Positions 1 to 64,000 of a stretch of DNA of 64,000 nucleotides are shown piece by piece. The stretch lies in assembly GCF_001190925.1 (NCBI RefSeq), contig NZ_CP011072.1, positions 1,426,001 through 1,490,000 of the forward strand, given 5' to 3'. Made by a program: the position numbers and the translations under genes. The first letter of the stretch is position 1; each line of letters begins with the position of its first letter. Origin of the DNA: Azoarcus sp. CIB. Lineage in GTDB: Bacteria; Pseudomonadota; Gammaproteobacteria; Burkholderiales; Rhodocyclaceae. Below the pieces are notes generated by a model. That model saw only the letters and a list, made by a program, of their open reading frames with translations, was not told the DNA's origin and did not search any database.

Positions 1-680
1 CGATGCGCCGCGGCGTGAACATGACCTACATCGTCGAGAACAACGGCGTGTACGGCCTCACCAAGGGACAGTTCTCCGCGACCGCCGACAAGGGCTCGAA
101 GAGCAAGAAGGGCGTCATCAACAGCGACAGCCCGATCGACCTTGCCATGCTCGCGCTGCAGCTCGGTGCCACCTATGTCGCGCGCAGCTTCTCCGGCGAC
201 AAGGAGCAGCTCGTGCCGCTCATCAAGGGCGCGCTGCGCCACGGCGGGCCGGCCTTCATCGACGTCATCAGTCCGTGCGTGACCTTCAACAACCACGCGG
301 GCTCGACCAAGAGCTACGACTACGTGCGCGAGCACAACGCGGCGGTGAACCGGCTCGACGTGATCCTGCCCAAGGCGCAGATCGAAGCGTCCTACCCGCC
401 AGGCAGCCTGCGCCGCGTCGTGCAGCACGACGGCTCGATCCTGCACCTGCGCAAGGTGGGCGTCGACTACGATCCGTCGGACCGCATCGGTGCGATGAAC
501 CACCTGCAGGAGCGTCAGGCGCTGGGCGAGATCGTCACCGGTCTGCTGTACGTCGACAGCAGCGGGCAGGACATGCACACCCACCTCAACACCGTGGAGA
601 AGTCGCTGAACCAGCTCGGCGATGCCTATCTGTGCCCCGGTAGCAAGGCACTCGAGGCGCTCAACGCGATGCTGCGCTGA
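1..680 (+). CDS. korB: 2-oxoacid:ferredoxin oxidoreductase beta subunit, 5' truncated by window edge
   Basis: This is the C-terminal two thirds of a thiamine-diphosphate-binding beta subunit of a 2-oxoacid (probably 2-oxoglutarate) ferredoxin oxidoreductase. The visible part has the ENNGVYGLTKGQ segment after the ThDP fold and the later FIDVISPCVTFNNH stretch, both typical of KorB. About 225 residues are visible; the family is usually near 340, so the start lies before the window. The alpha subunit should lie just upstream. In Thauera/Azoarcus relatives this enzyme regenerates reduced ferredoxin for benzoyl-CoA reductase; a similar role here is inference. A strong hairpin follows at 759-793. 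Confidence 0.85.
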   Translation, partial: MRRGVNMTYIVENNGVYGLTKGQFSATADKGSKSKKGVINSDSPIDLAMLALQLGATYVARSFSGDKEQLVPLIKGALRHGGPAFIDVISPCVTFNNHAGSTKSYDYVREHNAAVNRLDVILPKAQIEASYPPGSLRRVVQHDGSILHLRKVGVDYDPSDRIGAMNHLQERQALGEIVTGLLYVDSSGQDMHTHLNTVEKSLNQLGDAYLCPGSKALEALNAMLR

Positions 681-758
681 AGCGACGGCGGCAGCACGAC
701 ATCCCCGCGGGATTTGCATTCGCGGGGACTGTCCGTAACATGATGAACGGCTAGCCTG

Positions 759-793
759 AGAAGTCCGCCTCCGGTATCGTGGGGCGGACTTCT
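759..793 (+). terminator. Strong hairpin terminator after korB
   Basis: AGAAGTCCGCC (759-769) pairs perfectly with GGCGGACTTCT (783-793) across a 13-nt loop and is followed by TGCTTT. A weaker stem, TCCCCGCG/CGCGGGGA (702-709 and 721-728), lies upstream. The main hairpin ends only about 28 nt before the chosen start of the next gene, so that gene's promoter must lie before or inside the hairpin. Confidence 0.6.
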
Positions 794-821
794 TGCTTTG
801 GAAACGGGCGCGGGAATGCCG

Positions 822-1994
822 ATGCGCAAACTCTACCGGGGCCGCGATCCATATCGCGCCCAGAATATTGCCGAACTGCGCGCGATGGCCGCTGCGCGCA
901 TCCCCAACTTCTGCTTCGAATACCTCGAAGGCGGCGCGGACGACGAACTGACGCTGCGGCAGAACCGCGCGAGCTTCGATGCGATCAATTTCCAGCCTCG
1001 CACGCTGGTCGATGTGTCGGAGCGCGACCTCGGCTGCGATCTGTTCGGCGAGCGCATCGCGATGCCGGCGATCATCGCGCCGACCGGCTTCAACGGCCTG
1101 CTGTCGCACGAGGGCGACCTGATGCTCGCCGAGGTCGCGCGGGATGCCGGCATTCCGATGTGCCAGAGCATGGTGTCGACGGTGTCGCTGGAGCGTGTCG
1201 TGGCGAGCGGCGTGCGCCACTGGATGCAGATCTACCCGTTCAAGGATCGCGAGAACCTCGCCGGCGTCGTCAAGCGTGCCGAAGTTGCGGGCTCCGAGGC
1301 GATCGTGCTGACGACCGACGTCGCCGCCTTCGGCAACCGCGAATGGGACCGGCGCAACTACCGGGCGCCGATGAAGCTCAACCTCGACAACATGGTCGAC
1401 GTCGCGACGCGCTGGCGCTGGCTGTTCGATGTTCTGATCCCGCACGGCATGCCGCGCTTCCGCAACCTGGGCGACTTCCTGCCGCCGGGGCAGGACAGCG
1501 CGCGCAACGCGGCGACCTTCCTGTCGACCCAGATGGACCCGTCGCTGAACTGGGACGACGTCGCGTGGCTGCGCGACCTGTGGCCGCGCAAGCTGATCGT
1601 GAAGGGCATCCTGCGGCCGGACGACGCCGAACGTGCGAAGCAGTTGGGTGTGGACGGGCTGGTCATCACGAACCACGGCGGGCGGCAGCTCGACACCTGC
1701 GTGGCGCCGATCGAGGTGCTGCCGGAGATCCGCGAGGCGGTCGGGCCGGACATGACGCTGATCATCGACAGCGGCCTGCGCCGCGGCAGCGATTTCGTGA
1801 AGGCGCGCGCGCTCGGTGCCGACGCGGCGATGTCGGGGCGCGCGACGCTGTATGGCCTCGCTGCGGCGGGCAAGCCCGGTGTGGCGCGGGCGTTGGAGAT
1901 CCTGCGTTCGGAGATCGACCGCACGCTGGCGCTCCTCGGCTGCCCGGTGTTGACGCGTCTCGGGCCGGATTGCGTGCGCCTGCCGCTGCGCTGA
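822..1994 (+). CDS. FMN-dependent alpha-hydroxy-acid dehydrogenase/oxidase (LldD family)
   Basis: Oxidises an L-2-hydroxy acid such as lactate to the 2-oxo acid using FMN; the exact substrate cannot be read from sequence. Family landmarks in order are the YLEGGADDE segment near the N terminus, QIYPFKDRE, LTTDVAAFGNREWDRRNY, the active-site ITNHGGRQLD with the catalytic base near His285, and the FMN-phosphate region IDSGLRRGSDFVKA followed by a GRATLYGLAA segment. I chose ATG 822 because GGGA sits 6 nt upstream; ATG 816 and TTG 798 are in-frame alternatives. The resulting 390 aa is normal for the family. It stands alone downstream of a terminator hairpin. Confidence 0.85.
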   Translation: MRKLYRGRDPYRAQNIAELRAMAAARIPNFCFEYLEGGADDELTLRQNRASFDAINFQPRTLVDVSERDLGCDLFGERIAMPAIIAPTGFNGLLSHEGDLMLAEVARDAGIPMCQSMVSTVSLERVVASGVRHWMQIYPFKDRENLAGVVKRAEVAGSEAIVLTTDVAAFGNREWDRRNYRAPMKLNLDNMVDVATRWRWLFDVLIPHGMPRFRNLGDFLPPGQDSARNAATFLSTQMDPSLNWDDVAWLRDLWPRKLIVKGILRPDDAERAKQLGVDGLVITNHGGRQLDTCVAPIEVLPEIREAVGPDMTLIIDSGLRRGSDFVKARALGADAAMSGRATLYGLAAAGKPGVARALEILRSEIDRTLALLGCPVLTRLGPDCVRLPLR

Positions 1995-2119
1995 GGGGGC
2001 GCACGCGGCGGGACGCATGCGGCGCCCCGCAACTTATTGGCGTCGCGCACTCTCCGAACGCTACACTCTCGCCCTTGGCGGAATTTTCAGCATTTCCCGC
2101 AGCTTCTCAAAGGTATTCG

Positions 2120-2611
2120 ATGCACCCGCTTCACGATATTGACGCTCTCCTGTTGCTCGCCCTGGCGCTCGCTTCGAAGCGGCGCCCGGCCGAGCTTGCC
2201 GAAGCCGTCGCGGCAGTCGATCTGCTGCAGGGGGCCATCCCGTCCGAGGCGAAGCTGGCCGAGTCGTTCCAGCGCCTGTCGACGAACGGCCTCATCTGCG
2301 CGGAGGAGGGGCGCTTCGCGCTGAGCACGGCGTCGCAGGCGATCGTCACCGGCTTGCCGAAGAAGGCGGATACGGCCGAGCGGATCTTCGAAGTCCGGCA
2401 GCGGCTCGCCGCGCATGTCGCGCAGGGCGAGCAGGCCGAGGTCATGCCGACCATCGAGCAACTGAGCGCTGCAATCCTTGCACACCGCGCTTCGGGGCAG
2501 GGGGCGGGCAAGAACCTGCTGATGCCCAAGCCCAAGACCCCCGAACCCGAAAAGAAGCGCGCGGGGCACTGGCGCAAGCCGGCCAGCGCGGCGCGTCGGC
2601 GCAAGGGCTGA
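2120..2611 (+). CDS. Small hypothetical protein with basic C-terminal tail
   Basis: I do not recognise this 163-aa protein. The first ~110 residues are helical and alternate hydrophobic and charged residues in a way compatible with a winged-helix or helical bundle. The last ~35 residues are rich in K, R, P and A (MPKPKTPEPEKKRAGHWRKP), suggesting nucleic-acid or ribosome contact. ATG 2120 has AAAGG about 6 nt upstream. The reading frame stays open far upstream through the oxidase gene, but that is a shadow of GC-rich coding. Only 14 nt separate it from dbpA, so the two may be cotranscribed and related to RNA metabolism (inference). Confidence 0.6.
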   Translation: MHPLHDIDALLLLALALASKRRPAELAEAVAAVDLLQGAIPSEAKLAESFQRLSTNGLICAEEGRFALSTASQAIVTGLPKKADTAERIFEVRQRLAAHVAQGEQAEVMPTIEQLSAAILAHRASGQGAGKNLLMPKPKTPEPEKKRAGHWRKPASAARRRKG

Positions 2612-2625
2612 GGCGGAAGGTGAGC

Positions 2626-4104
2626 ATGAGCGAAGCGATCCCGCCGCAGGCGGACCCGGCCGCCCCGGACCCGACCCCGGCTGCGCTGGGTCCAACCCCG
2701 GCTGCGCTGGGACCAGCCCTCGCCGGACGGTCGTTCGGCGAGCTGCCGCTGTCGCCCGCGCTGCTGGCCACGCTGGAGCAGCTCGAATACCGGACGATGA
2801 CGCCGATCCAGGCGGCGAGCCTGCCGTTGGCGCTCGCCGGCCACGACCTCATCGCGCAGGCCAAGACCGGCAGCGGCAAGACCGCGGCCTTCGCGCTGAC
2901 ACTGCTCACCAACCTGAATCCGCGCCGCTTCGCGGTGCAGGCGATGGTGCTGTGCCCGACGCGCGAGCTGGCCGACCAGGTGACGCAGGAGATCCGCCGT
3001 CTCGCGCGCGCCGAAGACAACATCAAGATCCTTGCGCTGTGCGGGGGCACGACCATGCGTCCGCAACGGGCGAGCCTGGAGCATGGCGCGCACATCGTCG
3101 TCGGCACGCCGGGGCGCATCATGGATCACCTCGATCGCGGCAGCCTCAAGCTGGATGCGCTCAACACGCTGGTGCTCGACGAAGCGGATCGCATGCTGGA
3201 CATGGGCTTCTACGACGACATCGCATTCGTCGCCAGCCAGTGCCCGGTGCGGCGCCAGACCTTGCTGTTCTCGGCGACCTATCCCGAGGGGATCGAGAGG
3301 TTGGCGCAGCAGTTCCTGCGCAATCCCCAGGAAGTGAAGCTGCTGGAGCAGCACGAAGGCAGCAAGATCCGTCAGCGCTTCTACGAGATCAAGCACGACG
3401 AGCGCCTGCAGGCTGTGGGCACGCTGCTCAAGCACTATCGCCCGGTCAGCACGCTGGCGTTCTGCAACACGAAGCAGCAGTGTCGGGAACTGGTGGAGGT
3501 TCTGCACAAGCAGGGCTTCCATGCGCTGACGCTGAACGGTGACCTCGAACAGCGCGAGCGCGACCAGGTGCTGATCCAGTTCGCCAACCGCAGCTGCTCG
3601 GTGCTGGTCGCGACCGACGTGGCGGCGCGCGGTCTCGACATCGCGCAACTCGAAGCGGTGATCAACGTCGACGTCACGCCGGATCCCGAAGTCCACATCC
3701 ACCGCATCGGTCGCACTGGCCGCGCCGACGAGGATGGCTGGGCGCTGACGCTGTGCAGCCCGGCCGACAAGCGCCGCGTGGCGACCATCGCGCAGATGAT
3801 GGGCAGCGAACCGGAGTGGCACGGCCTGGGTTCCCTGCAGGGCGGGGACGATTCGCCGCTGGTGCCGCCGATGGTGACGCTGCAGATCCTCGGCGGGCGC
3901 AAGGACAAGATCCGGCCCGGTGACGTGCTCGGCGCGCTGACGGGCGAGGCCGGTTTCACGCGCGAGCAGGTCGGCAAGATCACCGTGACCGACCAGACGA
4001 CCTACGTCGCGGTCGTGCGCGACATCGCGCGCGAAGCCGCGCGCCGGCTGTCCGCGGGCAGGCTCAAGGGCAAGCCGGTGAAGGTGCGCGCGCTGGCCGA
4101 CTGA
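2626..4104 (+). CDS. dbpA: ATP-dependent RNA helicase DbpA
   Basis: DEAD-box helicase that in E. coli acts on 23S rRNA during 50S assembly. Visible motifs are the Q-motif (MTPIQAASLP), AKTGSGKT (Walker A), PTRELA, TPGRIMDH, VLDEADRMLD (DEAD), SATYP, the C-terminal helicase motifs VATDVAARGLDI and HRIGRTGR, and a ~75-residue DbpA-type RNA-binding domain (TLQILGGRKDKIRPGDVLGAL onward). Length is 492 aa. ATG 2626 is preferred over GTG 2620 because GGAAGG ends 5 nt before it. The N-terminal ~35 residues hold a tandem repeat (PTPAALG twice, from a near-perfect 21-bp DNA repeat) absent from typical DbpA. Confidence 0.93.
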   Translation: MSEAIPPQADPAAPDPTPAALGPTPAALGPALAGRSFGELPLSPALLATLEQLEYRTMTPIQAASLPLALAGHDLIAQAKTGSGKTAAFALTLLTNLNPRRFAVQAMVLCPTRELADQVTQEIRRLARAEDNIKILALCGGTTMRPQRASLEHGAHIVVGTPGRIMDHLDRGSLKLDALNTLVLDEADRMLDMGFYDDIAFVASQCPVRRQTLLFSATYPEGIERLAQQFLRNPQEVKLLEQHEGSKIRQRFYEIKHDERLQAVGTLLKHYRPVSTLAFCNTKQQCRELVEVLHKQGFHALTLNGDLEQRERDQVLIQFANRSCSVLVATDVAARGLDIAQLEAVINVDVTPDPEVHIHRIGRTGRADEDGWALTLCSPADKRRVATIAQMMGSEPEWHGLGSLQGGDDSPLVPPMVTLQILGGRKDKIRPGDVLGALTGEAGFTREQVGKITVTDQTTYVAVVRDIAREAARRLSAGRLKGKPVKVRALAD

Positions 4105-4110
4105 TCGTCG

Positions 4111-4638
4111 TCAGGCTGCGGCCGACCACAGCGGCCGGCCGGTGGCGTCGAGGTGGCACAGGTAGGTGCGTACATCGAACTCCAGCTGATGGTAGTCCGG
4201 TTCCATATGGCAGCACAGCTGGTAGAAGGCCTTGTCGTGCTCGCGCTCGCGGATGTGCGCGAGCTCATGCACGACGATCATGCGCAGGAAGGCCTCCGGC
4301 ATGTCGCGGAAGACGGTCGCGACGCGGATCTCGCACTTCGACTTGAGCTTTGCGCCTTGTACGCGCGCGATGCGCGTGTGGGTGCCGAGGGCGTGCTGGA
4401 TGACCTGCAGCTTGCTGTCGAAGGCGACCTTGCTCAACTGCCCGGCATTGCGCAGGTACCCGCCCTTGATGTCCTGCACGTAGTCGTACAGCGCCTTGTC
4501 GGTGCGCACGCCGTGGGCTTGCGGGTACTTGCGCAGCAGCAGTTCGGCGAGCCGCTCCTGCCCGATCAGGTCGCGGACCTGGGCGGCAAGGGCGGGCGGG
4601 TAGCCGGCAAGATAATCGGGAGCGGTTCGGGGACGCAT
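4111..4638 (-). CDS. YgjP-like metallopeptidase domain protein
   Basis: A 175-aa protein with the zinc-binding HELAHIREREHDKAFY motif, preceded by a beta-rich region; this is the YgjP/DUF45 (M48-related) pattern of a small soluble metalloprotease fold. The family role is poorly defined. It is convergent with dbpA (6 nt between the stop codons) and faces away from the gapN operon. The first Met at 4638 gives a normal family length. No signal peptide or membrane segment is visible. Confidence 0.8.
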   Translation of the reverse strand: MRPRTAPDYLAGYPPALAAQVRDLIGQERLAELLLRKYPQAHGVRTDKALYDYVQDIKGGYLRNAGQLSKVAFDSKLQVIQHALGTHTRIARVQGAKLKSKCEIRVATVFRDMPEAFLRMIVVHELAHIREREHDKAFYQLCCHMEPDYHQLEFDVRTYLCHLDATGRPLWSAAA

Positions 4639-4783
4639 GGGCGGATCGGGTGTCGCGAAGGCGCGATTGTACCGGTGGCGCGATCGTGTGCCCGCACCGG
4701 TGGGTCAGAATTGTCCGGCGTGAAAAACGGGCCGGTATCGGACCGCAGAGCGGTGATCCCGGCCCGGGGGCGAACGCGGTCGC

Positions 4784-6421
4784 TTACAGGATGAAGCGCG
4801 TGTTCACGAAGTTCGACTTGTTGCCGAGCACGATGCTGTCGAGGAGCTTCTTCGACGCCTCGGTCTGCTTCGCTGCGACCATCGTGCGGATCGAGAACGC
4901 GCGCAGTGCGTCATGCACCGACAGCGTGCCTTCGGCCGAATCCTTGCGCCCCGTGAAGGGGAAAACGTCAGGGCCCCTCTGGCACTGGGCGTTGAGGTTC
5001 ACGCGGCACACCTGATTGACGAGCGGATCGACGAGATTCGCGATCTGGCCCGGGTTGGTGCCGAAGATCGAGACCTGCTGGCCGTGGTCGGAGCTGATCA
5101 CGTAGTCGAGCGCGGTTTCGATGTCCTCGAAGGGCGCGACCGGGATCACCGGGCCGAACTGCTCCTCGCGGTAGAGCTTCATGCCATCTTTCACCGGGAA
5201 CACCACGGCCGGGTAGAACAGCGTCTCGACCGACGCGCCGCCATTCTCGTTCAACACCTTCGCGCCCTTCGCGATGGCATCGGCGATGCACTCGTTCATG
5301 TAGCCGACGTTCGCCATCTCGGGCAGCGGGGTGATCGTCACGCCCTTTTCCCACGGCATGCCGATCTTCAACTTGCCGATCTCCTCGCTGAAGCGGCGCA
5401 GGAACTGGTCGGCAATCGCCTGATGCACAAGGATCATCTTGATCGCGGTGCAGCGCTGGCCGTTGAAGGACAAGGTGCCCGCGATGCACTCCTTGACCGT
5501 GAGTTCGATGTCCGCGTCCGGCAGGATGATCGCTGCGTTCTTGGCTTCGAGGCCCAGCACCGCGCGCAGGCGGTTGGTCTTCGGATGCGCCTTCTTCAAC
5601 TGGTCCGCGACCTTGCTGGAGCCGATCAGCGCCAGCACATTGACCTTCCCCGAGCTCATGATGTGCGGCACGACGACATGGCCCTCGCCATACACGATGT
5701 TGATCACGCCCGCCGGGAAGGCGCTGCGGAAGGCCTCCAGCATCGGGTAGTACAGCAACACGCCGAAGCGCGGCGGCTTGAAGAGCACGACGTTGCCCAT
5801 GATCAGCGCCGGGATCAGCGTTGTGAAGGTCTCGTTCATCGGGTAGTTGTACGGGCCCATGCACAGCACGATGCCGAGCGGCGAGCGGCGGATCTGCGCG
5901 ATCGTGCCGTCGACGATCTGGAAGCGCGAGTTCGCGTTGTCGAGGTTCTTCAGCTCGGCGATGGTCGCCTTGATGTAGTCGATCGTGCGGTCGAACTCCT
6001 TCTCCGAGTCCGTGAGGCTCTTGCCGATCTCCCACATGATCAGGTTCACGATCTCTTGCCGGTGCGCGAGGATCTGGTTGGTGAAGTTCTCGACGCAGGC
6101 GATGCGTTCGGCGACCGGCATCGTCGGCCACTGGCCGCGGCCGTTGTCATACGCGGCGACCGCGGCGGCGATCGCGGCATCGGCTTCGGCGGTGCCGGTG
6201 ACGGGGAAGCTGCCCAGTTCGACGTGCGTCAGGCTGCCATCGGCGGCGCGCAGCGCGACCGGGGAGTAGACCGGATGGGTCTCGCCCTTCCAGATCTGCA
6301 TCGCGCCATTGAGCAGGATCGCGCGCTGGTGCAGCGGCGCGAGGATGCGGCATTCGGCGGGAACGTCGGATTCGGTGGGGAACAGGGCATGCAGGCGGGC
6401 CTGGATGGGGGGGACGTTCAT
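4784..6421 (-). CDS. gapN: NADP-dependent glyceraldehyde-3-phosphate dehydrogenase (non-phosphorylating, GapN type)
   Basis: Aldehyde dehydrogenase superfamily member, 545 aa, most like the GapN branch that oxidises glyceraldehyde-3-phosphate directly to 3-phosphoglycerate with NADP. The general base region is LGLEAKN (Glu ~292) and the catalytic cysteine is in [10 protein letters not shown] (Cys ~324). A long N-terminal extension (~70 residues) matches the betaproteobacterial forms I know. Its ATG (6421-6419) overlaps the eda stop by 4 nt (ATGA), and an AG-rich Shine-Dalgarno (GAGAGAGA) lies upstream, so it is translationally coupled in edd-eda-gapN. This placement right after the KDPG aldolase that makes glyceraldehyde-3-phosphate is the main support for the substrate. 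Confidence 0.82.
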
Positions 6422-7095
6422 GAGTGTCTCTCTCTCGATCGATCTCGTTGTCTCGATGCGGTAGCAGCTCCGGGCGGGCGAAGCGCCGCAGCGGCACGGG
6501 CGAGGTCGGTGATCGCCGCCCAGTCGCCGGCGCGCACACGGTCGCCGGGGGTGAGCCACGATCCGCCGACGCATGCGACGTTGGGCAACGCGAGGAAATT
6601 CGGCGCGCTGGCGGCGTCGATGCCGCCGGTGGGGCAGAAGCGCACCTGCGGGAAGGGGCCGCCCAGTGCCTTGAGCATGCCGATGCCGCCCGCCTGCGCC
6701 GCGGGGAAGAACTTCATCGCAGTGTAGCCGGCCGCGAGCGCGTTGATCACCTCCGACGGCGTCATCACGCCGGGCAGCAGCGGGATTGCGGATTCGCGCC
6801 CGGCGCGCAGCAGCTCGGGCGAGGCGCCCGGGCTCACGGCGAACACAGCACCGGCTTCGGCCGCGGCGGCGAGATCGGCCGGCGTGACGACGGTGCCGAC
6901 GCCGACGATCGCATCGGGGACTTCGGCGCGGATCGCGCGCACGCTCTCGAGCGCCGCGGCGGTGCGCAGCGTCACCTCCAGCACGCGGATGCCGCCGGCG
7001 ACCAGCGCGCGGGCGAGCGGCACCGCATCGGCGACCTTGTCGAGGACGATCACCGGCATGACGGGGCTGGCGGCGAGCAGGGCGTTGATTTCCAT
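6418..7095 (-). CDS. eda: 2-dehydro-3-deoxy-phosphogluconate (KDPG) aldolase
   Basis: Cleaves KDPG to pyruvate and glyceraldehyde-3-phosphate, the last step specific to the Entner-Doudoroff pathway. Class I aldolase: Schiff-base Lys ~128 in YTAMKFFPA, with Glu40 and Arg44 in RVLEVTLRT and the [11 protein letters not shown] segment. It is 225 aa, slightly longer than usual because of an Arg/Ser-rich tail. It starts 23 nt after edd and overlaps gapN by 4 nt. Confidence 0.93.
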
Positions 7096-7118
7096 GCGGG
7101 GGCTCTCCGGTGTCGGGT

Positions 7119-8966
7119 TCAGGCCGCCGGTAGCGGGCCGGGCAGGGTCGAGCCGAAGGTGCTGGCGCCCTGTTCGGCGCCGCTCGCGTTGGCTCGGGCA
7201 TTGAAGAAGAGTTCGCGGCCGGTGCCGTGCTGGTTCGCGTCGAGGTTTTCCGTCGCGACCTCCCGCGCATCCCATTCGGCCGCGTCGACCAGCGCTGCGA
7301 GCGTGCCGGCCTCCGCATCGACGCGGATCACGTCGCCGTCGCGCACCTTGGCGAGCGGTCCGCCAGCGAGGCATTCCGGTGTGACGTGGATCGCTGCCGG
7401 CACCTTGCCCGAAGCGCCTGACATGCGCCCGTCGGTCACCAGCGCGACGTGGTAGCCCTGGTCCTGCAGCACGCCGAGTGCCGGCGTCAGCTTGTGCAGT
7501 TCCGGCATGCCATTCGCCCGCGGCCCCTGGAAGCGCACCACGGCGACGAAGTCGCGCGTCAGTTCGCCCCGCTTGAAGGCCGCCATCAGGTCGTCCTGGC
7601 CGTTGAACACGATCGCCGGCGCTTCGACGACGCGGTGCTCCGGTTTCACCGCGGACACCTTGATCACCGCACGGCCGAGATTTCCCTGCAGCAGCTTCAG
7701 GCCGCCGTCGGCGCTGAACGGTTCGGCGGCCGTGCGCAGCACCGTCGTGTCGAGGCTTTGCGCGACGGCCCCGCGCCACGCGACGCGTCCGTCGTCCAGC
7801 CACGGTTCCTCGGTGTAACGCTGGAGCCCTTCGCCCATCACGGTCGTGACGTCACCGTGCAGCAGGCCGGCGCCGAGCAGTTCGCGGATCAGGAAGCCCA
7901 TGCCGCCGGCCGCGTGGAAGTGGTTCACGTCGGCGCTGCCGTTCGGGTAGATGCGCGTGAGCAGCGGCACAGCGGCGGAAAGCTCGTCGAAGTCGTTCCA
8001 GTCGATGTAGATGCCGGCCGCCGCGGCGATCGCGACGAGGTGGATCGTGTGGTTGGTCGAGCCGCCGGTCACGAGCAGGCCGACGATCGCGTTGGCGATC
8101 GTGCGCTCGTCCACCACCTGCGCGATCGGGATGTACTCGTTGCCCAGGCGCGTGATGTGGGCCAGGCGCTGCGCGGCTGCGCGCGTCAGGCCGTCGCGCA
8201 GCGCGGTGCCCGGATTCACGAAGGCCGCGCCGGGCAGGTGCAGGCCCATCACCTCCATCAGCATCTGGTTGCTGTTCGCGGTGCCGTAGAAGGTGCACGT
8301 GCCGGGGCCGTGGTAGGCCGCCATCTCGGATGCCAGCAGCTCCTCGCGCGTCGCAAGACCCTGCGCGAAGTTCTGGCGCACGCGCGCCTTTTCGTCGTTG
8401 CCGATGCCGGTGGTCATCGGGCCGGCCGGCACGAAGATGGTCGGCAGGTGGCCGAACTGCAGCGCGCCGATCAGCAGACCGGGCACGATCTTGTCGCATA
8501 CGCCCAGGCACAGCGCGCCGTCGAAGACGTTGTGCGACAGCGCCACGGCCGTCGCCATCGCGATCACGTCGCGCGAGAAGAGGGACAGCTCCATGCCGGC
8601 CTCGCCCTGCGTGACGCCATCGCACATCGCCGGCACGCCGCCTGCGAACTGCGCGACCGCGCCGGCACCGCGTGCCGCGTCCTTGATCAGCGCCGGCATG
8701 CGCTCCAAAGGCTGGTGCGCGGAGAGCATGTCGTTATAGGCGGATACGATCCCCAGGTTCGGCAGACGTGCCTGGCGCAGCACGAGCTTGTCGTTCGCTT
8801 CAAACGCCGCGTACGCATGGGCCTGGTTGGCGCAGGACACGTGCATGCGTGCCGTGCCGGCGGCGCGGGTTGCGGCATCGACGCGCAGGAGATACGCAGC
8901 GCGCGATGCGGCGCTGCGGGCGCGGATGCGGTCGGTGACGCGGGCGAGGATGGGGCTGAGGGACAT
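7119..8966 (-). CDS. edd: Phosphogluconate dehydratase
   Basis: Dehydrates 6-phosphogluconate to KDPG. The 615-aa length and conserved blocks ([87 protein letters not shown]) are those of the IlvD/Edd family, with cysteines expected to hold the Fe-S cluster. ATG 8966 has AAGGAGG 4 nt upstream, a strong ribosome site. First gene of edd-eda-gapN; its control region carries a HexR-type operator at 9039-9053. Confidence 0.95.
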
Positions 8967-9036
8967 GCGGCCTCCTTCGTGTCGTGGCGTCGCCCGAAGG
9001 CTTGCATGGAGCGTCCTGGCGAATCGCCTTGATACA

Positions 9037-9066
9037 AGTGTAGATTTGCTACATTTGGAAAGGCAA
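9037..9066 (-). promoter_or_regulatory. Candidate sigma70 promoter of edd-eda-gapN
   Basis: On the minus strand, TTGCCT (9066-9061) and TACACT (9042-9037) are separated by 18 bp. The HexR-like palindrome at 9039-9053 fills the spacer and overlaps the -10 box, so bound repressor would block polymerase. Confidence 0.4.
9039..9053. promoter_or_regulatory. HexR operator, edd side
   Basis: TGTAGATTTGCTACA is a perfect TGTAG-N5-CTACA palindrome. It resembles the TGTA-centre-TACA operators known for HexR in other proteobacteria. It lies 73 nt upstream of the edd start in the region shared with zwf, and hexR itself is in the zwf operon. Confidence 0.7.
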
Positions 9067-9216
9067 GTCTCTTTTTGCAAGAAACGCCTGATCCCGTTGC
9101 GCCGCAACTCACGCCAAGCGCAAGACGCTCGTATTTCCTTTCATACGCTGAATTGCAGCGGCGTTTGCGGGGATTTTAGACTCCATGTTGAAACAAGAAT
9201 AGCTTACAAGATCGTG

Positions 9217-9245
9217 TTGACTTGCTACGTTCCGCTGCCTTTAAT
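9217..9245 (+). promoter_or_regulatory. Candidate sigma70 promoter of zwf-pgl-hexR-pgi
   Basis: TTGACT (9217-9222), a 17-bp spacer and TTTAAT (9240-9245). Transcription would begin near 9252, inside the second HexR-like palindrome at 9250-9264, about 75 nt before the zwf start. Confidence 0.5.
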
Positions 9246-9249
9246 TGGC

Positions 9250-9264
9250 TGTAGATTTACTACC
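9250..9264. promoter_or_regulatory. HexR operator, zwf side
   Basis: TGTAGATTTACTACC differs from a perfect TGTAG-N5-CTACA palindrome only in its last base. It overlaps the predicted zwf transcription start. A weaker relative, TGTTGACTTGCTACG (9215-9229), overlaps the -35 box and matches the edd-side site at 12 of 15 positions. Confidence 0.65.
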
Positions 9265-9327
9265 GACTTGTTCCGGCAGCCCGGAAAGGCGGCGTACCGA
9301 CCCGAACAAACCGACGAGGCGAAAAAA

Positions 9328-10800
9328 GTGATCCCTCTTGAAGCGTTCGACCTGGTCCTCTTCGGAGGTAGCGGCGACCTCGCGATGCGAAAACTGCTGC
9401 CTGCGCTGTATTACCGTCACCGCGACAGCGTCGCCGACGGCGAGCGCTCGCGTTGGCGCATCGTCGGCATCGCGCGGGAAGATCTCACCCGTGAGGCCTA
9501 TATCGCGAAAGTCGAAGCCCACGCGCGAAAGTTCGTGGCCGCGCACGATTTTGACGCCGATGCCTGGGCCGCCTTCGCATCCACGATCGACTATGTGCGG
9601 CTCGACGCCCGCGAGGCGGGCGACTACGGACGCCTGGGCGCGGCGCTCGCCGACAACCCCGCGCGCGTGCGCGTGTTCTATCTGGCGACCGCACCCGGCC
9701 TCTTCGCGTCGACCTGCGAAAACCTCGGCGCCGCCGGTCTCGTCACCGCGGACAGCCGCGTCGTGCTGGAAAAGCCGCTTGGGCGCGATCTTGATTCCGC
9801 GCGCGAGATCAACGCGCACGTCGGCGCGATCTTCAAGGAAGAGCAGATCTACCGCATCGATCATTACCTCGGTAAGGAAACGGTGCAGAACCTGATCGCG
9901 CTGCGCTTCGGCAACACGCTGTTCGAGCCGCTGTGGAGCCGCGGCTGTGTGCGCGACGTGCAGATCTCGCTGGCCGAGACCGTCGGCGTCGAAGGGCGCG
10001 GCGAGTTCTACGACAACACCGGTGCATTGCGCGACATGGTGCAGAACCACCTGCTGCAGCTGCTGTGCATCGTCGCGATGGAGCCGCCGGCGAACATCGA
10101 CCCCGATGCGATGCGCGACGAGAAGCTCAAGGTGCTGCGCGCGCTGCGCGCGATGACGCCCGAGGACGTCGCCACCCGCACCGTGCGCGGCCAGTACCGC
10201 GCCGGCGCGGTCGACGGCCGCCCGGTGCCGGGCTATCTCGAGGAGCCGGGTATCGCGCCGAACAGCCGCACCGAGACCTTCGTTGCGCTGAAGGCCGAAC
10301 TCAACAACTGGCGCTGGGCCGGCGTGCCGTTCTACCTGCGCACCGGCAAGCGCATGCAGGAGCGCCTCGCCGAGATCGTCGTCAATTTCCGCGACGTGCC
10401 GCATGCGCTGTTCCCCTCGCTGTCGGGCGAGCGCGTGCCGAACCGGCTCGTGATCCGCCTGCAGCCCGACGAGGGCCTGGAACTGCACCTGATGGCCAAG
10501 GTGCCGGGCGACGAAATGCGCCTGCGGCCGGTCGCCCTCAACCTCGACTTCGCGGACACCTACCACGGCCGCCAGTGGGACGCCTACGAACGCCTGCTGA
10601 TGGACGTCATCCGCGGCAAGCTCACGCTGTTCATGCGGCGCGACGAACTCGACGCCGCGTGGCGCTGGGTCGAACCCATCCTCGACGGCTGGGAGCAGGA
10701 TTCCACGCCGCCGCGGCCTTACACCGCGGGCACATGGGGGCCGGCCGCCTCCAGCGCGCTGGTGGGGCGCGACGGTCTCGCGTGGCGGCAGGACTCCTGA
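9328..10800 (+). CDS. zwf: Glucose-6-phosphate 1-dehydrogenase
   Basis: Oxidises glucose-6-phosphate to 6-phosphogluconolactone with NADP. It has the nucleotide-binding FGGSGDLAMRKL at residues ~12-23, EKPLGRDL near 149-156 and the active-site signature RIDHYLGKETVQN at ~176-188. GTG 9328 is the chosen start: it gives 490 aa, the usual length, with GAGG ~9 nt upstream; the frame is open further upstream without homology. First gene of zwf-pgl-hexR-pgi, directly opposite edd, with a promoter and HexR operator in front. Confidence 0.94.
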   Translation: MIPLEAFDLVLFGGSGDLAMRKLLPALYYRHRDSVADGERSRWRIVGIAREDLTREAYIAKVEAHARKFVAAHDFDADAWAAFASTIDYVRLDAREAGDYGRLGAALADNPARVRVFYLATAPGLFASTCENLGAAGLVTADSRVVLEKPLGRDLDSAREINAHVGAIFKEEQIYRIDHYLGKETVQNLIALRFGNTLFEPLWSRGCVRDVQISLAETVGVEGRGEFYDNTGALRDMVQNHLLQLLCIVAMEPPANIDPDAMRDEKLKVLRALRAMTPEDVATRTVRGQYRAGAVDGRPVPGYLEEPGIAPNSRTETFVALKAELNNWRWAGVPFYLRTGKRMQERLAEIVVNFRDVPHALFPSLSGERVPNRLVIRLQPDEGLELHLMAKVPGDEMRLRPVALNLDFADTYHGRQWDAYERLLMDVIRGKLTLFMRRDELDAAWRWVEPILDGWEQDSTPPRPYTAGTWGPAASSALVGRDGLAWRQDS

Positions 10801-10814
10801 CGAGGGCACTCGCG

Positions 10815-11540
10815 ATGGATCCGGATCACGCGCTCGATCTCCCGCGCCACGTCGCGCAGGACGTCTTCCCCGACCCGGCGACGATGTCCGCGGCGCTGGC
10901 CGACCGCGTCGCCGCGATGCTGCGCCACGCGATCGGCCAGCGCGGGCGTGCGAGCCTCGTCGTTTCCGGCGGGCGCAGCCCGGTGCCCTTCCTGCGCGCC
11001 CTCGGTCAACGAGCGCTCGACTGGTCGCGTGTCACGGTTACGCTCGCCGACGAGCGTTGGGTGCCGGCGAACCATCCCGACAGCAACGCCGGCCTCGTGA
11101 TCGCAAACCTGCTGCAGGGGCCGGCCGCGGAAGCGCGCTTCGTGCCGCTGTATGGCGGCGAGAACGCGCCCGGGGACGGGCTCGCCGCGTGCGCGGCGCG
11201 GCTCGGCGAGATTCAACGCCCGTTCGACGTCGTCGTGCTGGGCATGGGGGACGACGGGCATTTCGCCTCGATCTTCCCCGGCATCCCGAGGCTGGCCGAG
11301 TTGCTGTCGGAGTCCGGCCCCGTGCTCGCGGCAACCGTCCCGCCCACCGCGCCGCATGCGCGCATGACGCTGGGACTTTCCGCGTTGCTCGATTCGCGCC
11401 GGATTCTGCTGCCGATCACCGGCGTCGCGAAGCGCACCGTGATCGAGGCCGCGGCGGGCGGACACGAAAATTTGCCGATTGCCACACTTCTGCGACAACG
11501 GCGCACGCCGATGCATGTATTCTTCTGCCCCTCCACGTGA
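10815..11540 (+). CDS. pgl: 6-phosphogluconolactonase
   Basis: Hydrolyses 6-phosphogluconolactone to 6-phosphogluconate. This 241-aa DevB/SOL-type protein shows SGGRSPVPFLRAL, LADERWVP and GMGDDGHFASIFPG, the phosphate- and substrate-binding motifs. ATG 10815 has GAGGG 8 nt upstream and lies 14 nt after the zwf stop, so the two are cotranscribed. Confidence 0.92.
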   Translation: MDPDHALDLPRHVAQDVFPDPATMSAALADRVAAMLRHAIGQRGRASLVVSGGRSPVPFLRALGQRALDWSRVTVTLADERWVPANHPDSNAGLVIANLLQGPAAEARFVPLYGGENAPGDGLAACAARLGEIQRPFDVVVLGMGDDGHFASIFPGIPRLAELLSESGPVLAATVPPTAPHARMTLGLSALLDSRRILLPITGVAKRTVIEAAAGGHENLPIATLLRQRRTPMHVFFCPST

Positions 11541-11615
11541 CATGCGGATGGGCTAGGCTTCCGAACCCGGGGAGCGGCGCACGAAGCCGTGCGACACTGG
11601 AGCCAGGCGACTGAA

Positions 11616-12533
11616 ATGGAAAACCAACGGATCATCAAATTCCCCGGCGACGGTCCGGACGAGACGGTCGCCCGTCGGGCGAGTCCGCTGCTCGCCCGCA
11701 TCGAAGCCTCCTTCGACGAGTTGCGCAAGTCCGAACGCGCCGTCGCGGAATTCGTACTCGCGCATCCGAACGAGGTGCTCAGCATCTCCATCGCCGAACT
11801 CGCCTGCCGCGTGGGCGTCAGCCAGCCCACCGTCGCGCGCTTCGTCAATGCGCTCGGCTACACCGGCTTCAAGGATTTCAAGCTTCGCCTTGCGCAGAGC
11901 CTCGCGAGTGGCGTGGCCTATGTACACCGCGACGTCGGCCCCGACGACTCGCTCGACGAGGTCGCGCCCAAGGTGTTCAACCGCACCATCGGCGTATTGA
12001 TCAGCGTGCGCAACCAGTTCGACGCCGTGCGCCTCAAGCGTGCGGTCGAGCTCATCACACGCGCGGGCCGCATGGAGTTTTACGGCATTGGCAATTCGGG
12101 TATCGTCGCAAGTGATGCGCAGCACAAGTTCTTCCGCTTCGGCATACCGTCCGTCGCCTACAGCGATCCGCATACCCAGGGTATGGCCGCGACCCTGCTG
12201 GAGGAGGGCGACGTCGTCGTCGCGATCTCCGCGAGCGGGCGCACGCCCGAGATCATCCGCGCGTGCGAACTGGCGCGCGAGGCCGGTGCCGAGGTGATCG
12301 CGATCACCGCCAGCGGCTCGCCGCTCGCCCGCGCGGCGACAGTGCTGCTCGCCGCCGACGTGCCGGAAGACCCCGACGTCTACGCCCCGATGACCTCGCG
12401 CATCGCGCATCTGGCGATCATCGACGTGCTGTCGGTGAGCGTCGCGCTCGTAAGCGGCCCCGAACTCATCAAGCGCCTCGAGCGCACCAAGCAGACCCTG
12501 CGCGACAAACGCATCCGCGGATTCGAATCCTGA
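11616..12533 (+). CDS. hexR: HexR-type transcriptional regulator (RpiR family)
   Basis: RpiR-family repressor of hexose catabolism. An N-terminal helix-turn-helix ([28 protein letters not shown], about residues 45-80) is followed by an SIS sugar-phosphate domain (FYGIGNSG near 145 and [13 protein letters not shown]). In pseudomonads HexR is released by KDPG. ATG 11616 has AGGCGA upstream; GTG 11589 is an in-frame alternative. Its location among zwf, pgl and pgi plus two matching palindromes between edd and zwf support the HexR call. Confidence 0.88.
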
Positions 12534-12539
12534 AGATGA

Positions 12540-12613
12540 AACAACCCCCACGCTCACTTCATTCGCTGCCGCCCGAGAAGGCGGAGGCCTCCCTTGGGGC
12601 GGCCCGGCGGGAG
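12540..12613 (+). repeat. Dispersed GC-rich intergenic repeat between hexR and pgi
   Basis: The segment running from CAACCCCCACGCTCACTTCA to GGCGGCCCGGCGGG is of a type I have met often between genes of Burkholderiales and Rhodocyclales. Its inner part can pair (gcccgagaaggcggaggcctccctt region). It remains open in the pgi frame from ATG 12536, so an automated start call could wrongly add 27 residues to Pgi. Confidence 0.5.
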
Positions 12614-12616
12614 ACC

Positions 12617-14254
12617 ATGACCTCACTGACGAATTCCAACGCCTGGCGTGCGCTTGCCGCGCATCGTGATGAGCTCGGCGAGCAGCACCTGCGCAATCTC
12701 TTCGCTGCGGACGAAGGCCGCTTCGAGCGCTTCTCGCTGCGAGGTGCAGACCTCTTCCTCGACTACTCGAAGAACCGCATCGTGCCGCGCACGCTGGAGC
12801 TGCTCACCGCGCTCGCGCGTGACCGCGGCCTCGAAGCCGCACGTGCCGCAATGTTCGCGGGCCGTCGCATCAACACCACCGAAGACCGCGCCGTCCTGCA
12901 CGTCGCGCTGCGCAACCGCAGCGATGCGCCGGTCGAGCTCGACGGCCGCGACGTGATGCCTGCGGTGCGTGAGGTGCTCGCACGCATGGGCGACTTCGCC
13001 GAGGGGGTGCGCGAAGGTCGCTGGCGCGGCTACACCCGCGAAACGATCACTGACATCGTCAACATCGGCATCGGCGGCTCCGACCTCGGCCCCGCGATGG
13101 CCTGCCAGGCGCTCGCCGCCTGCGGTCACGAGCATTTGACGATGCACTTCGTCTCCAACATCGACGGCGACCATCTCGCCGGCGTGCTCGCGAAGGTGAA
13201 GCCCTCGCGCACGCTCTTCATCGTCGCCTCCAAGACCTTCACGACCATCGAGACGATGACCAACGCCGCCAGCGCGCGCGCGTGGTTCCTCGCCAACGGC
13301 GGCACCGAGGCGATGATCGCGAAGCACTTCGTCGCGGTGTCGACCAACGCCGAGCGGGTGGCGGCCTTCGGCATCGACACCGCCAACATGTTCGGCTTCT
13401 GGGACTGGGTCGGCGGGCGTTACTCGATGTGGTCGGCCGTGGGCTTGCCGATCGCGCTGTACATCGGCCGCGAGAACTTCGAGGCGATGCTCGACGGCGC
13501 ACATGCGATGGACCGCCACTTCGTCGAGGCCCCGCTCGAAGCGAACATGCCGGTCGTGATGGGTCTGCTGGGCGTGTGGTACCGCGGCTTCTTCGGCGCA
13601 TCGAGCCTCTCGATCGCGCCCTATGCGCAGGCGCTCGCGCGGGTGCCGGCCTACCTGCAGCAGCTCGAGATGGAGAGCAACGGCAAGTCCGTGACATGCG
13701 ACGGCAAGCCGGTCGAAACCGCGACCTGCCCGGTAATCTGGGGCGAGCCCGGCACCAATGGCCAGCACGCCTTTTTCCAGTTGCTGCACCAGGGCACCGA
13801 CCTGATTCCGGTGGACTTCATCGCGCCGCTCGCAGCGAGCCACGGACTCCCCGATCATCATCGCCTGCTCCTCGCGAACTGCATCGCGCAGAGCAAGGCG
13901 CTGATGGTCGGCAAGACGGCCGACGAGGTGCGCGCCGAGCTCGCGGCCGGTGGCCTGACGGGCGAGGCGCTGGAGGCGCTGGTGCCGCATCGCGTCTTCC
14001 CCGGCAACCGCCCGAGCAACACGCTGCTGCTGCCCGACCTGTCGCCGCGCTCGTTCGGCGCGCTGATCGCTCTCTACGAGCACAAGGTGTTCGTGCAGAG
14101 CATCATCTGGGGCATCAACGCCTTTGACCAGTGGGGCGTGGAACTGGGCAAGCAGATCGCGACCCGTATCGCCGGCGAGCTCGCCGGCGGGGCCCGCGGC
14201 GAGCATGATGCATCGACGCAAGGGTTGATCGCCGCCGTGCGCGCGGCGCGCTGA
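12617..14254 (+). CDS. pgi: Glucose-6-phosphate isomerase
   Basis: Interconverts glucose-6-phosphate and fructose-6-phosphate. The 545-aa protein has [24 protein letters not shown], the PGI signature [12 protein letters not shown] and [21 protein letters not shown] chose ATG 12617 (GGGAG just upstream, length as in E. coli Pgi) rather than ATG 12536, because the intervening 81 nt is a dispersed repeat. Last gene of the HexR operon; it can return fructose-6-phosphate to the Entner-Doudoroff route. Confidence 0.94.
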
Positions 14255-14311
14255 TAGCACGGGTCCGAAGGGGCGGGAGGCGCCGATCCCGTTACGGCGT
14301 TCGCACGGTTG

Positions 14312-14423
14312 CGTAGGGCGGGAGGAGCCGAAGGCCGAACGTGTCAACTGAGCCGCCACGCGGCGGTCGGGCGGATTCCGGCGGCTGGATTGGCGGGATA
14401 CGCTGCGCTGCTCCCGCCCTACG
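14312..14423. repeat. Inverted repeat bounding an intergenic palindromic element
   Basis: CGTAGGGCGGGAG (14312-14324) and CTCCCGCCCTACG (14411-14423) are a perfect 13-bp inverted pair about 86 bp apart. The outer GTAGGGCGG/CCGCCCTAC theme recurs at 23791-23820, indicating a REP-like dispersed family. It sits between the convergent pgi and pip genes. Confidence 0.5.
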
Positions 14424-14485
14424 AATTCGACCAATCATCGCAGTATCAACGGTGACGCGCCGGGGCCGCCGCCCTCACGATCCCT

Positions 14486-15469
14486 TCATTCGCTGGGCTC
14501 CAGAAAGTGCGCCGCCGCGTCGACCAGCGCCTGCTGCATCGACGCCGCGAAGGGATTGTGCCCGGCGTCGGGGACGATCCGTAGCCGGCTCCCCGGCACG
14601 GCGCGATGCAGGCGCCGGGCGTTCTCGGCCCGGCAGACGAGATCCTTCGCCCCGTGAAGGATGGTGACCGGCAGGGAGCCGAGCGTCGCGGCGAGTTCGA
14701 GGAGGCGCGTCTCGCCGAGGAAACACGCGTGGCGCAGGTAATGCGCCTGCACCCGATACTTCGCGAGCAGCGCCGTCTGCGTGTCCACGTCCGGAAACTC
14801 GGGCGGCGGGGCAGGGGAGCCGCCGTCCAGCGTCGCCTCCCATTGCATCCAGCGGCGCACCGCTTCGGCTGCGACCATCACATCCGGTCCGACTACGGCA
14901 TCGAATAGGCGCTCCGCGAGCGCCCGCTGCCGATCGCCGGGCGCCGCCCGGTCGAACTCCTGCCATGTCTGCGTGAACAGTCCGCCGGCGCCGCCAAAGA
15001 ACCACTCCAGGTCCGCTGGGCCTGTCAGGAAGATGCCGCGCAGAATCGCGCCGAGACAGGCTTCCCGATGCGCCGCCGCATACGCGATCGCGAGCGCAGC
15101 ACCCCAGGAGCCGCCCGTGACCAGCCAGCGCTCCACCCCCAGGTGCCGGCGCAGCCGCTCGATGTCGGCGACGAGATCGTCCGTGGTGTTGTGTGCGCAT
15201 TCCCCGCGCGGCGTGCTGCGTCCGCAGCCGCGCTGGTCGAAGAGCACGATGCGGAAGCGCGCGGGGTCGAACAGCTGCCGCATGCGCGGCGAACACCCGC
15301 TGCCCGGGCCGCCGTGCAGCACGACCAAGGGAAGGCCATGCGGATTCCCGCACTGCTCGAAGTAGATCGAATGTCCTCCACCCACCGGGAGCCACCCGCG
15401 TTGCCACGGCTCGATGGCCGGGTAGGGCGGCGATGGCGTGGGATCGAGGGACGTATCGGTGGCTTGCAT
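14486..15469 (-). CDS. pip: Prolyl aminopeptidase
   Basis: Releases N-terminal proline from peptides (S33 family, alpha/beta hydrolase). Oxyanion motif LHGGPGSG at 51-58, DQRGCGRS at 78-85, nucleophile Ser121 in GGSWGAAL, acid Asp in HGAKDLV and catalytic His in DAGHNPFA. 327 aa, a normal length. It diverges from the pqq operon, with 189 nt between the start codons. Confidence 0.92.
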   Translation of the reverse strand: MQATDTSLDPTPSPPYPAIEPWQRGWLPVGGGHSIYFEQCGNPHGLPLVVLHGGPGSGCSPRMRQLFDPARFRIVLFDQRGCGRSTPRGECAHNTTDDLVADIERLRRHLGVERWLVTGGSWGAALAIAYAAAHREACLGAILRGIFLTGPADLEWFFGGAGGLFTQTWQEFDRAAPGDRQRALAERLFDAVVGPDVMVAAEAVRRWMQWEATLDGGSPAPPPEFPDVDTQTALLAKYRVQAHYLRHACFLGETRLLELAATLGSLPVTILHGAKDLVCRAENARRLHRAVPGSRLRIVPDAGHNPFAASMQQALVDAAAHFLEPSE

Positions 15470-15658
15470 GCGCTCGATCCTAACGCAATCCGCGAGGCGG
15501 GCGCAGACGGCCCGACGCGCATCTCATGAAAATCGCTAGGTGAACTTCCCCACTTTTGTGATGTGCGTTCAGCGGCGGCGGTGCATCCTGTGCTCCGGCT
15601 CGGCAATAAGGCCGCGGTCGCTTCCTCGAACCACGACAGACGACACAGGAGACACATC

Positions 15659-15733
15659 ATGAAATGGGAAACCCCCTCGGCTTGCGATTTCCGCTTCGGC
15701 TTTGAAATCACGATGTACATCGCGACGCGTTGA
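15659..15733 (+). CDS. pqqA: PQQ precursor peptide PqqA
   Basis: A 24-residue peptide beginning MKWETPSACDFRFGFE and ending ITMYIATR. It carries the Glu16-x3-Tyr20 pair that PqqE, with PqqD, crosslinks to start pyrroloquinoline quinone synthesis. AGGAG lies 7 nt upstream of ATG 15659. It is first in pqqABCDE; a hairpin between pqqA and pqqB probably allows extra pqqA transcript. Confidence 0.95.
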   Translation: MKWETPSACDFRFGFEITMYIATR

Positions 15734-15740
15734 GCGTCCC

Positions 15741-15771
15741 CGGCACGGCCCGCGGATGCCGGTTCGTGCCG
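15741..15771 (+). terminator. Hairpin between pqqA and pqqB
   Basis: CGGCACG (15741-15747) pairs with CGTGCCG (15765-15771) over a 17-nt loop. There is no U-run, so it is more likely a partial attenuator or RNA-stability element than a full terminator. Confidence 0.4.
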
Positions 15772-15791
15772 TCGCATGAGGAGGTGAGGGC

Positions 15792-16706
15792 GTGAAGATC
15801 AGGGTGCTCGGTTCGGCGGCCGGCGGCGGATTCCCGCAGTGGAACTGCAACTGCCGCAACTGCGACGGCCTGCGGCGCGGAACGGTGCGCGCCCACGCAC
15901 GCACGCAGTCGTCCATCGCGGTGAGCGGCGACGACGAGAACTGGGTGCTGTTCAACGCCTCGCCCGACGTCCTGCAGCAGATCCGCGCCTTTCCCGCGCT
16001 GCAGCCGGCTCGCGCGCCGCGCGACACGGCGATCCGTGCCATCGTGCTGATCGACGCGCAGATCGACCACACGACGGGGCTGCTGATGCTGCGCGAGCAC
16101 CGCGCTGCGCATCAACTGTGGTGCACCGCCGCGGTGAAGGAAGACCTCTCGGCCGGCAATCCGCTTTTCAATGTCCTGTCGCATTACTGCGGCCTCGACT
16201 GGAGCGAAGTGCCGCTTTTCGGCGCCTTCGCGATGCACGGCGTGCCCGGCGTCGGTTTCGAGGCGCTGCCGCTCACCAGCAACGCGCCGCCGTATTCGCC
16301 GCACCGCGACCGTCCGCGGCCCGGCGACAACATCGGCGTGACGCTCGTCGATGCCAGGAGCGGTCGGCGGGTGTTCTACGCACCCGGCCTCGGCGAGATG
16401 GAGCCGCACGTGTGGGCAACGATGCAGATGGCCGACTGCGTGCTCGTCGACGGCACCTTGTGGACCGACGACGAGATGATCCGCCTCGGCGCGTCGAAGA
16501 AGACCTCGCGCGCGATGGGCCACCTGCCGCAGTCCGGTCCCGGTGGGATGATCGAATGGCTCGACCGCCTGCCTGCGAGCACCCGCAAGGTGCTGATCCA
16601 CATCAACAACACGAACCCCATCCTCGACGAGGACAGCGCCGAACGCGCGGAGCTTGCGGCGCACGGCATCGAGGTTGCCTACGACGGCATGGAGCTGTCG
16701 TTCTGA
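15792..16706 (+). CDS. pqqB: PQQ biosynthesis protein PqqB
   Basis: Metallo-beta-lactamase-fold protein of 304 aa required for PQQ synthesis; it is proposed to hydroxylate a tyrosine-derived intermediate. Typical features are the start [19 protein letters not shown] with the CNCRNC cysteine cluster, then [12 protein letters not shown] and the TNPILDEDS region near the C terminus. The start is GTG 15792 behind GGAGGTGAGGG. Confidence 0.94.
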
Positions 16707-16749
16707 GGGGCGGTCCCCGCCGAACGTTGCACTGGAAGGAGAGAGCAAG

Positions 16750-17562
16750 ATGGATTTCGACGTCGCGATCGAGGATGCCGCAGCGCGGACCCTGCAAGCC
16801 TGTCCGGGCGATGCGCCGCCGCTGAGCCGCGAGGAATTCGAGGCCCGCCTGCGCGGCAAGAGCTCGAGCTATCACATCCATCACCCCTTCCACGTGATGA
16901 TGGCCGAGGGGAAGCTCACCCGCGCGCAGCTGCAGGGCTGGGTCGCCAACCGCTTCTACTACCAGATCGCGATTCCGGTGAAGGACGCCGCGATCATGTC
17001 CAACTGCCCGGATCGCGAGATCCGCCGCGAGTGGATCCAGCGCATCCTCGATCACGACGGCTACGCTCAGTTGGGTGAGGGTGGCGGCGTCAAGGACCCG
17101 GGCGGCATCGAGGCGTGGATCCGCCTCGGCGAGGCGGTCGGCCTCACGCGCGACGACGTTACTTCGCTGCGCTTTGTGGTGCCGGCGGCGCGCTTCGCGG
17201 TCGACGCCTATGTGAACTTCGCGCGCCAGCGGCCGTGGCAGGAGGCGATCGCGTCGAGCCTGACCGAACTTTTCGCGCCGCACATCCACCAGCAGCGCAT
17301 CGACACCTGGCCGCAGAAGTATCCGTGGGTCGATGTCGAAGGGCTGCAGTATTTCCGCAATCGCCTCACGCAGGCGCGGCGCGACGTCGCCCACGGCCTG
17401 CGCTTCACGCTCGACTACTTCAGTCGCAGCCGCGCGCTGCAGGAACGGGCGCTGGAGATCCTGCAGTTCAAGCTCGACGTGCTATGGGCGCTGGCCGACG
17501 CGATCATGTTGAGCCAGTGCGAGATTGAAATACGCGGGGAGAAAGCAGGAGCGCGGGCATGA
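16750..17562 (+). CDS. pqqC: Pyrroloquinoline-quinone synthase PqqC
   Basis: Cofactorless oxidase catalysing ring closure and eight-electron oxidation to PQQ. The all-helical 270-aa protein shows [13 protein letters not shown], the [20 protein letters not shown] block and [24 protein letters not shown] precedes ATG 16750. Its stop overlaps pqqD by 4 nt (ATGA). Confidence 0.95.
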
Positions 17563-17834
17563 GCGCGGTCACCGCAACGGACGCCTGCCCGCGCGTGTCG
17601 CGCCGCTTCCGCCTGCAGTGGGAGGAGGCGCAGAATGCCTGGGTGCTGCTCTATCCGGAAGGGATGGTAAAGCTCAACCAGAGCGCGGGCGAGATCATGC
17701 GCCGCTGCGACGGCAACCGCACGGTGTCGGGGATCGTCGCGGATCTGGAGCAGGCCTTCGGCGCGAGCGGGCTCGCGGACGATGTCGCGAAGTTCCTCGA
17801 ACTCGCGCGCGGCCAGCAGTGGATCGAAGGGTAG
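17559..17834 (+). CDS. pqqD: PQQ peptide chaperone PqqD
   Basis: 91-aa RiPP recognition element that binds PqqA and presents it to PqqE. The winged-helix-like pattern [32 protein letters not shown] is diagnostic. It overlaps pqqC by 4 nt and is followed after 11 nt by pqqE, indicating tight coupling. Confidence 0.94.
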
Positions 17835-17845
17835 GGGGAGTCGCG

Positions 17846-18994
17846 ATGTCCGCAACAAGTATGCCGGAGCCGGTTGCGGCGCAACCCGGCCCGCCGCTGT
17901 GGCTGCTGGCGGAACTCACCTACCGCTGCCCGCTGCACTGCGCCTTCTGCTACAACCCGGTGGATTTCGCGACCAGCGGGCCGGAGCTCTCGACCGACGA
18001 CTGGCTGCGGGTGCTGCGCGAGGCACGCGCCGCGGGCAGCGTGCAGTGCGGTTTCTCCGGTGGCGAACCGATGCTGCGCGACGACCTTGAGATCCTCGTC
18101 GCCGAAGCGCACCGGCTGGGCTTCTACACGAACCTGCTGACCTCGGGTGTCGGCCTCACGCCGGAGCGCGCCGCGGGGCTGAAGGCCGCGGGCCTCGATC
18201 ACATCCAGCTCTCGTTCCAGGACTCGACGCGCGAGCTCAACGATTTCCTGTCGCACACCCGCACCTTCGACCTCAAGCAGCGCGTCGCGGCGCTGATCAA
18301 GGACAACGGCTGGCCGATGGTGATGAACTGCGTGATTCATCGCCTGAACATCGACTACATCGACCGCATCATCGAGATGGCGGTCGAGCTCGGCGCGGAA
18401 TACCTCGAGCTCGCCAACAGCCAGTACTACTCGTGGGCGCTGCTGAACCGCGACCAGCTCCTGCCCACGCGCGAACAACTCGAGCGCGCCGAGCGCATCA
18501 CCAACGAATACCGGGAAAAGTACGGCGACCGCATCCGCATCTTCTTCGTCGTGCCCGACTACCACGAGACGCGCCCGAAGAAATGCATGAACGGCTGGGG
18601 CAATGTCTTCCTCACCGTGACCCCCGACGGCACGGCGTTGCCGTGTCATACGGCGAAGATGCTCCCCGGCCTCGCCTTTCCCAACGTGCGCGAGCTGGGC
18701 GTGCGCGAGATCTGGTACGAATCGGAAGGCTTCAACCGCTACCGCGGCGACGGCTGGATGAAGGACACGTGCCGCACCTGCCCGGACAAGGAAAAGGATC
18801 TCGGCGGTTGTCGCTGCCAGGCCTTCATGCTGGCGGGCGATCCGGCCGCAGCCGATCCGGTGTGCGACAAGTCGCCCGCCCACGGGGTGGTCGTCGAGGC
18901 CCTGGCCCGCGCCGAGTCGGGCGCCGGCCGGAGCGCACCGCTGGTGTTCCGCGATCCGGCCGCGTCGCGCCGCCTCGCCGCAGGCGGGGGGTGA
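17846..18994 (+). CDS. pqqE: PqqA peptide cyclase PqqE (radical SAM)
   Basis: Forms the Glu-Tyr carbon-carbon bond in PqqA. The radical-SAM cysteine motif is CPLHCAFC (about residues 30-37), followed by FSGGEPMLRDD and a C-terminal SPASM domain with cysteines around KKCMNGWG, LPCHTAK and CRTCPDKEKDLGGCRCQ. 382 aa. GGGGGAG lies 5 nt before ATG 17846. No pqqF protease gene follows; a convergent lipoprotein gene does. Confidence 0.95.
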   Translation: MSATSMPEPVAAQPGPPLWLLAELTYRCPLHCAFCYNPVDFATSGPELSTDDWLRVLREARAAGSVQCGFSGGEPMLRDDLEILVAEAHRLGFYTNLLTSGVGLTPERAAGLKAAGLDHIQLSFQDSTRELNDFLSHTRTFDLKQRVAALIKDNGWPMVMNCVIHRLNIDYIDRIIEMAVELGAEYLELANSQYYSWALLNRDQLLPTREQLERAERITNEYREKYGDRIRIFFVVPDYHETRPKKCMNGWGNVFLTVTPDGTALPCHTAKMLPGLAFPNVRELGVREIWYESEGFNRYRGDGWMKDTCRTCPDKEKDLGGCRCQAFMLAGDPAAADPVCDKSPAHGVVVEALARAESGAGRSAPLVFRDPAASRRLAAGGG

Positions 18995-18999
18995 AGGGA

Positions 19000-19224
19000 T
19001 CAGCGGCGGTCGCGGTAACGCCAGGAACCGTCGCGGTCGCCCCAGTAGCGGTAGCCGCCGTCGTGGCGGTCACCCCATTGGCGGTCACCCCATTGGCGTT
19101 CGCCCCAGTGGCGGTTGTGGTGGCCGGAGCCGTAGCCGCCGTGTCCAACGGGGAGCACGATGCAGCCGCCGAGCAGGCCGGCCACGAGGAATGCGATGAG
19201 GAATTTGATGAATGAGCGAGCCAT
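19000..19224 (-). CDS. Small lipoprotein with WGDR repeats
   Basis: 74-aa protein with a signal sequence (MARSFIKFLIAFLVAG) and a lipobox LLGGC, so Cys21 should be lipidated. The mature part is short, Gly/His/Arg/Trp-rich and built of WG(E/D)R repeats (ERQWGDRQWGDRHDGG). No family function is known to me. The repeats come from near-identical 15-bp DNA units around 19070-19115. It is convergent with pqqE (5 nt between stops) and has a GGAGG-like site upstream of its ATG. Confidence 0.65.
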   Translation of the reverse strand: MARSFIKFLIAFLVAGLLGGCIVLPVGHGGYGSGHHNRHWGERQWGDRQWGDRHDGGYRYWGDRDGSWRYRDRR

Positions 19225-19350
19225 GATTGACCTCCTTGTGAGTGGTCAACGCGCTGCCAGCATGCGCCGTGCACCGCTGAGCCTGACTGCTTTGTAAGAC
19301 AGTGTACGTGGAGCCGCCGCTCAGGCGGGCGGCTCGCCGTCATGCGGCGC

Positions 19351-20331
19351 TCAAGCCGCGGTCCGGCCGACGCTGTCGCCACGGGCGGCGCGCAGCGGTT
19401 CCAGGTAGTCGAGTTCGGGGCCGACGGGGACGATGCCTGAGGGATTCAGCGCGGCGATGGAGTAGTACCCCGCCTTGATGTGCTCGGCGCGGACGCTCGC
19501 AGCGAAGGCGGGGATCGCGAGCAGGCGCACGAGGTAGGCACGCACCGCCGGGTAGGCCGAGAGCGGGCGGAGGTTGCACTTGAACAGGCTGTAATACGCG
19601 AGATCGAAGCGCACCAGCGTGACGAAGGCGCGGATGTCGGTTTCGGTGAGCCGGTCGCCCACCAGCCAGTCCGCCCGTGCGAGGCGGCTTTCCATCCAGT
19701 TCAGCGTCGCGAACACGTCCGCAACTGCTTCCTCGTAGGCCTTCTGCGTGCCCGCGAAACCGGCCCGATACACGCCATTGTTGAATTGCGTGTACAAGCG
19801 CTCGTTCACCGCATCGATCTCCGCCTCCAGCCCGGCCGGGCGTAGGTCGATGTCTCCAGTCGCCAAAGCCCCGAAGTCGTCGTTGAAGATACGGACGATG
19901 TCCGAAGACTCGTTGTTCACGATCGTGCGCGTCTTCTTGTCCCACAGCACCGGCACCGTCGCGCGGCCGGTGTGCGTCGGGTCGGCCAGCGTGTAGAGCT
20001 CGTGCATGTAGTGCGCGCCATTCACGCCGTCGAAGTCGCTGCCGTCGCGACCCGTGAAGGCCCAGCCCTGGTCGCCCAGTCGCGGGTCGACCGCGCACAC
20101 GTCGATCGCGTTCTCGAGGCCCTCCAGGCGCAGCGCGATCAGCGTCCGCGAAGCCCACGGGCAGATGTAGGCGACGTAGAGCTGATAGCGGCCGGCTTCG
20201 GCGGCGAAGCCCTTCGCGCTGTCCGGGCCGATCCGGTCACGGAAGCCCGAATGCTGGCGGATGAAGCGCCCGTCGGCGTCGCTCTGTTGCACGGGATGCC
20301 ATTTTTCCGCCCATTTGCCGTTCACAAGCAT
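19351..20331 (-). CDS. yqjG: Glutathionyl-hydroquinone reductase (Xi-class glutathione transferase)
   Basis: Reduces glutathionyl-hydroquinones and related adducts. Catalytic Cys57 lies in YICPWASRTL, the Xi-class motif, followed by VPVLWDKKTRTIVNNESSDI (thioredoxin-fold glutathione site) and a helical C-terminal domain with WLVGDRLTETDIR. 326 aa, normal length. It diverges from doxX, and a perfect 9-bp dyad lies between them. Confidence 0.9.
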   Translation of the reverse strand: MLVNGKWAEKWHPVQQSDADGRFIRQHSGFRDRIGPDSAKGFAAEAGRYQLYVAYICPWASRTLIALRLEGLENAIDVCAVDPRLGDQGWAFTGRDGSDFDGVNGAHYMHELYTLADPTHTGRATVPVLWDKKTRTIVNNESSDIVRIFNDDFGALATGDIDLRPAGLEAEIDAVNERLYTQFNNGVYRAGFAGTQKAYEEAVADVFATLNWMESRLARADWLVGDRLTETDIRAFVTLVRFDLAYYSLFKCNLRPLSAYPAVRAYLVRLLAIPAFAASVRAEHIKAGYYSIAALNPSGIVPVGPELDYLEPLRAARGDSVGRTAA

Positions 20332-20502
20332 GTTCCTGTCCTCTCTCTGTTGCGGGCTTTGCCCTATCGAAGAGAAGTTAGTAGAAGCACCGTGTTAGAT
20401 AAATAGCAACAGAAGTGCATGACTGTTGCCCGAAGGGGAACAAAGCCGCCGCAATCCTCGCTGACGCTACGACCGCATCGGATTCCGGCGTGCAGGGAAT
20501 TG

Positions 20503-20530
20503 TTGCGAATTGAAGAACAGAAATTCGCAA
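20503..20530. promoter_or_regulatory. Dyad in the yqjG-doxX divergent region
   Basis: TTGCGAATT (20503-20511) and AATTCGCAA (20522-20530) form a perfect 9-bp inverted repeat with a 10-bp spacer. It lies about 110 nt upstream of doxX and 170 nt upstream of the reductase gene, in an otherwise gene-free 306-nt stretch. A shared operator is likely; the regulator is unknown. Confidence 0.45.
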
Positions 20531-20637
20531 TTAGCACTGTTTAACTCAATCGTCCGGCCGCGTACAGTCCGTCCCATGGTCAGCACGCGGTACGAAGACA
20601 TGCGGCCAGCCCCAAATGCAATCAATGGAGAACGAAC

Positions 20638-21090
20638 ATGAGCAACGGAATCGTCAATCGCCTTCTTGCCACCAAAGCCGGCTGGGGGCCCCTCGCGCTG
20701 CGCATTCCGGTCGGCATCATCTTCGCAGCACATGGCGCGCAGAAACTCTTCGGCTGGTTCGGCGGCTACGGCCTGCAGGGCACGGGGCAGTGGATGGATT
20801 CGATTGGCCTGGCGCCGGGGCAGCTGATGGCCCTGCTGGCGGGCGGCGCGGAATTCTTCGGCGGCCTCGCCCTGATCGTCGGCCTGCTCGTGCGTCCCGC
20901 GTCGGCAGTGCTGGCCTTCGCGATGCTGGTCGCGATCTTCAGCGTGCATGCGGCCAACGGACTGTTCATGAAGAACAACGGCTACGAATTCGGTCTGGCG
21001 CTGCTCGCCGTCTCGATCTCGCTCGCGTTCAGCGGCGCCGGCCGGGCATCCCTCGACGCGGTGCTGGCGCCGTCGGACGAAAAGCGCTGA
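20638..21090 (+). CDS. DoxX family membrane protein
   Basis: 150-aa integral membrane protein with about four hydrophobic segments and the family start LALRIPVGIIFAAHGAQKLFGWFGG, followed by GLAPG and GGAEFFGGLALIVGL. DoxX-family proteins are linked to thiosulfate:quinone oxidoreductase or oxidative-stress membrane complexes, but the family is too broad to fix a role. GGAG precedes ATG 20638. The next gene starts 31 nt downstream, so cotranscription is likely. Confidence 0.82.
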   Translation: MSNGIVNRLLATKAGWGPLALRIPVGIIFAAHGAQKLFGWFGGYGLQGTGQWMDSIGLAPGQLMALLAGGAEFFGGLALIVGLLVRPASAVLAFAMLVAIFSVHAANGLFMKNNGYEFGLALLAVSISLAFSGAGRASLDAVLAPSDEKR

Positions 21091-21121
21091 TCGTATCGCG
21101 CCGACTGCCCCGGGAACATTC

Positions 21122-21745
21122 ATGACCGACGACACCATCCACGTCCAGCAACCGGCCGCCGCAAGGCGGCTGGTGCTGCTCCTCCATGGCGTCGGTGCGA
21201 CGCCGCAGAACCTCCTGCCGCTCGCCGAGGCGATTGCGCACGCTGACCCCGCCGCGTGGGTCGTCAGCGTACGATCACCCGATCCCTGCGATTTCGGCAT
21301 CGGCTGGCAGTGGTTCCCGGTGCGCGGCGTCACCGAAGAAAACCGCCTCGAACGCGTCGCCGCGGCGATTCCGCAATTCATCGACACCGTGCGGGACTGG
21401 CAGCGGCAGTCCGGCGTCGGGCCGGATGCGACCACGCTGGTCGGCTTCTCGCAGGGCGCGATCATGGCCCTCGAATCCACCCAGATCGCCGACCGGCTCG
21501 CCGCGCAGGTGATCGCCATCGCCGGACGTTTCGCGCAGCCGCCCAGAATTTGCCCCGCGGCGACGGCAGTCCATCTGATCCATGGCAACGACGACTCGGT
21601 GATCGACCCGCGCTACAGCATCGCCGCGGCGGACCGCCTCGCGTCGATGGGTGCCGAAGTCACGCTGAATCAGTTGGCGAGTGTGGGGCACACGATCGAC
21701 GAGCGCGTCATCGAACGGGTGTGCGCACAACTGCGCCACGCCTGA
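21122..21745 (+). CDS. ypfH: YpfH-type serine esterase
   Basis: 207-aa alpha/beta hydrolase of the carboxylesterase/phospholipase family. HGVGATPQNLLPL near the N terminus, nucleophile Ser110 in VGFSQGA, Asp in HGNDDSV and His in VGHTIDE form the triad; the WFPVRG segment is typical of YpfH. No signal peptide. It lies 31 nt after doxX. Confidence 0.82.
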   Translation: MTDDTIHVQQPAAARRLVLLLHGVGATPQNLLPLAEAIAHADPAAWVVSVRSPDPCDFGIGWQWFPVRGVTEENRLERVAAAIPQFIDTVRDWQRQSGVGPDATTLVGFSQGAIMALESTQIADRLAAQVIAIAGRFAQPPRICPAATAVHLIHGNDDSVIDPRYSIAAADRLASMGAEVTLNQLASVGHTIDERVIERVCAQLRHA

Positions 21746-21893
21746 ATCAACTCACCCCCGTCCACGGATACGACGCGATGGACCGCGCCGTGATGCGGAT
21801 GCCCGTTCTGCGCGGTCGCTCCGATTCGGGCAATAACCCGCTGGCTGCACTCCTTGTTACCATCAGCCTTGGTTCTTCAGGGAGACAGCCAGA

Positions 21894-22766
21894 ATGAAAT
21901 CGACATTGTCACAAATCGCCGCCTGCATCATTTTTTCAGGCGCGGCGATCACCACCACGCCAATCGCCGCCGCGGATTCGATCGCCGCCACAGAAGCCGC
22001 CGACAGCGCCGCGGCCAAGGCGCTTCTCGATCGGGCCGCGGCGCGTTACCGGACGGACGGTGAGGCCGCATTGGCGGCATTCAGTCGTGCCGGCGAATTC
22101 CTTAGCGGGGATCTGTACGTCTATGTTCTCGGCCTGGACGGCGTCATGAAGGCGAGCGGGGGGCCGTCGATTACCTTGATCGGCAGGAACATCAGCGATC
22201 TGAAGGACCCCGAAGGCAAGCCATTTATCGCCGAAATGCTGGAAGGCGCGAAAGCGAACGGATCGGGTACCGTGAAATACCGCTGGCTCAACCGCCAGCA
22301 TGGCAAGGCGGAGCAGAAGGTCGTCTATTACCAGACCGTGGGCGACAGCATCATTGCCGTCGGCTACTACGTTCCGTTCGCGTCGGCGGAACAGGCCAAG
22401 GCGCTGCTGTGGCGCGCCGTCCATGAAATCAACCAGGACCAGCAGGCTGCAATACGCCGATTCAACGATCTCAACGGCGGCTTCGTCCAGGACGATCTCT
22501 ACGTCTTCGTCATCGGTGTGGACGATATGAACACTTACGCACATGGGGCACAGCCGCGGCTGATCGGGAAATATTCCAAAGACCTGCGCGATCCAGCCGG
22601 GAAACTGTTCGTCCAGGAAATGATGCGCCGGACCAAGGACGCGGATGTCGCAGCGGTTGACTACCTCTGGCGGAATCCCGTCACCCAAAAGACGGCGAAG
22701 AAGACGTCCTACGTCAAACGGGTGGGACGCTATCTCGTCGGTGTCGGCGCCTACTCGATAGAGTGA
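21894..22766 (+). CDS. Secreted double-Cache-domain protein
   Basis: 290 aa with a Sec signal peptide (cleavage near ...PIAAAD) and two tandem Cache-like units. Each has a helical ALAAFS/IRRFN segment, then LYVYVLGLDG or LYVFVIGVDD, then DPEGKPFIAEM or DPAGKLFVQEM, then VGYYVPFA or VGAYSIE. Cache domains bind small molecules outside the cell, usually as the sensor part of chemoreceptors or kinases; here no output domain follows, so it is a free periplasmic sensor. Base composition in this part is a little lower than in the sugar locus. Confidence 0.75.
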   Translation: MKSTLSQIAACIIFSGAAITTTPIAAADSIAATEAADSAAAKALLDRAAARYRTDGEAALAAFSRAGEFLSGDLYVYVLGLDGVMKASGGPSITLIGRNISDLKDPEGKPFIAEMLEGAKANGSGTVKYRWLNRQHGKAEQKVVYYQTVGDSIIAVGYYVPFASAEQAKALLWRAVHEINQDQQAAIRRFNDLNGGFVQDDLYVFVIGVDDMNTYAHGAQPRLIGKYSKDLRDPAGKLFVQEMMRRTKDADVAAVDYLWRNPVTQKTAKKTSYVKRVGRYLVGVGAYSIE

Positions 22767-22842
22767 TTGTTGCGAGGCCGGATGCACAAGGGCGTGCGAC
22801 TTGCCGGGTTACCATATCGTCATCTCTGACGAGCCGGAGCCG

Positions 22843-23709
22843 ATGTGCATGAAGCATGACCTTCCATCTTTCGCGGTCCTGATCGACGCCGACAATGTCC
22901 GGCTGGACACCATCTCACTGATTCTGGAAGAAATCACGCGGCATGCACGGGTGACCGTCCGCCGCGTCTACGGCGATTTCACCAGCCAGAACCTCGCCGC
23001 GTGGAAGATCAAGCTTGCCGAGCATGCGATTCATCCGATCCAGCAATACCGCAATACCATAGGCAAGAACGCCAGCGACAGCGCGTTGATCATCGACGCG
23101 ATGGATCTTCTCCATTCGCGACGCTTCGAGGGTTTCTGCCTCGTTAGCAGCGACAGCGACTTTACCCGCCTCGCGACCCGCATTCGCGAGGATGGCCTTG
23201 TCGTGTACGGCTTCGGCGAAAAGAAGGCGCCGAAGGCCTTCGTCAACGCCTGCGATCGTTACATCTACGTCGAAAACCTCGTGGAGGCCCCCCTTCCGGA
23301 ACAGGGAGCAATTGGTGTCGGCGAGGCGCCTCCCAAGGGGAGTATCGACGAAAGGGAAGTCGTGGTCATTGCCGCAGAGGTGGGCGATTCTCCGCCGCCG
23401 CTCGAACCGATCGTTGACGTGCCGATAGCGGCCGAGACGCCGCCCCAAACCTTTAGACCGCCAGCGCTGGCGGCAAGCCTTCTGCTCCGGGCATATACCA
23501 ATGTGGCCGACGAGCAGGGTTGGGCGATGCTCAGCCAGATGTCGACCTACATCCACGTCAACCACCCGGATTTCGATCCGCGTACCTGCGGTTGCGCGAA
23601 ATTCATCGACCTGGAGGCATTGAAGGCGACGGGGGCTTTTGAAATGCGGGGAAGTGGTGCTGCGCGGTATTTTCGAGTGAAAGGTCAGGCGAGCCGGGGA
23701 GGTCAGTGA
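22843..23709 (+). CDS. NYN-domain (LabA-like) protein with C-terminal OST-HTH/LOTUS-like domain
   Basis: The N-terminal domain is a PIN-like NYN nuclease fold: AVLIDADNVR (first acidic site), the DSALIIDAMDLLHS segment, and LVSSDSDFTRLATRIRE followed by YGFGEKKAPKAFVNAC, matching LabA/DUF88. A Pro/Glu-rich linker (about residues 150-210) leads to a ~70-residue helical domain like OST-HTH/LOTUS, an RNA-binding module. ATG 22849 (9 nt after GGAG) is an equally good start, and TTG 22801 is less likely. Probably an RNA-directed factor; no partner gene is adjacent. Confidence 0.8.
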   Translation: MCMKHDLPSFAVLIDADNVRLDTISLILEEITRHARVTVRRVYGDFTSQNLAAWKIKLAEHAIHPIQQYRNTIGKNASDSALIIDAMDLLHSRRFEGFCLVSSDSDFTRLATRIREDGLVVYGFGEKKAPKAFVNACDRYIYVENLVEAPLPEQGAIGVGEAPPKGSIDEREVVVIAAEVGDSPPPLEPIVDVPIAAETPPQTFRPPALAASLLLRAYTNVADEQGWAMLSQMSTYIHVNHPDFDPRTCGCAKFIDLEALKATGAFEMRGSGAARYFRVKGQASRGGQ

Positions 23710-23790
23710 TAGCGCAGCTGAAGGCGGGCCGTGTGGGGGACGTGTTTGTTCCTCATTTGCCGCAGTAAGGGACGCTGACGAGAGACAGTC

Positions 23791-23820
23791 GGCGGAAGGC
23801 GCTTCGCTTTTCCGCCCTAC
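23791..23820. repeat. REP-like palindrome upstream of dinJ
   Basis: GGCGGAA (23791-23797) pairs with TTCCGCC (23810-23816) around GGCGCTTCGCTT and is followed by CTACG. It shares the CCGCCCTAC end with the element at 14312-14423. Confidence 0.5.
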
Positions 23821-23881
23821 GAGGACCAGCGGGGGCTTGGGCAAGAATCGGCAGCCACGATCTGCCGTTCACTCGAGTTGC

Positions 23882-23910
23882 TTTACTGTATCTCAAAGGA
23901 GATACATAAT
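23882..23910 (+). promoter_or_regulatory. dinJ-yafQ promoter with embedded operator
   Basis: TTTACT (23882-23887), a 17-bp spacer and CATAAT (23905-23910) form a plausible promoter. The spacer is almost exactly the palindrome GTATCTCAAAGGAGATAC (23888-23905, 7-bp arms, 4-nt centre), a fitting target for autorepression by the DinJ-like antitoxin. The start codon is 24 nt further on. Confidence 0.55.
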
Positions 23911-23933
23911 TCACTCAAACGGAGGACGCTGCT

Positions 23934-24212
23934 ATGTCACATTCCACAATGCTGCACGTTCGGGTGGACAACGAAATCAAGACGCAGGCCAGTGAGGCGC
24001 TGGCCGCCATGGGCCTGTCCGTGTCGGATGCGGTGCGCATCCTGCTCAAGCGCGTGGTCAACGAGCAGGCTTTCCCGCTAGAACTCAAGGTTCCGAACGC
24101 AAGAACCCGTGAAGCGATGGAAGAAGCTCGTGCGATGGTAAAGGCCCGCGCGGCGCGTTTTGACACTGCCGACACCATGATTGATGACCTCGAAACGGCC
24201 CGCCAGCAGTAA
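23934..24212 (+). CDS. dinJ: RelB/DinJ family antitoxin
   Basis: 92-aa antitoxin with an N-terminal ribbon-helix-helix domain (MLHVRVDNEIKTQASEALAAMGLSVSDAVRILLKRV) and a charged C-terminal region expected to wrap the toxin. GGAGG precedes ATG 23934. The toxin gene starts inside its last codons (24184), a usual arrangement for coupling. Probably autoregulated through the palindrome at 23888-23905. Confidence 0.88.
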   Translation: MSHSTMLHVRVDNEIKTQASEALAAMGLSVSDAVRILLKRVVNEQAFPLELKVPNARTREAMEEARAMVKARAARFDTADTMIDDLETARQQ

Positions 24213-24504
24213 GCGAGCCAAGCCGCCCAAGGCGTGCGACTACACCAAATCCTTCCTCAAGGACTGGCATCGCCTTTCCCGCTCTGGTCGTTACGACCTC
24301 AAGCGTCTGAAAGAGGTGATGTTGCTACTCATCGCTAATGAGGAACCGCTGGGACCCGAATGGCTCGATCATGCGCTGAAGGGGGACTGGTCCGATCACC
24401 GGGAATGCCACGTCGGCGGGGACTTCCTGCTGATCTACCGGATGGATGGCAATGTCATCATTTTCGTGCGGGCAGGCACACATTCCGAACTTTTCGAAGA
24501 GTGA
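24184..24504 (+). CDS. yafQ: YafQ family mRNA interferase toxin
   Basis: 106-aa RelE-superfamily ribonuclease. The block DWSDHRECHVGGDFLLIYR and the C-terminal RAGTHSELF match the His/Asp residues that cleave mRNA on the ribosome in YafQ. ATG 24184 overlaps dinJ by 29 nt; TTG 24181 is directly before it. All expected catalytic residues appear intact, so the module should be active. Confidence 0.87.
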   Translation: MTSKRPASSKRAKPPKACDYTKSFLKDWHRLSRSGRYDLKRLKEVMLLLIANEEPLGPEWLDHALKGDWSDHRECHVGGDFLLIYRMDGNVIIFVRAGTHSELFEE

Positions 24505-24550
24505 CGTGGTAGTGACAGCTCGTCGCCTCCGAAGGGCTTCCTCGACGTGA

Positions 24551-24578
24551 AAACGCCCGGTACTTCCGCCGGGCGTTT
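24551..24578. terminator. Bidirectional terminator between yafQ and the cupin gene
   Basis: AAACGCCCGG (24551-24560) pairs with CCGGGCGTTT (24569-24578) over an 8-nt loop, with T-rich sequence on the right (CCTCTTCCT) and A-rich bases in the left stem. It lies 46 nt after the yafQ stop and 68 nt from the stop of the opposing cupin gene. Confidence 0.7.
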
Positions 24579-24646
24579 CCTCTTCCTGTCGCCTGAACTC
24601 CGCACCCCTGCGGCCCGTCCGCCCCTGTCCTGTGTGCAGCTAAGGG

Positions 24647-25078
24647 CTACTTCTTCTTCGGCACCAGATCCACGACCCAGATCTCGGCGGCTTCGGTGGT
24701 GCTCGCGTTCCGGAACCAGTGCGTCGTGTCGGCGTTTTCGTACCACGTGTCGCCGACGGCAAGCGTGCGCTTGGCTTCGCCGCGATACTCGATGATGGTC
24801 CCCTTCGTGACGCGAACGATGCCCGGACGGCCTGCATGCGGGTGGTTATGGATGGCGCCGCCGGGTTCGAGCCCGATGACGCGTGCACGCAAATCGTAAT
24901 CGCCGACGGCACCGGCCAGGTTGTGAGGGGCCAGATCGACCAGCCCGACCGCATCGGCCGCGCCGGTCAGGCCGATGGGTTTTTCGGGCGCGGTATCGGC
25001 GGTGTGCGCCGCAGCCGGTATCAATAATGCACAGCTCAACAACGGTGCAACAAACCGCAGGGAAATCGGGAACCTCAT
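24647..25078 (-). CDS. Secreted cupin-domain protein
   Basis: 143 aa with a Sec signal peptide (MRFPISLRFVAPLLSCALLIPAAAHTAD). The single cupin barrel has HNHPHAGRPGIVRVTKGTIIEYRG (cupin motif 1, with His ligands) and DTTHWFRNASTTEAAEIWVVDLV (motif 2). A metal-binding periplasmic small-molecule enzyme or sensor is likely; the substrate is unknown. It ends with KKK. Confidence 0.75.
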   Translation of the reverse strand: MRFPISLRFVAPLLSCALLIPAAAHTADTAPEKPIGLTGAADAVGLVDLAPHNLAGAVGDYDLRARVIGLEPGGAIHNHPHAGRPGIVRVTKGTIIEYRGEAKRTLAVGDTWYENADTTHWFRNASTTEAAEIWVVDLVPKKK

Positions 25079-25626
25079 GGATGCCTCCGCTTTGTGGGTG
25101 TTTGTTCGTCGCGGCGTTACGGGCTGTGGGGTCTGTCAACGATAGGACGCGAAATGCATCGGCGCCAATTAATCGGTATGCCGCGGACCGTCGGTCGCAC
25201 GTGCCATCGATCCGGTCGGAGAGCTAATCGTCGCCACCACGTGTTGCAGCCGCCCAAGCGGTTTTCCGTGGCACACATCAGCGGCTGGATACTCGACCGA
25301 GCGCACTCATTTGGCGCCTGACGCGTCCTCGTATCACGATACTGGTGCGGAGAGCAGCTGCGCGGAAACGCCAATGCAACGTATGGCACTGTTTTAATGG
25401 GAGTTCTCGGTCCGTGCTGCAAAGGCCTGGAACTTGCACGACTTCTGTCGAGCGTCGATTGCCGCAAGGTCCGATATCAGGTGCTCACGGAACAACACCT
25501 TGCGGTCATCGCCCGTTCGCGACGTCATTCCGCCCGAGCCGACACCCTGTTCATCGGGTTCGTGTTCCAGAACGGCTCGCAGGAAGATTCGTTCATCTTC
25601 ATCCTTCGATCGAGAGGAGACATGCC
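25079..25626. other. Gene-poor stretch with no supported gene
   Basis: 548 nt between the divergent cupin and CBS genes. Short open frames here show no family resemblance, and the longest overlaps the CBS gene. Presumably it holds promoters for both genes; I cannot place a convincing -35/-10 pair. The CBS ribosome site GAGGAG is at its right end. Confidence 0.4.
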
Positions 25627-26061
25627 ATGCCCTACCGCCCCATTCGCGAAGTCATTGGTCAACGCCCATTCCCTACGGTCACACCGAGCAGCACGATCCG
25701 CAATTCGTCGATCATCATGCGTGAGATGAAATCCTCGGCAGTTCTGGTGGTGGAGAAGGGGAAGTTGCGCGGCATCCTGACCGAGCGGGACATTGTGTTC
25801 CGGGTCGTCGCCCAGGGTCTCGATCCGGCCGCCACGTCGGTCGAGAGCATCATGACCACGCAGGTGCAGACGATCCACAAGAACAAGCCTTTCGGCCACG
25901 CCTTGCATCTGATGTACGAAGGCGGATTCCGCCACATGCCGGTCGTGGACGATGGCGGGACTCCGGTCGGGTTGCTCGCCGCGCACGATGCGCTCGATAT
26001 CGATGGTCTTCAGTTGGAGCACGATCTGGTTCGCCGTGAGGAGATCTCCGTCATCCTCTGA
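25627..26061 (+). CDS. CBS-domain-pair protein
   Basis: 144 aa consisting of two CBS repeats with almost nothing else: ITERDIVFRVVAQGLDPAATSVESIMTT closes the first, and MYEGGFRHMPVVDDGGTPVGLLAAHDAL the second. Such proteins bind adenosine nucleotides and act as small energy-sensing regulators. GAGGAG lies ~7 nt before ATG 25627. A second stand-alone CBS protein is at 32495. Confidence 0.8.
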   Translation: MPYRPIREVIGQRPFPTVTPSSTIRNSSIIMREMKSSAVLVVEKGKLRGILTERDIVFRVVAQGLDPAATSVESIMTTQVQTIHKNKPFGHALHLMYEGGFRHMPVVDDGGTPVGLLAAHDALDIDGLQLEHDLVRREEISVIL

Positions 26062-26221
26062 CGCATGCCCCGACGAGGGGCTGCGTTGGTCTCCAGTTGA
26101 AAACGGTTGATTGGGCCGCAGGTCCGGCCCGCTTTCGTCGTCCGGTTTGCGCGGAGCGTGCGACTCCACCGCGTCGCGCCGATGACGAACGGGCCGGACT
26201 GGCTCAAGTCGCGCTGACCAT

Positions 26222-27607
26222 TTAGCGGGACAACTGGGCGACCGCCGCTCCGCCGACCGGAACGCGACGCTCGGCAAAGTAATCCTGCGTCAGTCTTGCG
26301 ACGATCGGGGACAGAAGCAGCAAGGAGATCAGGTTCGGGATGGCCATGAAGGCATTCAGCGTGTCGGCGACCAGCCACACGAAGTCGAGTTGCGTCACGG
26401 CGCCGACCAGAACAAAGATTGTCCAGAGCACGCGGTAGGGTTTTTCGACCGACGTGCCGATCAGGTACTCCCAGCACTTCTCGCCGTAGTACGCCCAGCC
26501 GAGGATGGTGGTGAAGGCGAAGATCGCCAGCGCGATGGCCAGGAACTGACCACCAAATCCCGGGAACGCGGTGACGAAGGCGCTCGAACTCAGTGCCGCG
26601 CCCTTGAGGCCGCTGCTCCAGACGCCGGTCACGATCAGCACCAGGCCGGTCATGGTGCACACGATGATGGTGTCGATGAAGGTGCCCATCATGCCCACCA
26701 GGCCGGACTCGACCGGGTTCCTGGTCTGGCCGGCCGCCTGCGCGATGCCCGCGGTGCCGAGACCGGCTTCGTTCGAGAAGATGCCGCGCGCCACGCCGTA
26801 GCGCATCGCCATCATCACCGCCGCACCGGCGAAACCGCCCGTTGCCGCCACCGGACTGAAGGCGCTCGAAAAGATCAGCGAAAAGGCCGCGGGAATCTGG
26901 TCGGCATAGATGCCAAGCACAGTCAGGGATGTGACGACATAACCGATGCACATGAACGGCACCAGTTTTTCCGCCACCGCGCCGATGCGCTTGACCCCGC
27001 CGAGCAGCACGACGCCGGTGAATACCGCCATCACGACACCGGACACCCACGGATCGATACCGAAACCGGCTTCCAGTGCACCGGCGATGCTGTTCGATTG
27101 GACCATGTTGCCGATACCGAAGCCGGCGAGGCCGCCGAACAGCGCGAACGCCGCGGCAAGCCAGCGCCAGTGGCGACCGAGGCCGTTCTTGATCGCGTAC
27201 ATCGGCCCGCCGACCTGCTCGCCGCGGTCATCGGTTTCGCGGTAATGCACCGCAAGCAGCACTTCGGCATACTTTGTGGCCATCCCGACGAGCGCTGTCA
27301 TCCACATCCAGAACATGGCGCCCGGCCCACCGACGGCGATGGCGGTGGCGACGCCGGCGATATTGCCAGTCCCGACCGTTGCCGCCAGGGCGGTCATGAG
27401 CGCTGCATAGGGCGTGATTTCACCCGGCGCGCCGGGTGCCGCCTTGCGTCCGCGCCAGACCATGACGAAGCCGGCGATGATCTTGGTCACCGGCATGAAC
27501 TTGAGGCGCAACTGCAGGAACAGGCCGGTACCAAGGATCGCGATCAGCATCGGCGGCCCCCACACGATGTCGTTGATCGCCGTGACGAACTGCGTAAGTG
27601 CTTCCAT
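26222..27607 (-). CDS. AGCS family sodium:alanine/amino-acid symporter
   Basis: 461-aa inner-membrane transporter with about 10-11 hydrophobic segments. The family signature region ALAATVGTGNIAGVATAIAVGGPGAMFWMW is followed by GGPMYAIKNGL and a long set of membrane helices; FSNEAGLGTAGIAQAA is also diagnostic. ATG 27607 has GGAG 8 nt upstream; an upstream in-frame ATG at 27682 lies beyond the sigma54 promoter and is excluded. It diverges from a TyrR-like enhancer-binding protein, suggesting induction by an aromatic or related amino acid (inference). Confidence 0.88.
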   Translation of the reverse strand: MEALTQFVTAINDIVWGPPMLIAILGTGLFLQLRLKFMPVTKIIAGFVMVWRGRKAAPGAPGEITPYAALMTALAATVGTGNIAGVATAIAVGGPGAMFWMWMTALVGMATKYAEVLLAVHYRETDDRGEQVGGPMYAIKNGLGRHWRWLAAAFALFGGLAGFGIGNMVQSNSIAGALEAGFGIDPWVSGVVMAVFTGVVLLGGVKRIGAVAEKLVPFMCIGYVVTSLTVLGIYADQIPAAFSLIFSSAFSPVAATGGFAGAAVMMAMRYGVARGIFSNEAGLGTAGIAQAAGQTRNPVESGLVGMMGTFIDTIIVCTMTGLVLIVTGVWSSGLKGAALSSSAFVTAFPGFGGQFLAIALAIFAFTTILGWAYYGEKCWEYLIGTSVEKPYRVLWTIFVLVGAVTQLDFVWLVADTLNAFMAIPNLISLLLLSPIVARLTQDYFAERRVPVGGAAVAQLSR

Positions 27608-27650
27608 CGGTTGTCTCCGTTGTTTGTGTGGACTTGAATCAAGGGTGCAT

Positions 27651-27666
27651 AGCAACGCCTGTGCCA
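27651..27666 (-). promoter_or_regulatory. Sigma54 (-24/-12) promoter of the AGCS symporter
   Basis: On the minus strand TGGCACAGGCGTTGCT reads as TGGCAC-N5-TTGCT, an excellent -24/-12 element. The predicted start is about 30 nt before the symporter ATG. The divergent gene encodes an activator with the GAFTGA sigma54-contact motif. Confidence 0.75.
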
Positions 27667-27791
27667 TCAAATAAAAGTCCATGAAAACATACTGTTATGC
27701 GTAGTCGTGCGTCCTGGGTGAATTCGTGCGTACGTAAATCAATACACAACCGGTGGGGCGGGGCGTAGTGTGGGAAAAAATTTCACGTAAT

Positions 27792-27811
27792 ATCAACAAC
27801 CTGTAGTTGAT
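27792..27811. promoter_or_regulatory. Inverted repeat, possible activator site for the sigma54 promoter
   Basis: ATCAAC (27792-27797) and GTTGAT (27806-27811) flank an 8-nt centre. The site lies about 130 bp upstream of the -24 element, a typical enhancer distance. Confidence 0.35.
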
Positions 27812-27829
27812 GTAGCGGTTCCGATACAC

Positions 27830-27847
27830 TGTTTCGATATCGATACA
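27830..27847. promoter_or_regulatory. TyrR-box-like palindrome before the regulator gene
   Basis: TGTTTCGATATCGATACA is palindromic except for one base pair and fits the TyrR/PhhR box layout TGT-N12-ACA. It ends 9 nt before the regulator start codon, so it could serve autorepression and also act as the upstream site for the symporter promoter. Confidence 0.5.
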
Positions 27848-27856
27848 GGAGCCTTG

Positions 27857-29386
27857 ATGCGCATTGCCATTGTCTTTGACGACCGGGTCGGCATTGCCCA
27901 TGAGATCCTGGCGGAACTCGCGCGGCGCTCGCTCAATGTCACGGCCGTCGAGGTCGAGCCACCGCACATCTACATCGAGGCCCCGGCGCTGGATCAAGCC
28001 GGACTCATCAAGTTGCGCAGCCAGTTGCTGCAGATCGCCGGTGTGCGCACCGTCGACGTCGTCGCCATGCTCCCCGGCGCGCAACGGCGCTTGTATCTGG
28101 ACGCCCTGCTGGCCTCGCAGGCCGATCCGGTGTTCGCCGTCGATGCGAAGGGGCGCGTGATCGTCGCCAACGGCGCCGCCGTCACGGCAAGCGGAATGTC
28201 CGAAGCCGAATTGCGGGCGAGCTCGATGCAGCAACTGATCGGCGATCCGGGACTGCTGGATGCGCTCGTCGACGGGGGTTACCACCTGCCGGTGCGCGAG
28301 ATTGATCTCAACGGCGAGCCGTACATGCTGGAGACTCTGCCCCTGCACGAAACGGGCGGTCGGGTGGCGGGTGCCGTGATGACCCTCCACGCCCCCACTC
28401 GCATGGGCGAACGCCTGAGCGCGCTGCAGAATTACGATGCGGGCGGTTTCGAAGCCATCCTCGGCAATTCGGCGGAGATCGACCTGCTCAAACAGCGCGC
28501 GGCGCGCATGGCGCTCGTCGATGCCCCGCTGCTGATCACCGGCGAAACCGGCACCGGCAAGGAGCTGCTCGCCCACGCGTGCCATGCCGGCAGCAGTCGC
28601 AGCGCCGAGCCTTTCTTTGCGCTGAACTGCGCCGCGCTTCCGGAGAACCTCGCCGAAAGCGAGCTGTTCGGCTATTCGCCGGGCGCCTTCACCGGCGCTT
28701 TGCGCGGCGGCAAACCCGGCCTGCTCGAACTGGCGGACGGGGGCACGGTGTTTCTCGACGAGATCGGCGAAATGTCGCCCTACCTGCAGGCCAAGCTGCT
28801 CCGCTTCCTCAACGACGGCAGCTTCCGGCGGGTCGGCGGCGATCGTGAAATCAAGGTGAACGTCCGCATCATCAGCGCCACCCACCGCGCGCTCGAAGAC
28901 ATGGTGGCCACCGGTCATTTTCGGCAGGATCTGCTCTTTCGACTGAATGTGCTGACGCTGCACATGCCGCCGTTGCGCGAACGGCCCGGCGATATCCTCC
29001 CGCTTGCCCAGTTCTTCCTGGCGCGCGCCTGCGCACAGGCGGGGCGCCCCTTGATGCGCCTGTCGTCGGCAGCGTGCGCCGCCTTGCTGGCGAGCACCTG
29101 GCCCGGCAATGTCAGACAGCTCCAGAACGTGATTTTCCGGACGGTGACGATGACCGAACGGCTCGTGATTGCCGCGGCCGACCTCGAGCTCGCCCACGCG
29201 GCGAACCCCGCGGGACGGGATGCGGACAGGGAAGTCACGACGCTTGACGAGGCTGTCGCGGGCTTCGAGAAGAACTTGCTGCAACACCTTTACCGCGATT
29301 TCCCTTCCAGCCGGCGACTTGCCAAGCGCCTTGGTGCGTCGCATTCGGCCATCGCCGCCCGCCTGCGCCGCTACGGCATTGGGTAG
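27857..29386 (+). CDS. TyrR/PhhR-type sigma54-dependent regulator (ACT-PAS-AAA+-HTH)
   Basis: 509 aa in the TyrR order: ACT-like domain (residues 1-70, FDDRVGIAHEILAELARRSLNV), PAS (about 80-160), AAA+ domain with GETGTGKE (~229), ESELFGYSPGAFTGA (GAFTGA 276-281, the sigma54-contact loop), the Walker B GGTVFLDEIGEM, and a C-terminal TyrR helix-turn-helix (SSRRLAKRLGASHSAIAARLRRYG). Unlike E. coli TyrR it keeps GAFTGA, so it should activate sigma54 promoters; one lies upstream of the divergent symporter. ATG 27857 has CAGGAG ~5 nt upstream. A truncated paralogue is at 40435. Confidence 0.9.
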   Translation: MRIAIVFDDRVGIAHEILAELARRSLNVTAVEVEPPHIYIEAPALDQAGLIKLRSQLLQIAGVRTVDVVAMLPGAQRRLYLDALLASQADPVFAVDAKGRVIVANGAAVTASGMSEAELRASSMQQLIGDPGLLDALVDGGYHLPVREIDLNGEPYMLETLPLHETGGRVAGAVMTLHAPTRMGERLSALQNYDAGGFEAILGNSAEIDLLKQRAARMALVDAPLLITGETGTGKELLAHACHAGSSRSAEPFFALNCAALPENLAESELFGYSPGAFTGALRGGKPGLLELADGGTVFLDEIGEMSPYLQAKLLRFLNDGSFRRVGGDREIKVNVRIISATHRALEDMVATGHFRQDLLFRLNVLTLHMPPLRERPGDILPLAQFFLARACAQAGRPLMRLSSAACAALLASTWPGNVRQLQNVIFRTVTMTERLVIAAADLELAHAANPAGRDADREVTTLDEAVAGFEKNLLQHLYRDFPSSRRLAKRLGASHSAIAARLRRYGIG

Positions 29387-29484
29387 TAGTCCAACGGACT
29401 GCTGGCGCGATTTTTTTGTGCTATGCCACATAAACGGCGTGCCTCGTCGTGTGAAGGTCTCCGCCCGCCGGAAGGAGAGCACGT

Positions 29485-30300
29485 ATGTCGCATCCGTTCG
29501 ACCCAGGCTATGTCGCCGAACCCTTCCTGACGCTCTGCTCGGACTACCCCGGGGTGGATGTCTATCCGTCCGACCAGTTCCGAACCGAGTGGGGGCCGAT
29601 CTTCCATCGCGGACGGCTCGACGGCACCGCCCGCATCCTTGTCATCGGTCAGGACCCCGCGCAGCACGAAACGGTCATCCGCCGCATCATGGTCGGCGAG
29701 GCCGGACGGCGCGTGCAGGGCCTGCTGCGCAAGCTCGGCGTCACGCGAAGCTACGTGTTCATCAACACTTACCTCTACAGCGTCTATGGCAGCGTCAAGG
29801 CCCGCACGCGCAAGGATCCGCGGCTCGTCGATTACCGTAACCGCTGGTTCCACGCCCTGCTGAGCGGCGGCCGCATCGAGGTGGTGCTGGCATTCGGCCG
29901 CGTAGCCGACGAGGCGTGGCGTTTCTGGAAGGCGACCCCGGCGGGCGAGTCGATCGAAGTCGGCTATGCGGCACTGACCCACCCCACGCAGCCGGAAAGC
30001 GCCTCGGATGGCAACAGGGCAAAGTTGGCGGAAGCGACCACGGCGTTGCTGCGCAACTGGAACAAGGCCCTGCTGGCGGTCGCGCCGCGCGTGCAGCACC
30101 CGGACGGGCCGACGCCGCTGGTTCTGTACGGCGAAGCCTGGGCGGGGGAGGACCGCATCGGTATCCCCGAATTCGATTTCCCCGCCGGGTTGCCCGCCTG
30201 GATGCGCGAACAGGACGGCTGGGCGCGGCGCGTCGGTCCCGACGATCTCGCCAAGCGGCGCAACATCACGATCAGGATTCCCAAGGGAGTCGTCACATGA
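29485..30300 (+). CDS. Uracil-DNA glycosylase superfamily-like protein
   Basis: 271-aa soluble protein. LVIGQDPAQHETVIRRIMVG at ~52-71 resembles UDG motif 1 (GQDP plus an acidic residue), INTYLYSVYG follows where the superfamily has its base-binding strand, LAFGRVADEAW fits the central strand, and LTHPTQPE stands at the place of the HPS/P motif. It could excise damaged bases or be a non-canonical family member; the motif differences mean the substrate is open. Its last codon overlaps the next gene by 4 nt (ATGA), so both are made together. GGAG precedes ATG 29485. Confidence 0.65.
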   Translation: MSHPFDPGYVAEPFLTLCSDYPGVDVYPSDQFRTEWGPIFHRGRLDGTARILVIGQDPAQHETVIRRIMVGEAGRRVQGLLRKLGVTRSYVFINTYLYSVYGSVKARTRKDPRLVDYRNRWFHALLSGGRIEVVLAFGRVADEAWRFWKATPAGESIEVGYAALTHPTQPESASDGNRAKLAEATTALLRNWNKALLAVAPRVQHPDGPTPLVLYGEAWAGEDRIGIPEFDFPAGLPAWMREQDGWARRVGPDDLAKRRNITIRIPKGVVT

Positions 30301-32063
30301 CCGGCATCCCGCGGCGCTGGTATCCGCTCGCCGGAACCGAGCCGCCCCCTTCCGCCCGCGCGCCGATGCCGGTCGCAAGGGGAGCAGGGCCGATCGACCT
30401 CCCGACCGGCCCGAAAGTCGCGCTCGCCGGTCGCGTCGTGACGATGGACGACGCATTTACGGTCAGGGCGAACGCCATTGTCTACATCGACTGCGGCGCC
30501 ATCGTCGCCGTGCAGGACCGCGCCCAGCCCGCACCGGCCGGTTTCGACGGCGTCGCGCCTGTCGCCACGCGCGGCACGCTCTATCCGGGCCTGATCGAAC
30601 TGCACAACCACCTCGCCTACAACGCGCTGCCGTTATGGGCGCCGGTGCCCAGGCGTTTCCAGCATCGCGGCCAGTGGCCCGATCATCCCGACTATCGCCG
30701 GCTGATCAGCGGTCCGATGACCGTCGTCGGCAGCTACCGCGACGCCGAAGGCAAAGCCGCGCTGCTCGCGCCGCTCGTGCGCTACGTCGAGTGCAAGTGC
30801 CTGCTCGGCGGGGTGACGACCAGCCAGGGGATCATGCTCAACAGCAACGCTGGCATACGGCGCTACTACCGCGGCCTGCTGCGCAATGTCGAGCAGACCG
30901 ACGACCCCGAGCTGCCAGAAGCGCAGGCGCGCATCCCCGACATCGATGCCCGCGATGCCGCCTGGTTCCTGGCCCGGCTCAACAAGGAAGACAGCTGCTT
31001 CCTCCTTCATGTCAGCGAAGGCGTGACCCCGCCGGATACGCCCGACTCCATCGCCCGCCGCCATTTCCTCGCGCTCCAGGTCGCGCCCGACCTATGGGCC
31101 ATCAACGACCGCCTCGCCGCCATCCACGCGGCCGGCCTCCTGCCGGAAGACTTCGAAGTGCTCGGGCGGCATGGGGGTGCGATGGTCTGGTCGCCCTTCA
31201 GCAACCTCCTGCTGTACGGCGCGACCGCCGACGTGAAGGCTGCCCGCCAGGCGAACGTGCGCATCGGCCTAGGCAGCGACTGGTCCCCCTCGGGCAGCAA
31301 GAACCTGATGGGCGAACTGAAGGTCGCGTGGCTCTATTCCCGGCACATGCTCGATGGCCTCTTCGACGCGCGCGACCTCGTCGCGATGGCGACGCGCGAA
31401 GCTGCCGCGATCCTCAAGTGGGACAAGGCGCTCGGCACGCTGGAGCCCGGCAGGCGCGCCGATCTCCTCGTCATCGACGGCACGGCCGGCGACCCCTACG
31501 AAGCGCTCGTGAAGGCGAAGGAGACGTCGATCCGGCTCGTCATGGTCAATGGCCTTGCCCGCTACGGCACACCCGGCATGATGCGCGCGCTCGGCGCCGA
31601 GGGCGAAAGGCTGCGCGTCGGCGGCAGGCTCCGCTGCCTGAACCTGACCCTGACGCAGCCAACGGCCGATCCCGATGTCGCCGCCGTGTCGCTGAAACAA
31701 GCCTGCCGCAGCCTGCGAGCCGCCTTCCGCAACCTGCCCGCCCTCGCGCGTGAAGTCGAAACGCCGAGGCCGCGGAACGCCCTGCGGAGCGCGTCCGAAC
31801 CCGTCGTCTGGTCACTCGCCCTCGACGAAATCGAGGCCACGGACATCAACCTCCGCCCGCGCCTGCCATTCAGCGGCCCCGACGACTTCACCGGCCCCGA
31901 CCGCATCTCCCCACGCGCCGCCGCGGCGCCCCTGTCGACGATCCTCCAGCCCATCGCCCTCGATCCGCTCACCGTCGCGGACGACCCCAATTTCCTGGCG
32001 GAGATCGCGAATCAACCCAACGTGCCGGAGGCGGTCCGTACGGGGCTGGCGGCTCTCTATTGA
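30297..32063 (+). CDS. Amidohydrolase family protein with C-terminal extension
   Basis: 588 aa. The metal-dependent hydrolase core runs from the composite beta-sandwich start (VALAGRVVTMDDAF) through ELHNHLAYNA (His103-x-His105), LLHVSEG, and the metal-binding Asp in LGSDWSPSGSKN, to GRRADLLVIDGT. This is the chlorohydrolase/cytosine-deaminase-like subgroup. Beyond residue ~440 there is a ~145-residue extension of unknown role. It is translationally coupled to the UDG-like gene (4-nt overlap), which suggests action on bases or nucleosides (inference). A decayed copy of its 3' end lies at 32974-33051. Confidence 0.8.
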   Translation: MTGIPRRWYPLAGTEPPPSARAPMPVARGAGPIDLPTGPKVALAGRVVTMDDAFTVRANAIVYIDCGAIVAVQDRAQPAPAGFDGVAPVATRGTLYPGLIELHNHLAYNALPLWAPVPRRFQHRGQWPDHPDYRRLISGPMTVVGSYRDAEGKAALLAPLVRYVECKCLLGGVTTSQGIMLNSNAGIRRYYRGLLRNVEQTDDPELPEAQARIPDIDARDAAWFLARLNKEDSCFLLHVSEGVTPPDTPDSIARRHFLALQVAPDLWAINDRLAAIHAAGLLPEDFEVLGRHGGAMVWSPFSNLLLYGATADVKAARQANVRIGLGSDWSPSGSKNLMGELKVAWLYSRHMLDGLFDARDLVAMATREAAAILKWDKALGTLEPGRRADLLVIDGTAGDPYEALVKAKETSIRLVMVNGLARYGTPGMMRALGAEGERLRVGGRLRCLNLTLTQPTADPDVAAVSLKQACRSLRAAFRNLPALAREVETPRPRNALRSASEPVVWSLALDEIEATDINLRPRLPFSGPDDFTGPDRISPRAAAAPLSTILQPIALDPLTVADDPNFLAEIANQPNVPEAVRTGLAALY

Positions 32064-32206
32064 TGGGGGAGGCGAGCCGAATACGCACGTCGGCGCTTCG
32101 AGCCCATCGTGCTTGAGCCGATCTGTGGCCCAGCGTACAGACTCGTTCCATCACGGCGAATATGCTCGCGGACGTAGTGACAGACAACTGTTCAATGGAG
32201 TTCTCC

Positions 32207-32440
32207 ATGGCGAAATGCGACGCGTGCGGCAATGACTACGACAAGTCTTTTCAAGTGGTGGCGCAGGGGAAGACCCATACCTTCGACAGCTTTGAATGCG
32301 CGATTCATACGCTCGCACCGAAATGCGCGCATTGTGGCGTGCGCATCATCGGGCACGGCCTGGAGAAGGGCGACCGGATGTTCTGCTGCGATCACTGCGC
32401 TGAAGGCGCTGGTGTGACCGAACTACGCGACCGCGCCTGA
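32207..32440 (+). CDS. Small zinc-ribbon protein
   Basis: 77 aa with CDACG, a lone FECAIHTL, CAHCG and FCCDHCAEG, together forming one or two Cys4 zinc sites. The pattern resembles short prokaryotic metallothionein/zinc-ribbon hypotheticals. ATG 32207 is 6 nt after GGAG; ATG 32162 and 32195 are in-frame alternatives with poorer spacing. It lies between the amidohydrolase and the CBS gene, about 55 nt before the latter. Confidence 0.65.
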   Translation: MAKCDACGNDYDKSFQVVAQGKTHTFDSFECAIHTLAPKCAHCGVRIIGHGLEKGDRMFCCDHCAEGAGVTELRDRA

Positions 32441-32494
32441 TCATCACGCAAGTGAGGCGCTTTCATCGAAAGACTAGATGCCAGGAGAATGAAC

Positions 32495-32911
32495 ATGCAC
32501 CAGTTACGAGACCTCATGAGTCGCGACGTCAAGGTCATCAATCCCGACATGACCATCAGGCAGGCCGCAGCAACCATGCGCGATGAGGGCTTCGGCATGA
32601 TGCCGGTTGGGGAAAACGATCGCATGATTGGAACGATCTCGGATCGGGACATCGCGATACGCGCTGTCGCCGAGGGTAAGGACTCCAGCACCAAGGTTCG
32701 CGATGTAATGTCCGACGGCGTTGCGTGGGCCTTCGAGGACGAATCAGTCGACCAGGCCGTCAAGATCATGAGCGAGCGCCAAGTCAGGCGTCTGCCGATC
32801 GTTGACCGGGAAAAGCGATTGGTGGGAATCGTGTCGCTCGGCGATTTTGCGGTCCAGCGTACCGAAATCAAGCCCGCTGCCGAAGCGCTTGCCGAAATTT
32901 CCAAACCATAA
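32495..32911 (+). CDS. CBS-domain-pair protein
   Basis: 138 aa made of two CBS repeats: LMSRDVKVINPDMTIRQAAATM to ISDRDIAIRAV, then VMSDGVAWAFEDESVDQAVKIM to IVSLGDFAV. Probably an AMP/ATP- or SAM-type ligand sensor. ATG 32495 is 7 nt after CAGGAG; ATG 32489 is too close to the ribosome site. It is diverged from the CBS protein at 25627. Confidence 0.82.
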   Translation: MHQLRDLMSRDVKVINPDMTIRQAAATMRDEGFGMMPVGENDRMIGTISDRDIAIRAVAEGKDSSTKVRDVMSDGVAWAFEDESVDQAVKIMSERQVRRLPIVDREKRLVGIVSLGDFAVQRTEIKPAAEALAEISKP

Positions 32912-32973
32912 CGCGACCAGGCCAAAACACGACGCGGGACGGAAATAGGGGGCAGGGACGGAAACAGGGGCCA

Positions 32974-33051
32974 CTCACCGTGGCGGACGATCGGGATTTC
33001 CTCGCGGACTAGCGGAACTCTATTGATGGCGGAGGCGAGCCGAATACACAC
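32974..33051 (+). pseudogene. Decayed duplicate of the amidohydrolase 3' end
   Basis: This stretch matches the end of the amidohydrolase gene and its downstream flank (31968-32088). CTCACCGT-GCGGACGA and TTTCCT-GCGGA align first, then an internal block of about 45 nt is missing, then CTCTATTGATG-GGAGGCGAG and CCGAATAC-CAC align, including the stop codon. It is preceded by a short repeat (GGGACGGAAA-AGGGG, two units, 32937-32970). It is a remnant of a second copy. Confidence 0.7.
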
Positions 33052-33060
33052 TCCGTCCCG

Positions 33061-33498
33061 ATGAGACCTGATTGCAATACAGTCATGGAAGGCATGAATC
33101 CCTATCCCCTCCGACAGCTGCCCGGCAGCGACCTGCGCAAGGCGCTGGAATCGGCCGTCAGCGAGCAACCCGGCGGCCCGGCCGTCGTCCTCTCCGGCAT
33201 CGGCAGCCTGATCGACGCAAAACTCCGCTTCGCCGGCCACCACACCGCAACGAGCATCCCCGGCCCGTCCGAAATCCTCACGCTTGCCGGCAGCCTCGCG
33301 GAAAATGGCGCGCATCTGCACATGTCCATCTCGACGCCCGACGGGCGGGTCATCGGCGGACACGTCGTCTATGGGAACACGGTGCGAACGACTGCCGAGG
33401 TCTTGCTGGCCCCATTGCCGGGTTGGGTGCTCCAGCGCGAACCGTACGCTTCGACGGGGTATGACGAACTGGTGGTTCGCCGGCGCGTCGAGGAGTGA
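33061..33498 (+). CDS. PPC (DUF296) domain DNA-binding-like protein
   Basis: Up to 145 aa, essentially one PPC/DUF296 domain: YPLRQLPGSDLRKALE, PAVVLSGIGSLIDAKLRFA, PSEILTLAGSLAENGAHLHMSISTPDGRVIGGHVV and AEVLLAPLPGW. Bacterial members are trimeric, with unclear function. Start choice is uncertain: ATG 33061, 33085 and 33094 are all in frame and none has a well-spaced ribosome site; homologues usually begin near MNPYPL (33094). Last gene before the lower-GC RADAR locus. Confidence 0.75.
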   Translation: MRPDCNTVMEGMNPYPLRQLPGSDLRKALESAVSEQPGGPAVVLSGIGSLIDAKLRFAGHHTATSIPGPSEILTLAGSLAENGAHLHMSISTPDGRVIGGHVVYGNTVRTTAEVLLAPLPGWVLQREPYASTGYDELVVRRRVEE

Positions 33499-33987
33499 CG
33501 CATGGTGGAGCTGTCAATCGGTCGACAGCAAGGTGACTATGGCTCTTCCCATCTTCCGTGATCCTTGTGTCGAGGGCTGAAGGCAGCCGCGACTAGTCCT
33601 TGCTCGTTTGCTCAAGCCGTTCACCGGCCGGCGGGTCCGACCATGTTGCTGCCGCTCGTGAATGCGCAGCCTCCGTCGAGTCATCGGCCTGTGCCGACGG
33701 TCAGCGCGAGGCTTCAGCGGGCACCACAGGCAGGTTACGGGCGCCAGTCTTGAACTCGCACTTCCGGCCACAACCGGCCGGCGAATTTCTCTCCCCAACG
33801 GTCATTCGAGAGGCTGCTTCGCTCTGAAACCTGCCGGATCGCCTACGGTAGCAGCTTCGCCGCAGCAGTCTTTCTACAGCTGGGTGAATTATTTTGCGGC
33901 TTATCGGCTCGTTTTTGCGCTTCATCTCACTATTTCATACGCGCAACGCATTAAAATCCTAAAATTCACCTTACCAGCCAGTACACC
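33499..33987. other. Gene-poor left flank of the RADAR locus
   Basis: 489 nt without a supported gene. The last ~110 nt are clearly AT-richer (runs near 33885-33965) and should hold the rdrA promoter; TAAAAT (33952-33957) could be a -10, but I see no good -35. The middle (33760-33860) resembles non-coding accessory spacer sequence. Confidence 0.35.
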
Positions 33988-36732
33988 GTGACCGATAACT
34001 CCAAGCTCTATATCAGCACCACCCAGCAGGAAACGGCCAGCCTGCCCCACCCGAACACCCTACTGGCCCGGGAGGTCTATGATCGCTTGTACACCCTCAT
34101 CCATGAGGCACAGCGGGAAGCCAGCAAAGCACTGAATGAACCAGACCAGGATTTCGACAGCCGGCGGACCCACAATGCCGTACTGATTGACGGCGCTCGC
34201 GGCACCGGCAAGTCAACGGTACTGGTCAATCTGCCCGCCTACCTAAAGCAGCGAGCGAATGCGTCCCACGACCCGAACCAAGGATTGCCTGAAGTCCAGC
34301 GCAGCCGAGTACGGCAGAACAAGGATTTGCTGGCACGAGTGCACATTCTGAAGCCGGTGGATCCCACCCTGCTGGAAGAACATGACGATCTGTTCCTGCA
34401 CGTGATTGTCGCGGCTGTGCTCAGCGACAGCCAAGTACAGCAAGCCCAGCGCAACGAGTCCAATTACCGCGCAATGCTGCGGGCGCTTGAGGAGCTGGCG
34501 CACGGGCTGGAAAGCGTGGATGCACAAAAGGAAGAGCGCGGGCTGGACAAGCTGCGCAGCTTTATCGGTCACCGGCAGCTCAATAGCAAGGTGCACGCAT
34601 TTTTTGGCAGTGTGCTGACACTGCTGGGCAAAGACTTGCTGGTGCTGACCATTGACGATGTCGACACCTCGCTCGACCGGGCATATGAAAACCTGGAAAT
34701 CGTGCGCCGCTATCTGAACACCCCGCTGGTGTTGCCTATCATCAGCGGCGACCTGGATCTGTATACCGAAGTGATCTGGCGCGAGTTTCACGGCAAGATC
34801 GTCAAGCCCACGCCGAAATATGAAGAAGATCAGGCCAGAAATTTGGCAATCGCACTGGCAAGCGAATACCAGCGCAAAATCCTGCCAGTGACCAACCGCC
34901 TACGCATGCCCGATATTGCCGAATACCTGTGCGATTTTCAAATCGAGCTGCGCAGTCCCAGCGACGAGCAGGGAGGTCAACCGATAGCCTCACTCGGCGC
35001 CTTCCATGCCTGGCTGGAGTGGTTTATTGCCGGCCCGGTCAATGAGCAGGAAAACAGCAGACTTGCGCTGCCCATCCCGTCGATCAGGGCGTTAACACAA
35101 CTGATCCGGCGCTGTGGCCAAGACCGCCTGCTTGAAGTGATGCCAGGAGAGCTGAGCCAAGCACAAAGTGCTCTAGTCGCCAAGCGTATCGGGCAACTGG
35201 CGCCGGGCATTCGTCATGAACTGGTCGACCGATTTGCCGCCGAATATGCTAATGCCACACTAGCCAAAGACCGCGACTTCCGTCCCGCGTACAAGGCCTT
35301 TGCCGACGCATGGGAACTGGAAAAGAAGGGCCATAGCAATGCTGGCAGAGGGATCAGTCCGCACAACACACTGCAATTGAGCCAAAGGCTGCGCGAGCAA
35401 TTCGGCAGCGAATGGGAAGCTGGCCCGACTTGCCTTGTGCTGGAGGCCATACAGCACTGGTATGGTGCAAGCTCGTTCGGCGGCAGCATCCTGGCTACCG
35501 CCTTGTTCCTGCCACTAAGCCATGCCGATGCCGCCTATAAAGACTTCAACAAACCGGACTCACTGGCAAGCTGGAGGAGCGCATTGGTCAACCAACTTCC
35601 CGGCTATTGGCTGGAGGTAATGGGCCACCGGGAGGTGCTGCTGCCCTACCCGCTACCAGAGAGTGGGCGCTGGGGCCGGCTTAACTGGAATGTCACAAAG
35701 TCTGTCAAAGAGCCACAACATCGGTTGCTAATGAAGCTGCTGACTCATCTTAACTATTACAGCGAGTCCGGCCGAGGCACCAAAGTAAATATCGGCCGCC
35801 TGTTCGAGCTGCTAGTTACCAGTCTGGTGCGCGACGTGTCGGCACTGGATTTGGTCAATCTCCTCAATCGAGCGCCGTTCCATTCCACCAGCACGCTGGC
35901 CCCCACCAAAACCCAGAGCACTGCCCAAAATGAAAATAATGAGGATGGAGAAACAGCAGAAGCCGACCTGGATGAACCGCCGATCGATGCCATCAATACG
36001 CTGGTCAATGAAATCCAAGCTTGGCGCAATGAGCACCAGCTAGAGCAGGTGCGTTTCTCACCGTGGCTGGTGTACAACGTGTTCAACAAAGTGTTCAATC
36101 AGGCGCAACTGTTCAACCGCAACCAGCGGATTGAATCCACCGACCTCTATCCCAAGGCTGCCCTCCAGATTGGCCTGCACGCCTTTTACAGCATCTGGTC
36201 GGCCAGCGGCAGCTTTGAAAAGGGGGCCGTGTTCGGTCTGCCGGCCAGTATTGCGACTGTGAACCTGGAGAGGCCTAGCAACTTCGAACAAAACGCCTTG
36301 TTCCGGCAGAACATCCTGCCTTTCTTCCCGCAAGGCGGGATTATTGAGAAAAGCGATGTTGCCAAGTACGGCATGGCGATGCGCGCGCTGACCTATTACC
36401 TTGGAAATCATCCTTTGAGGGAGTGGCTAGAAAAAGCAGTCAATACCCAAGGAAATGTTGATGAACGTACTGCAACAATTGCGACCACCACAACTAACGA
36501 ATTAGCCCCGAACGAACGTGCCAATCGACACCTTCGCAAATTGCTGAAGCTTCCCACCAATACAGCTAATGTAATGCGCAAGAAACTGGAGGCCAGTTTG
36601 CAGTCGCTCTCAGTAGATGAAGCCCAACAAGTCCTCAATGAAATGCATGATCAATATCCTGAAACGGAAGCATTGCGCCGACTGGAAGAAGCCTATGGAA
36701 AGGTTGTCGCTAATTCGTCGCGCGAATCCTGA
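33988..36732 (+). CDS. rdrA: RADAR anti-phage system NTPase RdrA
   Basis: 914-aa P-loop NTPase. Walker A is GARGTGKST (residues 69-77), Walker B LLVLTIDDVD (217-226), followed by a sensor-like LPIISGDLDLY (249-259); the long helical C-terminal part fits RdrA. In known RADAR systems RdrA forms rings that stack on an RdrB shell and are needed for deaminase-based phage defence. It overlaps rdrB by one base (TGATG). The start is GTG 33988 and no Shine-Dalgarno is visible. GC is visibly lower than in neighbours, especially near the 3' end, indicating transfer. The identification rests on the RdrB partner, gene order and length. Confidence 0.88.
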   Translation: MTDNSKLYISTTQQETASLPHPNTLLAREVYDRLYTLIHEAQREASKALNEPDQDFDSRRTHNAVLIDGARGTGKSTVLVNLPAYLKQRANASHDPNQGLPEVQRSRVRQNKDLLARVHILKPVDPTLLEEHDDLFLHVIVAAVLSDSQVQQAQRNESNYRAMLRALEELAHGLESVDAQKEERGLDKLRSFIGHRQLNSKVHAFFGSVLTLLGKDLLVLTIDDVDTSLDRAYENLEIVRRYLNTPLVLPIISGDLDLYTEVIWREFHGKIVKPTPKYEEDQARNLAIALASEYQRKILPVTNRLRMPDIAEYLCDFQIELRSPSDEQGGQPIASLGAFHAWLEWFIAGPVNEQENSRLALPIPSIRALTQLIRRCGQDRLLEVMPGELSQAQSALVAKRIGQLAPGIRHELVDRFAAEYANATLAKDRDFRPAYKAFADAWELEKKGHSNAGRGISPHNTLQLSQRLREQFGSEWEAGPTCLVLEAIQHWYGASSFGGSILATALFLPLSHADAAYKDFNKPDSLASWRSALVNQLPGYWLEVMGHREVLLPYPLPESGRWGRLNWNVTKSVKEPQHRLLMKLLTHLNYYSESGRGTKVNIGRLFELLVTSLVRDVSALDLVNLLNRAPFHSTSTLAPTKTQSTAQNENNEDGETAEADLDEPPIDAINTLVNEIQAWRNEHQLEQVRFSPWLVYNVFNKVFNQAQLFNRNQRIESTDLYPKAALQIGLHAFYSIWSASGSFEKGAVFGLPASIATVNLERPSNFEQNALFRQNILPFFPQGGIIEKSDVAKYGMAMRALTYYLGNHPLREWLEKAVNTQGNVDERTATIATTTTNELAPNERANRHLRKLLKLPTNTANVMRKKLEASLQSLSVDEAQQVLNEMHDQYPETEALRRLEEAYGKVVANSSRES

Positions 36733-39530
36733 TGCTCGAACGCTCCCTTCTTGAACTGGTCGGCGGGCAATACTTTTCCAGTGCGGGTCTGGCGAAGACG
36801 CTACTGGACTATCTCACCTGCACACCAGCTGCCAGCTGGGCTCCCGATTCGCTGACATCGCTACGCAAAGACTGCCGCGAAGCACTACTGTGCAGCATAG
36901 AGCAGGACCGCCCCCGACAGTTCCGCCGGGATGACCTGCGCCGGCTGACCGAAATGCTGACCAAGGAGTCGTTGTTTGTCAGTGGCGAACTGCCGCTGCT
37001 GGAGAAACTGTCCAACGAACTGCTGGTGCGGCATGGCGATTACCTGCACTACCGTGATACCGAGGTGCAGGCCTACGCCCGGCTGGCGGTTGATCTAGAC
37101 CCAGCGCTGTTGGCTGCCTGGCATTTAACCGGCTGGCTTGATGCATTGCCGGTACCCGGTGCCGACGCCATTTGCCGCGTACTCGACCACCAGACGCCGC
37201 TGTTTGCCCCGCTCCCCAACCCGGCGATGCCGCATGCCGAGGGACATGTGCACTTGGGTGGTGTGAGTGCCGCTGGGCTGATTCTGAGCGGGCAGTTGCT
37301 GGGCACACTGAAAACGAGCGAGAAGGAACATAAGGTGCTGCTGCGGCTGCGCCGCGTGCTGGGTGAGCTGCTGGGTTGGGCGCCCGCGGGCAGCAACTGG
37401 CTGACCGGCTCGGAAACCACTGACTGGCAAGCCCGTCTGCGCCAGGCCTGCCGCGACGAACCTAATCTGTCAGGTAAAGGTGATTCGTTGCCGGACTGGG
37501 ATCTTCTCGCAAAACATCATGCGCTCGCGGTGGCAGGTTCGCCGGAATGGCTGCTGGCTGAGCTGGCGCGGCGCGCCCTTGGGGCGGGCGGGTTGGAGCA
37601 TTGCTGGCTGTGGTTACTGGTGTTTCTACTGCGGCGTTACCGCGAGCCCGATACCCCGTCGTCGCTGCGCGTAGCCATCCTGTACCTGCTGAGTGAAACC
37701 ATGCAGCTGCGCCGCCTGCTGATCATGGACAACTTGGGCTTGACCCGCTTTGCCAAGGATTATTTCCCTAGGGCGTTGCGCAAAACAGCAACAAACCGAC
37801 ACTCTCGCTTCGCCAACCTGCGCCATCTGCTGGCCAGCCCAAATGATCTGTTGGAGGCCAAAGGCAGCCCAGAAGTCTTTGGCCCCGAGAGTGTTGCCGA
37901 ACTCGCCCAGCAACTCGGCCGCACTCTGGGCCAGCCGCTCCGCCCCCGGCTAGCGTTGACGACGGTTCCGCCCAGCCCCCCGGGGGCAGCTGAGCTGGGC
38001 TACCTGCGCGCACTGGAGCAATGGCAGTTCTGCGCACACTTTTCCCGCTCTGCTGACAAGGATGGTGAGGACGGCCAGCGGCGTGCGCCGGACATGGCCA
38101 AGCGGTGGCAGCAAGGCGAAAAGCTGCAGCAAAGCCTGCAGCGCACCGCCGGCTGGAATCGCCCTGAATTTCTTGGCGGCCGGCTAAATCCGTATTTCCG
38201 CTTTGAGCCGGCGCGCTGGCTGCGCGGACTGGACGTAGCCGGCAATGAAAACGATCTGCGGATCGAGTGGTTTGCCCCGCTGCTCCGTTGGCTGCGATTG
38301 GGGCTGAAGCCACATGGCCCGGACGCGCAACCCCGCAGCGGCTTTCACCTGAGCATTCATGCAGGTGAAGACTACGCCCACCCGCTCTCTGGCCTGCGTC
38401 ATGTGGACGAAACAGTTCGCTTTTGCGAGATGCGCGACGGCGACCGGCTGGGCCACGCGCTGGCGCTGGGTATCAAGCCCAAGCGCTGGGTGGCGCAACA
38501 CGGCGATATGGTACTGCCGGTGGACGAACATTTAGACAATCTGGTCTGGGCCTGGCACCACGCCACCCTGCTCAGCCGGCGCCTGCCGCTCGCCGGGCAG
38601 GTGCTTCCGCTTCTGGAGCAGCGCATCCGGCGTATGCAGCGCTATGGCGCCTGGCTGCACCCCCTGGAAATCAACCCCCGGCCGCGAGCTACGACCTCCG
38701 CGACAACCTATGCCCCGGCCGGTACGAGGAAGGAACATGAAAATCTGCGGCACTGGGTAAGCCCGCCCGACTGGCGTATCACCCCGGAATTGCTGCTCCA
38801 GGCCTGGCTGCTGCGCCGCAATTGCCATTACCGCCTGAGCAAGATCGGCGCGAACCCGGTACTGGGAGCAAAGGAACAGCACGCGGTGCCCGATTTGGCG
38901 CGGCTGCAACATGCAGGCACAGATACTGAAGACTGGACGCCGGAGACGCTGTATCGGCGGCGCCACGCGCACCTGGCTCTCGGCAATGCCTCGCCATTTC
39001 TGGTGGTGGTGCGCGAGCAGCCCAACGATCGCTGCCACGCCGAACTGGATCGCGCGCCGGAAGAGCCGAACGAGGCGCTGCTGTACGACAGCGATAGTCC
39101 GGAAGAACTGCGCTTCATGCATGCGTTGCAGGATTATCTGTTGCACGAGTATGACCGCAAGGGCCTGATCATTGAGACCAACCCGACCTCAAATGTTTAC
39201 ATCGCCCGGGTCGGCAAGCACAGTGAGCACCCGATCTTCCGCTGGAACCCGCCCGACGAATCCACACTGGCCTTCGGTGGCCGGCACAACCGCCACGGCC
39301 TGCGCAGCGGTCCGATTCGTGTTCTCGTGAATACCGACGACCCTGGCATCATGCCCACCACACTGCGTACCGAATTTGCGCTGCTGCGCGAAGCCGCCAT
39401 CGAGCGCGGCATCGCCCGCACGGTGGCTGAGGATTGGCTGGAGCGTCTGCGTCGCTATGGCGTGGAGCAATTTCATCGTCACCACCAGCCAGTATTCACG
39501 CTGGAAGCGGCCGATGAGCTGTTCACATGA
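36732..39530 (+). CDS. rdrB: RADAR adenosine-deaminase-family protein RdrB
   Basis: 932-aa protein with a split adenosine-deaminase core. AEGHVHLGG gives the metal pair His172-x-His174, LSIHAGEDYAHPLSGLRHVDE carries the ADA-type His543 and Glu546 (HAGE), RLGHALALGI follows, and NTDDPGIMPT has Asp869-Asp870. All expected zinc and catalytic positions look intact. RADAR RdrB deaminates adenosine in RNA and/or adenine nucleotides during infection, arresting the phage or cell. It starts one base inside rdrA (TGATG), implying fixed stoichiometry. No third RADAR accessory gene follows; 506 nt of non-coding DNA does. Confidence 0.9.
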   Translation: MLERSLLELVGGQYFSSAGLAKTLLDYLTCTPAASWAPDSLTSLRKDCREALLCSIEQDRPRQFRRDDLRRLTEMLTKESLFVSGELPLLEKLSNELLVRHGDYLHYRDTEVQAYARLAVDLDPALLAAWHLTGWLDALPVPGADAICRVLDHQTPLFAPLPNPAMPHAEGHVHLGGVSAAGLILSGQLLGTLKTSEKEHKVLLRLRRVLGELLGWAPAGSNWLTGSETTDWQARLRQACRDEPNLSGKGDSLPDWDLLAKHHALAVAGSPEWLLAELARRALGAGGLEHCWLWLLVFLLRRYREPDTPSSLRVAILYLLSETMQLRRLLIMDNLGLTRFAKDYFPRALRKTATNRHSRFANLRHLLASPNDLLEAKGSPEVFGPESVAELAQQLGRTLGQPLRPRLALTTVPPSPPGAAELGYLRALEQWQFCAHFSRSADKDGEDGQRRAPDMAKRWQQGEKLQQSLQRTAGWNRPEFLGGRLNPYFRFEPARWLRGLDVAGNENDLRIEWFAPLLRWLRLGLKPHGPDAQPRSGFHLSIHAGEDYAHPLSGLRHVDETVRFCEMRDGDRLGHALALGIKPKRWVAQHGDMVLPVDEHLDNLVWAWHHATLLSRRLPLAGQVLPLLEQRIRRMQRYGAWLHPLEINPRPRATTSATTYAPAGTRKEHENLRHWVSPPDWRITPELLLQAWLLRRNCHYRLSKIGANPVLGAKEQHAVPDLARLQHAGTDTEDWTPETLYRRRHAHLALGNASPFLVVVREQPNDRCHAELDRAPEEPNEALLYDSDSPEELRFMHALQDYLLHEYDRKGLIIETNPTSNVYIARVGKHSEHPIFRWNPPDESTLAFGGRHNRHGLRSGPIRVLVNTDDPGIMPTTLRTEFALLREAAIERGIARTVAEDWLERLRRYGVEQFHRHHQPVFTLEAADELFT

Positions 39531-40036
39531 CATACACTTCAGATGGTCCGAAATTCAGGCAAGAGCTGTCGTTGCGTTCTGCTCAGCAGTAAGGCGGCTT
39601 TGGGCGAGGGTTTATCAGCGACGGGTCACCGGAAACGACAGCTGTGCTCGGCTTCCTGACTTTCGAACAATGACTCATCATCCGGCAGCTTGGGGTCCGG
39701 TCCGGCTGTAGCCCGACATGACAAGCGGTCAATGAGCTCCCTCAGCGCCTGAACGGCAGGTGAGCGTCGCATTGCCGCCCGACACGCATCAGGCCAACTG
39801 CTGGCCAGGCCGACGACCTGTAGTTCATGGAAGGTCCACCGGTTAAATCCGCATCAGAAACCTGCCGTGCAGGTCGTTCACGTCGTGCAGGGCTGGATTG
39901 CTGCGGTGGGTCGACAACGGGCTACGGACCAACCTGAAAAGATCGGGCCTGTTTGATAGCGTCGGACCATGACATGATTCGCTTGCAGATCCCGCGGGAT
40001 CTGGCGTATCACACGACGTGATTCAGCCGTTCTTCC
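39531..40036. other. Gene-poor right flank of the RADAR locus
   Basis: 506 nt without a supported gene. It contains a perfect 10-bp inverted repeat, AGCTGTCGTT (39564-39573) and AACGACAGCT (39634-39643), 60 nt apart, beginning 33 nt after the rdrB stop. It may be a processed 3' structure or an old element end. Confidence 0.4.
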
Positions 40037-40402
40037 ATGACACTCGACGGAGATCCCTTGAATACTTGCGTACCAAATGCCAGCCGAAAGTCGCAAATCG
40101 ATGAAGTTCTTCTTAAGCTTCCTGGCGTCAGAGCAAGGAAGATCAGCGGACTTGACGCCTACTTTGTCGACGACAAGATGTTCGCCTGCATAAGCGGCAC
40201 CGGCGTCGGACTACGCGTGCCTGCCACCACCGCGATCGAGTTGCAGTTCTCAAGGGGCGACGTCGTCCCATTTCAACCCGGAGGCATGGCAAGTTCGAGG
40301 GAATGGATTCAAATCGACCGGGCCGACGCGGCAGACTACGAGCAAGATATTGAACTGTTCCGCGCCTCGCTTGAGTTCGTGAAGGGCGCGCGGACGCGGT
40401 AA
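40037..40402 (+). CDS. TfoX N-terminal-like domain protein
   Basis: Up to 121 aa. The pattern GLDAYFVDDKMFACISGTGVGLRVP followed by DVVPFQPGGMASSREWIQID and a helical end fits the TfoX_N/YjbR-like fold, small proteins of unclear function sometimes linked to competence regulation. ATG 40037 gives the full length; TTG 40058 has GGAG 5 nt upstream and may be the true start. It lies between the RADAR flank and a tyrR remnant, so it belongs to the rearranged segment. Confidence 0.65.
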   Translation: MTLDGDPLNTCVPNASRKSQIDEVLLKLPGVRARKISGLDAYFVDDKMFACISGTGVGLRVPATTAIELQFSRGDVVPFQPGGMASSREWIQIDRADAADYEQDIELFRASLEFVKGARTR

Positions 40403-40434
40403 TTTACCGGCCCCGCAGGGGGAGTAGCGGCTTT

Positions 40435-40705
40435 CGACAGCTGGAACGTGATCTTCCGCGCCGTGACGATGTCGGAACGGCTGGTGATCGGCGCCGACGA
40501 CCTGGAACTTGCGCAAGCGTCAAACCCCGCCGTGCAAGGCATGACCGGAGAAGTCACGACGCTTGAACAGGCGGTCGCCGACTTCGAGAAGAACCTGTTG
40601 CAGCGCCTGTATGGCGACTTTCCGTCCAGCCGGCGACTGGCCAAGCGGCTCGGCGCCTCGCACTCGGCAATTGCCGCCCGCCTGCGTCGCTACGGGATCT
40701 GCTGA
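40435..40705 (+). pseudogene. C-terminal remnant of a TyrR-type regulator
   Basis: It reads nearly the same as the last ~90 residues of the intact regulator at 27857-29386: NVIFRAVTMSERLVIGADDLELAQASNP, then EVTTLEQAVADFEKNLLQ and SSRRLAKRLGASHSAIAARLRRYG. The upstream AAA+, PAS and ACT parts are missing. At the left edge a 2-base loss relative to the intact gene (CGACAGCTGG-AACGTG) shifts the frame. A helix-turn-helix fragment could still be made from an internal start but probably is not functional. Confidence 0.85.
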
Positions 40706-40777
40706 TGCAGCTGGCGCACACGGGCGAGAACCGGACAATTCCGATTCGGAATCCGCACGGTTTTCACGGCCGTGCCG

Positions 40778-41731
40778 TTATGGTTGCACTGCCCGGGTAT
40801 CCGTCGTCTCCGCATCCGCGGTCAGCATCTGCGCAATGTCCGGATCGCGGCTGAACGCTTCCGAAAAGTAGTTCACGAAACTGTTCACCTTCAGCGACGG
40901 CCGCCGGGCTGGCTGGAAGACGACGTTCAGGGGCAGGGGAGGCGCGCGGTAGCGGGTGAGGATGGGTTTGACGCGGCCGGCGCGCAGGTCGTCGCCGAAA
41001 ACCCAGATTGGTGAGTAGCTGATGCCGAGCCCTTCGCAGACGGCCTGGCGGATGGCTTCGGAGCTGTTGGACTGGAAGTTGCCGTCGACGCGGACGGTGT
41101 GCAGCCGGTCGTCGGCGTCGAGGTAGGACCACTCGTTGATGGCCGTGAGGCCCGTGTAGACGAGGCAGTTGTGCCGCGGCAGCTCATCGAGGCGTTGCGG
41201 CTCGCCGTGCCGCTCAAGATAGGCGGGGGAGGCGAGGGTGGCGCGATGGGCTGAGCCGATGCGACGGGCGATCAGTCGGCTGTCCTTGAGTTCGCCGACG
41301 CGGAAGGCGACGTCGATGCCGGCCGCGACCAGGTCGACGAAGCCGTCGTCGAGTTGCAGGTGGAGCTTGATCTTCGGATGGCGCGCATAGAAGGCCGCCA
41401 GGCGGGGCACGATGTGCAGGCGGCCGAAGGCGACGGGGGCGGCGACGCGCAGGACGCCGGAGATCTCGTGCTCCACGCGGTGCACCTCGAGATGCGCTTC
41501 TTCCAGCGTGTCGAGCACCTGCCGGCAGCGCTCGTAGTAGAGCTGGCCCGCTTCGGTGAGCGAGTGGCTGCGCGAGGAGCGGACGAGGAGGGGTGCGCCG
41601 ACGAGCTTTTCGAGGGCCTGCACCTGCTTGCTGACGGCCGACTGTGTGGTGTGCGCTTCGCGCGCGACGGCCGAGAAATTGCCCGTCTCGACGACGCGGA
41701 CGAAGGTCTCCATCAGGCGCATGCGATCCAT
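40778..41731 (-). CDS. LysR family transcriptional regulator
   Basis: 317 aa, with an N-terminal winged helix-turn-helix (METFVRVVETGNFSAVAREAHTTQSAVSKQVQALEKLVG) and a periplasmic-binding-like effector domain. CAGGAG precedes ATG 41731. It diverges from an old-yellow-enzyme gene; a palindrome in the 144-nt gap (41745-41761) is a likely target. The inducer is probably an electrophile or quinone reduced by the neighbouring enzyme (inference). Confidence 0.92.
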   Translation of the reverse strand: MDRMRLMETFVRVVETGNFSAVAREAHTTQSAVSKQVQALEKLVGAPLLVRSSRSHSLTEAGQLYYERCRQVLDTLEEAHLEVHRVEHEISGVLRVAAPVAFGRLHIVPRLAAFYARHPKIKLHLQLDDGFVDLVAAGIDVAFRVGELKDSRLIARRIGSAHRATLASPAYLERHGEPQRLDELPRHNCLVYTGLTAINEWSYLDADDRLHTVRVDGNFQSNSSEAIRQAVCEGLGISYSPIWVFGDDLRAGRVKPILTRYRAPPLPLNVVFQPARRPSLKVNSFVNYFSEAFSRDPDIAQMLTADAETTDTRAVQP

Positions 41732-41744
41732 GGCGGCTCCTGAC

Positions 41745-41761
41745 TATTCCTGTTGGGAATA
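41745..41761. promoter_or_regulatory. LysR-type palindrome
   Basis: TATTCCTGTTGGGAATA has 6-bp arms (TATTCC/GGAATA) around TGTTG and fits the T-N11-A LysR pattern. It sits 14 nt from the lysR start and 115 nt from the reductase start. Confidence 0.55.
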
Positions 41762-41875
41762 GATGCTATCACCGATTCGGGCTACTCCATTGGATCAGGC
41801 ATGGACATAATCGTGGCAAGTCGATCAGGCGACTGATCCCGTTCCCGATTGCGATTCACGAAGGAAGCCCGACCC

Positions 41876-42976
41876 ATGAACACTACCCGCAAGCTTTTCC
41901 AGCCCGCCCGCATCGGCGACATCGAGGTCGCCAACCGCGTCGTGATGGCGCCGCTGACGCGCAGCCGCGCCGACGAGGCCGCCGGCGACATCCCCGGCAG
42001 CACGATGAACGTCGAGTACTACCGCCAGCGCAGCAACGCGGGCCTGATCATCAGCGAGGGCACGCAGGTATCGCCGGTGGGCAAGGGCTACATGGCGACG
42101 CCGGGCATCTATTCGGATGCGCAGGTCGAGGGCTGGAAGGCGATCACGCAGGCGGTACACGAAGCCGGCTCGAAGATCGTCGCGCAGATCTGGCACGTCG
42201 GGCGCATCACGCACCCGGACCTCACGGGTGGTGCCCAGCCGGTTGGCCCGTCGGCGGTGAAGCCCAAGGTCGTGGCCTACACGCACAACGGCAAGGTCGA
42301 GGTGCCGGAACCGCGAGCGTTGAGCGTCGAGGAGATCGCCGAGGTCGTGCAGGAATTCCGGCGTGCCGCCGCGAACGCGATCCGCGCGGGCTTCGACGGC
42401 GTAGAGATCCACGGCGCCAACGGCTATCTGGTCGATCAGTTCCTGCGCGATGGCGCGAACCGGCGCACCGACCAGTACGGCGGCTCGGTGGAGAACCGTA
42501 CCCGCTTCGCGCTCGAAGTGATCGACGCGGTGATCGCCGAGGTCGGCGCGGGCCGCGTCGGCATCCGCCTGTCGCCGGTCACCCCCGCGAACGACCTGTC
42601 CGACAGCAACCCGCAGGCGGTGTTCGGCCATCTCGTCGAGGAATTGAACAAGCGCGGCATCGCGTTCATCCATTTCGTGGAAGGCGCCACCGGCGGTCCG
42701 CGCGACGTACCGGGCTTCGACTTCGCATGGGCGCGCCGGACGTTCAAGGGCACCTACATCGCCAACAACGGCTACGACGGTGCGATGGCGGTCGAGGCCG
42801 TGGAATCGGGCCGGGCCGATGCGGTGGCTTTCGGCCGGCTGTTCATCGCGAATCCCGACCTGGTGCCGCGCCTGAAGCGCAATGCGCCGCTCAACACGCC
42901 GAACCCGAAGACCTTCTACGCGCCCGGACCGGAAGGCTATATCGACTACCCGGCGTTGGAGGCGGTCGCGGCGTAA
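41876..42976 (+). CDS. Old yellow enzyme family alkene reductase (NemA-like)
   Basis: 366-aa FMN-dependent ene-reductase acting on N-ethylmaleimide-type alkenes, nitrate esters or quinones. VVMAPLTRSRA, IWHVGRITHPD, the active-site HGANGYLVDQFLRDGANRRTDQYGG and GRLFIANPDLV are all family blocks; the His-x2-Asn substrate pair is intact. ATG 41876 is 8 nt after AAGGAAG. Probably induced by the divergent LysR protein. Confidence 0.92.
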   Translation: MNTTRKLFQPARIGDIEVANRVVMAPLTRSRADEAAGDIPGSTMNVEYYRQRSNAGLIISEGTQVSPVGKGYMATPGIYSDAQVEGWKAITQAVHEAGSKIVAQIWHVGRITHPDLTGGAQPVGPSAVKPKVVAYTHNGKVEVPEPRALSVEEIAEVVQEFRRAAANAIRAGFDGVEIHGANGYLVDQFLRDGANRRTDQYGGSVENRTRFALEVIDAVIAEVGAGRVGIRLSPVTPANDLSDSNPQAVFGHLVEELNKRGIAFIHFVEGATGGPRDVPGFDFAWARRTFKGTYIANNGYDGAMAVEAVESGRADAVAFGRLFIANPDLVPRLKRNAPLNTPNPKTFYAPGPEGYIDYPALEAVAA

Positions 42977-43145
42977 CCCTGCGGGCCGCACGGTGGTAAT
43001 CTGGCCATAGCCTCTGCGGGAATGGCACATCGCGGAACGCGCGGCGCGGGTCGTTCGCCCCTTCGCCGTGCGCGCGAGTGCGAGGAAGATCCCTTGTCGC
43101 GGCCGGATTCCGCCCGGTCACGCAGCCCATCACGGCGCACCGCGA

Positions 43146-43877
43146 ATGATCGAGCCCCTTCTCCTGACGACCGTGCGCATCGTCACCTTCGATGGCCAGC
43201 GGCAACTGACCAATGCCAGCGGATTCTTCTTCGGGGACGATCAGCGCCTCTTCCTCGTCACGAGCGGGCACGTGCTATTCGACAAGCCCGCCCGGCACTT
43301 CCCGGACCGGATCGAACTGGAGCTGCACAACAACCCGGACAATCTCGCGGAATCGACGGGTTTTTCGATACCTCTTTATCGCGATGGCCGGAGCCTGTGG
43401 CGCCAGGGGTTCGACGCAGCGGGCGGCATCGATGTGGCGGTCGTCGAGATCGATCGCGGGGCGTTGCCTGCGACCACCGTTTATCGCGCCTTCACGCAGG
43501 CGCATCTGCCGGGCCGGCTCGATCACGTTGAAATCGGCACCTCGCTGCTGATCGTAGGCTTTCCGCTCGGCTTTCACGACACCTTGCACCACATGCCGGT
43601 GGTGCGTCAGGCGGTCGTGGCATCGTCGTTCGGATTGCGTTTCCAGGGGGAGGGCTATTTTCTTACGGATGCGCGCACCCACCGTGGCACCAGCGGTGCG
43701 CCCGTGGTCATGCGCGTGGCCAATCCGCCTCCCGACTTTGGCGATCTGCCGTGGATGCTGCTCGGTGTGCATTCGGCCCGGCTCGATGTCGGCACGCGCG
43801 ATCTCCAGCTCGACGAGGCACTGGGTCTGAACTGCGCCTGGTACCCGGATATTCTGCTAACGTTGGTCCAGTCCTGA
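43146..43877 (+). CDS. Trypsin-like serine protease domain protein
   Basis: 243 aa with a chymotrypsin-fold triad: His in LVTSGHVLFD, Asp in GGIDVAVVEID, Ser in THRGTSGAPVV. There is no clear signal peptide and no PDZ domain, unlike DegP, so it may be cytoplasmic. It resembles the small peptidase proteins found near signalling or defence genes. The ATG 43146 start is supported by domain position more than by a ribosome site. Confidence 0.75.
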   Translation: MIEPLLLTTVRIVTFDGQRQLTNASGFFFGDDQRLFLVTSGHVLFDKPARHFPDRIELELHNNPDNLAESTGFSIPLYRDGRSLWRQGFDAAGGIDVAVVEIDRGALPATTVYRAFTQAHLPGRLDHVEIGTSLLIVGFPLGFHDTLHHMPVVRQAVVASSFGLRFQGEGYFLTDARTHRGTSGAPVVMRVANPPPDFGDLPWMLLGVHSARLDVGTRDLQLDEALGLNCAWYPDILLTLVQS

Positions 43878-43957
43878 CTGCTTGCAGGCGCCGGCGGGTC
43901 GTTCATGCCGGCCTTTGTCGCTCGACGTCGCAGGGCAATCACTGAGGGAGAACTGCG

Positions 43958-45046
43958 ATGGCACAGGGACCAGCGGAGAGTTCCGTGGTGCTGCGACGCC
44001 TGCTTGCCCTTGCGCGTGATTTCTTGCAGGCCCCCGACCTGGGGGGAATCCTCGAACTGGCGGGGCGGGCCATCCCGGACCTTCTCCATTCGGACGGGAG
44101 CCTTTTGCTCGTGCATGACGGCGAGCGCGAGTTCGTCACGGAGTTCGGCCGTCACCGCAGGCCCATGCCGACGCCGGAAGCGTCGGCGTTGCTGCGACAT
44201 GCGCGACGCGCCATGGCCGACCGGACGCCGATCCTGCTTCCCGAGATTGCGCCGGATTCCGGCATGCGTGAGGACGAACTCACTGCGTTGGGCATTGCGA
44301 GCCTGATTGCATACCCGTTTCCGCCGGTCAGGCCCGTGGGGGCGCTGGTGTCGGTGTGGTATCGACAGGGGTACCGGAAGGAGCTCGCACGCCTGATTCC
44401 GACCCTGCGCCTGCTCGGCGAGATCACCGGAGCGGCTCTCGGCAATGTTAGCTCCCGGAAGATGCTCGAAGACCGCATCGTCACAAAGTCGAGCGAGATT
44501 GAAGAGGCCGCCCGTCTTCACGCGGTCGAGTTGCTGAGGCGGGACTCCGTGGAAGAGGAAATCCACAGGATCTCGGTGACGGACGTGATGACCGGCCTCC
44601 TGAACCGGCGAGGTTTTTTCCTTCACGCCGAACGTAGTTACAAGCTTGCCCGCCGCCAGCAGGTGCCAAGCGTCCTTGTGTTCATCGATATCGATGGCTT
44701 GAAGGCAATCAACGACGCATATGGGCACGATGTCGGCGATGACCTCATCGAGGATATGGGGCACATACTGCGGAAATGCTTTCGTGACGCCGACGTGCTT
44801 GCCCGTATCGGTGGCGACGAGTTTGCCGTGTTCACGATCGATACGTCGCAGCCGGACGTGCTCCTGGCCCGGATGCAGCAAAGCCTCGCGGACTATACGC
44901 TGCGATCGGACTGTCCCTACCGGATCTCGTTCAGCACCGGAATCGTGCAGTGTGACCCGGCGTCCGAACTGAGCCTCTCCGACCATCTCCTTCGGGCGGA
45001 CCAGTTGATGTATGCCCAGAAACGGAAGCGGTTCCCCGAGAGCTGA
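43958..45046 (+). CDS. GAF-GGDEF diguanylate cyclase
   Basis: 362-aa cytoplasmic protein. A GAF-like sensor (residues ~15-165) and a short coiled segment lead to a GGDEF domain (SVTDVMTGLLNRRGFF, then ARIGGDEFAVF, motif at ~285). The inhibitory I-site RxxD is present as RDAD five residues before GGDEF, so product inhibition is expected. It makes cyclic di-GMP, with the HD-GYP enzyme at 59017 as a possible opposite activity. GGGAG precedes ATG 43958. Confidence 0.9.
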   Translation: MAQGPAESSVVLRRLLALARDFLQAPDLGGILELAGRAIPDLLHSDGSLLLVHDGEREFVTEFGRHRRPMPTPEASALLRHARRAMADRTPILLPEIAPDSGMREDELTALGIASLIAYPFPPVRPVGALVSVWYRQGYRKELARLIPTLRLLGEITGAALGNVSSRKMLEDRIVTKSSEIEEAARLHAVELLRRDSVEEEIHRISVTDVMTGLLNRRGFFLHAERSYKLARRQQVPSVLVFIDIDGLKAINDAYGHDVGDDLIEDMGHILRKCFRDADVLARIGGDEFAVFTIDTSQPDVLLARMQQSLADYTLRSDCPYRISFSTGIVQCDPASELSLSDHLLRADQLMYAQKRKRFPES

Positions 45047-45135
45047 AACGCCGATCGGGGTGAGAGCGTGATCGGCGTTCGCGCGCTCGCGCATTGAACA
45101 GCGAGACCACGAGCCGGCTGCGCTCGGTTTTGAGT

Positions 45136-45178
45136 TTGTGAATAGCAAATCGGTTGCGTATAGACGAATTTGTGTCTA
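45136..45178 (+). promoter_or_regulatory. Promoter and dyad before the MBL-FMO-FAH-AacS run
   Basis: TTGTGA (45136-45141), a 17-bp spacer and TATAGA (45159-45164) make a candidate sigma70 promoter. The inverted repeat TAGAC (45161-45165)/GTCTA (45174-45178) overlaps the -10 box and start site and could be a repressor operator. The leader to ATG 45221 would be about 50 nt. Confidence 0.5.
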
Positions 45179-45220
45179 GGATTCATATCGTCCACCCATC
45201 CCGACAGAGACCCCAAAATC

Positions 45221-46183
45221 ATGACCACCAAAAAATTCGCCTCGCAGGCCGACCTCGAAGAAAAGCAGATCAGCTGGGACAAGCTTTCCGACAACGCCTA
45301 CGCCTATACGGCCGAAGGCGACCCGAACACCGGCGTGATCATCGGTGACGACGGCGTGATGATCATCGACGCCACCGCGACGCCGGTCGCGGCACAGGGC
45401 GTGATCGCCAAGGTGCGCGAGATCACCGACAAGCCGATCAAGTACGTCGTGCTGACGCACTACCACGCGGTGCGCGTGCTGGGTGCCTCCGGCTACAAGT
45501 CCGAAGGGCTCGAGCAGATCATTGCCAGTCGCGACACCTGGGACTTGATCGTCGAGCGCGGCCAGCAGGACATGGATTCCGAGATCGGCCGCTTCCCGCG
45601 TCTTTTCCAGGCGGTCGAGAGCGTGCCGGGGCTGACCTGGCCGACGATCACCTTCGAAGGCGAGATGTCCCTGTGGATGGGCAAGCTTGAAGTGAAGATC
45701 AAGCAGATCGGCCGCGGCCACACCAAGGGCGACACCATCGTCTACCTGCCGTCGCAGAACATCTGTTTCTCGGGCGACCTCGTCGAGGCCGACGCGGCCT
45801 GCTACACGGGCGACGCCTACCTCGCCGACTGGCCGCAGACGCTGGACAACCTGGCCGCGATGAAATTCGACAAGCTGGTCCCGGGCCGCGGCCCGGCGCT
45901 GATCGGACGCGAAGCGGTCGACGCGGGCCTCGCCTACACCCGTGATTTCGTGTCGACGCTGTATCGCAGCGCACAGGAGGCGGTCGGGCAGGGCATGGAC
46001 CTGAAGGCGACGATGGCGCACACGCGCAAGAACATGGACCCGAAGTTCGGGCAGGTCTTCATCTACGAGCACTGCCTGCCCTTCGACGTGACGCGCGCGC
46101 ACGACGAGGCGAGCGGCATCCGTGACCCGCGCATCTGGACGGCCGAGCGCGACCGGCAGATGTGGCATTCGCTGCAGGAGTGA
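45221..46183 (+). CDS. MBL-fold metallo-hydrolase with atypical metal motif
   Basis: 320-aa metallo-beta-lactamase superfamily protein. The strand-helix start VIIGDDGVMIIDATAT leads to LTHYHAVRVLGA, where the usual HxHxDH reads HYHAVR, losing Asp and the third His; later GRGHTKGDTIVYLP and FSGDLVEADAAC supply the other family residues. I recall close relatives with the same HYHAVRVLGA, so this is probably a subfamily trait and not decay. It heads the run toward the flavin monooxygenase, though 301 nt containing a repeat separate them. The substrate is unknown; thioester or lactone hydrolysis is possible. Confidence 0.8.
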   Translation: MTTKKFASQADLEEKQISWDKLSDNAYAYTAEGDPNTGVIIGDDGVMIIDATATPVAAQGVIAKVREITDKPIKYVVLTHYHAVRVLGASGYKSEGLEQIIASRDTWDLIVERGQQDMDSEIGRFPRLFQAVESVPGLTWPTITFEGEMSLWMGKLEVKIKQIGRGHTKGDTIVYLPSQNICFSGDLVEADAACYTGDAYLADWPQTLDNLAAMKFDKLVPGRGPALIGREAVDAGLAYTRDFVSTLYRSAQEAVGQGMDLKATMAHTRKNMDPKFGQVFIYEHCLPFDVTRAHDEASGIRDPRIWTAERDRQMWHSLQE

Positions 46184-46237
46184 CCGTGTGGTGGTGTTGA
46201 GCCGGCGTCATATGACGTGTGCTCGGGCACGTTCTTC

Positions 46238-46332
46238 CTCCCCCTTCAAGGGGGGAGGTTAGGAGGGGGATGGGTTTCTGCGGCGTCTGCTTAACCCATC
46301 CCCACCCCAACCCTCCCCTTGAAGGGGAGGGA
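46238..46332. repeat. Large G/C-rich inverted repeat
   Basis: A left arm (46238-46277, with CTTCAAGGGGGGAGG and GGGGGATGGGTTT) and a right arm (46292-46332, AACCCATCCCCACCCC and CCCTTGAAGGGGAGGGAG) are mutually complementary around CTGCGGCGTCTGCTT. The transcript would fold into a long hairpin. This repeat type recurs between genes in many betaproteobacteria. It fills most of the gap between the MBL and flavoprotein genes. Confidence 0.6.
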
Positions 46333-46484
46333 GTGACCGTGCAGTACTCGTGCTGACATCACGTAATTGCTACCCCGGCTGAGCAATCAACCGATCAGAG
46401 TCGCGCCCTCACGGGCGCCGGACTCCGGGCCGAAGCACGCCAAGAGGCAGGCCCGGAGACGTGAAACAAACGGAGGAGACACCC

Positions 46485-48164
46485 GTGCTGAGCACGTTCC
46501 AATACCCGAAGTTCGAGTACGTCCGACCGCCCGAGATCGCCGAAGCGCGTGACGGGCACTATCCGGTCGTGATTGTCGGTGCCGGCCCCGTCGGCCTGAC
46601 TGCCGCGATCGACCTCGCCCAGCAGGGGCAGCGCGTGCTGCTGCTCGACAACGACGACACGGTGTCCATAGGCTCGCGCGGCGTGTGCTACGCGAAGCGC
46701 ACCCTCGAAGTGCTCGACCGCCTCGGCTGCGCCGAAGAGATGGTGCAGAAGGGCGTGTCGTGGAACGTCGGTCGCACCTTCTTCCGCGAGGAGGAAGTGT
46801 TCAACTTCAACCTGTGCCCCGAGCCGGACCATCACCGGCCGGGCATGATCAACCTCCAGCAGTATTACCTGGAAGACGACCTGATCAAGCGTGCGCGCCA
46901 GCTGCCGAACCTCGAGATCCGCTTCAGGAACAACGTGATCGGGGTGACCCCTGACGCGGAGCAGGCGACCTTGCGTGTCGAGACGCCGGACGGCGCCTAT
47001 ACGCTGTCCGCCGACTGGCTGATCGTCGCCGACGGTGCGCGCAGCCCGATCCGCACGATGCTGGGCCTGGACATCGACGGGAAGATCTTCATGGATCGCT
47101 TCCTGATCGCCGACGTCGTGATGAAGGCGGACTTCCCGACCGAGCGCTGGTTCTGGTTCGATCCGCCGTTCCATCGCAATCAGTCGGTGCTGCTGCACCG
47201 CCAGGCCGACAACGTCTTCCGCATCGATTTCCAGCTCGGCTGGAACGTCGATCCGGAGGAAGAGAAGAAGCCCGAGAACGTGATCCCACGCATCAAGGCG
47301 ATGCTCGCAGATGACGGAAACGAGGACAGGGAATTCGAGCTCGAGTGGGTCAGCGTCTACACCTTCCAGTGTCGCCGCATGAATCGCTTCAACCACGGCC
47401 GCGTACTCTTCGTCGGCGATGCGGGGCACCAGGTCTCGCCCTTCGGTGCGCGCGGCGCCAACTCCGGTATCCAGGACACCGACAACCTGGTGTGGAAGCT
47501 GAAGCTCGTGATGGACGGCAAGGCGCCGGCGACGCTGCTCGACACCTACTCGGACGAGCGCTGCTACGCCGCCGACGAGAACATCATGAACTCGACACGC
47601 TCGACGGACTTCATCACACCGAAGAGTGCCGTCAGCAAGACGTTCCGCAACGCGGTGCTGGGGCTCGCCGAGCAATTCCCGTTCGCCCGCGCGCTGGTCA
47701 ACTCCGGGCGGCTGTCGGTGCCAAGCTTCCTTGCCGATTCGCGCCTGAACACGGGCGATTCGGACGTGTTCGCCGGCAACATGATTCCCGGTGCGCCGAT
47801 GGACGACGCGCCGGTCGCGGTTGCCGACGGCACGCACTGGCTGCTCGGTGCGGTCGGCAACCGCTTCCAGTTGCTGCACTACGTCCCGAATGCGGGCGCG
47901 CTGGATGCGGCGACCGCCCAGTCGCTCCGCAGCCTGATCGACGCGCCGATTCCGGTCGAAGCGATCGTCGTCGCCGAACGCGGCACAGCACCCGCCGGCT
48001 TGAAGACCCTGATCGACGTGAAGGGCCGCGTGCGCGAGCGCTACGATCTGCGCGAAGGCACGAGTTACCTCGTCCGCCCCGACCAGCACGTCGCCGCGCG
48101 CTGGCGCGCGCTCGACCTCGCCCAAGTGCGTGCCGCCGTGGCGCGCGCCACCTGCAACGCCTGA
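46485..48164 (+). CDS. Class A FAD-dependent aromatic monooxygenase (MhpA/PHBH-like)
   Basis: 559-aa flavoprotein hydroxylase. VVIVGAGPVGLTAAIDLAQQG binds the FAD ADP moiety, LIVADGARSPIR is the DG motif, and VLFVGDAGHQVSPFGARGANSGIQD is the GD motif, all typical of single-component NAD(P)H aromatic hydroxylases; a thioredoxin-like C-terminal domain follows. GTG 46485 is 7 nt after GGAGGAG and is preferred to GTG 46461. Downstream VOC, FAH-family and acetoacetyl-CoA synthetase genes suggest that the hydroxylated ring is cleaved to acetoacetate. The aromatic substrate is not determinable here. Confidence 0.87.
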   Translation: MLSTFQYPKFEYVRPPEIAEARDGHYPVVIVGAGPVGLTAAIDLAQQGQRVLLLDNDDTVSIGSRGVCYAKRTLEVLDRLGCAEEMVQKGVSWNVGRTFFREEEVFNFNLCPEPDHHRPGMINLQQYYLEDDLIKRARQLPNLEIRFRNNVIGVTPDAEQATLRVETPDGAYTLSADWLIVADGARSPIRTMLGLDIDGKIFMDRFLIADVVMKADFPTERWFWFDPPFHRNQSVLLHRQADNVFRIDFQLGWNVDPEEEKKPENVIPRIKAMLADDGNEDREFELEWVSVYTFQCRRMNRFNHGRVLFVGDAGHQVSPFGARGANSGIQDTDNLVWKLKLVMDGKAPATLLDTYSDERCYAADENIMNSTRSTDFITPKSAVSKTFRNAVLGLAEQFPFARALVNSGRLSVPSFLADSRLNTGDSDVFAGNMIPGAPMDDAPVAVADGTHWLLGAVGNRFQLLHYVPNAGALDAATAQSLRSLIDAPIPVEAIVVAERGTAPAGLKTLIDVKGRVRERYDLREGTSYLVRPDQHVAARWRALDLAQVRAAVARATCNA

Positions 48165-48175
48165 TGGAGACCGCC

Positions 48176-48400
48176 ATGGCCCTCAACACGCAACCGAACC
48201 TGCACGAACCCGGCAAGCGCCACTTCCGCGCCTTCTCGCCCGGCGACGACTTCTACGAGGCGCTGATCGAGACGCACCGCGACCTGACGGACGAGCAGAG
48301 CGCGATGGTGAACGCTCGCCTGATCCTGCTGCTCGCGAATCACATTGGCGACATCTCGGTGCTGCGCGACGCGATGAAGATCGCGCGCGAAGGCGTCTGA
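48176..48400 (+). CDS. DUF2783-like small protein
   Basis: 74 aa, mostly one helical unit: DDFYEALIETHRDLTDEQSAMVNARLILLLANHIGDISVLRDAM. This matches the short DUF2783 proteins that I recall between flavin monooxygenase and VOC genes in similar clusters. The role is unknown; it may stabilise or regulate the hydroxylase. ATG 48176 lies 11 nt after the monooxygenase stop with GGAG 6 nt upstream. Confidence 0.7.
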   Translation: MALNTQPNLHEPGKRHFRAFSPGDDFYEALIETHRDLTDEQSAMVNARLILLLANHIGDISVLRDAMKIAREGV

Positions 48401-48420
48401 GAATGAATACGGAGACAAGA

Positions 48421-48966
48421 ATGCTAATCCAGAAGATCCACCACGTGGCCTACCGTTGCCACGACGCACTCGCGACCGCGCGCTGGTACGAGAAGCACCT
48501 CGGGATGAAGCTGATCCTGTCGATCGCCGAGGACGCCGTGCCCTCGACCGGCGAAGCCGATCCCTACATGCACATCTTCCTCGACGCCGGCATGGGCAAC
48601 GTCCTCGCCTTCTTCGAGCTGCCGACCCGTCCGAAGATGGGCCGCGACGAGAACACCCCGGCGTGGACGCAGCACCTCGCGCTGCAGGTCGAGTCCGTCG
48701 AGGTGCTGCTGGCCGCCAAGGCGCGCCTCGAAGCCGAAGGCATCGACGTGATCGGGCCGACCGACCACGCGCTGTTCCAGTCGATCTACTTCTTCGACCC
48801 GAACGGCCATCGTCTGGAACTCGCCGCGAACACGGCGTTGCCCAAGATGCTGGAGGCGCTCGACGACGTGAAGTGGGCGATGCTCGAAGAGTGGGCACAG
48901 ACCAAGAAGGCGCCGAAGCACGCGGCGTGGATGCACGACGGCAGCTACAAGGAGATGTTCAAGTGA
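48421..48966 (+). CDS. VOC superfamily (glyoxalase/dioxygenase) protein
   Basis: 181 aa with paired beta-alpha-beta-beta-beta modules: IHHVAYRCHDALATARWYEKHLGM (first metal His), TQHLALQVESVEVLLAAKARLEAEG (second His) and FFDPNGHRLELAA (metal Glu). A C-terminal helical tail extends beyond the usual VOC pair. It may be an isomerase, glyoxalase or ring-cleaving dioxygenase acting after the hydroxylase. GGAG lies 6 nt before ATG 48421. The stop overlaps the next start (GTGA). Confidence 0.8.
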   Translation: MLIQKIHHVAYRCHDALATARWYEKHLGMKLILSIAEDAVPSTGEADPYMHIFLDAGMGNVLAFFELPTRPKMGRDENTPAWTQHLALQVESVEVLLAAKARLEAEGIDVIGPTDHALFQSIYFFDPNGHRLELAANTALPKMLEALDDVKWAMLEEWAQTKKAPKHAAWMHDGSYKEMFK

Positions 48967-49973
48967 AACTCGCGACCCTCAAGCAAGGCGGCCGCGACGG
49001 CACGCTCGTCGTCGTCAGCCGCGACCTGACCCGCTGCCGCGCCGTCCCCGCGATCGCCCGCACGCTGCAGGCCGCGCTCGACAACTGGTCCGACTGCGAG
49101 GCGCAGCTGCGCCAGGTGTACGAGGCGCTCAACAGCGGCGCCGTGGATTCGCTTCCCTTCGACGAATCCGCCTGCCACTCGCCGTTGCCGCGCGCCTACC
49201 AGTGGGCGGACGGCTCGGCCTACCTCAACCACGTCGAGCTCGTGCGCAAGGCGCGCAATTCGGAAGTGCCCGAGAGCTTCTACACCGACCCGCTGATGTA
49301 CCAGGGCGGTTCGGACAGCTTCATCGGCCCGCGCGACAAGGTCGTCGCCGACGAGAGCTGGGGCATCGACTTCGAGGCCGAGGTGACGGTCGTGACCGGC
49401 GACGTGCCGATGGGCGCGACGGCCGAAGAGGCCGCGAAGGCGATCCGGCTCGTGATGCTGGTGAACGACGTCAGCCTGCGCGGCCTGATCCCGAACGAAC
49501 TGGCGAAGGGCTTCGGCTTCTTCCAGTCCAAGCCTGCGTCGGCGTTCTCGCCGGTCGCCGTGACGCCCGACGAGTTGGGCGACGCGTGGCGCGACGCCAA
49601 GGTCCATCTGCCGCTCGTCGTGCATCTCAACGACCGGCTCTTCGGCAAACCGAACGCCGGCGTTGACGTGAGCTTCAGCTTCGGCCAGCTCGTCGCGCAT
49701 GTCGCGAAGACGCGCGAGCTCGAAGCGGGCTCGATCATCGGTTCCGGCACGGTGTCGAACAAGGCGGGCGATCTGTGGGGCTCGTCGATCGAGCACGGCG
49801 GTGTCGGCTACTGCTGCCTCGCCGAGGTGCGTACCTGGGAGACGATCGAGCAGGGCAAGCCCGCAACGCCCTTCATGCGCAGCGGGGACACCGTGCGCAT
49901 CGAGATGTTCGACGCCGCCGGCCGCAGCATCTTCGGCCGCATCGAAAACACCGTCGCTGCGCTCGCCGGCTGA
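48963..49973 (+). CDS. Fumarylacetoacetate hydrolase family protein
   Basis: 336 aa. The FAH fold is shown by the N-terminal SH3-like region, FIGPRDKVVADESWGIDFEAEVTVVTG (metal-binding Glu pair) and LVNDVSLRGL, then FGFFQSKPASAFSPVAVTPDELG and IGSGTVSNKAGD. It cleaves a carbon-carbon bond in a 1,3-diketo acid; with acetoacetyl-CoA synthetase next door, fumarylacetoacetate or a close analogue is the best guess. The start is GTG 48963, overlapping the VOC stop by 4 nt. Confidence 0.87.
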   Translation: MKLATLKQGGRDGTLVVVSRDLTRCRAVPAIARTLQAALDNWSDCEAQLRQVYEALNSGAVDSLPFDESACHSPLPRAYQWADGSAYLNHVELVRKARNSEVPESFYTDPLMYQGGSDSFIGPRDKVVADESWGIDFEAEVTVVTGDVPMGATAEEAAKAIRLVMLVNDVSLRGLIPNELAKGFGFFQSKPASAFSPVAVTPDELGDAWRDAKVHLPLVVHLNDRLFGKPNAGVDVSFSFGQLVAHVAKTRELEAGSIIGSGTVSNKAGDLWGSSIEHGGVGYCCLAEVRTWETIEQGKPATPFMRSGDTVRIEMFDAAGRSIFGRIENTVAALAG

Positions 49974-50066
49974 GCGGAGCGCGAGGCTCGACTGCCCCGC
50001 TCGCGGCGCTACGCGCGATGCTACAGGGATAGAATGGAACGACGAGGAAACCGGATGGAGTTTCAT

Positions 50067-52055
<1,989 letters not shown>

Positions 52056-52097
52056 CGGCACGCCGTGTCGCAACCGGATCCGGGCAATGGAGTCGGC

Positions 52098-53138
52098 ATG
52101 CCGATCGAGCAAGAAACTGATCTGAACCGCGAGTCCGCGCAGGAGTTCGGTGACGGTGCGCGCCTGCTCGCGGACATCGGTGCGACCAATGCGCGTCTTG
52201 CGCTCGAGCGTGCCCCCGGCCGCGTCGAGACGATCGGGCTCTTCGATTGCGGCGACTACGCGGGCATCGTCCCCCTCATCCAGTCCTACCTGCGGAAACA
52301 GGGCAAGCTCGCCCCGCGCCATGCGGCGATCGCGATCGCCAACCCGATCGATGGCGATTACGTGCAGATGACGAACCGCGACTGGCAGTTCTCCATCGAG
52401 GAGACGCGCCGTGAGCTGGACTTCGACACGCTGCTGGTGGTGAACGACTTCAAGGCGCTCGCGATGGCGTTGCCGCGGCTGTCGGCGGACGAGCGCGTGC
52501 AGGTGGGCGGCGGCGCGGCCGCACCGGACGGTGTGATCGGGGTGATCGGCCCCGGCACCGGCCTCGGCGTGTCCGGCCTGATTCCCGCCGACGACCGCTG
52601 GATCGCGCTGGGCAGCGAAGGCGGCCACACCACGTTTGCGCCCGCCGACGAGCGCGAACTCTTCATCCTGCAGTATGCGTGGCGCGAAAGGCCGCATGTG
52701 TCGTCGGAACGGTTCGTGTCCGGCCCCGGGCTGGAGCTGATCCACCGCGCACTCGCCGAGCGCAACGGCGTGGCGGGCGTGCAGCCGCCGAGCGCGGCCG
52801 GGATCGTCACGCGTGCGCTGGCGGGCAGCGACCCGTTGTGCGCGGAAGTCGTCGACTGCTTCTGTGCGATGCTGGGCACGGTCGCGTCCGACCTCGCCCT
52901 GACGCTCGGCGCGGTTGGCGGCATCTACATCGGCGGCGGTGTCGTGCCGCGGCTGGGAGCACTTTTCCTGCGCTCGCCCTTCCGGCAGCGTTTCGAGGCG
53001 AAGGGGCGCTTTGCAGACTACCTCGCGCGCATCCCGACCTACCTGATCACCGCGCCTTACCCGGCCCTGCATGGCGTTTCGGCGATCCTCGGCCACCACC
53101 TGCAGGCGGAAACCCGCGCCAGCCCGTTGGTCGATTAG
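52098..53138 (+). CDS. glk: Glucokinase
   Basis: Phosphorylates glucose to glucose-6-phosphate, the substrate of the zwf-edd route encoded 38 kb away. It is a 346-aa ROK-distinct bacterial Glk: [14 protein letters not shown] (phosphate 1), [35 protein letters not shown] (catalytic Asp), [27 protein letters not shown] and [17 protein letters not shown] 52098 has GGAG 5 nt upstream; GTG 52065 is less likely. It starts 42 nt after the acetoacetyl-CoA synthetase gene, so it may be cotranscribed with an unrelated pathway. Confidence 0.93.
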
Positions 53139-53154
53139 GTGCGTGCCGCGCGCC

Positions 53155-54423
53155 TCAGCGCTTGACGAGGGGGCAGCCGCCCTCGGCGAGCGGCTTGAAG
53201 GCCTCTTCGGCGGGGATGGTCCGCAGGATGCGCAGGTAGTCCCACGGGGTCGTGATCTCGGCGGGCTTTTTCACTTCCATCAGGTAGGTGTCGTGCACCA
53301 TGCGGCCATCCTCGCGCAGGCGGGCGTTGCGCACGATCGGGTCGCGGATCGGCAGCTCGCGCATCTTCGCGACGACGGTCGTCCCCTTGTCGCTGCCGCT
53401 CGCCGCGACGCCCTTGAAATAATGCGTCAGCGCCGAATACACGCCGGCCTGCATGTCGTTGGGCATCGCCCCGGTGCGCGCGCGGAAACGTTCCGACCAG
53501 GCGCGCGCCTCGGGGTCGCGGTTCCAGTAGAAGGCGTGCGCGAGCTTGAGCCCCTGGGCGAGTTGCGGCTTCATCAGGTGCACGTCGTTGAGCGTCGTCG
53601 CGACCGCCGCGAGCACCGTCTGACCCTTGCTCACGCTCAGCACGTCATAGCTCTGGCGCACGGCGCGGATCATGTCGTCGCCGGCGTTGACCAGCGCGAT
53701 CGCGTCGGCGCCGGACTGCGCCGCCTGGCGGAGCTGGGCGAAGAGCTGCTCCTGCCCCAGGGTGTGGCGCGCCGCGCCGATCACGTGGCCGCCGTTGGCG
53801 GCGATGACCTTCGTCAGGTCGGCCTGCACGTTCTGGCCGAAGGAGTTATCGACGGTGACGAAATACCACGAGCGCGCACCGCGTTGCGTGAGCTCGCGTC
53901 CGATCGCGGTCGTGAAGGCATAGCCGTCGTACATCCAGTGGATGCCGGTGGGGGCGCAGGCGGAGCCGGTGAGATCGGAAGTCATCACGCCGTTGTAGAA
54001 GACCACCGCCCCGCGCGTGCGGTTGAGCTCCTGCACGGCCAGCGCAGCCGGTGAGGCGACGACGTCGGCGATGACGTCCACGCCTTCCTCGTCCAGCCAG
54101 CGGCGCGCGGTCTCGACCGCCCGGACGACATCGTTGCCGTGATCCGCGATGACGAGTCTGATCGGACGGCCGGCGACCTCGCCTCCTGCGTCCTCGACCG
54201 CCATCCGTGCGGCGGTCGCTGATCCGTGCCCCGATATGTTGGCGTAGATGGAGCTCATGTCCGCGAGCAGGCCGACCCGCACTTCGCCGTCGGAGATAGT
54301 GGCTGACGCCGGCGCAGCGCCGCACGCGATCGCCACGTACGCCGCTGCCGCGAACAAGCGCATCCGGCGCAGCGGGCACGGACGCGGCCGAAGCGGGAAA
54401 TTGCCGCCGCGCATATTGTCCAT
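53155..54423 (-). CDS. LivK-type ABC transporter substrate-binding protein
   Basis: 422-aa periplasmic binding protein with an N-terminal signal region (LRRMRLFAAAAYVAIACGAAPASA) and a type I periplasmic-binding fold: VRVGLLADMSSIYANISGHGSATAARMAVEDAGG, then VITDLTG-like substrate segments and a helical C-terminal half. The family binds branched-chain amino acids, amides, urea or aromatic acids. No permease or ATPase lies beside it, and it diverges from a hybrid histidine kinase, which suggests a sensing role. ATG 54423 gives the longest form; MRGG at 54414 or the Met before RLFAAA would also leave a signal peptide. Confidence 0.85.
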   Translation of the reverse strand: MDNMRGGNFPLRPRPCPLRRMRLFAAAAYVAIACGAAPASATISDGEVRVGLLADMSSIYANISGHGSATAARMAVEDAGGEVAGRPIRLVIADHGNDVVRAVETARRWLDEEGVDVIADVVASPAALAVQELNRTRGAVVFYNGVMTSDLTGSACAPTGIHWMYDGYAFTTAIGRELTQRGARSWYFVTVDNSFGQNVQADLTKVIAANGGHVIGAARHTLGQEQLFAQLRQAAQSGADAIALVNAGDDMIRAVRQSYDVLSVSKGQTVLAAVATTLNDVHLMKPQLAQGLKLAHAFYWNRDPEARAWSERFRARTGAMPNDMQAGVYSALTHYFKGVAASGSDKGTTVVAKMRELPIRDPIVRNARLREDGRMVHDTYLMEVKKPAEITTPWDYLRILRTIPAEEAFKPLAEGGCPLVKR

Positions 54424-54516
54424 CGGGGTGTCCTGAGTGGAAAATGACCGCGATGATAAGAGGGGTTCTACGCAGGCACAACCGCCGGTGTGCCCGTCCG
54501 CAAGGGGAAGTTCAGA

Positions 54517-57105
54517 TTGAAGGACCATTCGAAGGGGGCGCAGCGCCTGCCTTTCATCATTTACGGCGTTGCGGTGCTGGCGGGCGTGATGCTGATGATC
54601 GGTTTCGCGCGATTCAATACGCTGCACGAGGTCTTCCTTGGCGCGAATTTCAACGCCGTGCATGGCGCGCGCACGCTGCTGAAGGCGCGCTACTTTCTCG
54701 GCCATGCGCAGGAGCGTATCGAACGTGCCGGCGACGATGTCCTGAAGCGCAGCCAGCACCTCGCCCACGCCGCAGAGGCGCTCGCACTCGCGGCGAGCTA
54801 CGGCGCCGAAGGGCAGGACGCGGACCCCGCGCTGCGCCGCTCGCTGTTGAGCCGAATCGCCCCGATCCGCGAGTCGGTTTCGCGCGTGGCGATGCTCGAC
54901 AGCGCTGCAGCGGACGAACAGCTCGCCGAGGTGGTCCGCGAGGTGCGCCGGCTGGCGGGCGATTTCGAGGCGGCTGAACTCGACCGCTGGGGTGTGCTGT
55001 CCTCACTGAATGCGCAGCTCGCCGATCGCATGGACGGCATGCGCCTGATCATTGCCGCAATCGTCGCGGGGTTTGCCCTTCTGATGTGGATGCTCGGCTG
55101 GGCGCTGCTGCAGGCGCGCCGGGCCGAGGTCGGCCTGCGACGCGCCAAGGAGGGGCTCGAGGCGGTCCAGCAGACCACCCTGGATGCGGCCGCCGTCGGT
55201 ATCGCCTACGTGGATACGAGCAATCCCGCCGACCGCCGCATTACGCGGGCCAATCGCCAGATGGCGGCGATCTTCGGCTATTCGGAAGGCGGGTTGATCG
55301 GCCTCAGGACGGCGGACCTGTTTCCCGATGCGGGATCCCACGAACAGGTGGCGAGCCGGGCGCTGCCCGGGCTCGTGGCAGGCGAGGTGCTGCGCATGGA
55401 AACGCAAATGCGTCGTCGCAGCGGAGAGGTGTTCTGGTGCGCATTGTCGTGCAAGGCGATCGATCCCGACGATTTGGGTCGCGGTGTGGTGTTGGCCTTC
55501 GACGACGTCACCGAGCGCAAGACCGCGGAAACCGAGGTGCGCGATGCGCGCGAACGTGCCGAGGCCTGCAGCCGTGCGAAGAGCGACTTCCTCGCCAACA
55601 TGAGCCATGAGATCCGCACGCCCTTCACGGGCATTCTGGGGGTGCTCGATCTGCTGCGTCACGCGAACCTGACGGAACAGCAGGACCGCTACGTCCGCCT
55701 CGCGCACGACAGCGCGCGGCAGTTGCTAGGCATCGTCAACGACATCCTCGACATCTCCCGCATCGAGGCCGGCAAGCTCGTGATCCGGCCGGAGAGCTTC
55801 GAACCGCGTTCGCTGTTCGGCGATGTCGCGCTGATCCACGAGGCGGCTGCCGAGCGCAAGAAGCTGCGCTTCAAGATCTCCTGGAGCGGGGACATCCCGC
55901 CGCTGCTGCAAGGTGACCCGGTGCGCTTGCGGCAGGTGGTCGACAACCTGCTCGGCAACGCAGTGAAGTTTACCCCCGCCGGCGGGGTGACCCTGAGCGT
56001 CGGCTGGTTGCCGACGGATGCCGGCAGAGGGCGTCTCAGGGTGGAGGTGCGTGACACCGGCATCGGGATCGCACGCGAGTGCCAGGAAAGCATCTTCGAG
56101 AAGTTCGGGCAGGCCGATTCGTCGACGACGCGCACGTTCGGCGGCAGCGGACTGGGACTCGCGATCTGCCGGCAGCTTGTCGGGCTGATGGGCGGCGAAC
56201 TGGGCCTCAAAAGCCGCGAGGGCTCGGGCAGCACCTTCTGGTTCGAGCTCCCGCTCGAGCTGGGCGATCCGCAGCCTGCGCCGGTACCGCGAGCCGTGCC
56301 GCACGCCGTCGCGGCGCGCCTGGCGGGCGCTCGGGTCGTACTCGCGGACGACGTCGAGATGAGCGTGGAAGTGCTCGGCGAATACCTGCGCGCAGGCGGC
56401 TGCGTCGTGCGGTCGGCGCGCAACGGCGACGAGGCCGTCGAATTGGTGCACGAGTGGAAACCCGACTTGGTGCTGATGGACTGCCAGATGCCGGGCACGG
56501 ACGGCTACGAGGCGACGCGTCGCATCCGCCTGCTCGAGGATTCTGAGCGGCACACGCCGATCATCGCCCTGACGGCGTTCGCAATGAGCGGGGATCGCGA
56601 CAAGTGCCTCGAGGCCGGGATGGACGACTACCTGTCCAAACCGGTGGAGCGCGACGTGTTGCTCGGGACGCTCGTGAAGTGGTTGCGGTGCGAGGGCGCA
56701 GCGCGCTCGGGGCGGGCGGAGTTCGTCGGGCGGGTGCTGCTCGTCGACGACGATCCGGCCATCCGCGAGGCGAGCTGCGGCCTGCTGGAAGCGCTGGGCT
56801 GCGAAGTGAAGCTTGCCGCCTCGGGCCACGAAGCCCTTGAGGTCGCACGCGACGATGCGAACCTCGATATTGTGCTGATGGATTGCCGCATGCCCGGCAT
56901 GGACGGCTGGGAAACGAGTCGCGCGTGGCGCGAGCACGAGCGCGAATTCGGCCAGACGCCCACCGCGATCGTCGCCCTCACGGCCGGCGAACGCGACGAG
57001 AACTTCGAGCGTTGCCGCGAGGCGGGAATGGACGACTTCCTCGGCAAACCGTTCTCGCCGGCCGAATTGAGCGGATTGCTAGGGCGCTGGCTCGCCCGGG
57101 GGTGA
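54517..57105 (+). CDS. Hybrid sensor histidine kinase with two receiver domains
   Basis: About 862 aa: TM helix (~13-33), ~145-residue periplasmic domain, TM helix (~177-197), PAS (~215-335), HisKA with FLANMSHEIRTP (phospho-His), ATPase domain (N-box DNLLGNAVKFTP, DTGIGIA, GGSGLGLAI), receiver 1 (VLMDCQMPGTDG) and receiver 2 (VLMDCRMPGMDG). No HPt domain is visible, so the relay needs a separate phosphotransferase. TTG 54517 has GGGGAAG 6 nt upstream; GTG 54490, with no ribosome site, is the outer alternative. It diverges from the LivK-type binding protein, which may present its ligand. Confidence 0.9.
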   Translation: MKDHSKGAQRLPFIIYGVAVLAGVMLMIGFARFNTLHEVFLGANFNAVHGARTLLKARYFLGHAQERIERAGDDVLKRSQHLAHAAEALALAASYGAEGQDADPALRRSLLSRIAPIRESVSRVAMLDSAAADEQLAEVVREVRRLAGDFEAAELDRWGVLSSLNAQLADRMDGMRLIIAAIVAGFALLMWMLGWALLQARRAEVGLRRAKEGLEAVQQTTLDAAAVGIAYVDTSNPADRRITRANRQMAAIFGYSEGGLIGLRTADLFPDAGSHEQVASRALPGLVAGEVLRMETQMRRRSGEVFWCALSCKAIDPDDLGRGVVLAFDDVTERKTAETEVRDARERAEACSRAKSDFLANMSHEIRTPFTGILGVLDLLRHANLTEQQDRYVRLAHDSARQLLGIVNDILDISRIEAGKLVIRPESFEPRSLFGDVALIHEAAAERKKLRFKISWSGDIPPLLQGDPVRLRQVVDNLLGNAVKFTPAGGVTLSVGWLPTDAGRGRLRVEVRDTGIGIARECQESIFEKFGQADSSTTRTFGGSGLGLAICRQLVGLMGGELGLKSREGSGSTFWFELPLELGDPQPAPVPRAVPHAVAARLAGARVVLADDVEMSVEVLGEYLRAGGCVVRSARNGDEAVELVHEWKPDLVLMDCQMPGTDGYEATRRIRLLEDSERHTPIIALTAFAMSGDRDKCLEAGMDDYLSKPVERDVLLGTLVKWLRCEGAARSGRAEFVGRVLLVDDDPAIREASCGLLEALGCEVKLAASGHEALEVARDDANLDIVLMDCRMPGMDGWETSRAWREHEREFGQTPTAIVALTAGERDENFERCREAGMDDFLGKPFSPAELSGLLGRWLARG

Positions 57106-57237
57106 GCGTGCGGACCCACCCGTCGCCGCGCCGCGTCCGGCCCGACCGGGTGCTATGGTGAAGGTGACGGCCGCTCGCACAGGTATCGTTCCGGCATGAC
57201 GCCGCGGCGCGGCCCCACACAGCGGAGGCGTGACACC

Positions 57238-57723
57238 ATGAATCTGATTCCTGTCAGGATCGACAAACCCGAACCGATCAACGTCATCCTCGGCCAGACG
57301 CACTTCATCAAGTCGGTCGAGGATATCCACGAAGCGCTCGTCAATGCGGTGCCCGGCATCCGCTTCGGGCTCGCGTTCTGCGAAGCGTCCGGCGATCGCC
57401 TGATCCGCTGGTCGGGCACCGACCAAGCACTGGTATTGCTGGCCCAGACGAACGCGCACGCGATCGGCGCGGGTCACAGCTTCATCGTCTTTCTCGGCGA
57501 AGGTTTCTATCCGGTCAATGTCCTCAACGCGATCAAGCAGGTGCCCGAGGTGTGCCGCATCTTCTGTGCGACGTCGAATCCAGTCGAGGTTCTGCTGGCG
57601 GAAACGGGGCAGGGGCGCGGGATCATCGGTGTCGTCGACGGTTATCCGCCGCTCGGGATCGAGGACGATGAGAAGATCGAAGCGCGCAAGCTGCTGCTGC
57701 GGCAAATCGGCTACAAGCTCTGA
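57238..57723 (+). CDS. Adenosine-specific kinase family protein (DUF355)
   Basis: 161 aa covering the whole compact DUF355 fold: PINVILGQTHFIKSVEDIHEALVNAVPGIRFGLAFCEASGDRLIRWSG, then HSFIVFLGEGFYPVNVLNAIKQVPEVCRIFCATSNP and GIIGVVDGYPPLGIEDDEKIE. The name comes from archaeal structures and assays; the bacterial role is uncertain. GGAGG lies ~9 nt before ATG 57238. It is the last normal gene before the tRNA-Thr-associated duplication. Confidence 0.82.
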   Translation: MNLIPVRIDKPEPINVILGQTHFIKSVEDIHEALVNAVPGIRFGLAFCEASGDRLIRWSGTDQALVLLAQTNAHAIGAGHSFIVFLGEGFYPVNVLNAIKQVPEVCRIFCATSNPVEVLLAETGQGRGIIGVVDGYPPLGIEDDEKIEARKLLLRQIGYKL

Positions 57724-57837
57724 GTTTCTGCACATTCGCGCCAGGGCAAACATCAATCCTGGATGACGGTGTGCGCGAGTGGACGTGCAGAAACGAAAAA
57801 GCCAAACCGTGAAGGTTGGCTTGAATCGTTGAGTCCG

Positions 57838-57870
57838 TTGGTGCCGACAATCTGACTCGAACAGATGACC
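57838..57870. repeat. Duplicated tRNA-Thr 3' end (attachment-site copy)
   Basis: 33 bp identical to 58930-58962, covering the T-arm, acceptor strand and CCA of tRNA-Thr. A related terminator hairpin (AAGCCAA-A-CC/GGTTGGCTT, 57799-57822) lies just before it, like the one before the true tRNA end. This is the expected footprint of a tRNA-targeting integrase. Confidence 0.75.
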
Positions 57871-58134
57871 GCTGCTGCCGGTCTTCCTGCGCTCTCTCTG
57901 CATGGCCTGCGCCGCTCCATCGGTACGTTGGCCGAATGGGTGGAATGCCCGGTCGGCGTGTCCGCGCAGATCATGGGGCATAAACCGAGTGCCATTGCCG
58001 AGAAGCATTACCGCCGCCGGCCGCTCGACCTGTTGCGCCAGTGGCACACGAAGATTGAGGGCTGGATTCTGGAGCAGGCCGGAATCGAGCAGCCGGATTC
58101 CTGGCAGTCGACGGGTTTGCGCGTCGTGGCATAG
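57856..58134 (+). pseudogene. C-terminal remnant of a tyrosine recombinase (integrase)
   Basis: The ~90 residues contain LSLHGLRRSIGTLAEW (box II His-x2-Arg), SAQIMGHKPSAIAEKHYRRRP (GHK/His and catalytic Tyr) and a helical tail typical of phage and island integrases. The N-terminal three quarters are missing, and the frame runs straight into the 33-bp att copy, where a stop (57853-57855) precedes it. ATG 57865 within the att copy is fortuitous. Confidence 0.8.
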
Positions 58135-58141
58135 CATCGAC

Positions 58142-58169
58142 TTGCTGTTTATACAAAAATTTATATACT
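58142..58169 (+). promoter_or_regulatory. Promoter of the RelE-type toxin gene, probably leaderless
   Basis: TTGCTG (58142-58147), a 16-bp AT-rich spacer and TATACT (58164-58169). The start of transcription would fall at about the toxin ATG (58176). The spacer contains a near-palindrome TATACAAAAATTTATATA, a possible antitoxin site. Confidence 0.5.
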
Positions 58170-58175
58170 TAGCCC

Positions 58176-58502
58176 ATGAAGCCGATTTCCTTCCGTGGAA
58201 CTGCGCTCGATGATCTGCGCCAGTTTCCGTTGAATGCACGTCGCGAGGCCGGTTATCAACTCGATCTGGTGCAGCACGGGCAAGAGCCAATCGACTGGAA
58301 GCCCATGAACAGCGTAGGACAGGGGGTGAAGGAGATTCGCATACGAGACGCCGACGGCGCGTTTCGCGTGATCTATCTGGCCAAGCTGGCTGATGCCGTG
58401 CACGTGTTGCACTGCTTTCAGAAAAAGACGGAAAAGACAGCGGATGCCGACATTGAACTTGCCCGCAAGCGTTACCGGGTACTCATGGGAGAGCAACGAT
58501 GA
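58176..58502 (+). CDS. RelE/HigB-like (Gp49 family) toxin
   Basis: 108 aa of the phage-derived Gp49/HigB type: ISFRGTALDDLRQFPLNARREAGYQLDLVQHG, then VKEIRIRDADGAFRVIYLAKLADAVHVLHCFQKKTEKT and a helical end. It should be a ribosome-dependent mRNA interferase. The order is toxin first, antitoxin second with a 4-nt overlap (ATGA), as in higBA systems. No Shine-Dalgarno precedes ATG 58176, and the promoter abuts it. Confidence 0.88.
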   Translation: MKPISFRGTALDDLRQFPLNARREAGYQLDLVQHGQEPIDWKPMNSVGQGVKEIRIRDADGAFRVIYLAKLADAVHVLHCFQKKTEKTADADIELARKRYRVLMGEQR

Positions 58503-58789
58503 CGACTCAGACCTTTACCAGCGTGTGGGATGCGATCGAGGATACGCCGCAACAGGTCGCAAGCATGCGGGCCAAGGCTGAACTGATGCGCGCCTTGGAG
58601 CAGACGATCCGCCAGCGCGGCATGACGCAGCAGGACGCCGCCGCACTTTTCGGTGTGACCCAGCCGCGAATCTCGGACCTGATGCGCGGCAAGATCAATC
58701 TGTTTTCGCTTGATGCGTTGATTGATATGGCAGCGACCGCGGGCCTGTCGCCGCACATCGTATTCGAGAACGAACCGCTTGCTGCTTGA
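58499..58789 (+). CDS. HigA-like XRE family antitoxin
   Basis: 96 aa with a helix-turn-helix (QRGMTQQDAAALFGVTQPRISDLMRGKINLFSLDALI) and a short C-terminal strand, the usual partner of Gp49-type toxins. It probably neutralises the toxin and represses the AT-rich promoter at 58142-58169. The ATGA overlap couples its translation to the toxin. Confidence 0.9.
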   Translation: MTTQTFTSVWDAIEDTPQQVASMRAKAELMRALEQTIRQRGMTQQDAAALFGVTQPRISDLMRGKINLFSLDALIDMAATAGLSPHIVFENEPLAA

Positions 58790-58886
58790 CTGAGCTTGTG
58801 GGGTCCCAAGAGCCGGACGCAAACGCAGTGCGCGAATTTCGTTCTCTACCAATTCTCTACCGAGTCACAGGGAGAGCATGGAACAC

Positions 58887-58914
58887 GAAAAAGCCAACCC
58901 CTGCGAGTTGGCTT
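58887..58914 (-). terminator. Terminator of tRNA-Thr
   Basis: On the minus strand AAGCCAAC (58914-58907) pairs with GTTGGCTT (58898-58891) and is followed by a further T run. It ends transcription 17 nt after the tRNA CCA. A diverged copy is at 57799-57822. Confidence 0.6.
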
Positions 58915-58929
58915 AAGTCTCTGAATCCA

Positions 58930-58962
58930 TTGGTGCCGACAATCTGACTCGAACAGATGACC
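58930..58962. repeat. tRNA-Thr end of the 33-bp direct repeat (native attachment site)
   Basis: Identical to 57838-57870. Here the sequence is inside the complete tRNA gene, so this is the native site; the other copy marks the far edge of the integrated or collapsed segment (about 1.09 kb between copies). Confidence 0.75.
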
Positions 58963-59006
58963 TACCGCTTACAAGGCGGTTGCTCTACCAACTGAGCTAT
59001 GCCGGC
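58931..59006 (-). tRNA. tRNA-Thr (anticodon TGT)
   Basis: 76 nt with encoded CCA. On the minus strand the acceptor GCCGGCA pairs with TGTCGGC, the D-arm is GCTC/GAGC, the anticodon stem ACCGC/GCGGT holds loop CTTGTAA (anticodon TGT), the variable loop is AGGTC, and the T-stem ATCTG/CAGAT holds TTCGAGT. Structure and length are standard. Confidence 0.95.
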
Positions 59007-59016
59007 GCGGGCCGGA

Positions 59017-60177
59017 TTATAGCGTAACGCTGGCGTCCTGAAAGCGCTGATAGATCGCTTCGACTTCTTCGCGGCAATGGAGCAGGGCCTGTACCGCAGG
59101 TGCATAGAGCTGGGAACCCGACATGCGTTCGATTTCCTCGAAGGCGTTGTCCAGCGTCCAGGCGGGCTTGTAGCTGCGCGCGCAGGCCAGCGCGTCGAAG
59201 ACGTCGGCGGTAGCGACGATGAGGGCTTCGAGCGGAATCGCGTCGCCGCGGAGGCCATGCGGATAGCCGCTACCGTCCAAGCGTTCGTGGTGCGCGATGA
59301 CGATGTTGCGCAGCATGTCGATGTTCGACAGGGATGCGAGGCCGAAGTCGTTGATCAGGCGTTCGGCCATCTGCAAGCCGACGATGACGTGCCGGCGCAT
59401 CTCCTCGCGTTCGGTATCGTCGAGCTTGCCGGGCTTGAGCAGGATGCGGTCGGGCACGCCGACCTTGCCGATGTCGTGCAGGGCGGAAAACAGGAAGATG
59501 TTTTCCGCGTAGTCGTCGGTCTTGCCGTGCGCCGGGCCGATTTCGCGTGCGATGAGGCGGGCATAGCGCGCCATGCGGTCGAGGTGGGCGCCGGTTTCGA
59601 GGTCGCGCACGTGGGCGAACTGGCTCGCCAGCCTCAGCCCGCCCACCAGCATCTGCACGGTGGCGAGCTCCTGGGTCACGATCATGCCGATGAGATGGCC
59701 GTAGAGCAGGAGGTCAGCGACGACCGGGTCCTGAAAGACGTCGCGCTCGCGGGCGTCGAAGAACAGGAAGCCGAGCAGTTGGTCGCCCCGCCGGATCGGC
59801 AGCGTGAGGCTGGACTGGAAACCTTCGTTGTGCAGCCAGCGCGAGTGCGTCGTGTCGGACTGCGCCAGCTTGCCGAGGTCGTTGAGCACGCGCGCCTGTC
59901 CGCTTTCGGCGATAGCGAGCAGCGAGGGGACGGTGTCGATCGGGCACTCGTAGCCGTTCAGCGGCGTGATCCCCGGCTCGTTGCTGGCGACGAAGGTCTT
60001 GAGGCGCCGCATCTCGGGGTCGTAGAGTGCGACGGCGATGCGTGCGATGGCGGGATAGCGTTCGTGGATGCGCTGGTGCAGTTCACGCACCTTGTCGCTG
60101 ACCGACGCGACGTGCAGGTTTCCGGCCTGCTTGGCGGCGGATGCGGCGAATTCCTGCCAACTGTCGGTGACGCTCAT
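59017..60177 (-). CDS. GAF-HD-GYP cyclic-di-GMP phosphodiesterase
   Basis: 386 aa. A GAF-like sensor (residues ~20-165) is followed by a full HD-GYP domain: HDIGKVGVPDRILLKPGKL, then IVIAHHERLDGSGYPHGLRGDAIPLEALIVATADVFDAL, with all metal-binding His/Asp motifs intact. It should degrade cyclic di-GMP, opposite to the cyclase at 43958. ATG 60177 (MSVTD) is chosen over TTG 60207; neither has a strong ribosome site. It ends 10 nt before the tRNA-Thr 5' end, same strand. Confidence 0.9.
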   Translation of the reverse strand: MSVTDSWQEFAASAAKQAGNLHVASVSDKVRELHQRIHERYPAIARIAVALYDPEMRRLKTFVASNEPGITPLNGYECPIDTVPSLLAIAESGQARVLNDLGKLAQSDTTHSRWLHNEGFQSSLTLPIRRGDQLLGFLFFDARERDVFQDPVVADLLLYGHLIGMIVTQELATVQMLVGGLRLASQFAHVRDLETGAHLDRMARYARLIAREIGPAHGKTDDYAENIFLFSALHDIGKVGVPDRILLKPGKLDDTEREEMRRHVIVGLQMAERLINDFGLASLSNIDMLRNIVIAHHERLDGSGYPHGLRGDAIPLEALIVATADVFDALACARSYKPAWTLDNAFEEIERMSGSQLYAPAVQALLHCREEVEAIYQRFQDASVTL

Positions 60178-60282
60178 GATGTTGGTTCGCGCGGGAACGG
60201 GAATCAATTATCAATTACGGCCCGAGGCGCCGCCAGTACTTTCGACACATCTCCGTGCGTGGCCCTCCGGAACCGGTGCGCT

Positions 60283-61035
60283 TCAGTAGCGGGCGCCGGT
60301 GGTGCGCAGGCGTTCGATGTCCGGGATATGGATCGTGCGCCCCTCGACGACGATCAGGCCAACCTCGGCCAGTTCGTGCAGGATGCGCGAGAAGTGTTCC
60401 TGCGTGAGGTTGAGTCGCGAGGCGATCGTGCCCTTGCTGGTCGGCAGGCGGATCGAGACGCGTCCGCACAGGCCCGGTTCGCCGCTGCTTTCCTCCTCGC
60501 GCAGCAGGTAGCCGACGATGCGCTCGCGACCGGAGAGCAGGGAGTAGGTCTCGACGTCGGCGATGAGGTGGTGCAGGCGCTGCGACAGCCCGGCGATGAT
60601 GCGGCGGCAGAACGTGGGATCGCGGTCCATCTCCTCGAACACCACGCTCTTGGCGATGTGCAGCAGCCGGCTATCGCTGAGGGCCTGTGCCATCACGAAG
60701 TAGGGCTTCTCCATGAACATCACCGCCTCGCCGAAGCTCTGGCCCGGGCGCATGATCTCGATGACCTTTTCCTGGCCTTCGGCGGAGGTGAAAGCGAGTT
60801 TGATCTGGCCGCACAGCACCAGGTGGAAGCCGTGGCAGGGGTCGCCGCGGTGGAACAGCACGGTGCCCTTGTCGACGTTCTGTTCGCGCACGCCGCGCGC
60901 GAAGCGGGCAAGTTCGCCGGGGTCGAATCCTTCGAGGAGCGGGACATGGGCGAGCAGACGACACAGGTTCTCGGTGTCCGCGTGCGGCGTCACGGGCAGG
61001 CCCGAGCGCTCGCGCAGGCAGTCGGTCAAGGGCAT
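60283..61035 (-). CDS. Crp/Fnr family regulator (Dnr/NnrR-like)
   Basis: 250 aa with a cyclic-nucleotide-binding-like domain (GTVLFHRGDPCHGFHLVLCGQIKL...GQSFGEAVMF) and a Crp winged helix (TSKGTIASRLNLTQEHFSRILHELAEVGLI). No N-terminal FNR cysteine cluster is present, so it resembles the NO-responsive Dnr/NnrR group. It starts 4 nt after norD in the same direction, supporting a role in nitric-oxide or denitrification control. Confidence 0.85.
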   Translation of the reverse strand: MPLTDCLRERSGLPVTPHADTENLCRLLAHVPLLEGFDPGELARFARGVREQNVDKGTVLFHRGDPCHGFHLVLCGQIKLAFTSAEGQEKVIEIMRPGQSFGEAVMFMEKPYFVMAQALSDSRLLHIAKSVVFEEMDRDPTFCRRIIAGLSQRLHHLIADVETYSLLSGRERIVGYLLREEESSGEPGLCGRVSIRLPTSKGTIASRLNLTQEHFSRILHELAEVGLIVVEGRTIHIPDIERLRTTGARY

Positions 61036-61039
61036 GGCA

Positions 61040-62905
61040 TCACCGCGTGAGTTGGGCGTAGAACATGGGCAAACGCGCCGGCAGTTCTTCCGGCTTGCGG
61101 ATCACCGCGAAGCCGGCCGGGCCGAAGAGGTGCGGGAGGTAGCCGGCGCCCTCGCGGTCTATCGTCACGCAGAAGGGCACGAGACCGAGCTTGCGCGCCT
61201 CGGATACGGCAATGCGCGTGTCCTCGATGCCATAGCGGCCTTCGTAGAGATCCAGGTCGTTGGGCTTGCCGTCCGACAGGATCAGGAGGATGCGCCGCGC
61301 GGCGGGCTCGGCGGCGAGGATCTGGCTCGAGCGCCGGATCGCGGCGCCGAGGCGCGTGTAGTAGCCGGGTTTGATCGCGCTGATGCGGCCGCGGATGCGA
61401 TCATCGAAGCGGTCGCCGAAGTCCTTCAGCCGATGGAAGCGCACCTGGCTGCGTTTTACGGAGGAGAAGCCGGCGATCGCGAAGCGGTCCCCCGTGGCAC
61501 CAAGCGCCTCGCCGAAGAGCAGCAAGGCGTCGCGGATCACGTCGATGACGCGCGCTTCGCTCGACACCCAGCTGTCCGTGGACAGGGAAAGGTCGGCGAG
61601 CACCATGCAGGCGAGATCGCGTTCGCGCTTTTCCAGCGACAGCCAGAGTTGGTCCGAGGGGTGGCGGCCCACGGCGCGGTCCGTCTGCGCGCGCACGACC
61701 GCGTCGACGTCGAGCTCGGAGCCGTCGACCTGCGCCTTGATCCAGCGCCGTCCCGGTTGCAGCGCCGCAAACTGCTGGTGCAGGCGCTTGGCGGTGCGGC
61801 GAAGGTGCTCAGGCAGCGGGCAGGGCTGGGCATCGCGCGCGGCGAGTTCAGCCAGGCGCACGTGGTCTTCCAGCAGCACGCCCTTGCGGTAATCCCATTC
61901 CGGCAGGGGGATGCCAGGGCCGAGCACGATGTCGTCCTCGGCCGCAGAAGGAAGGTCGAGATCGAAGCGCACCTTGGAGGCGACGCGTTCCGTGTCCTGC
62001 GTGAGCGACAGGTGGTCGAGGTCGCGCGCCGCATCGGCGGCGTTCGGGTCGGGGTCGTCGTCTGAAGGCCGGTTGATGCGCAGGAACTCAGCGATCGCGA
62101 GCAGGCTTTCCGCGCGGAACATCAGCAGCAGGCCGTTCTTTTCCTTCGGCATGTCGACCTGCTCGGCACGGTGGGCGCGGCGCTCGGATTCGTCGAAGGC
62201 CGGCGGGCCACCGTCAGCGGTCTGCTCCGGATCGGCGCCGCTGCGGCGCGTCGCGCCTCCCGTTGCGGCCAGCGATCCGGTGAGCCACAGCAGCACGGGG
62301 TGAGCCGGCGGCGTGCCCTGCGCCACGGCCGGGAGCGCGAACACGGTGCCCGGCGCTTCCAGCGCGCGCCGGATCGCGCGTTCGCGCTCGGCCTCCTGCG
62401 GCGGCAACTTCTCGGGCTTGGGGCGCTTCGGCAGATAGGCCTCGACCAGCCGCCGGTAGCGCGGCGCAAGCCCGGGCCACGCATGCAGTGCGGCGCAGGT
62501 CGCGAACTGGTTGCGGCGGAAGTCCCGGTCGGCTTCGTCGTCGCCTTCGGCGGCGAGGCCTTCGTGCGCGGCGGCGAGCGCAGCGAGCCACAGGTAGAGA
62601 TCGCGGTTCAGCGATTTCTCCGGGAAGGCGTCGATCTCCGGCGGCAGCCGCAGCGTAGACGGGTCCATGCGCGCCCGCGCCGCGCGGTCGCCGGCGCCGG
62701 CGATGCGGGCGAGCAGGCCGCGCCGCGCACCATGCTCGTCGTTGGTTGCCGCGGCAACGCGCAGGCCCGGATCGCCCCCCAGCGCGCGGAAGAACACGCC
62801 CGCCGTGCGTTCGATGTCCTTGAGCCGTACGACCGCGTCGGGGTGGTTGCCGACCGCGGCGCGGGTGATCAGACGGTGCCAGATCTTGCCTACGGCTTCT
62901 TCCAT
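61040..62905 (-). CDS. norD: Nitric oxide reductase activation protein NorD
   Basis: 621 aa with a long helical N-terminal part and a C-terminal von Willebrand A domain: LADLSLSTDSW forms the MIDAS start, LILSDGKPNDLDLYEGRYGIEDTR the later acidic motif. NorD works with the AAA+ protein NorQ to insert metal into NorB. Both ends are tightly packed (1 nt from the upstream 4Fe-4S gene, 4 nt from the regulator), indicating a denitrification operon running leftward. norQ and norCB are not in this window. Confidence 0.92.
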   Translation of the reverse strand: MEEAVGKIWHRLITRAAVGNHPDAVVRLKDIERTAGVFFRALGGDPGLRVAAATNDEHGARRGLLARIAGAGDRAARARMDPSTLRLPPEIDAFPEKSLNRDLYLWLAALAAAHEGLAAEGDDEADRDFRRNQFATCAALHAWPGLAPRYRRLVEAYLPKRPKPEKLPPQEAERERAIRRALEAPGTVFALPAVAQGTPPAHPVLLWLTGSLAATGGATRRSGADPEQTADGGPPAFDESERRAHRAEQVDMPKEKNGLLLMFRAESLLAIAEFLRINRPSDDDPDPNAADAARDLDHLSLTQDTERVASKVRFDLDLPSAAEDDIVLGPGIPLPEWDYRKGVLLEDHVRLAELAARDAQPCPLPEHLRRTAKRLHQQFAALQPGRRWIKAQVDGSELDVDAVVRAQTDRAVGRHPSDQLWLSLEKRERDLACMVLADLSLSTDSWVSSEARVIDVIRDALLLFGEALGATGDRFAIAGFSSVKRSQVRFHRLKDFGDRFDDRIRGRISAIKPGYYTRLGAAIRRSSQILAAEPAARRILLILSDGKPNDLDLYEGRYGIEDTRIAVSEARKLGLVPFCVTIDREGAGYLPHLFGPAGFAVIRKPEELPARLPMFYAQLTR

Positions 62906-62906
62906 G

Positions 62907-63947
62907 CTAGCGTTCCTTGCCGGAGCGGAATCCGGCCTCGTTCTGGCGTGCGGCTTCGTTGCTGACCCACTGCAACAGCGGGCCCTGCGGGTTGTTGCGC
63001 TGGCTCTGCTCACAAGCCTCGACGCACTGCGCGCACTGCGTGCAGGTGAACATCAGGCGCTTGATGTTGCGCGGCGTGAGCCGCATCGGGCACACGGCAT
63101 CGCAGGCCGACTGCCGGTCCGGCAGGCAGCTCGCACAGTCGGCGGCGCGCTTGCGCTGGAAGCCGACGACCATCGCCTTGCGGTTGCCCATCCACGCCAG
63201 GCTCTGGAACAGGCCGACCGCGCAGGCATAGCGGCAGAACAGGTGCCGTGCGAACAGGAATTCGATCGACAGCGCCGCGGTGCCGGCCGTGAGGAAGATC
63301 CTCTGGTTGCGCGTGAGCTCGCCGCCGAAGAGATTGCCGTAGATCTCCGCCGGCGGCAGCAGATAGGTCAGGAACACCACCGACCACAGGAAGGCGAAGA
63401 ACACCGCCGCCGGCACGACGACCAGCCACCAGCGAGCGTCCGCGCGCCACGGCGTGCCGTCCGCCTTCCAAGGCGGAAGCGGTTCCTTGACCCACACGCT
63501 GGGCTTGCCCGAGGCCTTCTGCATCAGCTTGTTGATCGTCTCGACGACCGAGAAGTGCGGGCACAGCCAGCCGCAGTACAGGCGCCCCCATTTCCACGAC
63601 ACCCACAGGAAGGCCGCTGCGCCGACGAGGATGGGGACGAACAGCCGCAACATGACGTTCGCACCCGCTTCGAACGCGCCGATGCGCCCGGCGAGGAAGT
63701 CGTCCATGCCCAGCCGCCATTCCATGCCGAGCAGCCATGCGTGGCCCGCGTCGAGGTCATAGCGGAGGATGTCGAACACCGGGGCGAGGATGAACAGCGT
63801 GAAGAAGGCGACCTGGAAGGCGATGCGCTTCTTCTGCGTGCGGTTATGGCCCATCGGCTTCGCGCTCGCGATGGGGATCACGCGCCGGGCGGGTTTCGCC
63901 TCGACGTCGGGATTCGCGGACAGCAGGGAGGGAAGCGGGGCGTTCAT
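62907..63947 (-). CDS. Membrane-bound 4Fe-4S polyferredoxin (NapH/CcoG-like)
   Basis: 346 aa with about five membrane helices and several cysteine motifs: CGWLCPHFSVVE and CRYACAVGLFQ at membrane edges (NapH/NosR pattern), CASCLPDRQSACDAVCPM, and a classical CTQCAQCVEACEQ near the C terminus. It probably passes electrons at the cytoplasmic face of the membrane. Position directly before norD suggests support of nitric oxide reductase assembly or electron supply (inference). ATG 63947 is 4 nt after the preceding gene. Confidence 0.82.
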   Translation of the reverse strand: MNAPLPSLLSANPDVEAKPARRVIPIASAKPMGHNRTQKKRIAFQVAFFTLFILAPVFDILRYDLDAGHAWLLGMEWRLGMDDFLAGRIGAFEAGANVMLRLFVPILVGAAAFLWVSWKWGRLYCGWLCPHFSVVETINKLMQKASGKPSVWVKEPLPPWKADGTPWRADARWWLVVVPAAVFFAFLWSVVFLTYLLPPAEIYGNLFGGELTRNQRIFLTAGTAALSIEFLFARHLFCRYACAVGLFQSLAWMGNRKAMVVGFQRKRAADCASCLPDRQSACDAVCPMRLTPRNIKRLMFTCTQCAQCVEACEQSQRNNPQGPLLQWVSNEAARQNEAGFRSGKER

Positions 63948-63951
63948 GGAC

Positions 63952-64000
63952 TTACTCGTAGAGATCCGGGCCGATGAAGGGGTACTGCCAGCTGCGGCCG
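63952..64000 (-). CDS. 3' end of an upstream gene in the nor operon
   Basis: Only the last 15 residues are present (GRSWQYPFIGPDLYE followed by TAA). I do not recognise the protein from this fragment. It ends 4 nt before the 4Fe-4S protein start, so it belongs to the same operon. Confidence 0.5.
   Translation of the reverse strand, partial: GRSWQYPFIGPDLYE

Follow-up and report, generated by a model that had tools for sequence, protein, structure and literature searches.

RADAR defence systems are built on two genes, rdrA and rdrB, and the published subtypes comprise rdrAB, rdrABC and rdrABCD (PMC7699616). In one survey RADAR was reported in 270 of about 38,000 genomes (PMC9994260), and given this rarity each intact divergent copy is of help. 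The E. coli and Citrobacter rodentium (C. rodentium) systems are the points of reference. According to PMC9994260, infected cells carrying either of them accumulate ITP and dITP, and purified E. coli RdrB converts ATP and dATP in vitro but does not act on a reported hairpin RNA target. The same source describes the functional roles of the catalytic residues of E. coli RdrA and RdrB, and reports that charge swaps at the RdrA crown residues K150, E151 and R162 weakened defence. The architecture against which we compare our locus is an RdrA heptamer docked on an RdrB dodecamer. Here, we describe a RADAR gene pair in a stretch of 64,000 nucleotides from Azoarcus sp. CIB, hereafter the window. As the kind of system is already known, the locus adds one member to RADAR; what is new is its genomic context, i.e. 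a slot that is filled with other defence genes in related species.

Gene pair, family assignment and catalytic residues

The rdrA gene (33988..36732, forward strand) starts with GTG and encodes an ATPase of 914 aa, and rdrB (36732..39530, forward strand) encodes an adenosine deaminase of 932 aa. One base is common to both reading frames, in a TGATG stop-start overlap (36730..36734, forward strand). These coordinates and the overlap agree with the initial annotation, which had been made from the letters alone and had proposed RADAR. The profile search suggested there matched both proteins far beyond chance. RdrA was found by PADLOC with E 2.9e-254 and scored 720.4 bits against the NCBIfam equivalog NF041743 (cut-off 600), and RdrB scored 1042.6 bits in PADLOC and 884.8 bits against NF041744 (cut-off 800); in PADLOC the RADAR profiles were the top matches by a wide margin for both proteins. 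Pfam provided AAA-type and A_deaminase matches only, all of them sub-threshold. Since both proteins exceed the RdrA and RdrB equivalog cut-offs and are top matches in PADLOC, the objection considered in the initial annotation, i.e. no significant match to these profiles or a better match to another deaminase–NTPase family, fails. With rdrA and rdrB found in tandem, the arrangement by which RADAR is recognised, the assignment as rdrAB is borne out, and the locus can be regarded as a genuine RADAR system that is probably functional.

Related loci were collected in a scan of a genome collection with short peptide patterns from RdrB, a procedure that finds close relatives only and is no census. 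Nine loci were confirmed out of 13 candidate stretches, in Enterobacter, Rahnella, a Laribacter MAG, Kosakonia, Pluralibacter, Pseudomonas, Zoogloea, a Rhodocyclales MAG and Silvania, with RdrB identities of 46–82%. A one-base overlap of rdrA and rdrB is present in six of the seven relatives in which both genes are readable. The exception is Zoogloea dura (L033), with a four-base overlap and rdrA split in two. These two overlapping ORFs (L033:2643-5437) may reflect a sequencing error, a natural split or decay. The RdrA alignment comprises six of the nine loci, as L029 and L034 are without rdrA and L033, with rdrA in two ORFs, was left out. The RdrB alignment comprises eight of the nine, leaving out the 214-aa fragment of L034.

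Alignment to E. coli RdrA (PDB 8fnt and 8hr7) shows Walker A, Walker B and sensor 1 to be intact. Walker A spans residues 69–77 (34192..34218, forward strand), where K75 stands opposite E. coli K82 in the profile alignment and the motif is invariant in the RdrA alignment. The Walker B residues D223 and D224 (34654..34659, forward strand) stand opposite E. coli D221 and D222, and the sensor 1 residue D255 (34750..34752, forward strand) opposite D253. The earlier claim of intact Walker motifs is thus correct. As to sensor 2 (E. coli R377), the profile alignment stops at E. coli residue 312, and R367 is an invariant candidate in the RdrA alignment. Conversely, most of the E. coli crown residues are not kept. 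In both alignments E151 falls on a gap and R162 is replaced by histidine, and K150 falls on a gap in one alignment and at an arginine position in the other.

In RdrB, the motifs HxH, HAGED, GDRLGH and DDPG are all intact. The metal-binding HxH motif, H172-V-H174 (37245..37253, forward strand), is kept in all rows of the alignment that cover the site (8 of 9); it lies outside the stretches aligned with E. coli RdrB and is recognised by motif only (AEGHVHLGG). HAGED (38358..38372, forward strand) provides H543 and the catalytic E546, opposite E. coli H498 and E501, H575 (38454..38456, forward strand) stands opposite H530, and NTDDPG (residues 867–872; 39330..39347, forward strand) aligns with DDPG in E. 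coli RdrB. The histidine tetrad and the catalytic glutamate are hence present, with H543, E546 and H575 assigned by alignment to 8fnv and H172 and H174 by motif. The three motifs quoted in the initial annotation, AEGHVHLGG, HAGED and NTDDPG, were all found, and its metal ligands are intact.

The AlphaFold models, with 9 and 7 sequences, were poor (pLDDT 56.1 and 40.8). A Foldseek search with the poor RdrB model gave five matches at E < 0.001 with TM values of 0.21–0.26, two of them to chains of E. coli RdrB and three to chains of RdrB length in the RdrA–RdrB complex. This result is consistent with membership in the RdrB family and is silent on assembly.

Moreover, rdrB is under purifying selection in comparison with its closest relative, the rdrB of the Laribacter MAG (L029): over 681 codons dN is 0.10 and dS 0.51, resulting in a dN/dS of 0.20 that reflects all the time since divergence from L029 and not the time in the present host alone. 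In the remaining five comparisons dS was at least 1.9 or saturated; no relative is close enough to provide a usable dN/dS for rdrA.

The form of the system was addressed by scanning the ORFs around the gene pair, with neighbouring genes chosen by a longest-ORF rule and not by a gene finder. A 109-aa ORF that overlaps the start of rdrA (33662-33991) was rejected as a third gene, given its flat GC content over the three codon positions (0.573, 0.573 and 0.555), unlike that of rdrA (0.625, 0.398 and 0.650), and given that PADLOC, Pfam and NCBIfam returned no match. Downstream of rdrB, the heuristic list holds no gene in 39531-40036, and the program-made ORF list has a mechanical 111-aa ORF that overlaps the end of rdrB (39376-39711). 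Searches of five neighbouring ORFs with PADLOC, Pfam and NCBIfam revealed no match to a Csx27-like or SLATT-like accessory gene. For the ORFs scanned around rdrAB the initial statement that no accessory third gene is present therefore holds, and the system in the window would, as far as tested, be of the stand-alone rdrAB form.

Base composition, distribution and a variable slot

The GC content of rdrAB was compared with that of sliding windows of 5543 bp (234 in total, 189 without overlap with the gene pair). At 0.596, rdrAB is the lowest stretch of its length, as the non-overlapping windows have a mean of 0.659, a standard deviation of 0.020 and a minimum of 0.609. The initial annotation had described the base composition as much lower in GC than either side. 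This is correct for the pair as a whole, albeit the dip lies in rdrA (0.558) and in the non-coding flanks (0.581 in the 489 bp before rdrA and 0.585 in the 506 bp after rdrB) more than in rdrB (0.633). The windows with the lowest GC content start at 31.5–32.8 kb. At third codon positions rdrA has a GC content of 0.650 and rdrB one of 0.725, the third and eighth lowest of 41 heuristic ORFs, some of which are in wrong frames. Elsewhere, a further dip at 57001-59006 (0.567 at 58–59 kb) adjoins a tRNA-Thr gene, and the window has no other tRNA gene.

RdrB was found in three of 101 genomes searched, with that of the window counted, and in none of 16 other genomes of the genus. A family model of RdrB matched 12 of 398 genomes of the phylum, again with the own genome counted, and none of 14 control genomes. 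Carriage by phages or plasmids was considered and rejected. RdrB matched none of 50,697 phage records; on the plasmid side seven of 72,556 records matched, all of them below 60% identity and with less than 80% of the query covered. The proposal of transfer is backed by base composition, and more strongly by the patchy occurrence within the genus together with the variable slot described below.

The slot (33706..39688, no strand assigned), which lies between a PCC-domain gene and a TfoX-like gene, is delimited by flank breakpoints and by its cargo in relatives: it holds RADAR here, DRT8 in genome G016 and BovA in genome G001. G016 and G001 match the upstream flank at 94% identity as far as window positions 33705 and 33689, and the match of a third genome, G013, ends earlier, at 32935. 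On the downstream side, similarity to G016 and G001 is regained at 39689-39769 and near 39937, and in G016 both flanks are on one contig. In the cargo of G016 (L076:9457-14015), two inverted copies of a 121-bp repeat enclose 4.3 kb with a reverse transcriptase of DRT type 8 (PADLOC Drt8, E 7.8e-133), a 288-aa ORF without match and a sub-threshold integrase remnant. By eye, the 288-aa ORF has a nuclease-like stretch at its end. BovA (PADLOC, E 7.7e-153) was identified in G001 on the contig that has the upstream flank, and the cargo there (L081:564-5283) lies all on one strand: BovA, a membrane-like ORF, an MBL-fold gene of the PADLOC candidate family PDC-M48B and an ORF weakly similar to RAMA. 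An ORF resembling an IS3-type transposase was also noticed by eye on the BovA contig.

A repeat of 106–121 bp bounds the slot in relatives. It occurs in four of 17 genomes of the genus, in which it is limited to this site and the rearranged version of it. Sequence comparison with the relatives places one copy in the window (33586..33705, forward strand). G001 has two copies on two separate contigs, and G003 a single copy in a rearranged setting, which adjoins an ORF of the phage integrase family and has apparently ordinary genes past the other breakpoint. No integrase remnant was recognisable in the window. Because the same slot holds RADAR, DRT8 or BovA in different species, we regard the site as a small, well-bounded defence hotspot, as indicated by sequence comparison across three species, and as a place to look for further defence systems. 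A bolder, and rather improbable, reading is that the inverted 106–121-bp repeats act in this genus as the ends between which cassettes are exchanged. Entire defence systems (RADAR, DRT8 and BovA) would then be swapped between copies by homologous recombination or by small integrase genes, remnants of which are found next to the repeat.

Some further features of the surroundings should be noted. The stretch downstream of rdrB at 39689-39821 matches many genomes, and by eye its reverse strand resembles the remnant of a LysR-type gene. Rfam gave no match in 29000-42000. A block matching window 24640-29386 sits between TfoX-like and LysR genes in G016 and G001 and upstream of the slot in the window, where a stretch at 40436-40713 matches the 3' end of the regulator gene of that block. 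The position of the block and this leftover point to local rearrangement around the slot.

Proposed function and alternative explanations

Taken together, the locus is very likely an rdrAB RADAR system of the stand-alone form, located in a chromosomal defence hotspot, with infection-triggered conversion of (d)ATP into (d)ITP as the most likely activity. The two genes are probably transcribed together, with their translation coupled. By analogy with E. coli and C. rodentium RADAR, from which assembly, nucleotide substrate, infection response and activity in the host are transferred, RdrA would form an ATPase ring that responds to infection and docks on the deaminase shell of RdrB. The shell would convert ATP and dATP to ITP and dITP, and phage replication would stop. 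The initial annotation had left the choice between RNA editing and nucleotide depletion open, and published work favours the conversion of (d)ATP to (d)ITP. That RADAR defends chiefly by editing adenosines in RNA, rather than by converting free nucleotides, draws on the A-to-G signatures in RNA reported with C. rodentium RADAR (PMC7699616, PMC9994260). Still, the action of E. coli RdrB on ATP and dATP but not on hairpin RNA and the ITP and dITP that pile up in infected RADAR cells, both cited above from PMC9994260, make this very unlikely, while the sequence of the window itself separates neither activity from the other.

A weightier concern, albeit also improbable, is that a RADAR system intact in sequence is silent or inactive in its host, as recently acquired cargo. 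The atypical composition of rdrAB and the rearranged slot would fit, as would the promoter scan, in which the one sigma-70-like match lies inside rdrA, with none upstream of it. Promoter and terminator scans alike gave nothing above shuffled sequences. However, the promoter scan covers sigma-70-like promoters and is blind to other types. Both frames are full length with their catalytic residues kept, and the dN/dS of rdrB argues for a maintained function, although over all the history since the ancestor shared with L029. Conversely, a metabolic deaminase–NTPase pair that merely resembles RADAR can be put aside almost entirely. Much of both proteins is little similar to E. coli RADAR, as such a pair would have it, yet both equivalog cut-offs are exceeded, the distribution is patchy, and defence genes occupy the same slot in relatives and lie beside some of the RADAR relatives.

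Comparison with known RADAR systems

Among the related loci, those of Enterobacter sp. BIGb0383 (L027) and Rahnella inusitata (L028) share 68% identity in RdrA and 67–71% in RdrB with the window, and have the one-base overlap too. Their gene pairs have a GC content of 0.47 and 0.43, much below that of rdrAB in the window. A SIR2/ThsA-like ORF was observed downstream of RADAR in the Rahnella locus (L028:6457-7254). The rdrB of L029 is a fragment with 82% amino-acid identity over residues 239–932 and a GC content of 0.62, and its DNA similarity to the window stops 13 bases past the rdrB stop.

The loci of Kosakonia (L030), Pluralibacter (L031) and Silvania (L035) are more distant, with 46–47% identity in RdrB and the same one-base overlap. 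In contrast to the window, they have a membrane-like gene of 245 aa after rdrB (L030:12715-13452, L031:6766-7503 and L035:12757-13494), which is likewise absent from L027 and L028, where other neighbours are found instead. It begins 12 bases past the last base of rdrB, and the three copies are 64–83% identical. No Pfam match above cut-off was obtained for the copies of L030 and L031, and PADLOC gave one weak partial match (L030). This gene of three Enterobacterales loci is a possible clade-specific RADAR partner. Gabija gajA and gajB follow downstream of RADAR and the 245-aa gene in Pluralibacter (L031:8062-11971).

E. coli RADAR (PDB 8fnt, 8fnv, 8fnw, 8hr7 and others) has the same rdrA–rdrB tandem as the window, as well as Walker A/B, sensor 1, HAGED and GDRLGH. 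In sequence, the two systems match only in the ATPase part (E 8.4e-8) and in two stretches of the deaminase (E 3.4e-20). RdrB of the window is longer, with 932 aa compared to 798–799 in the solved E. coli chains, and RdrA differs at the crown residues. With its longer RdrB and changed crown residues, this branch could therefore be used to test if the ring-on-shell contact known from E. coli RADAR is kept by shape rather than by residue.
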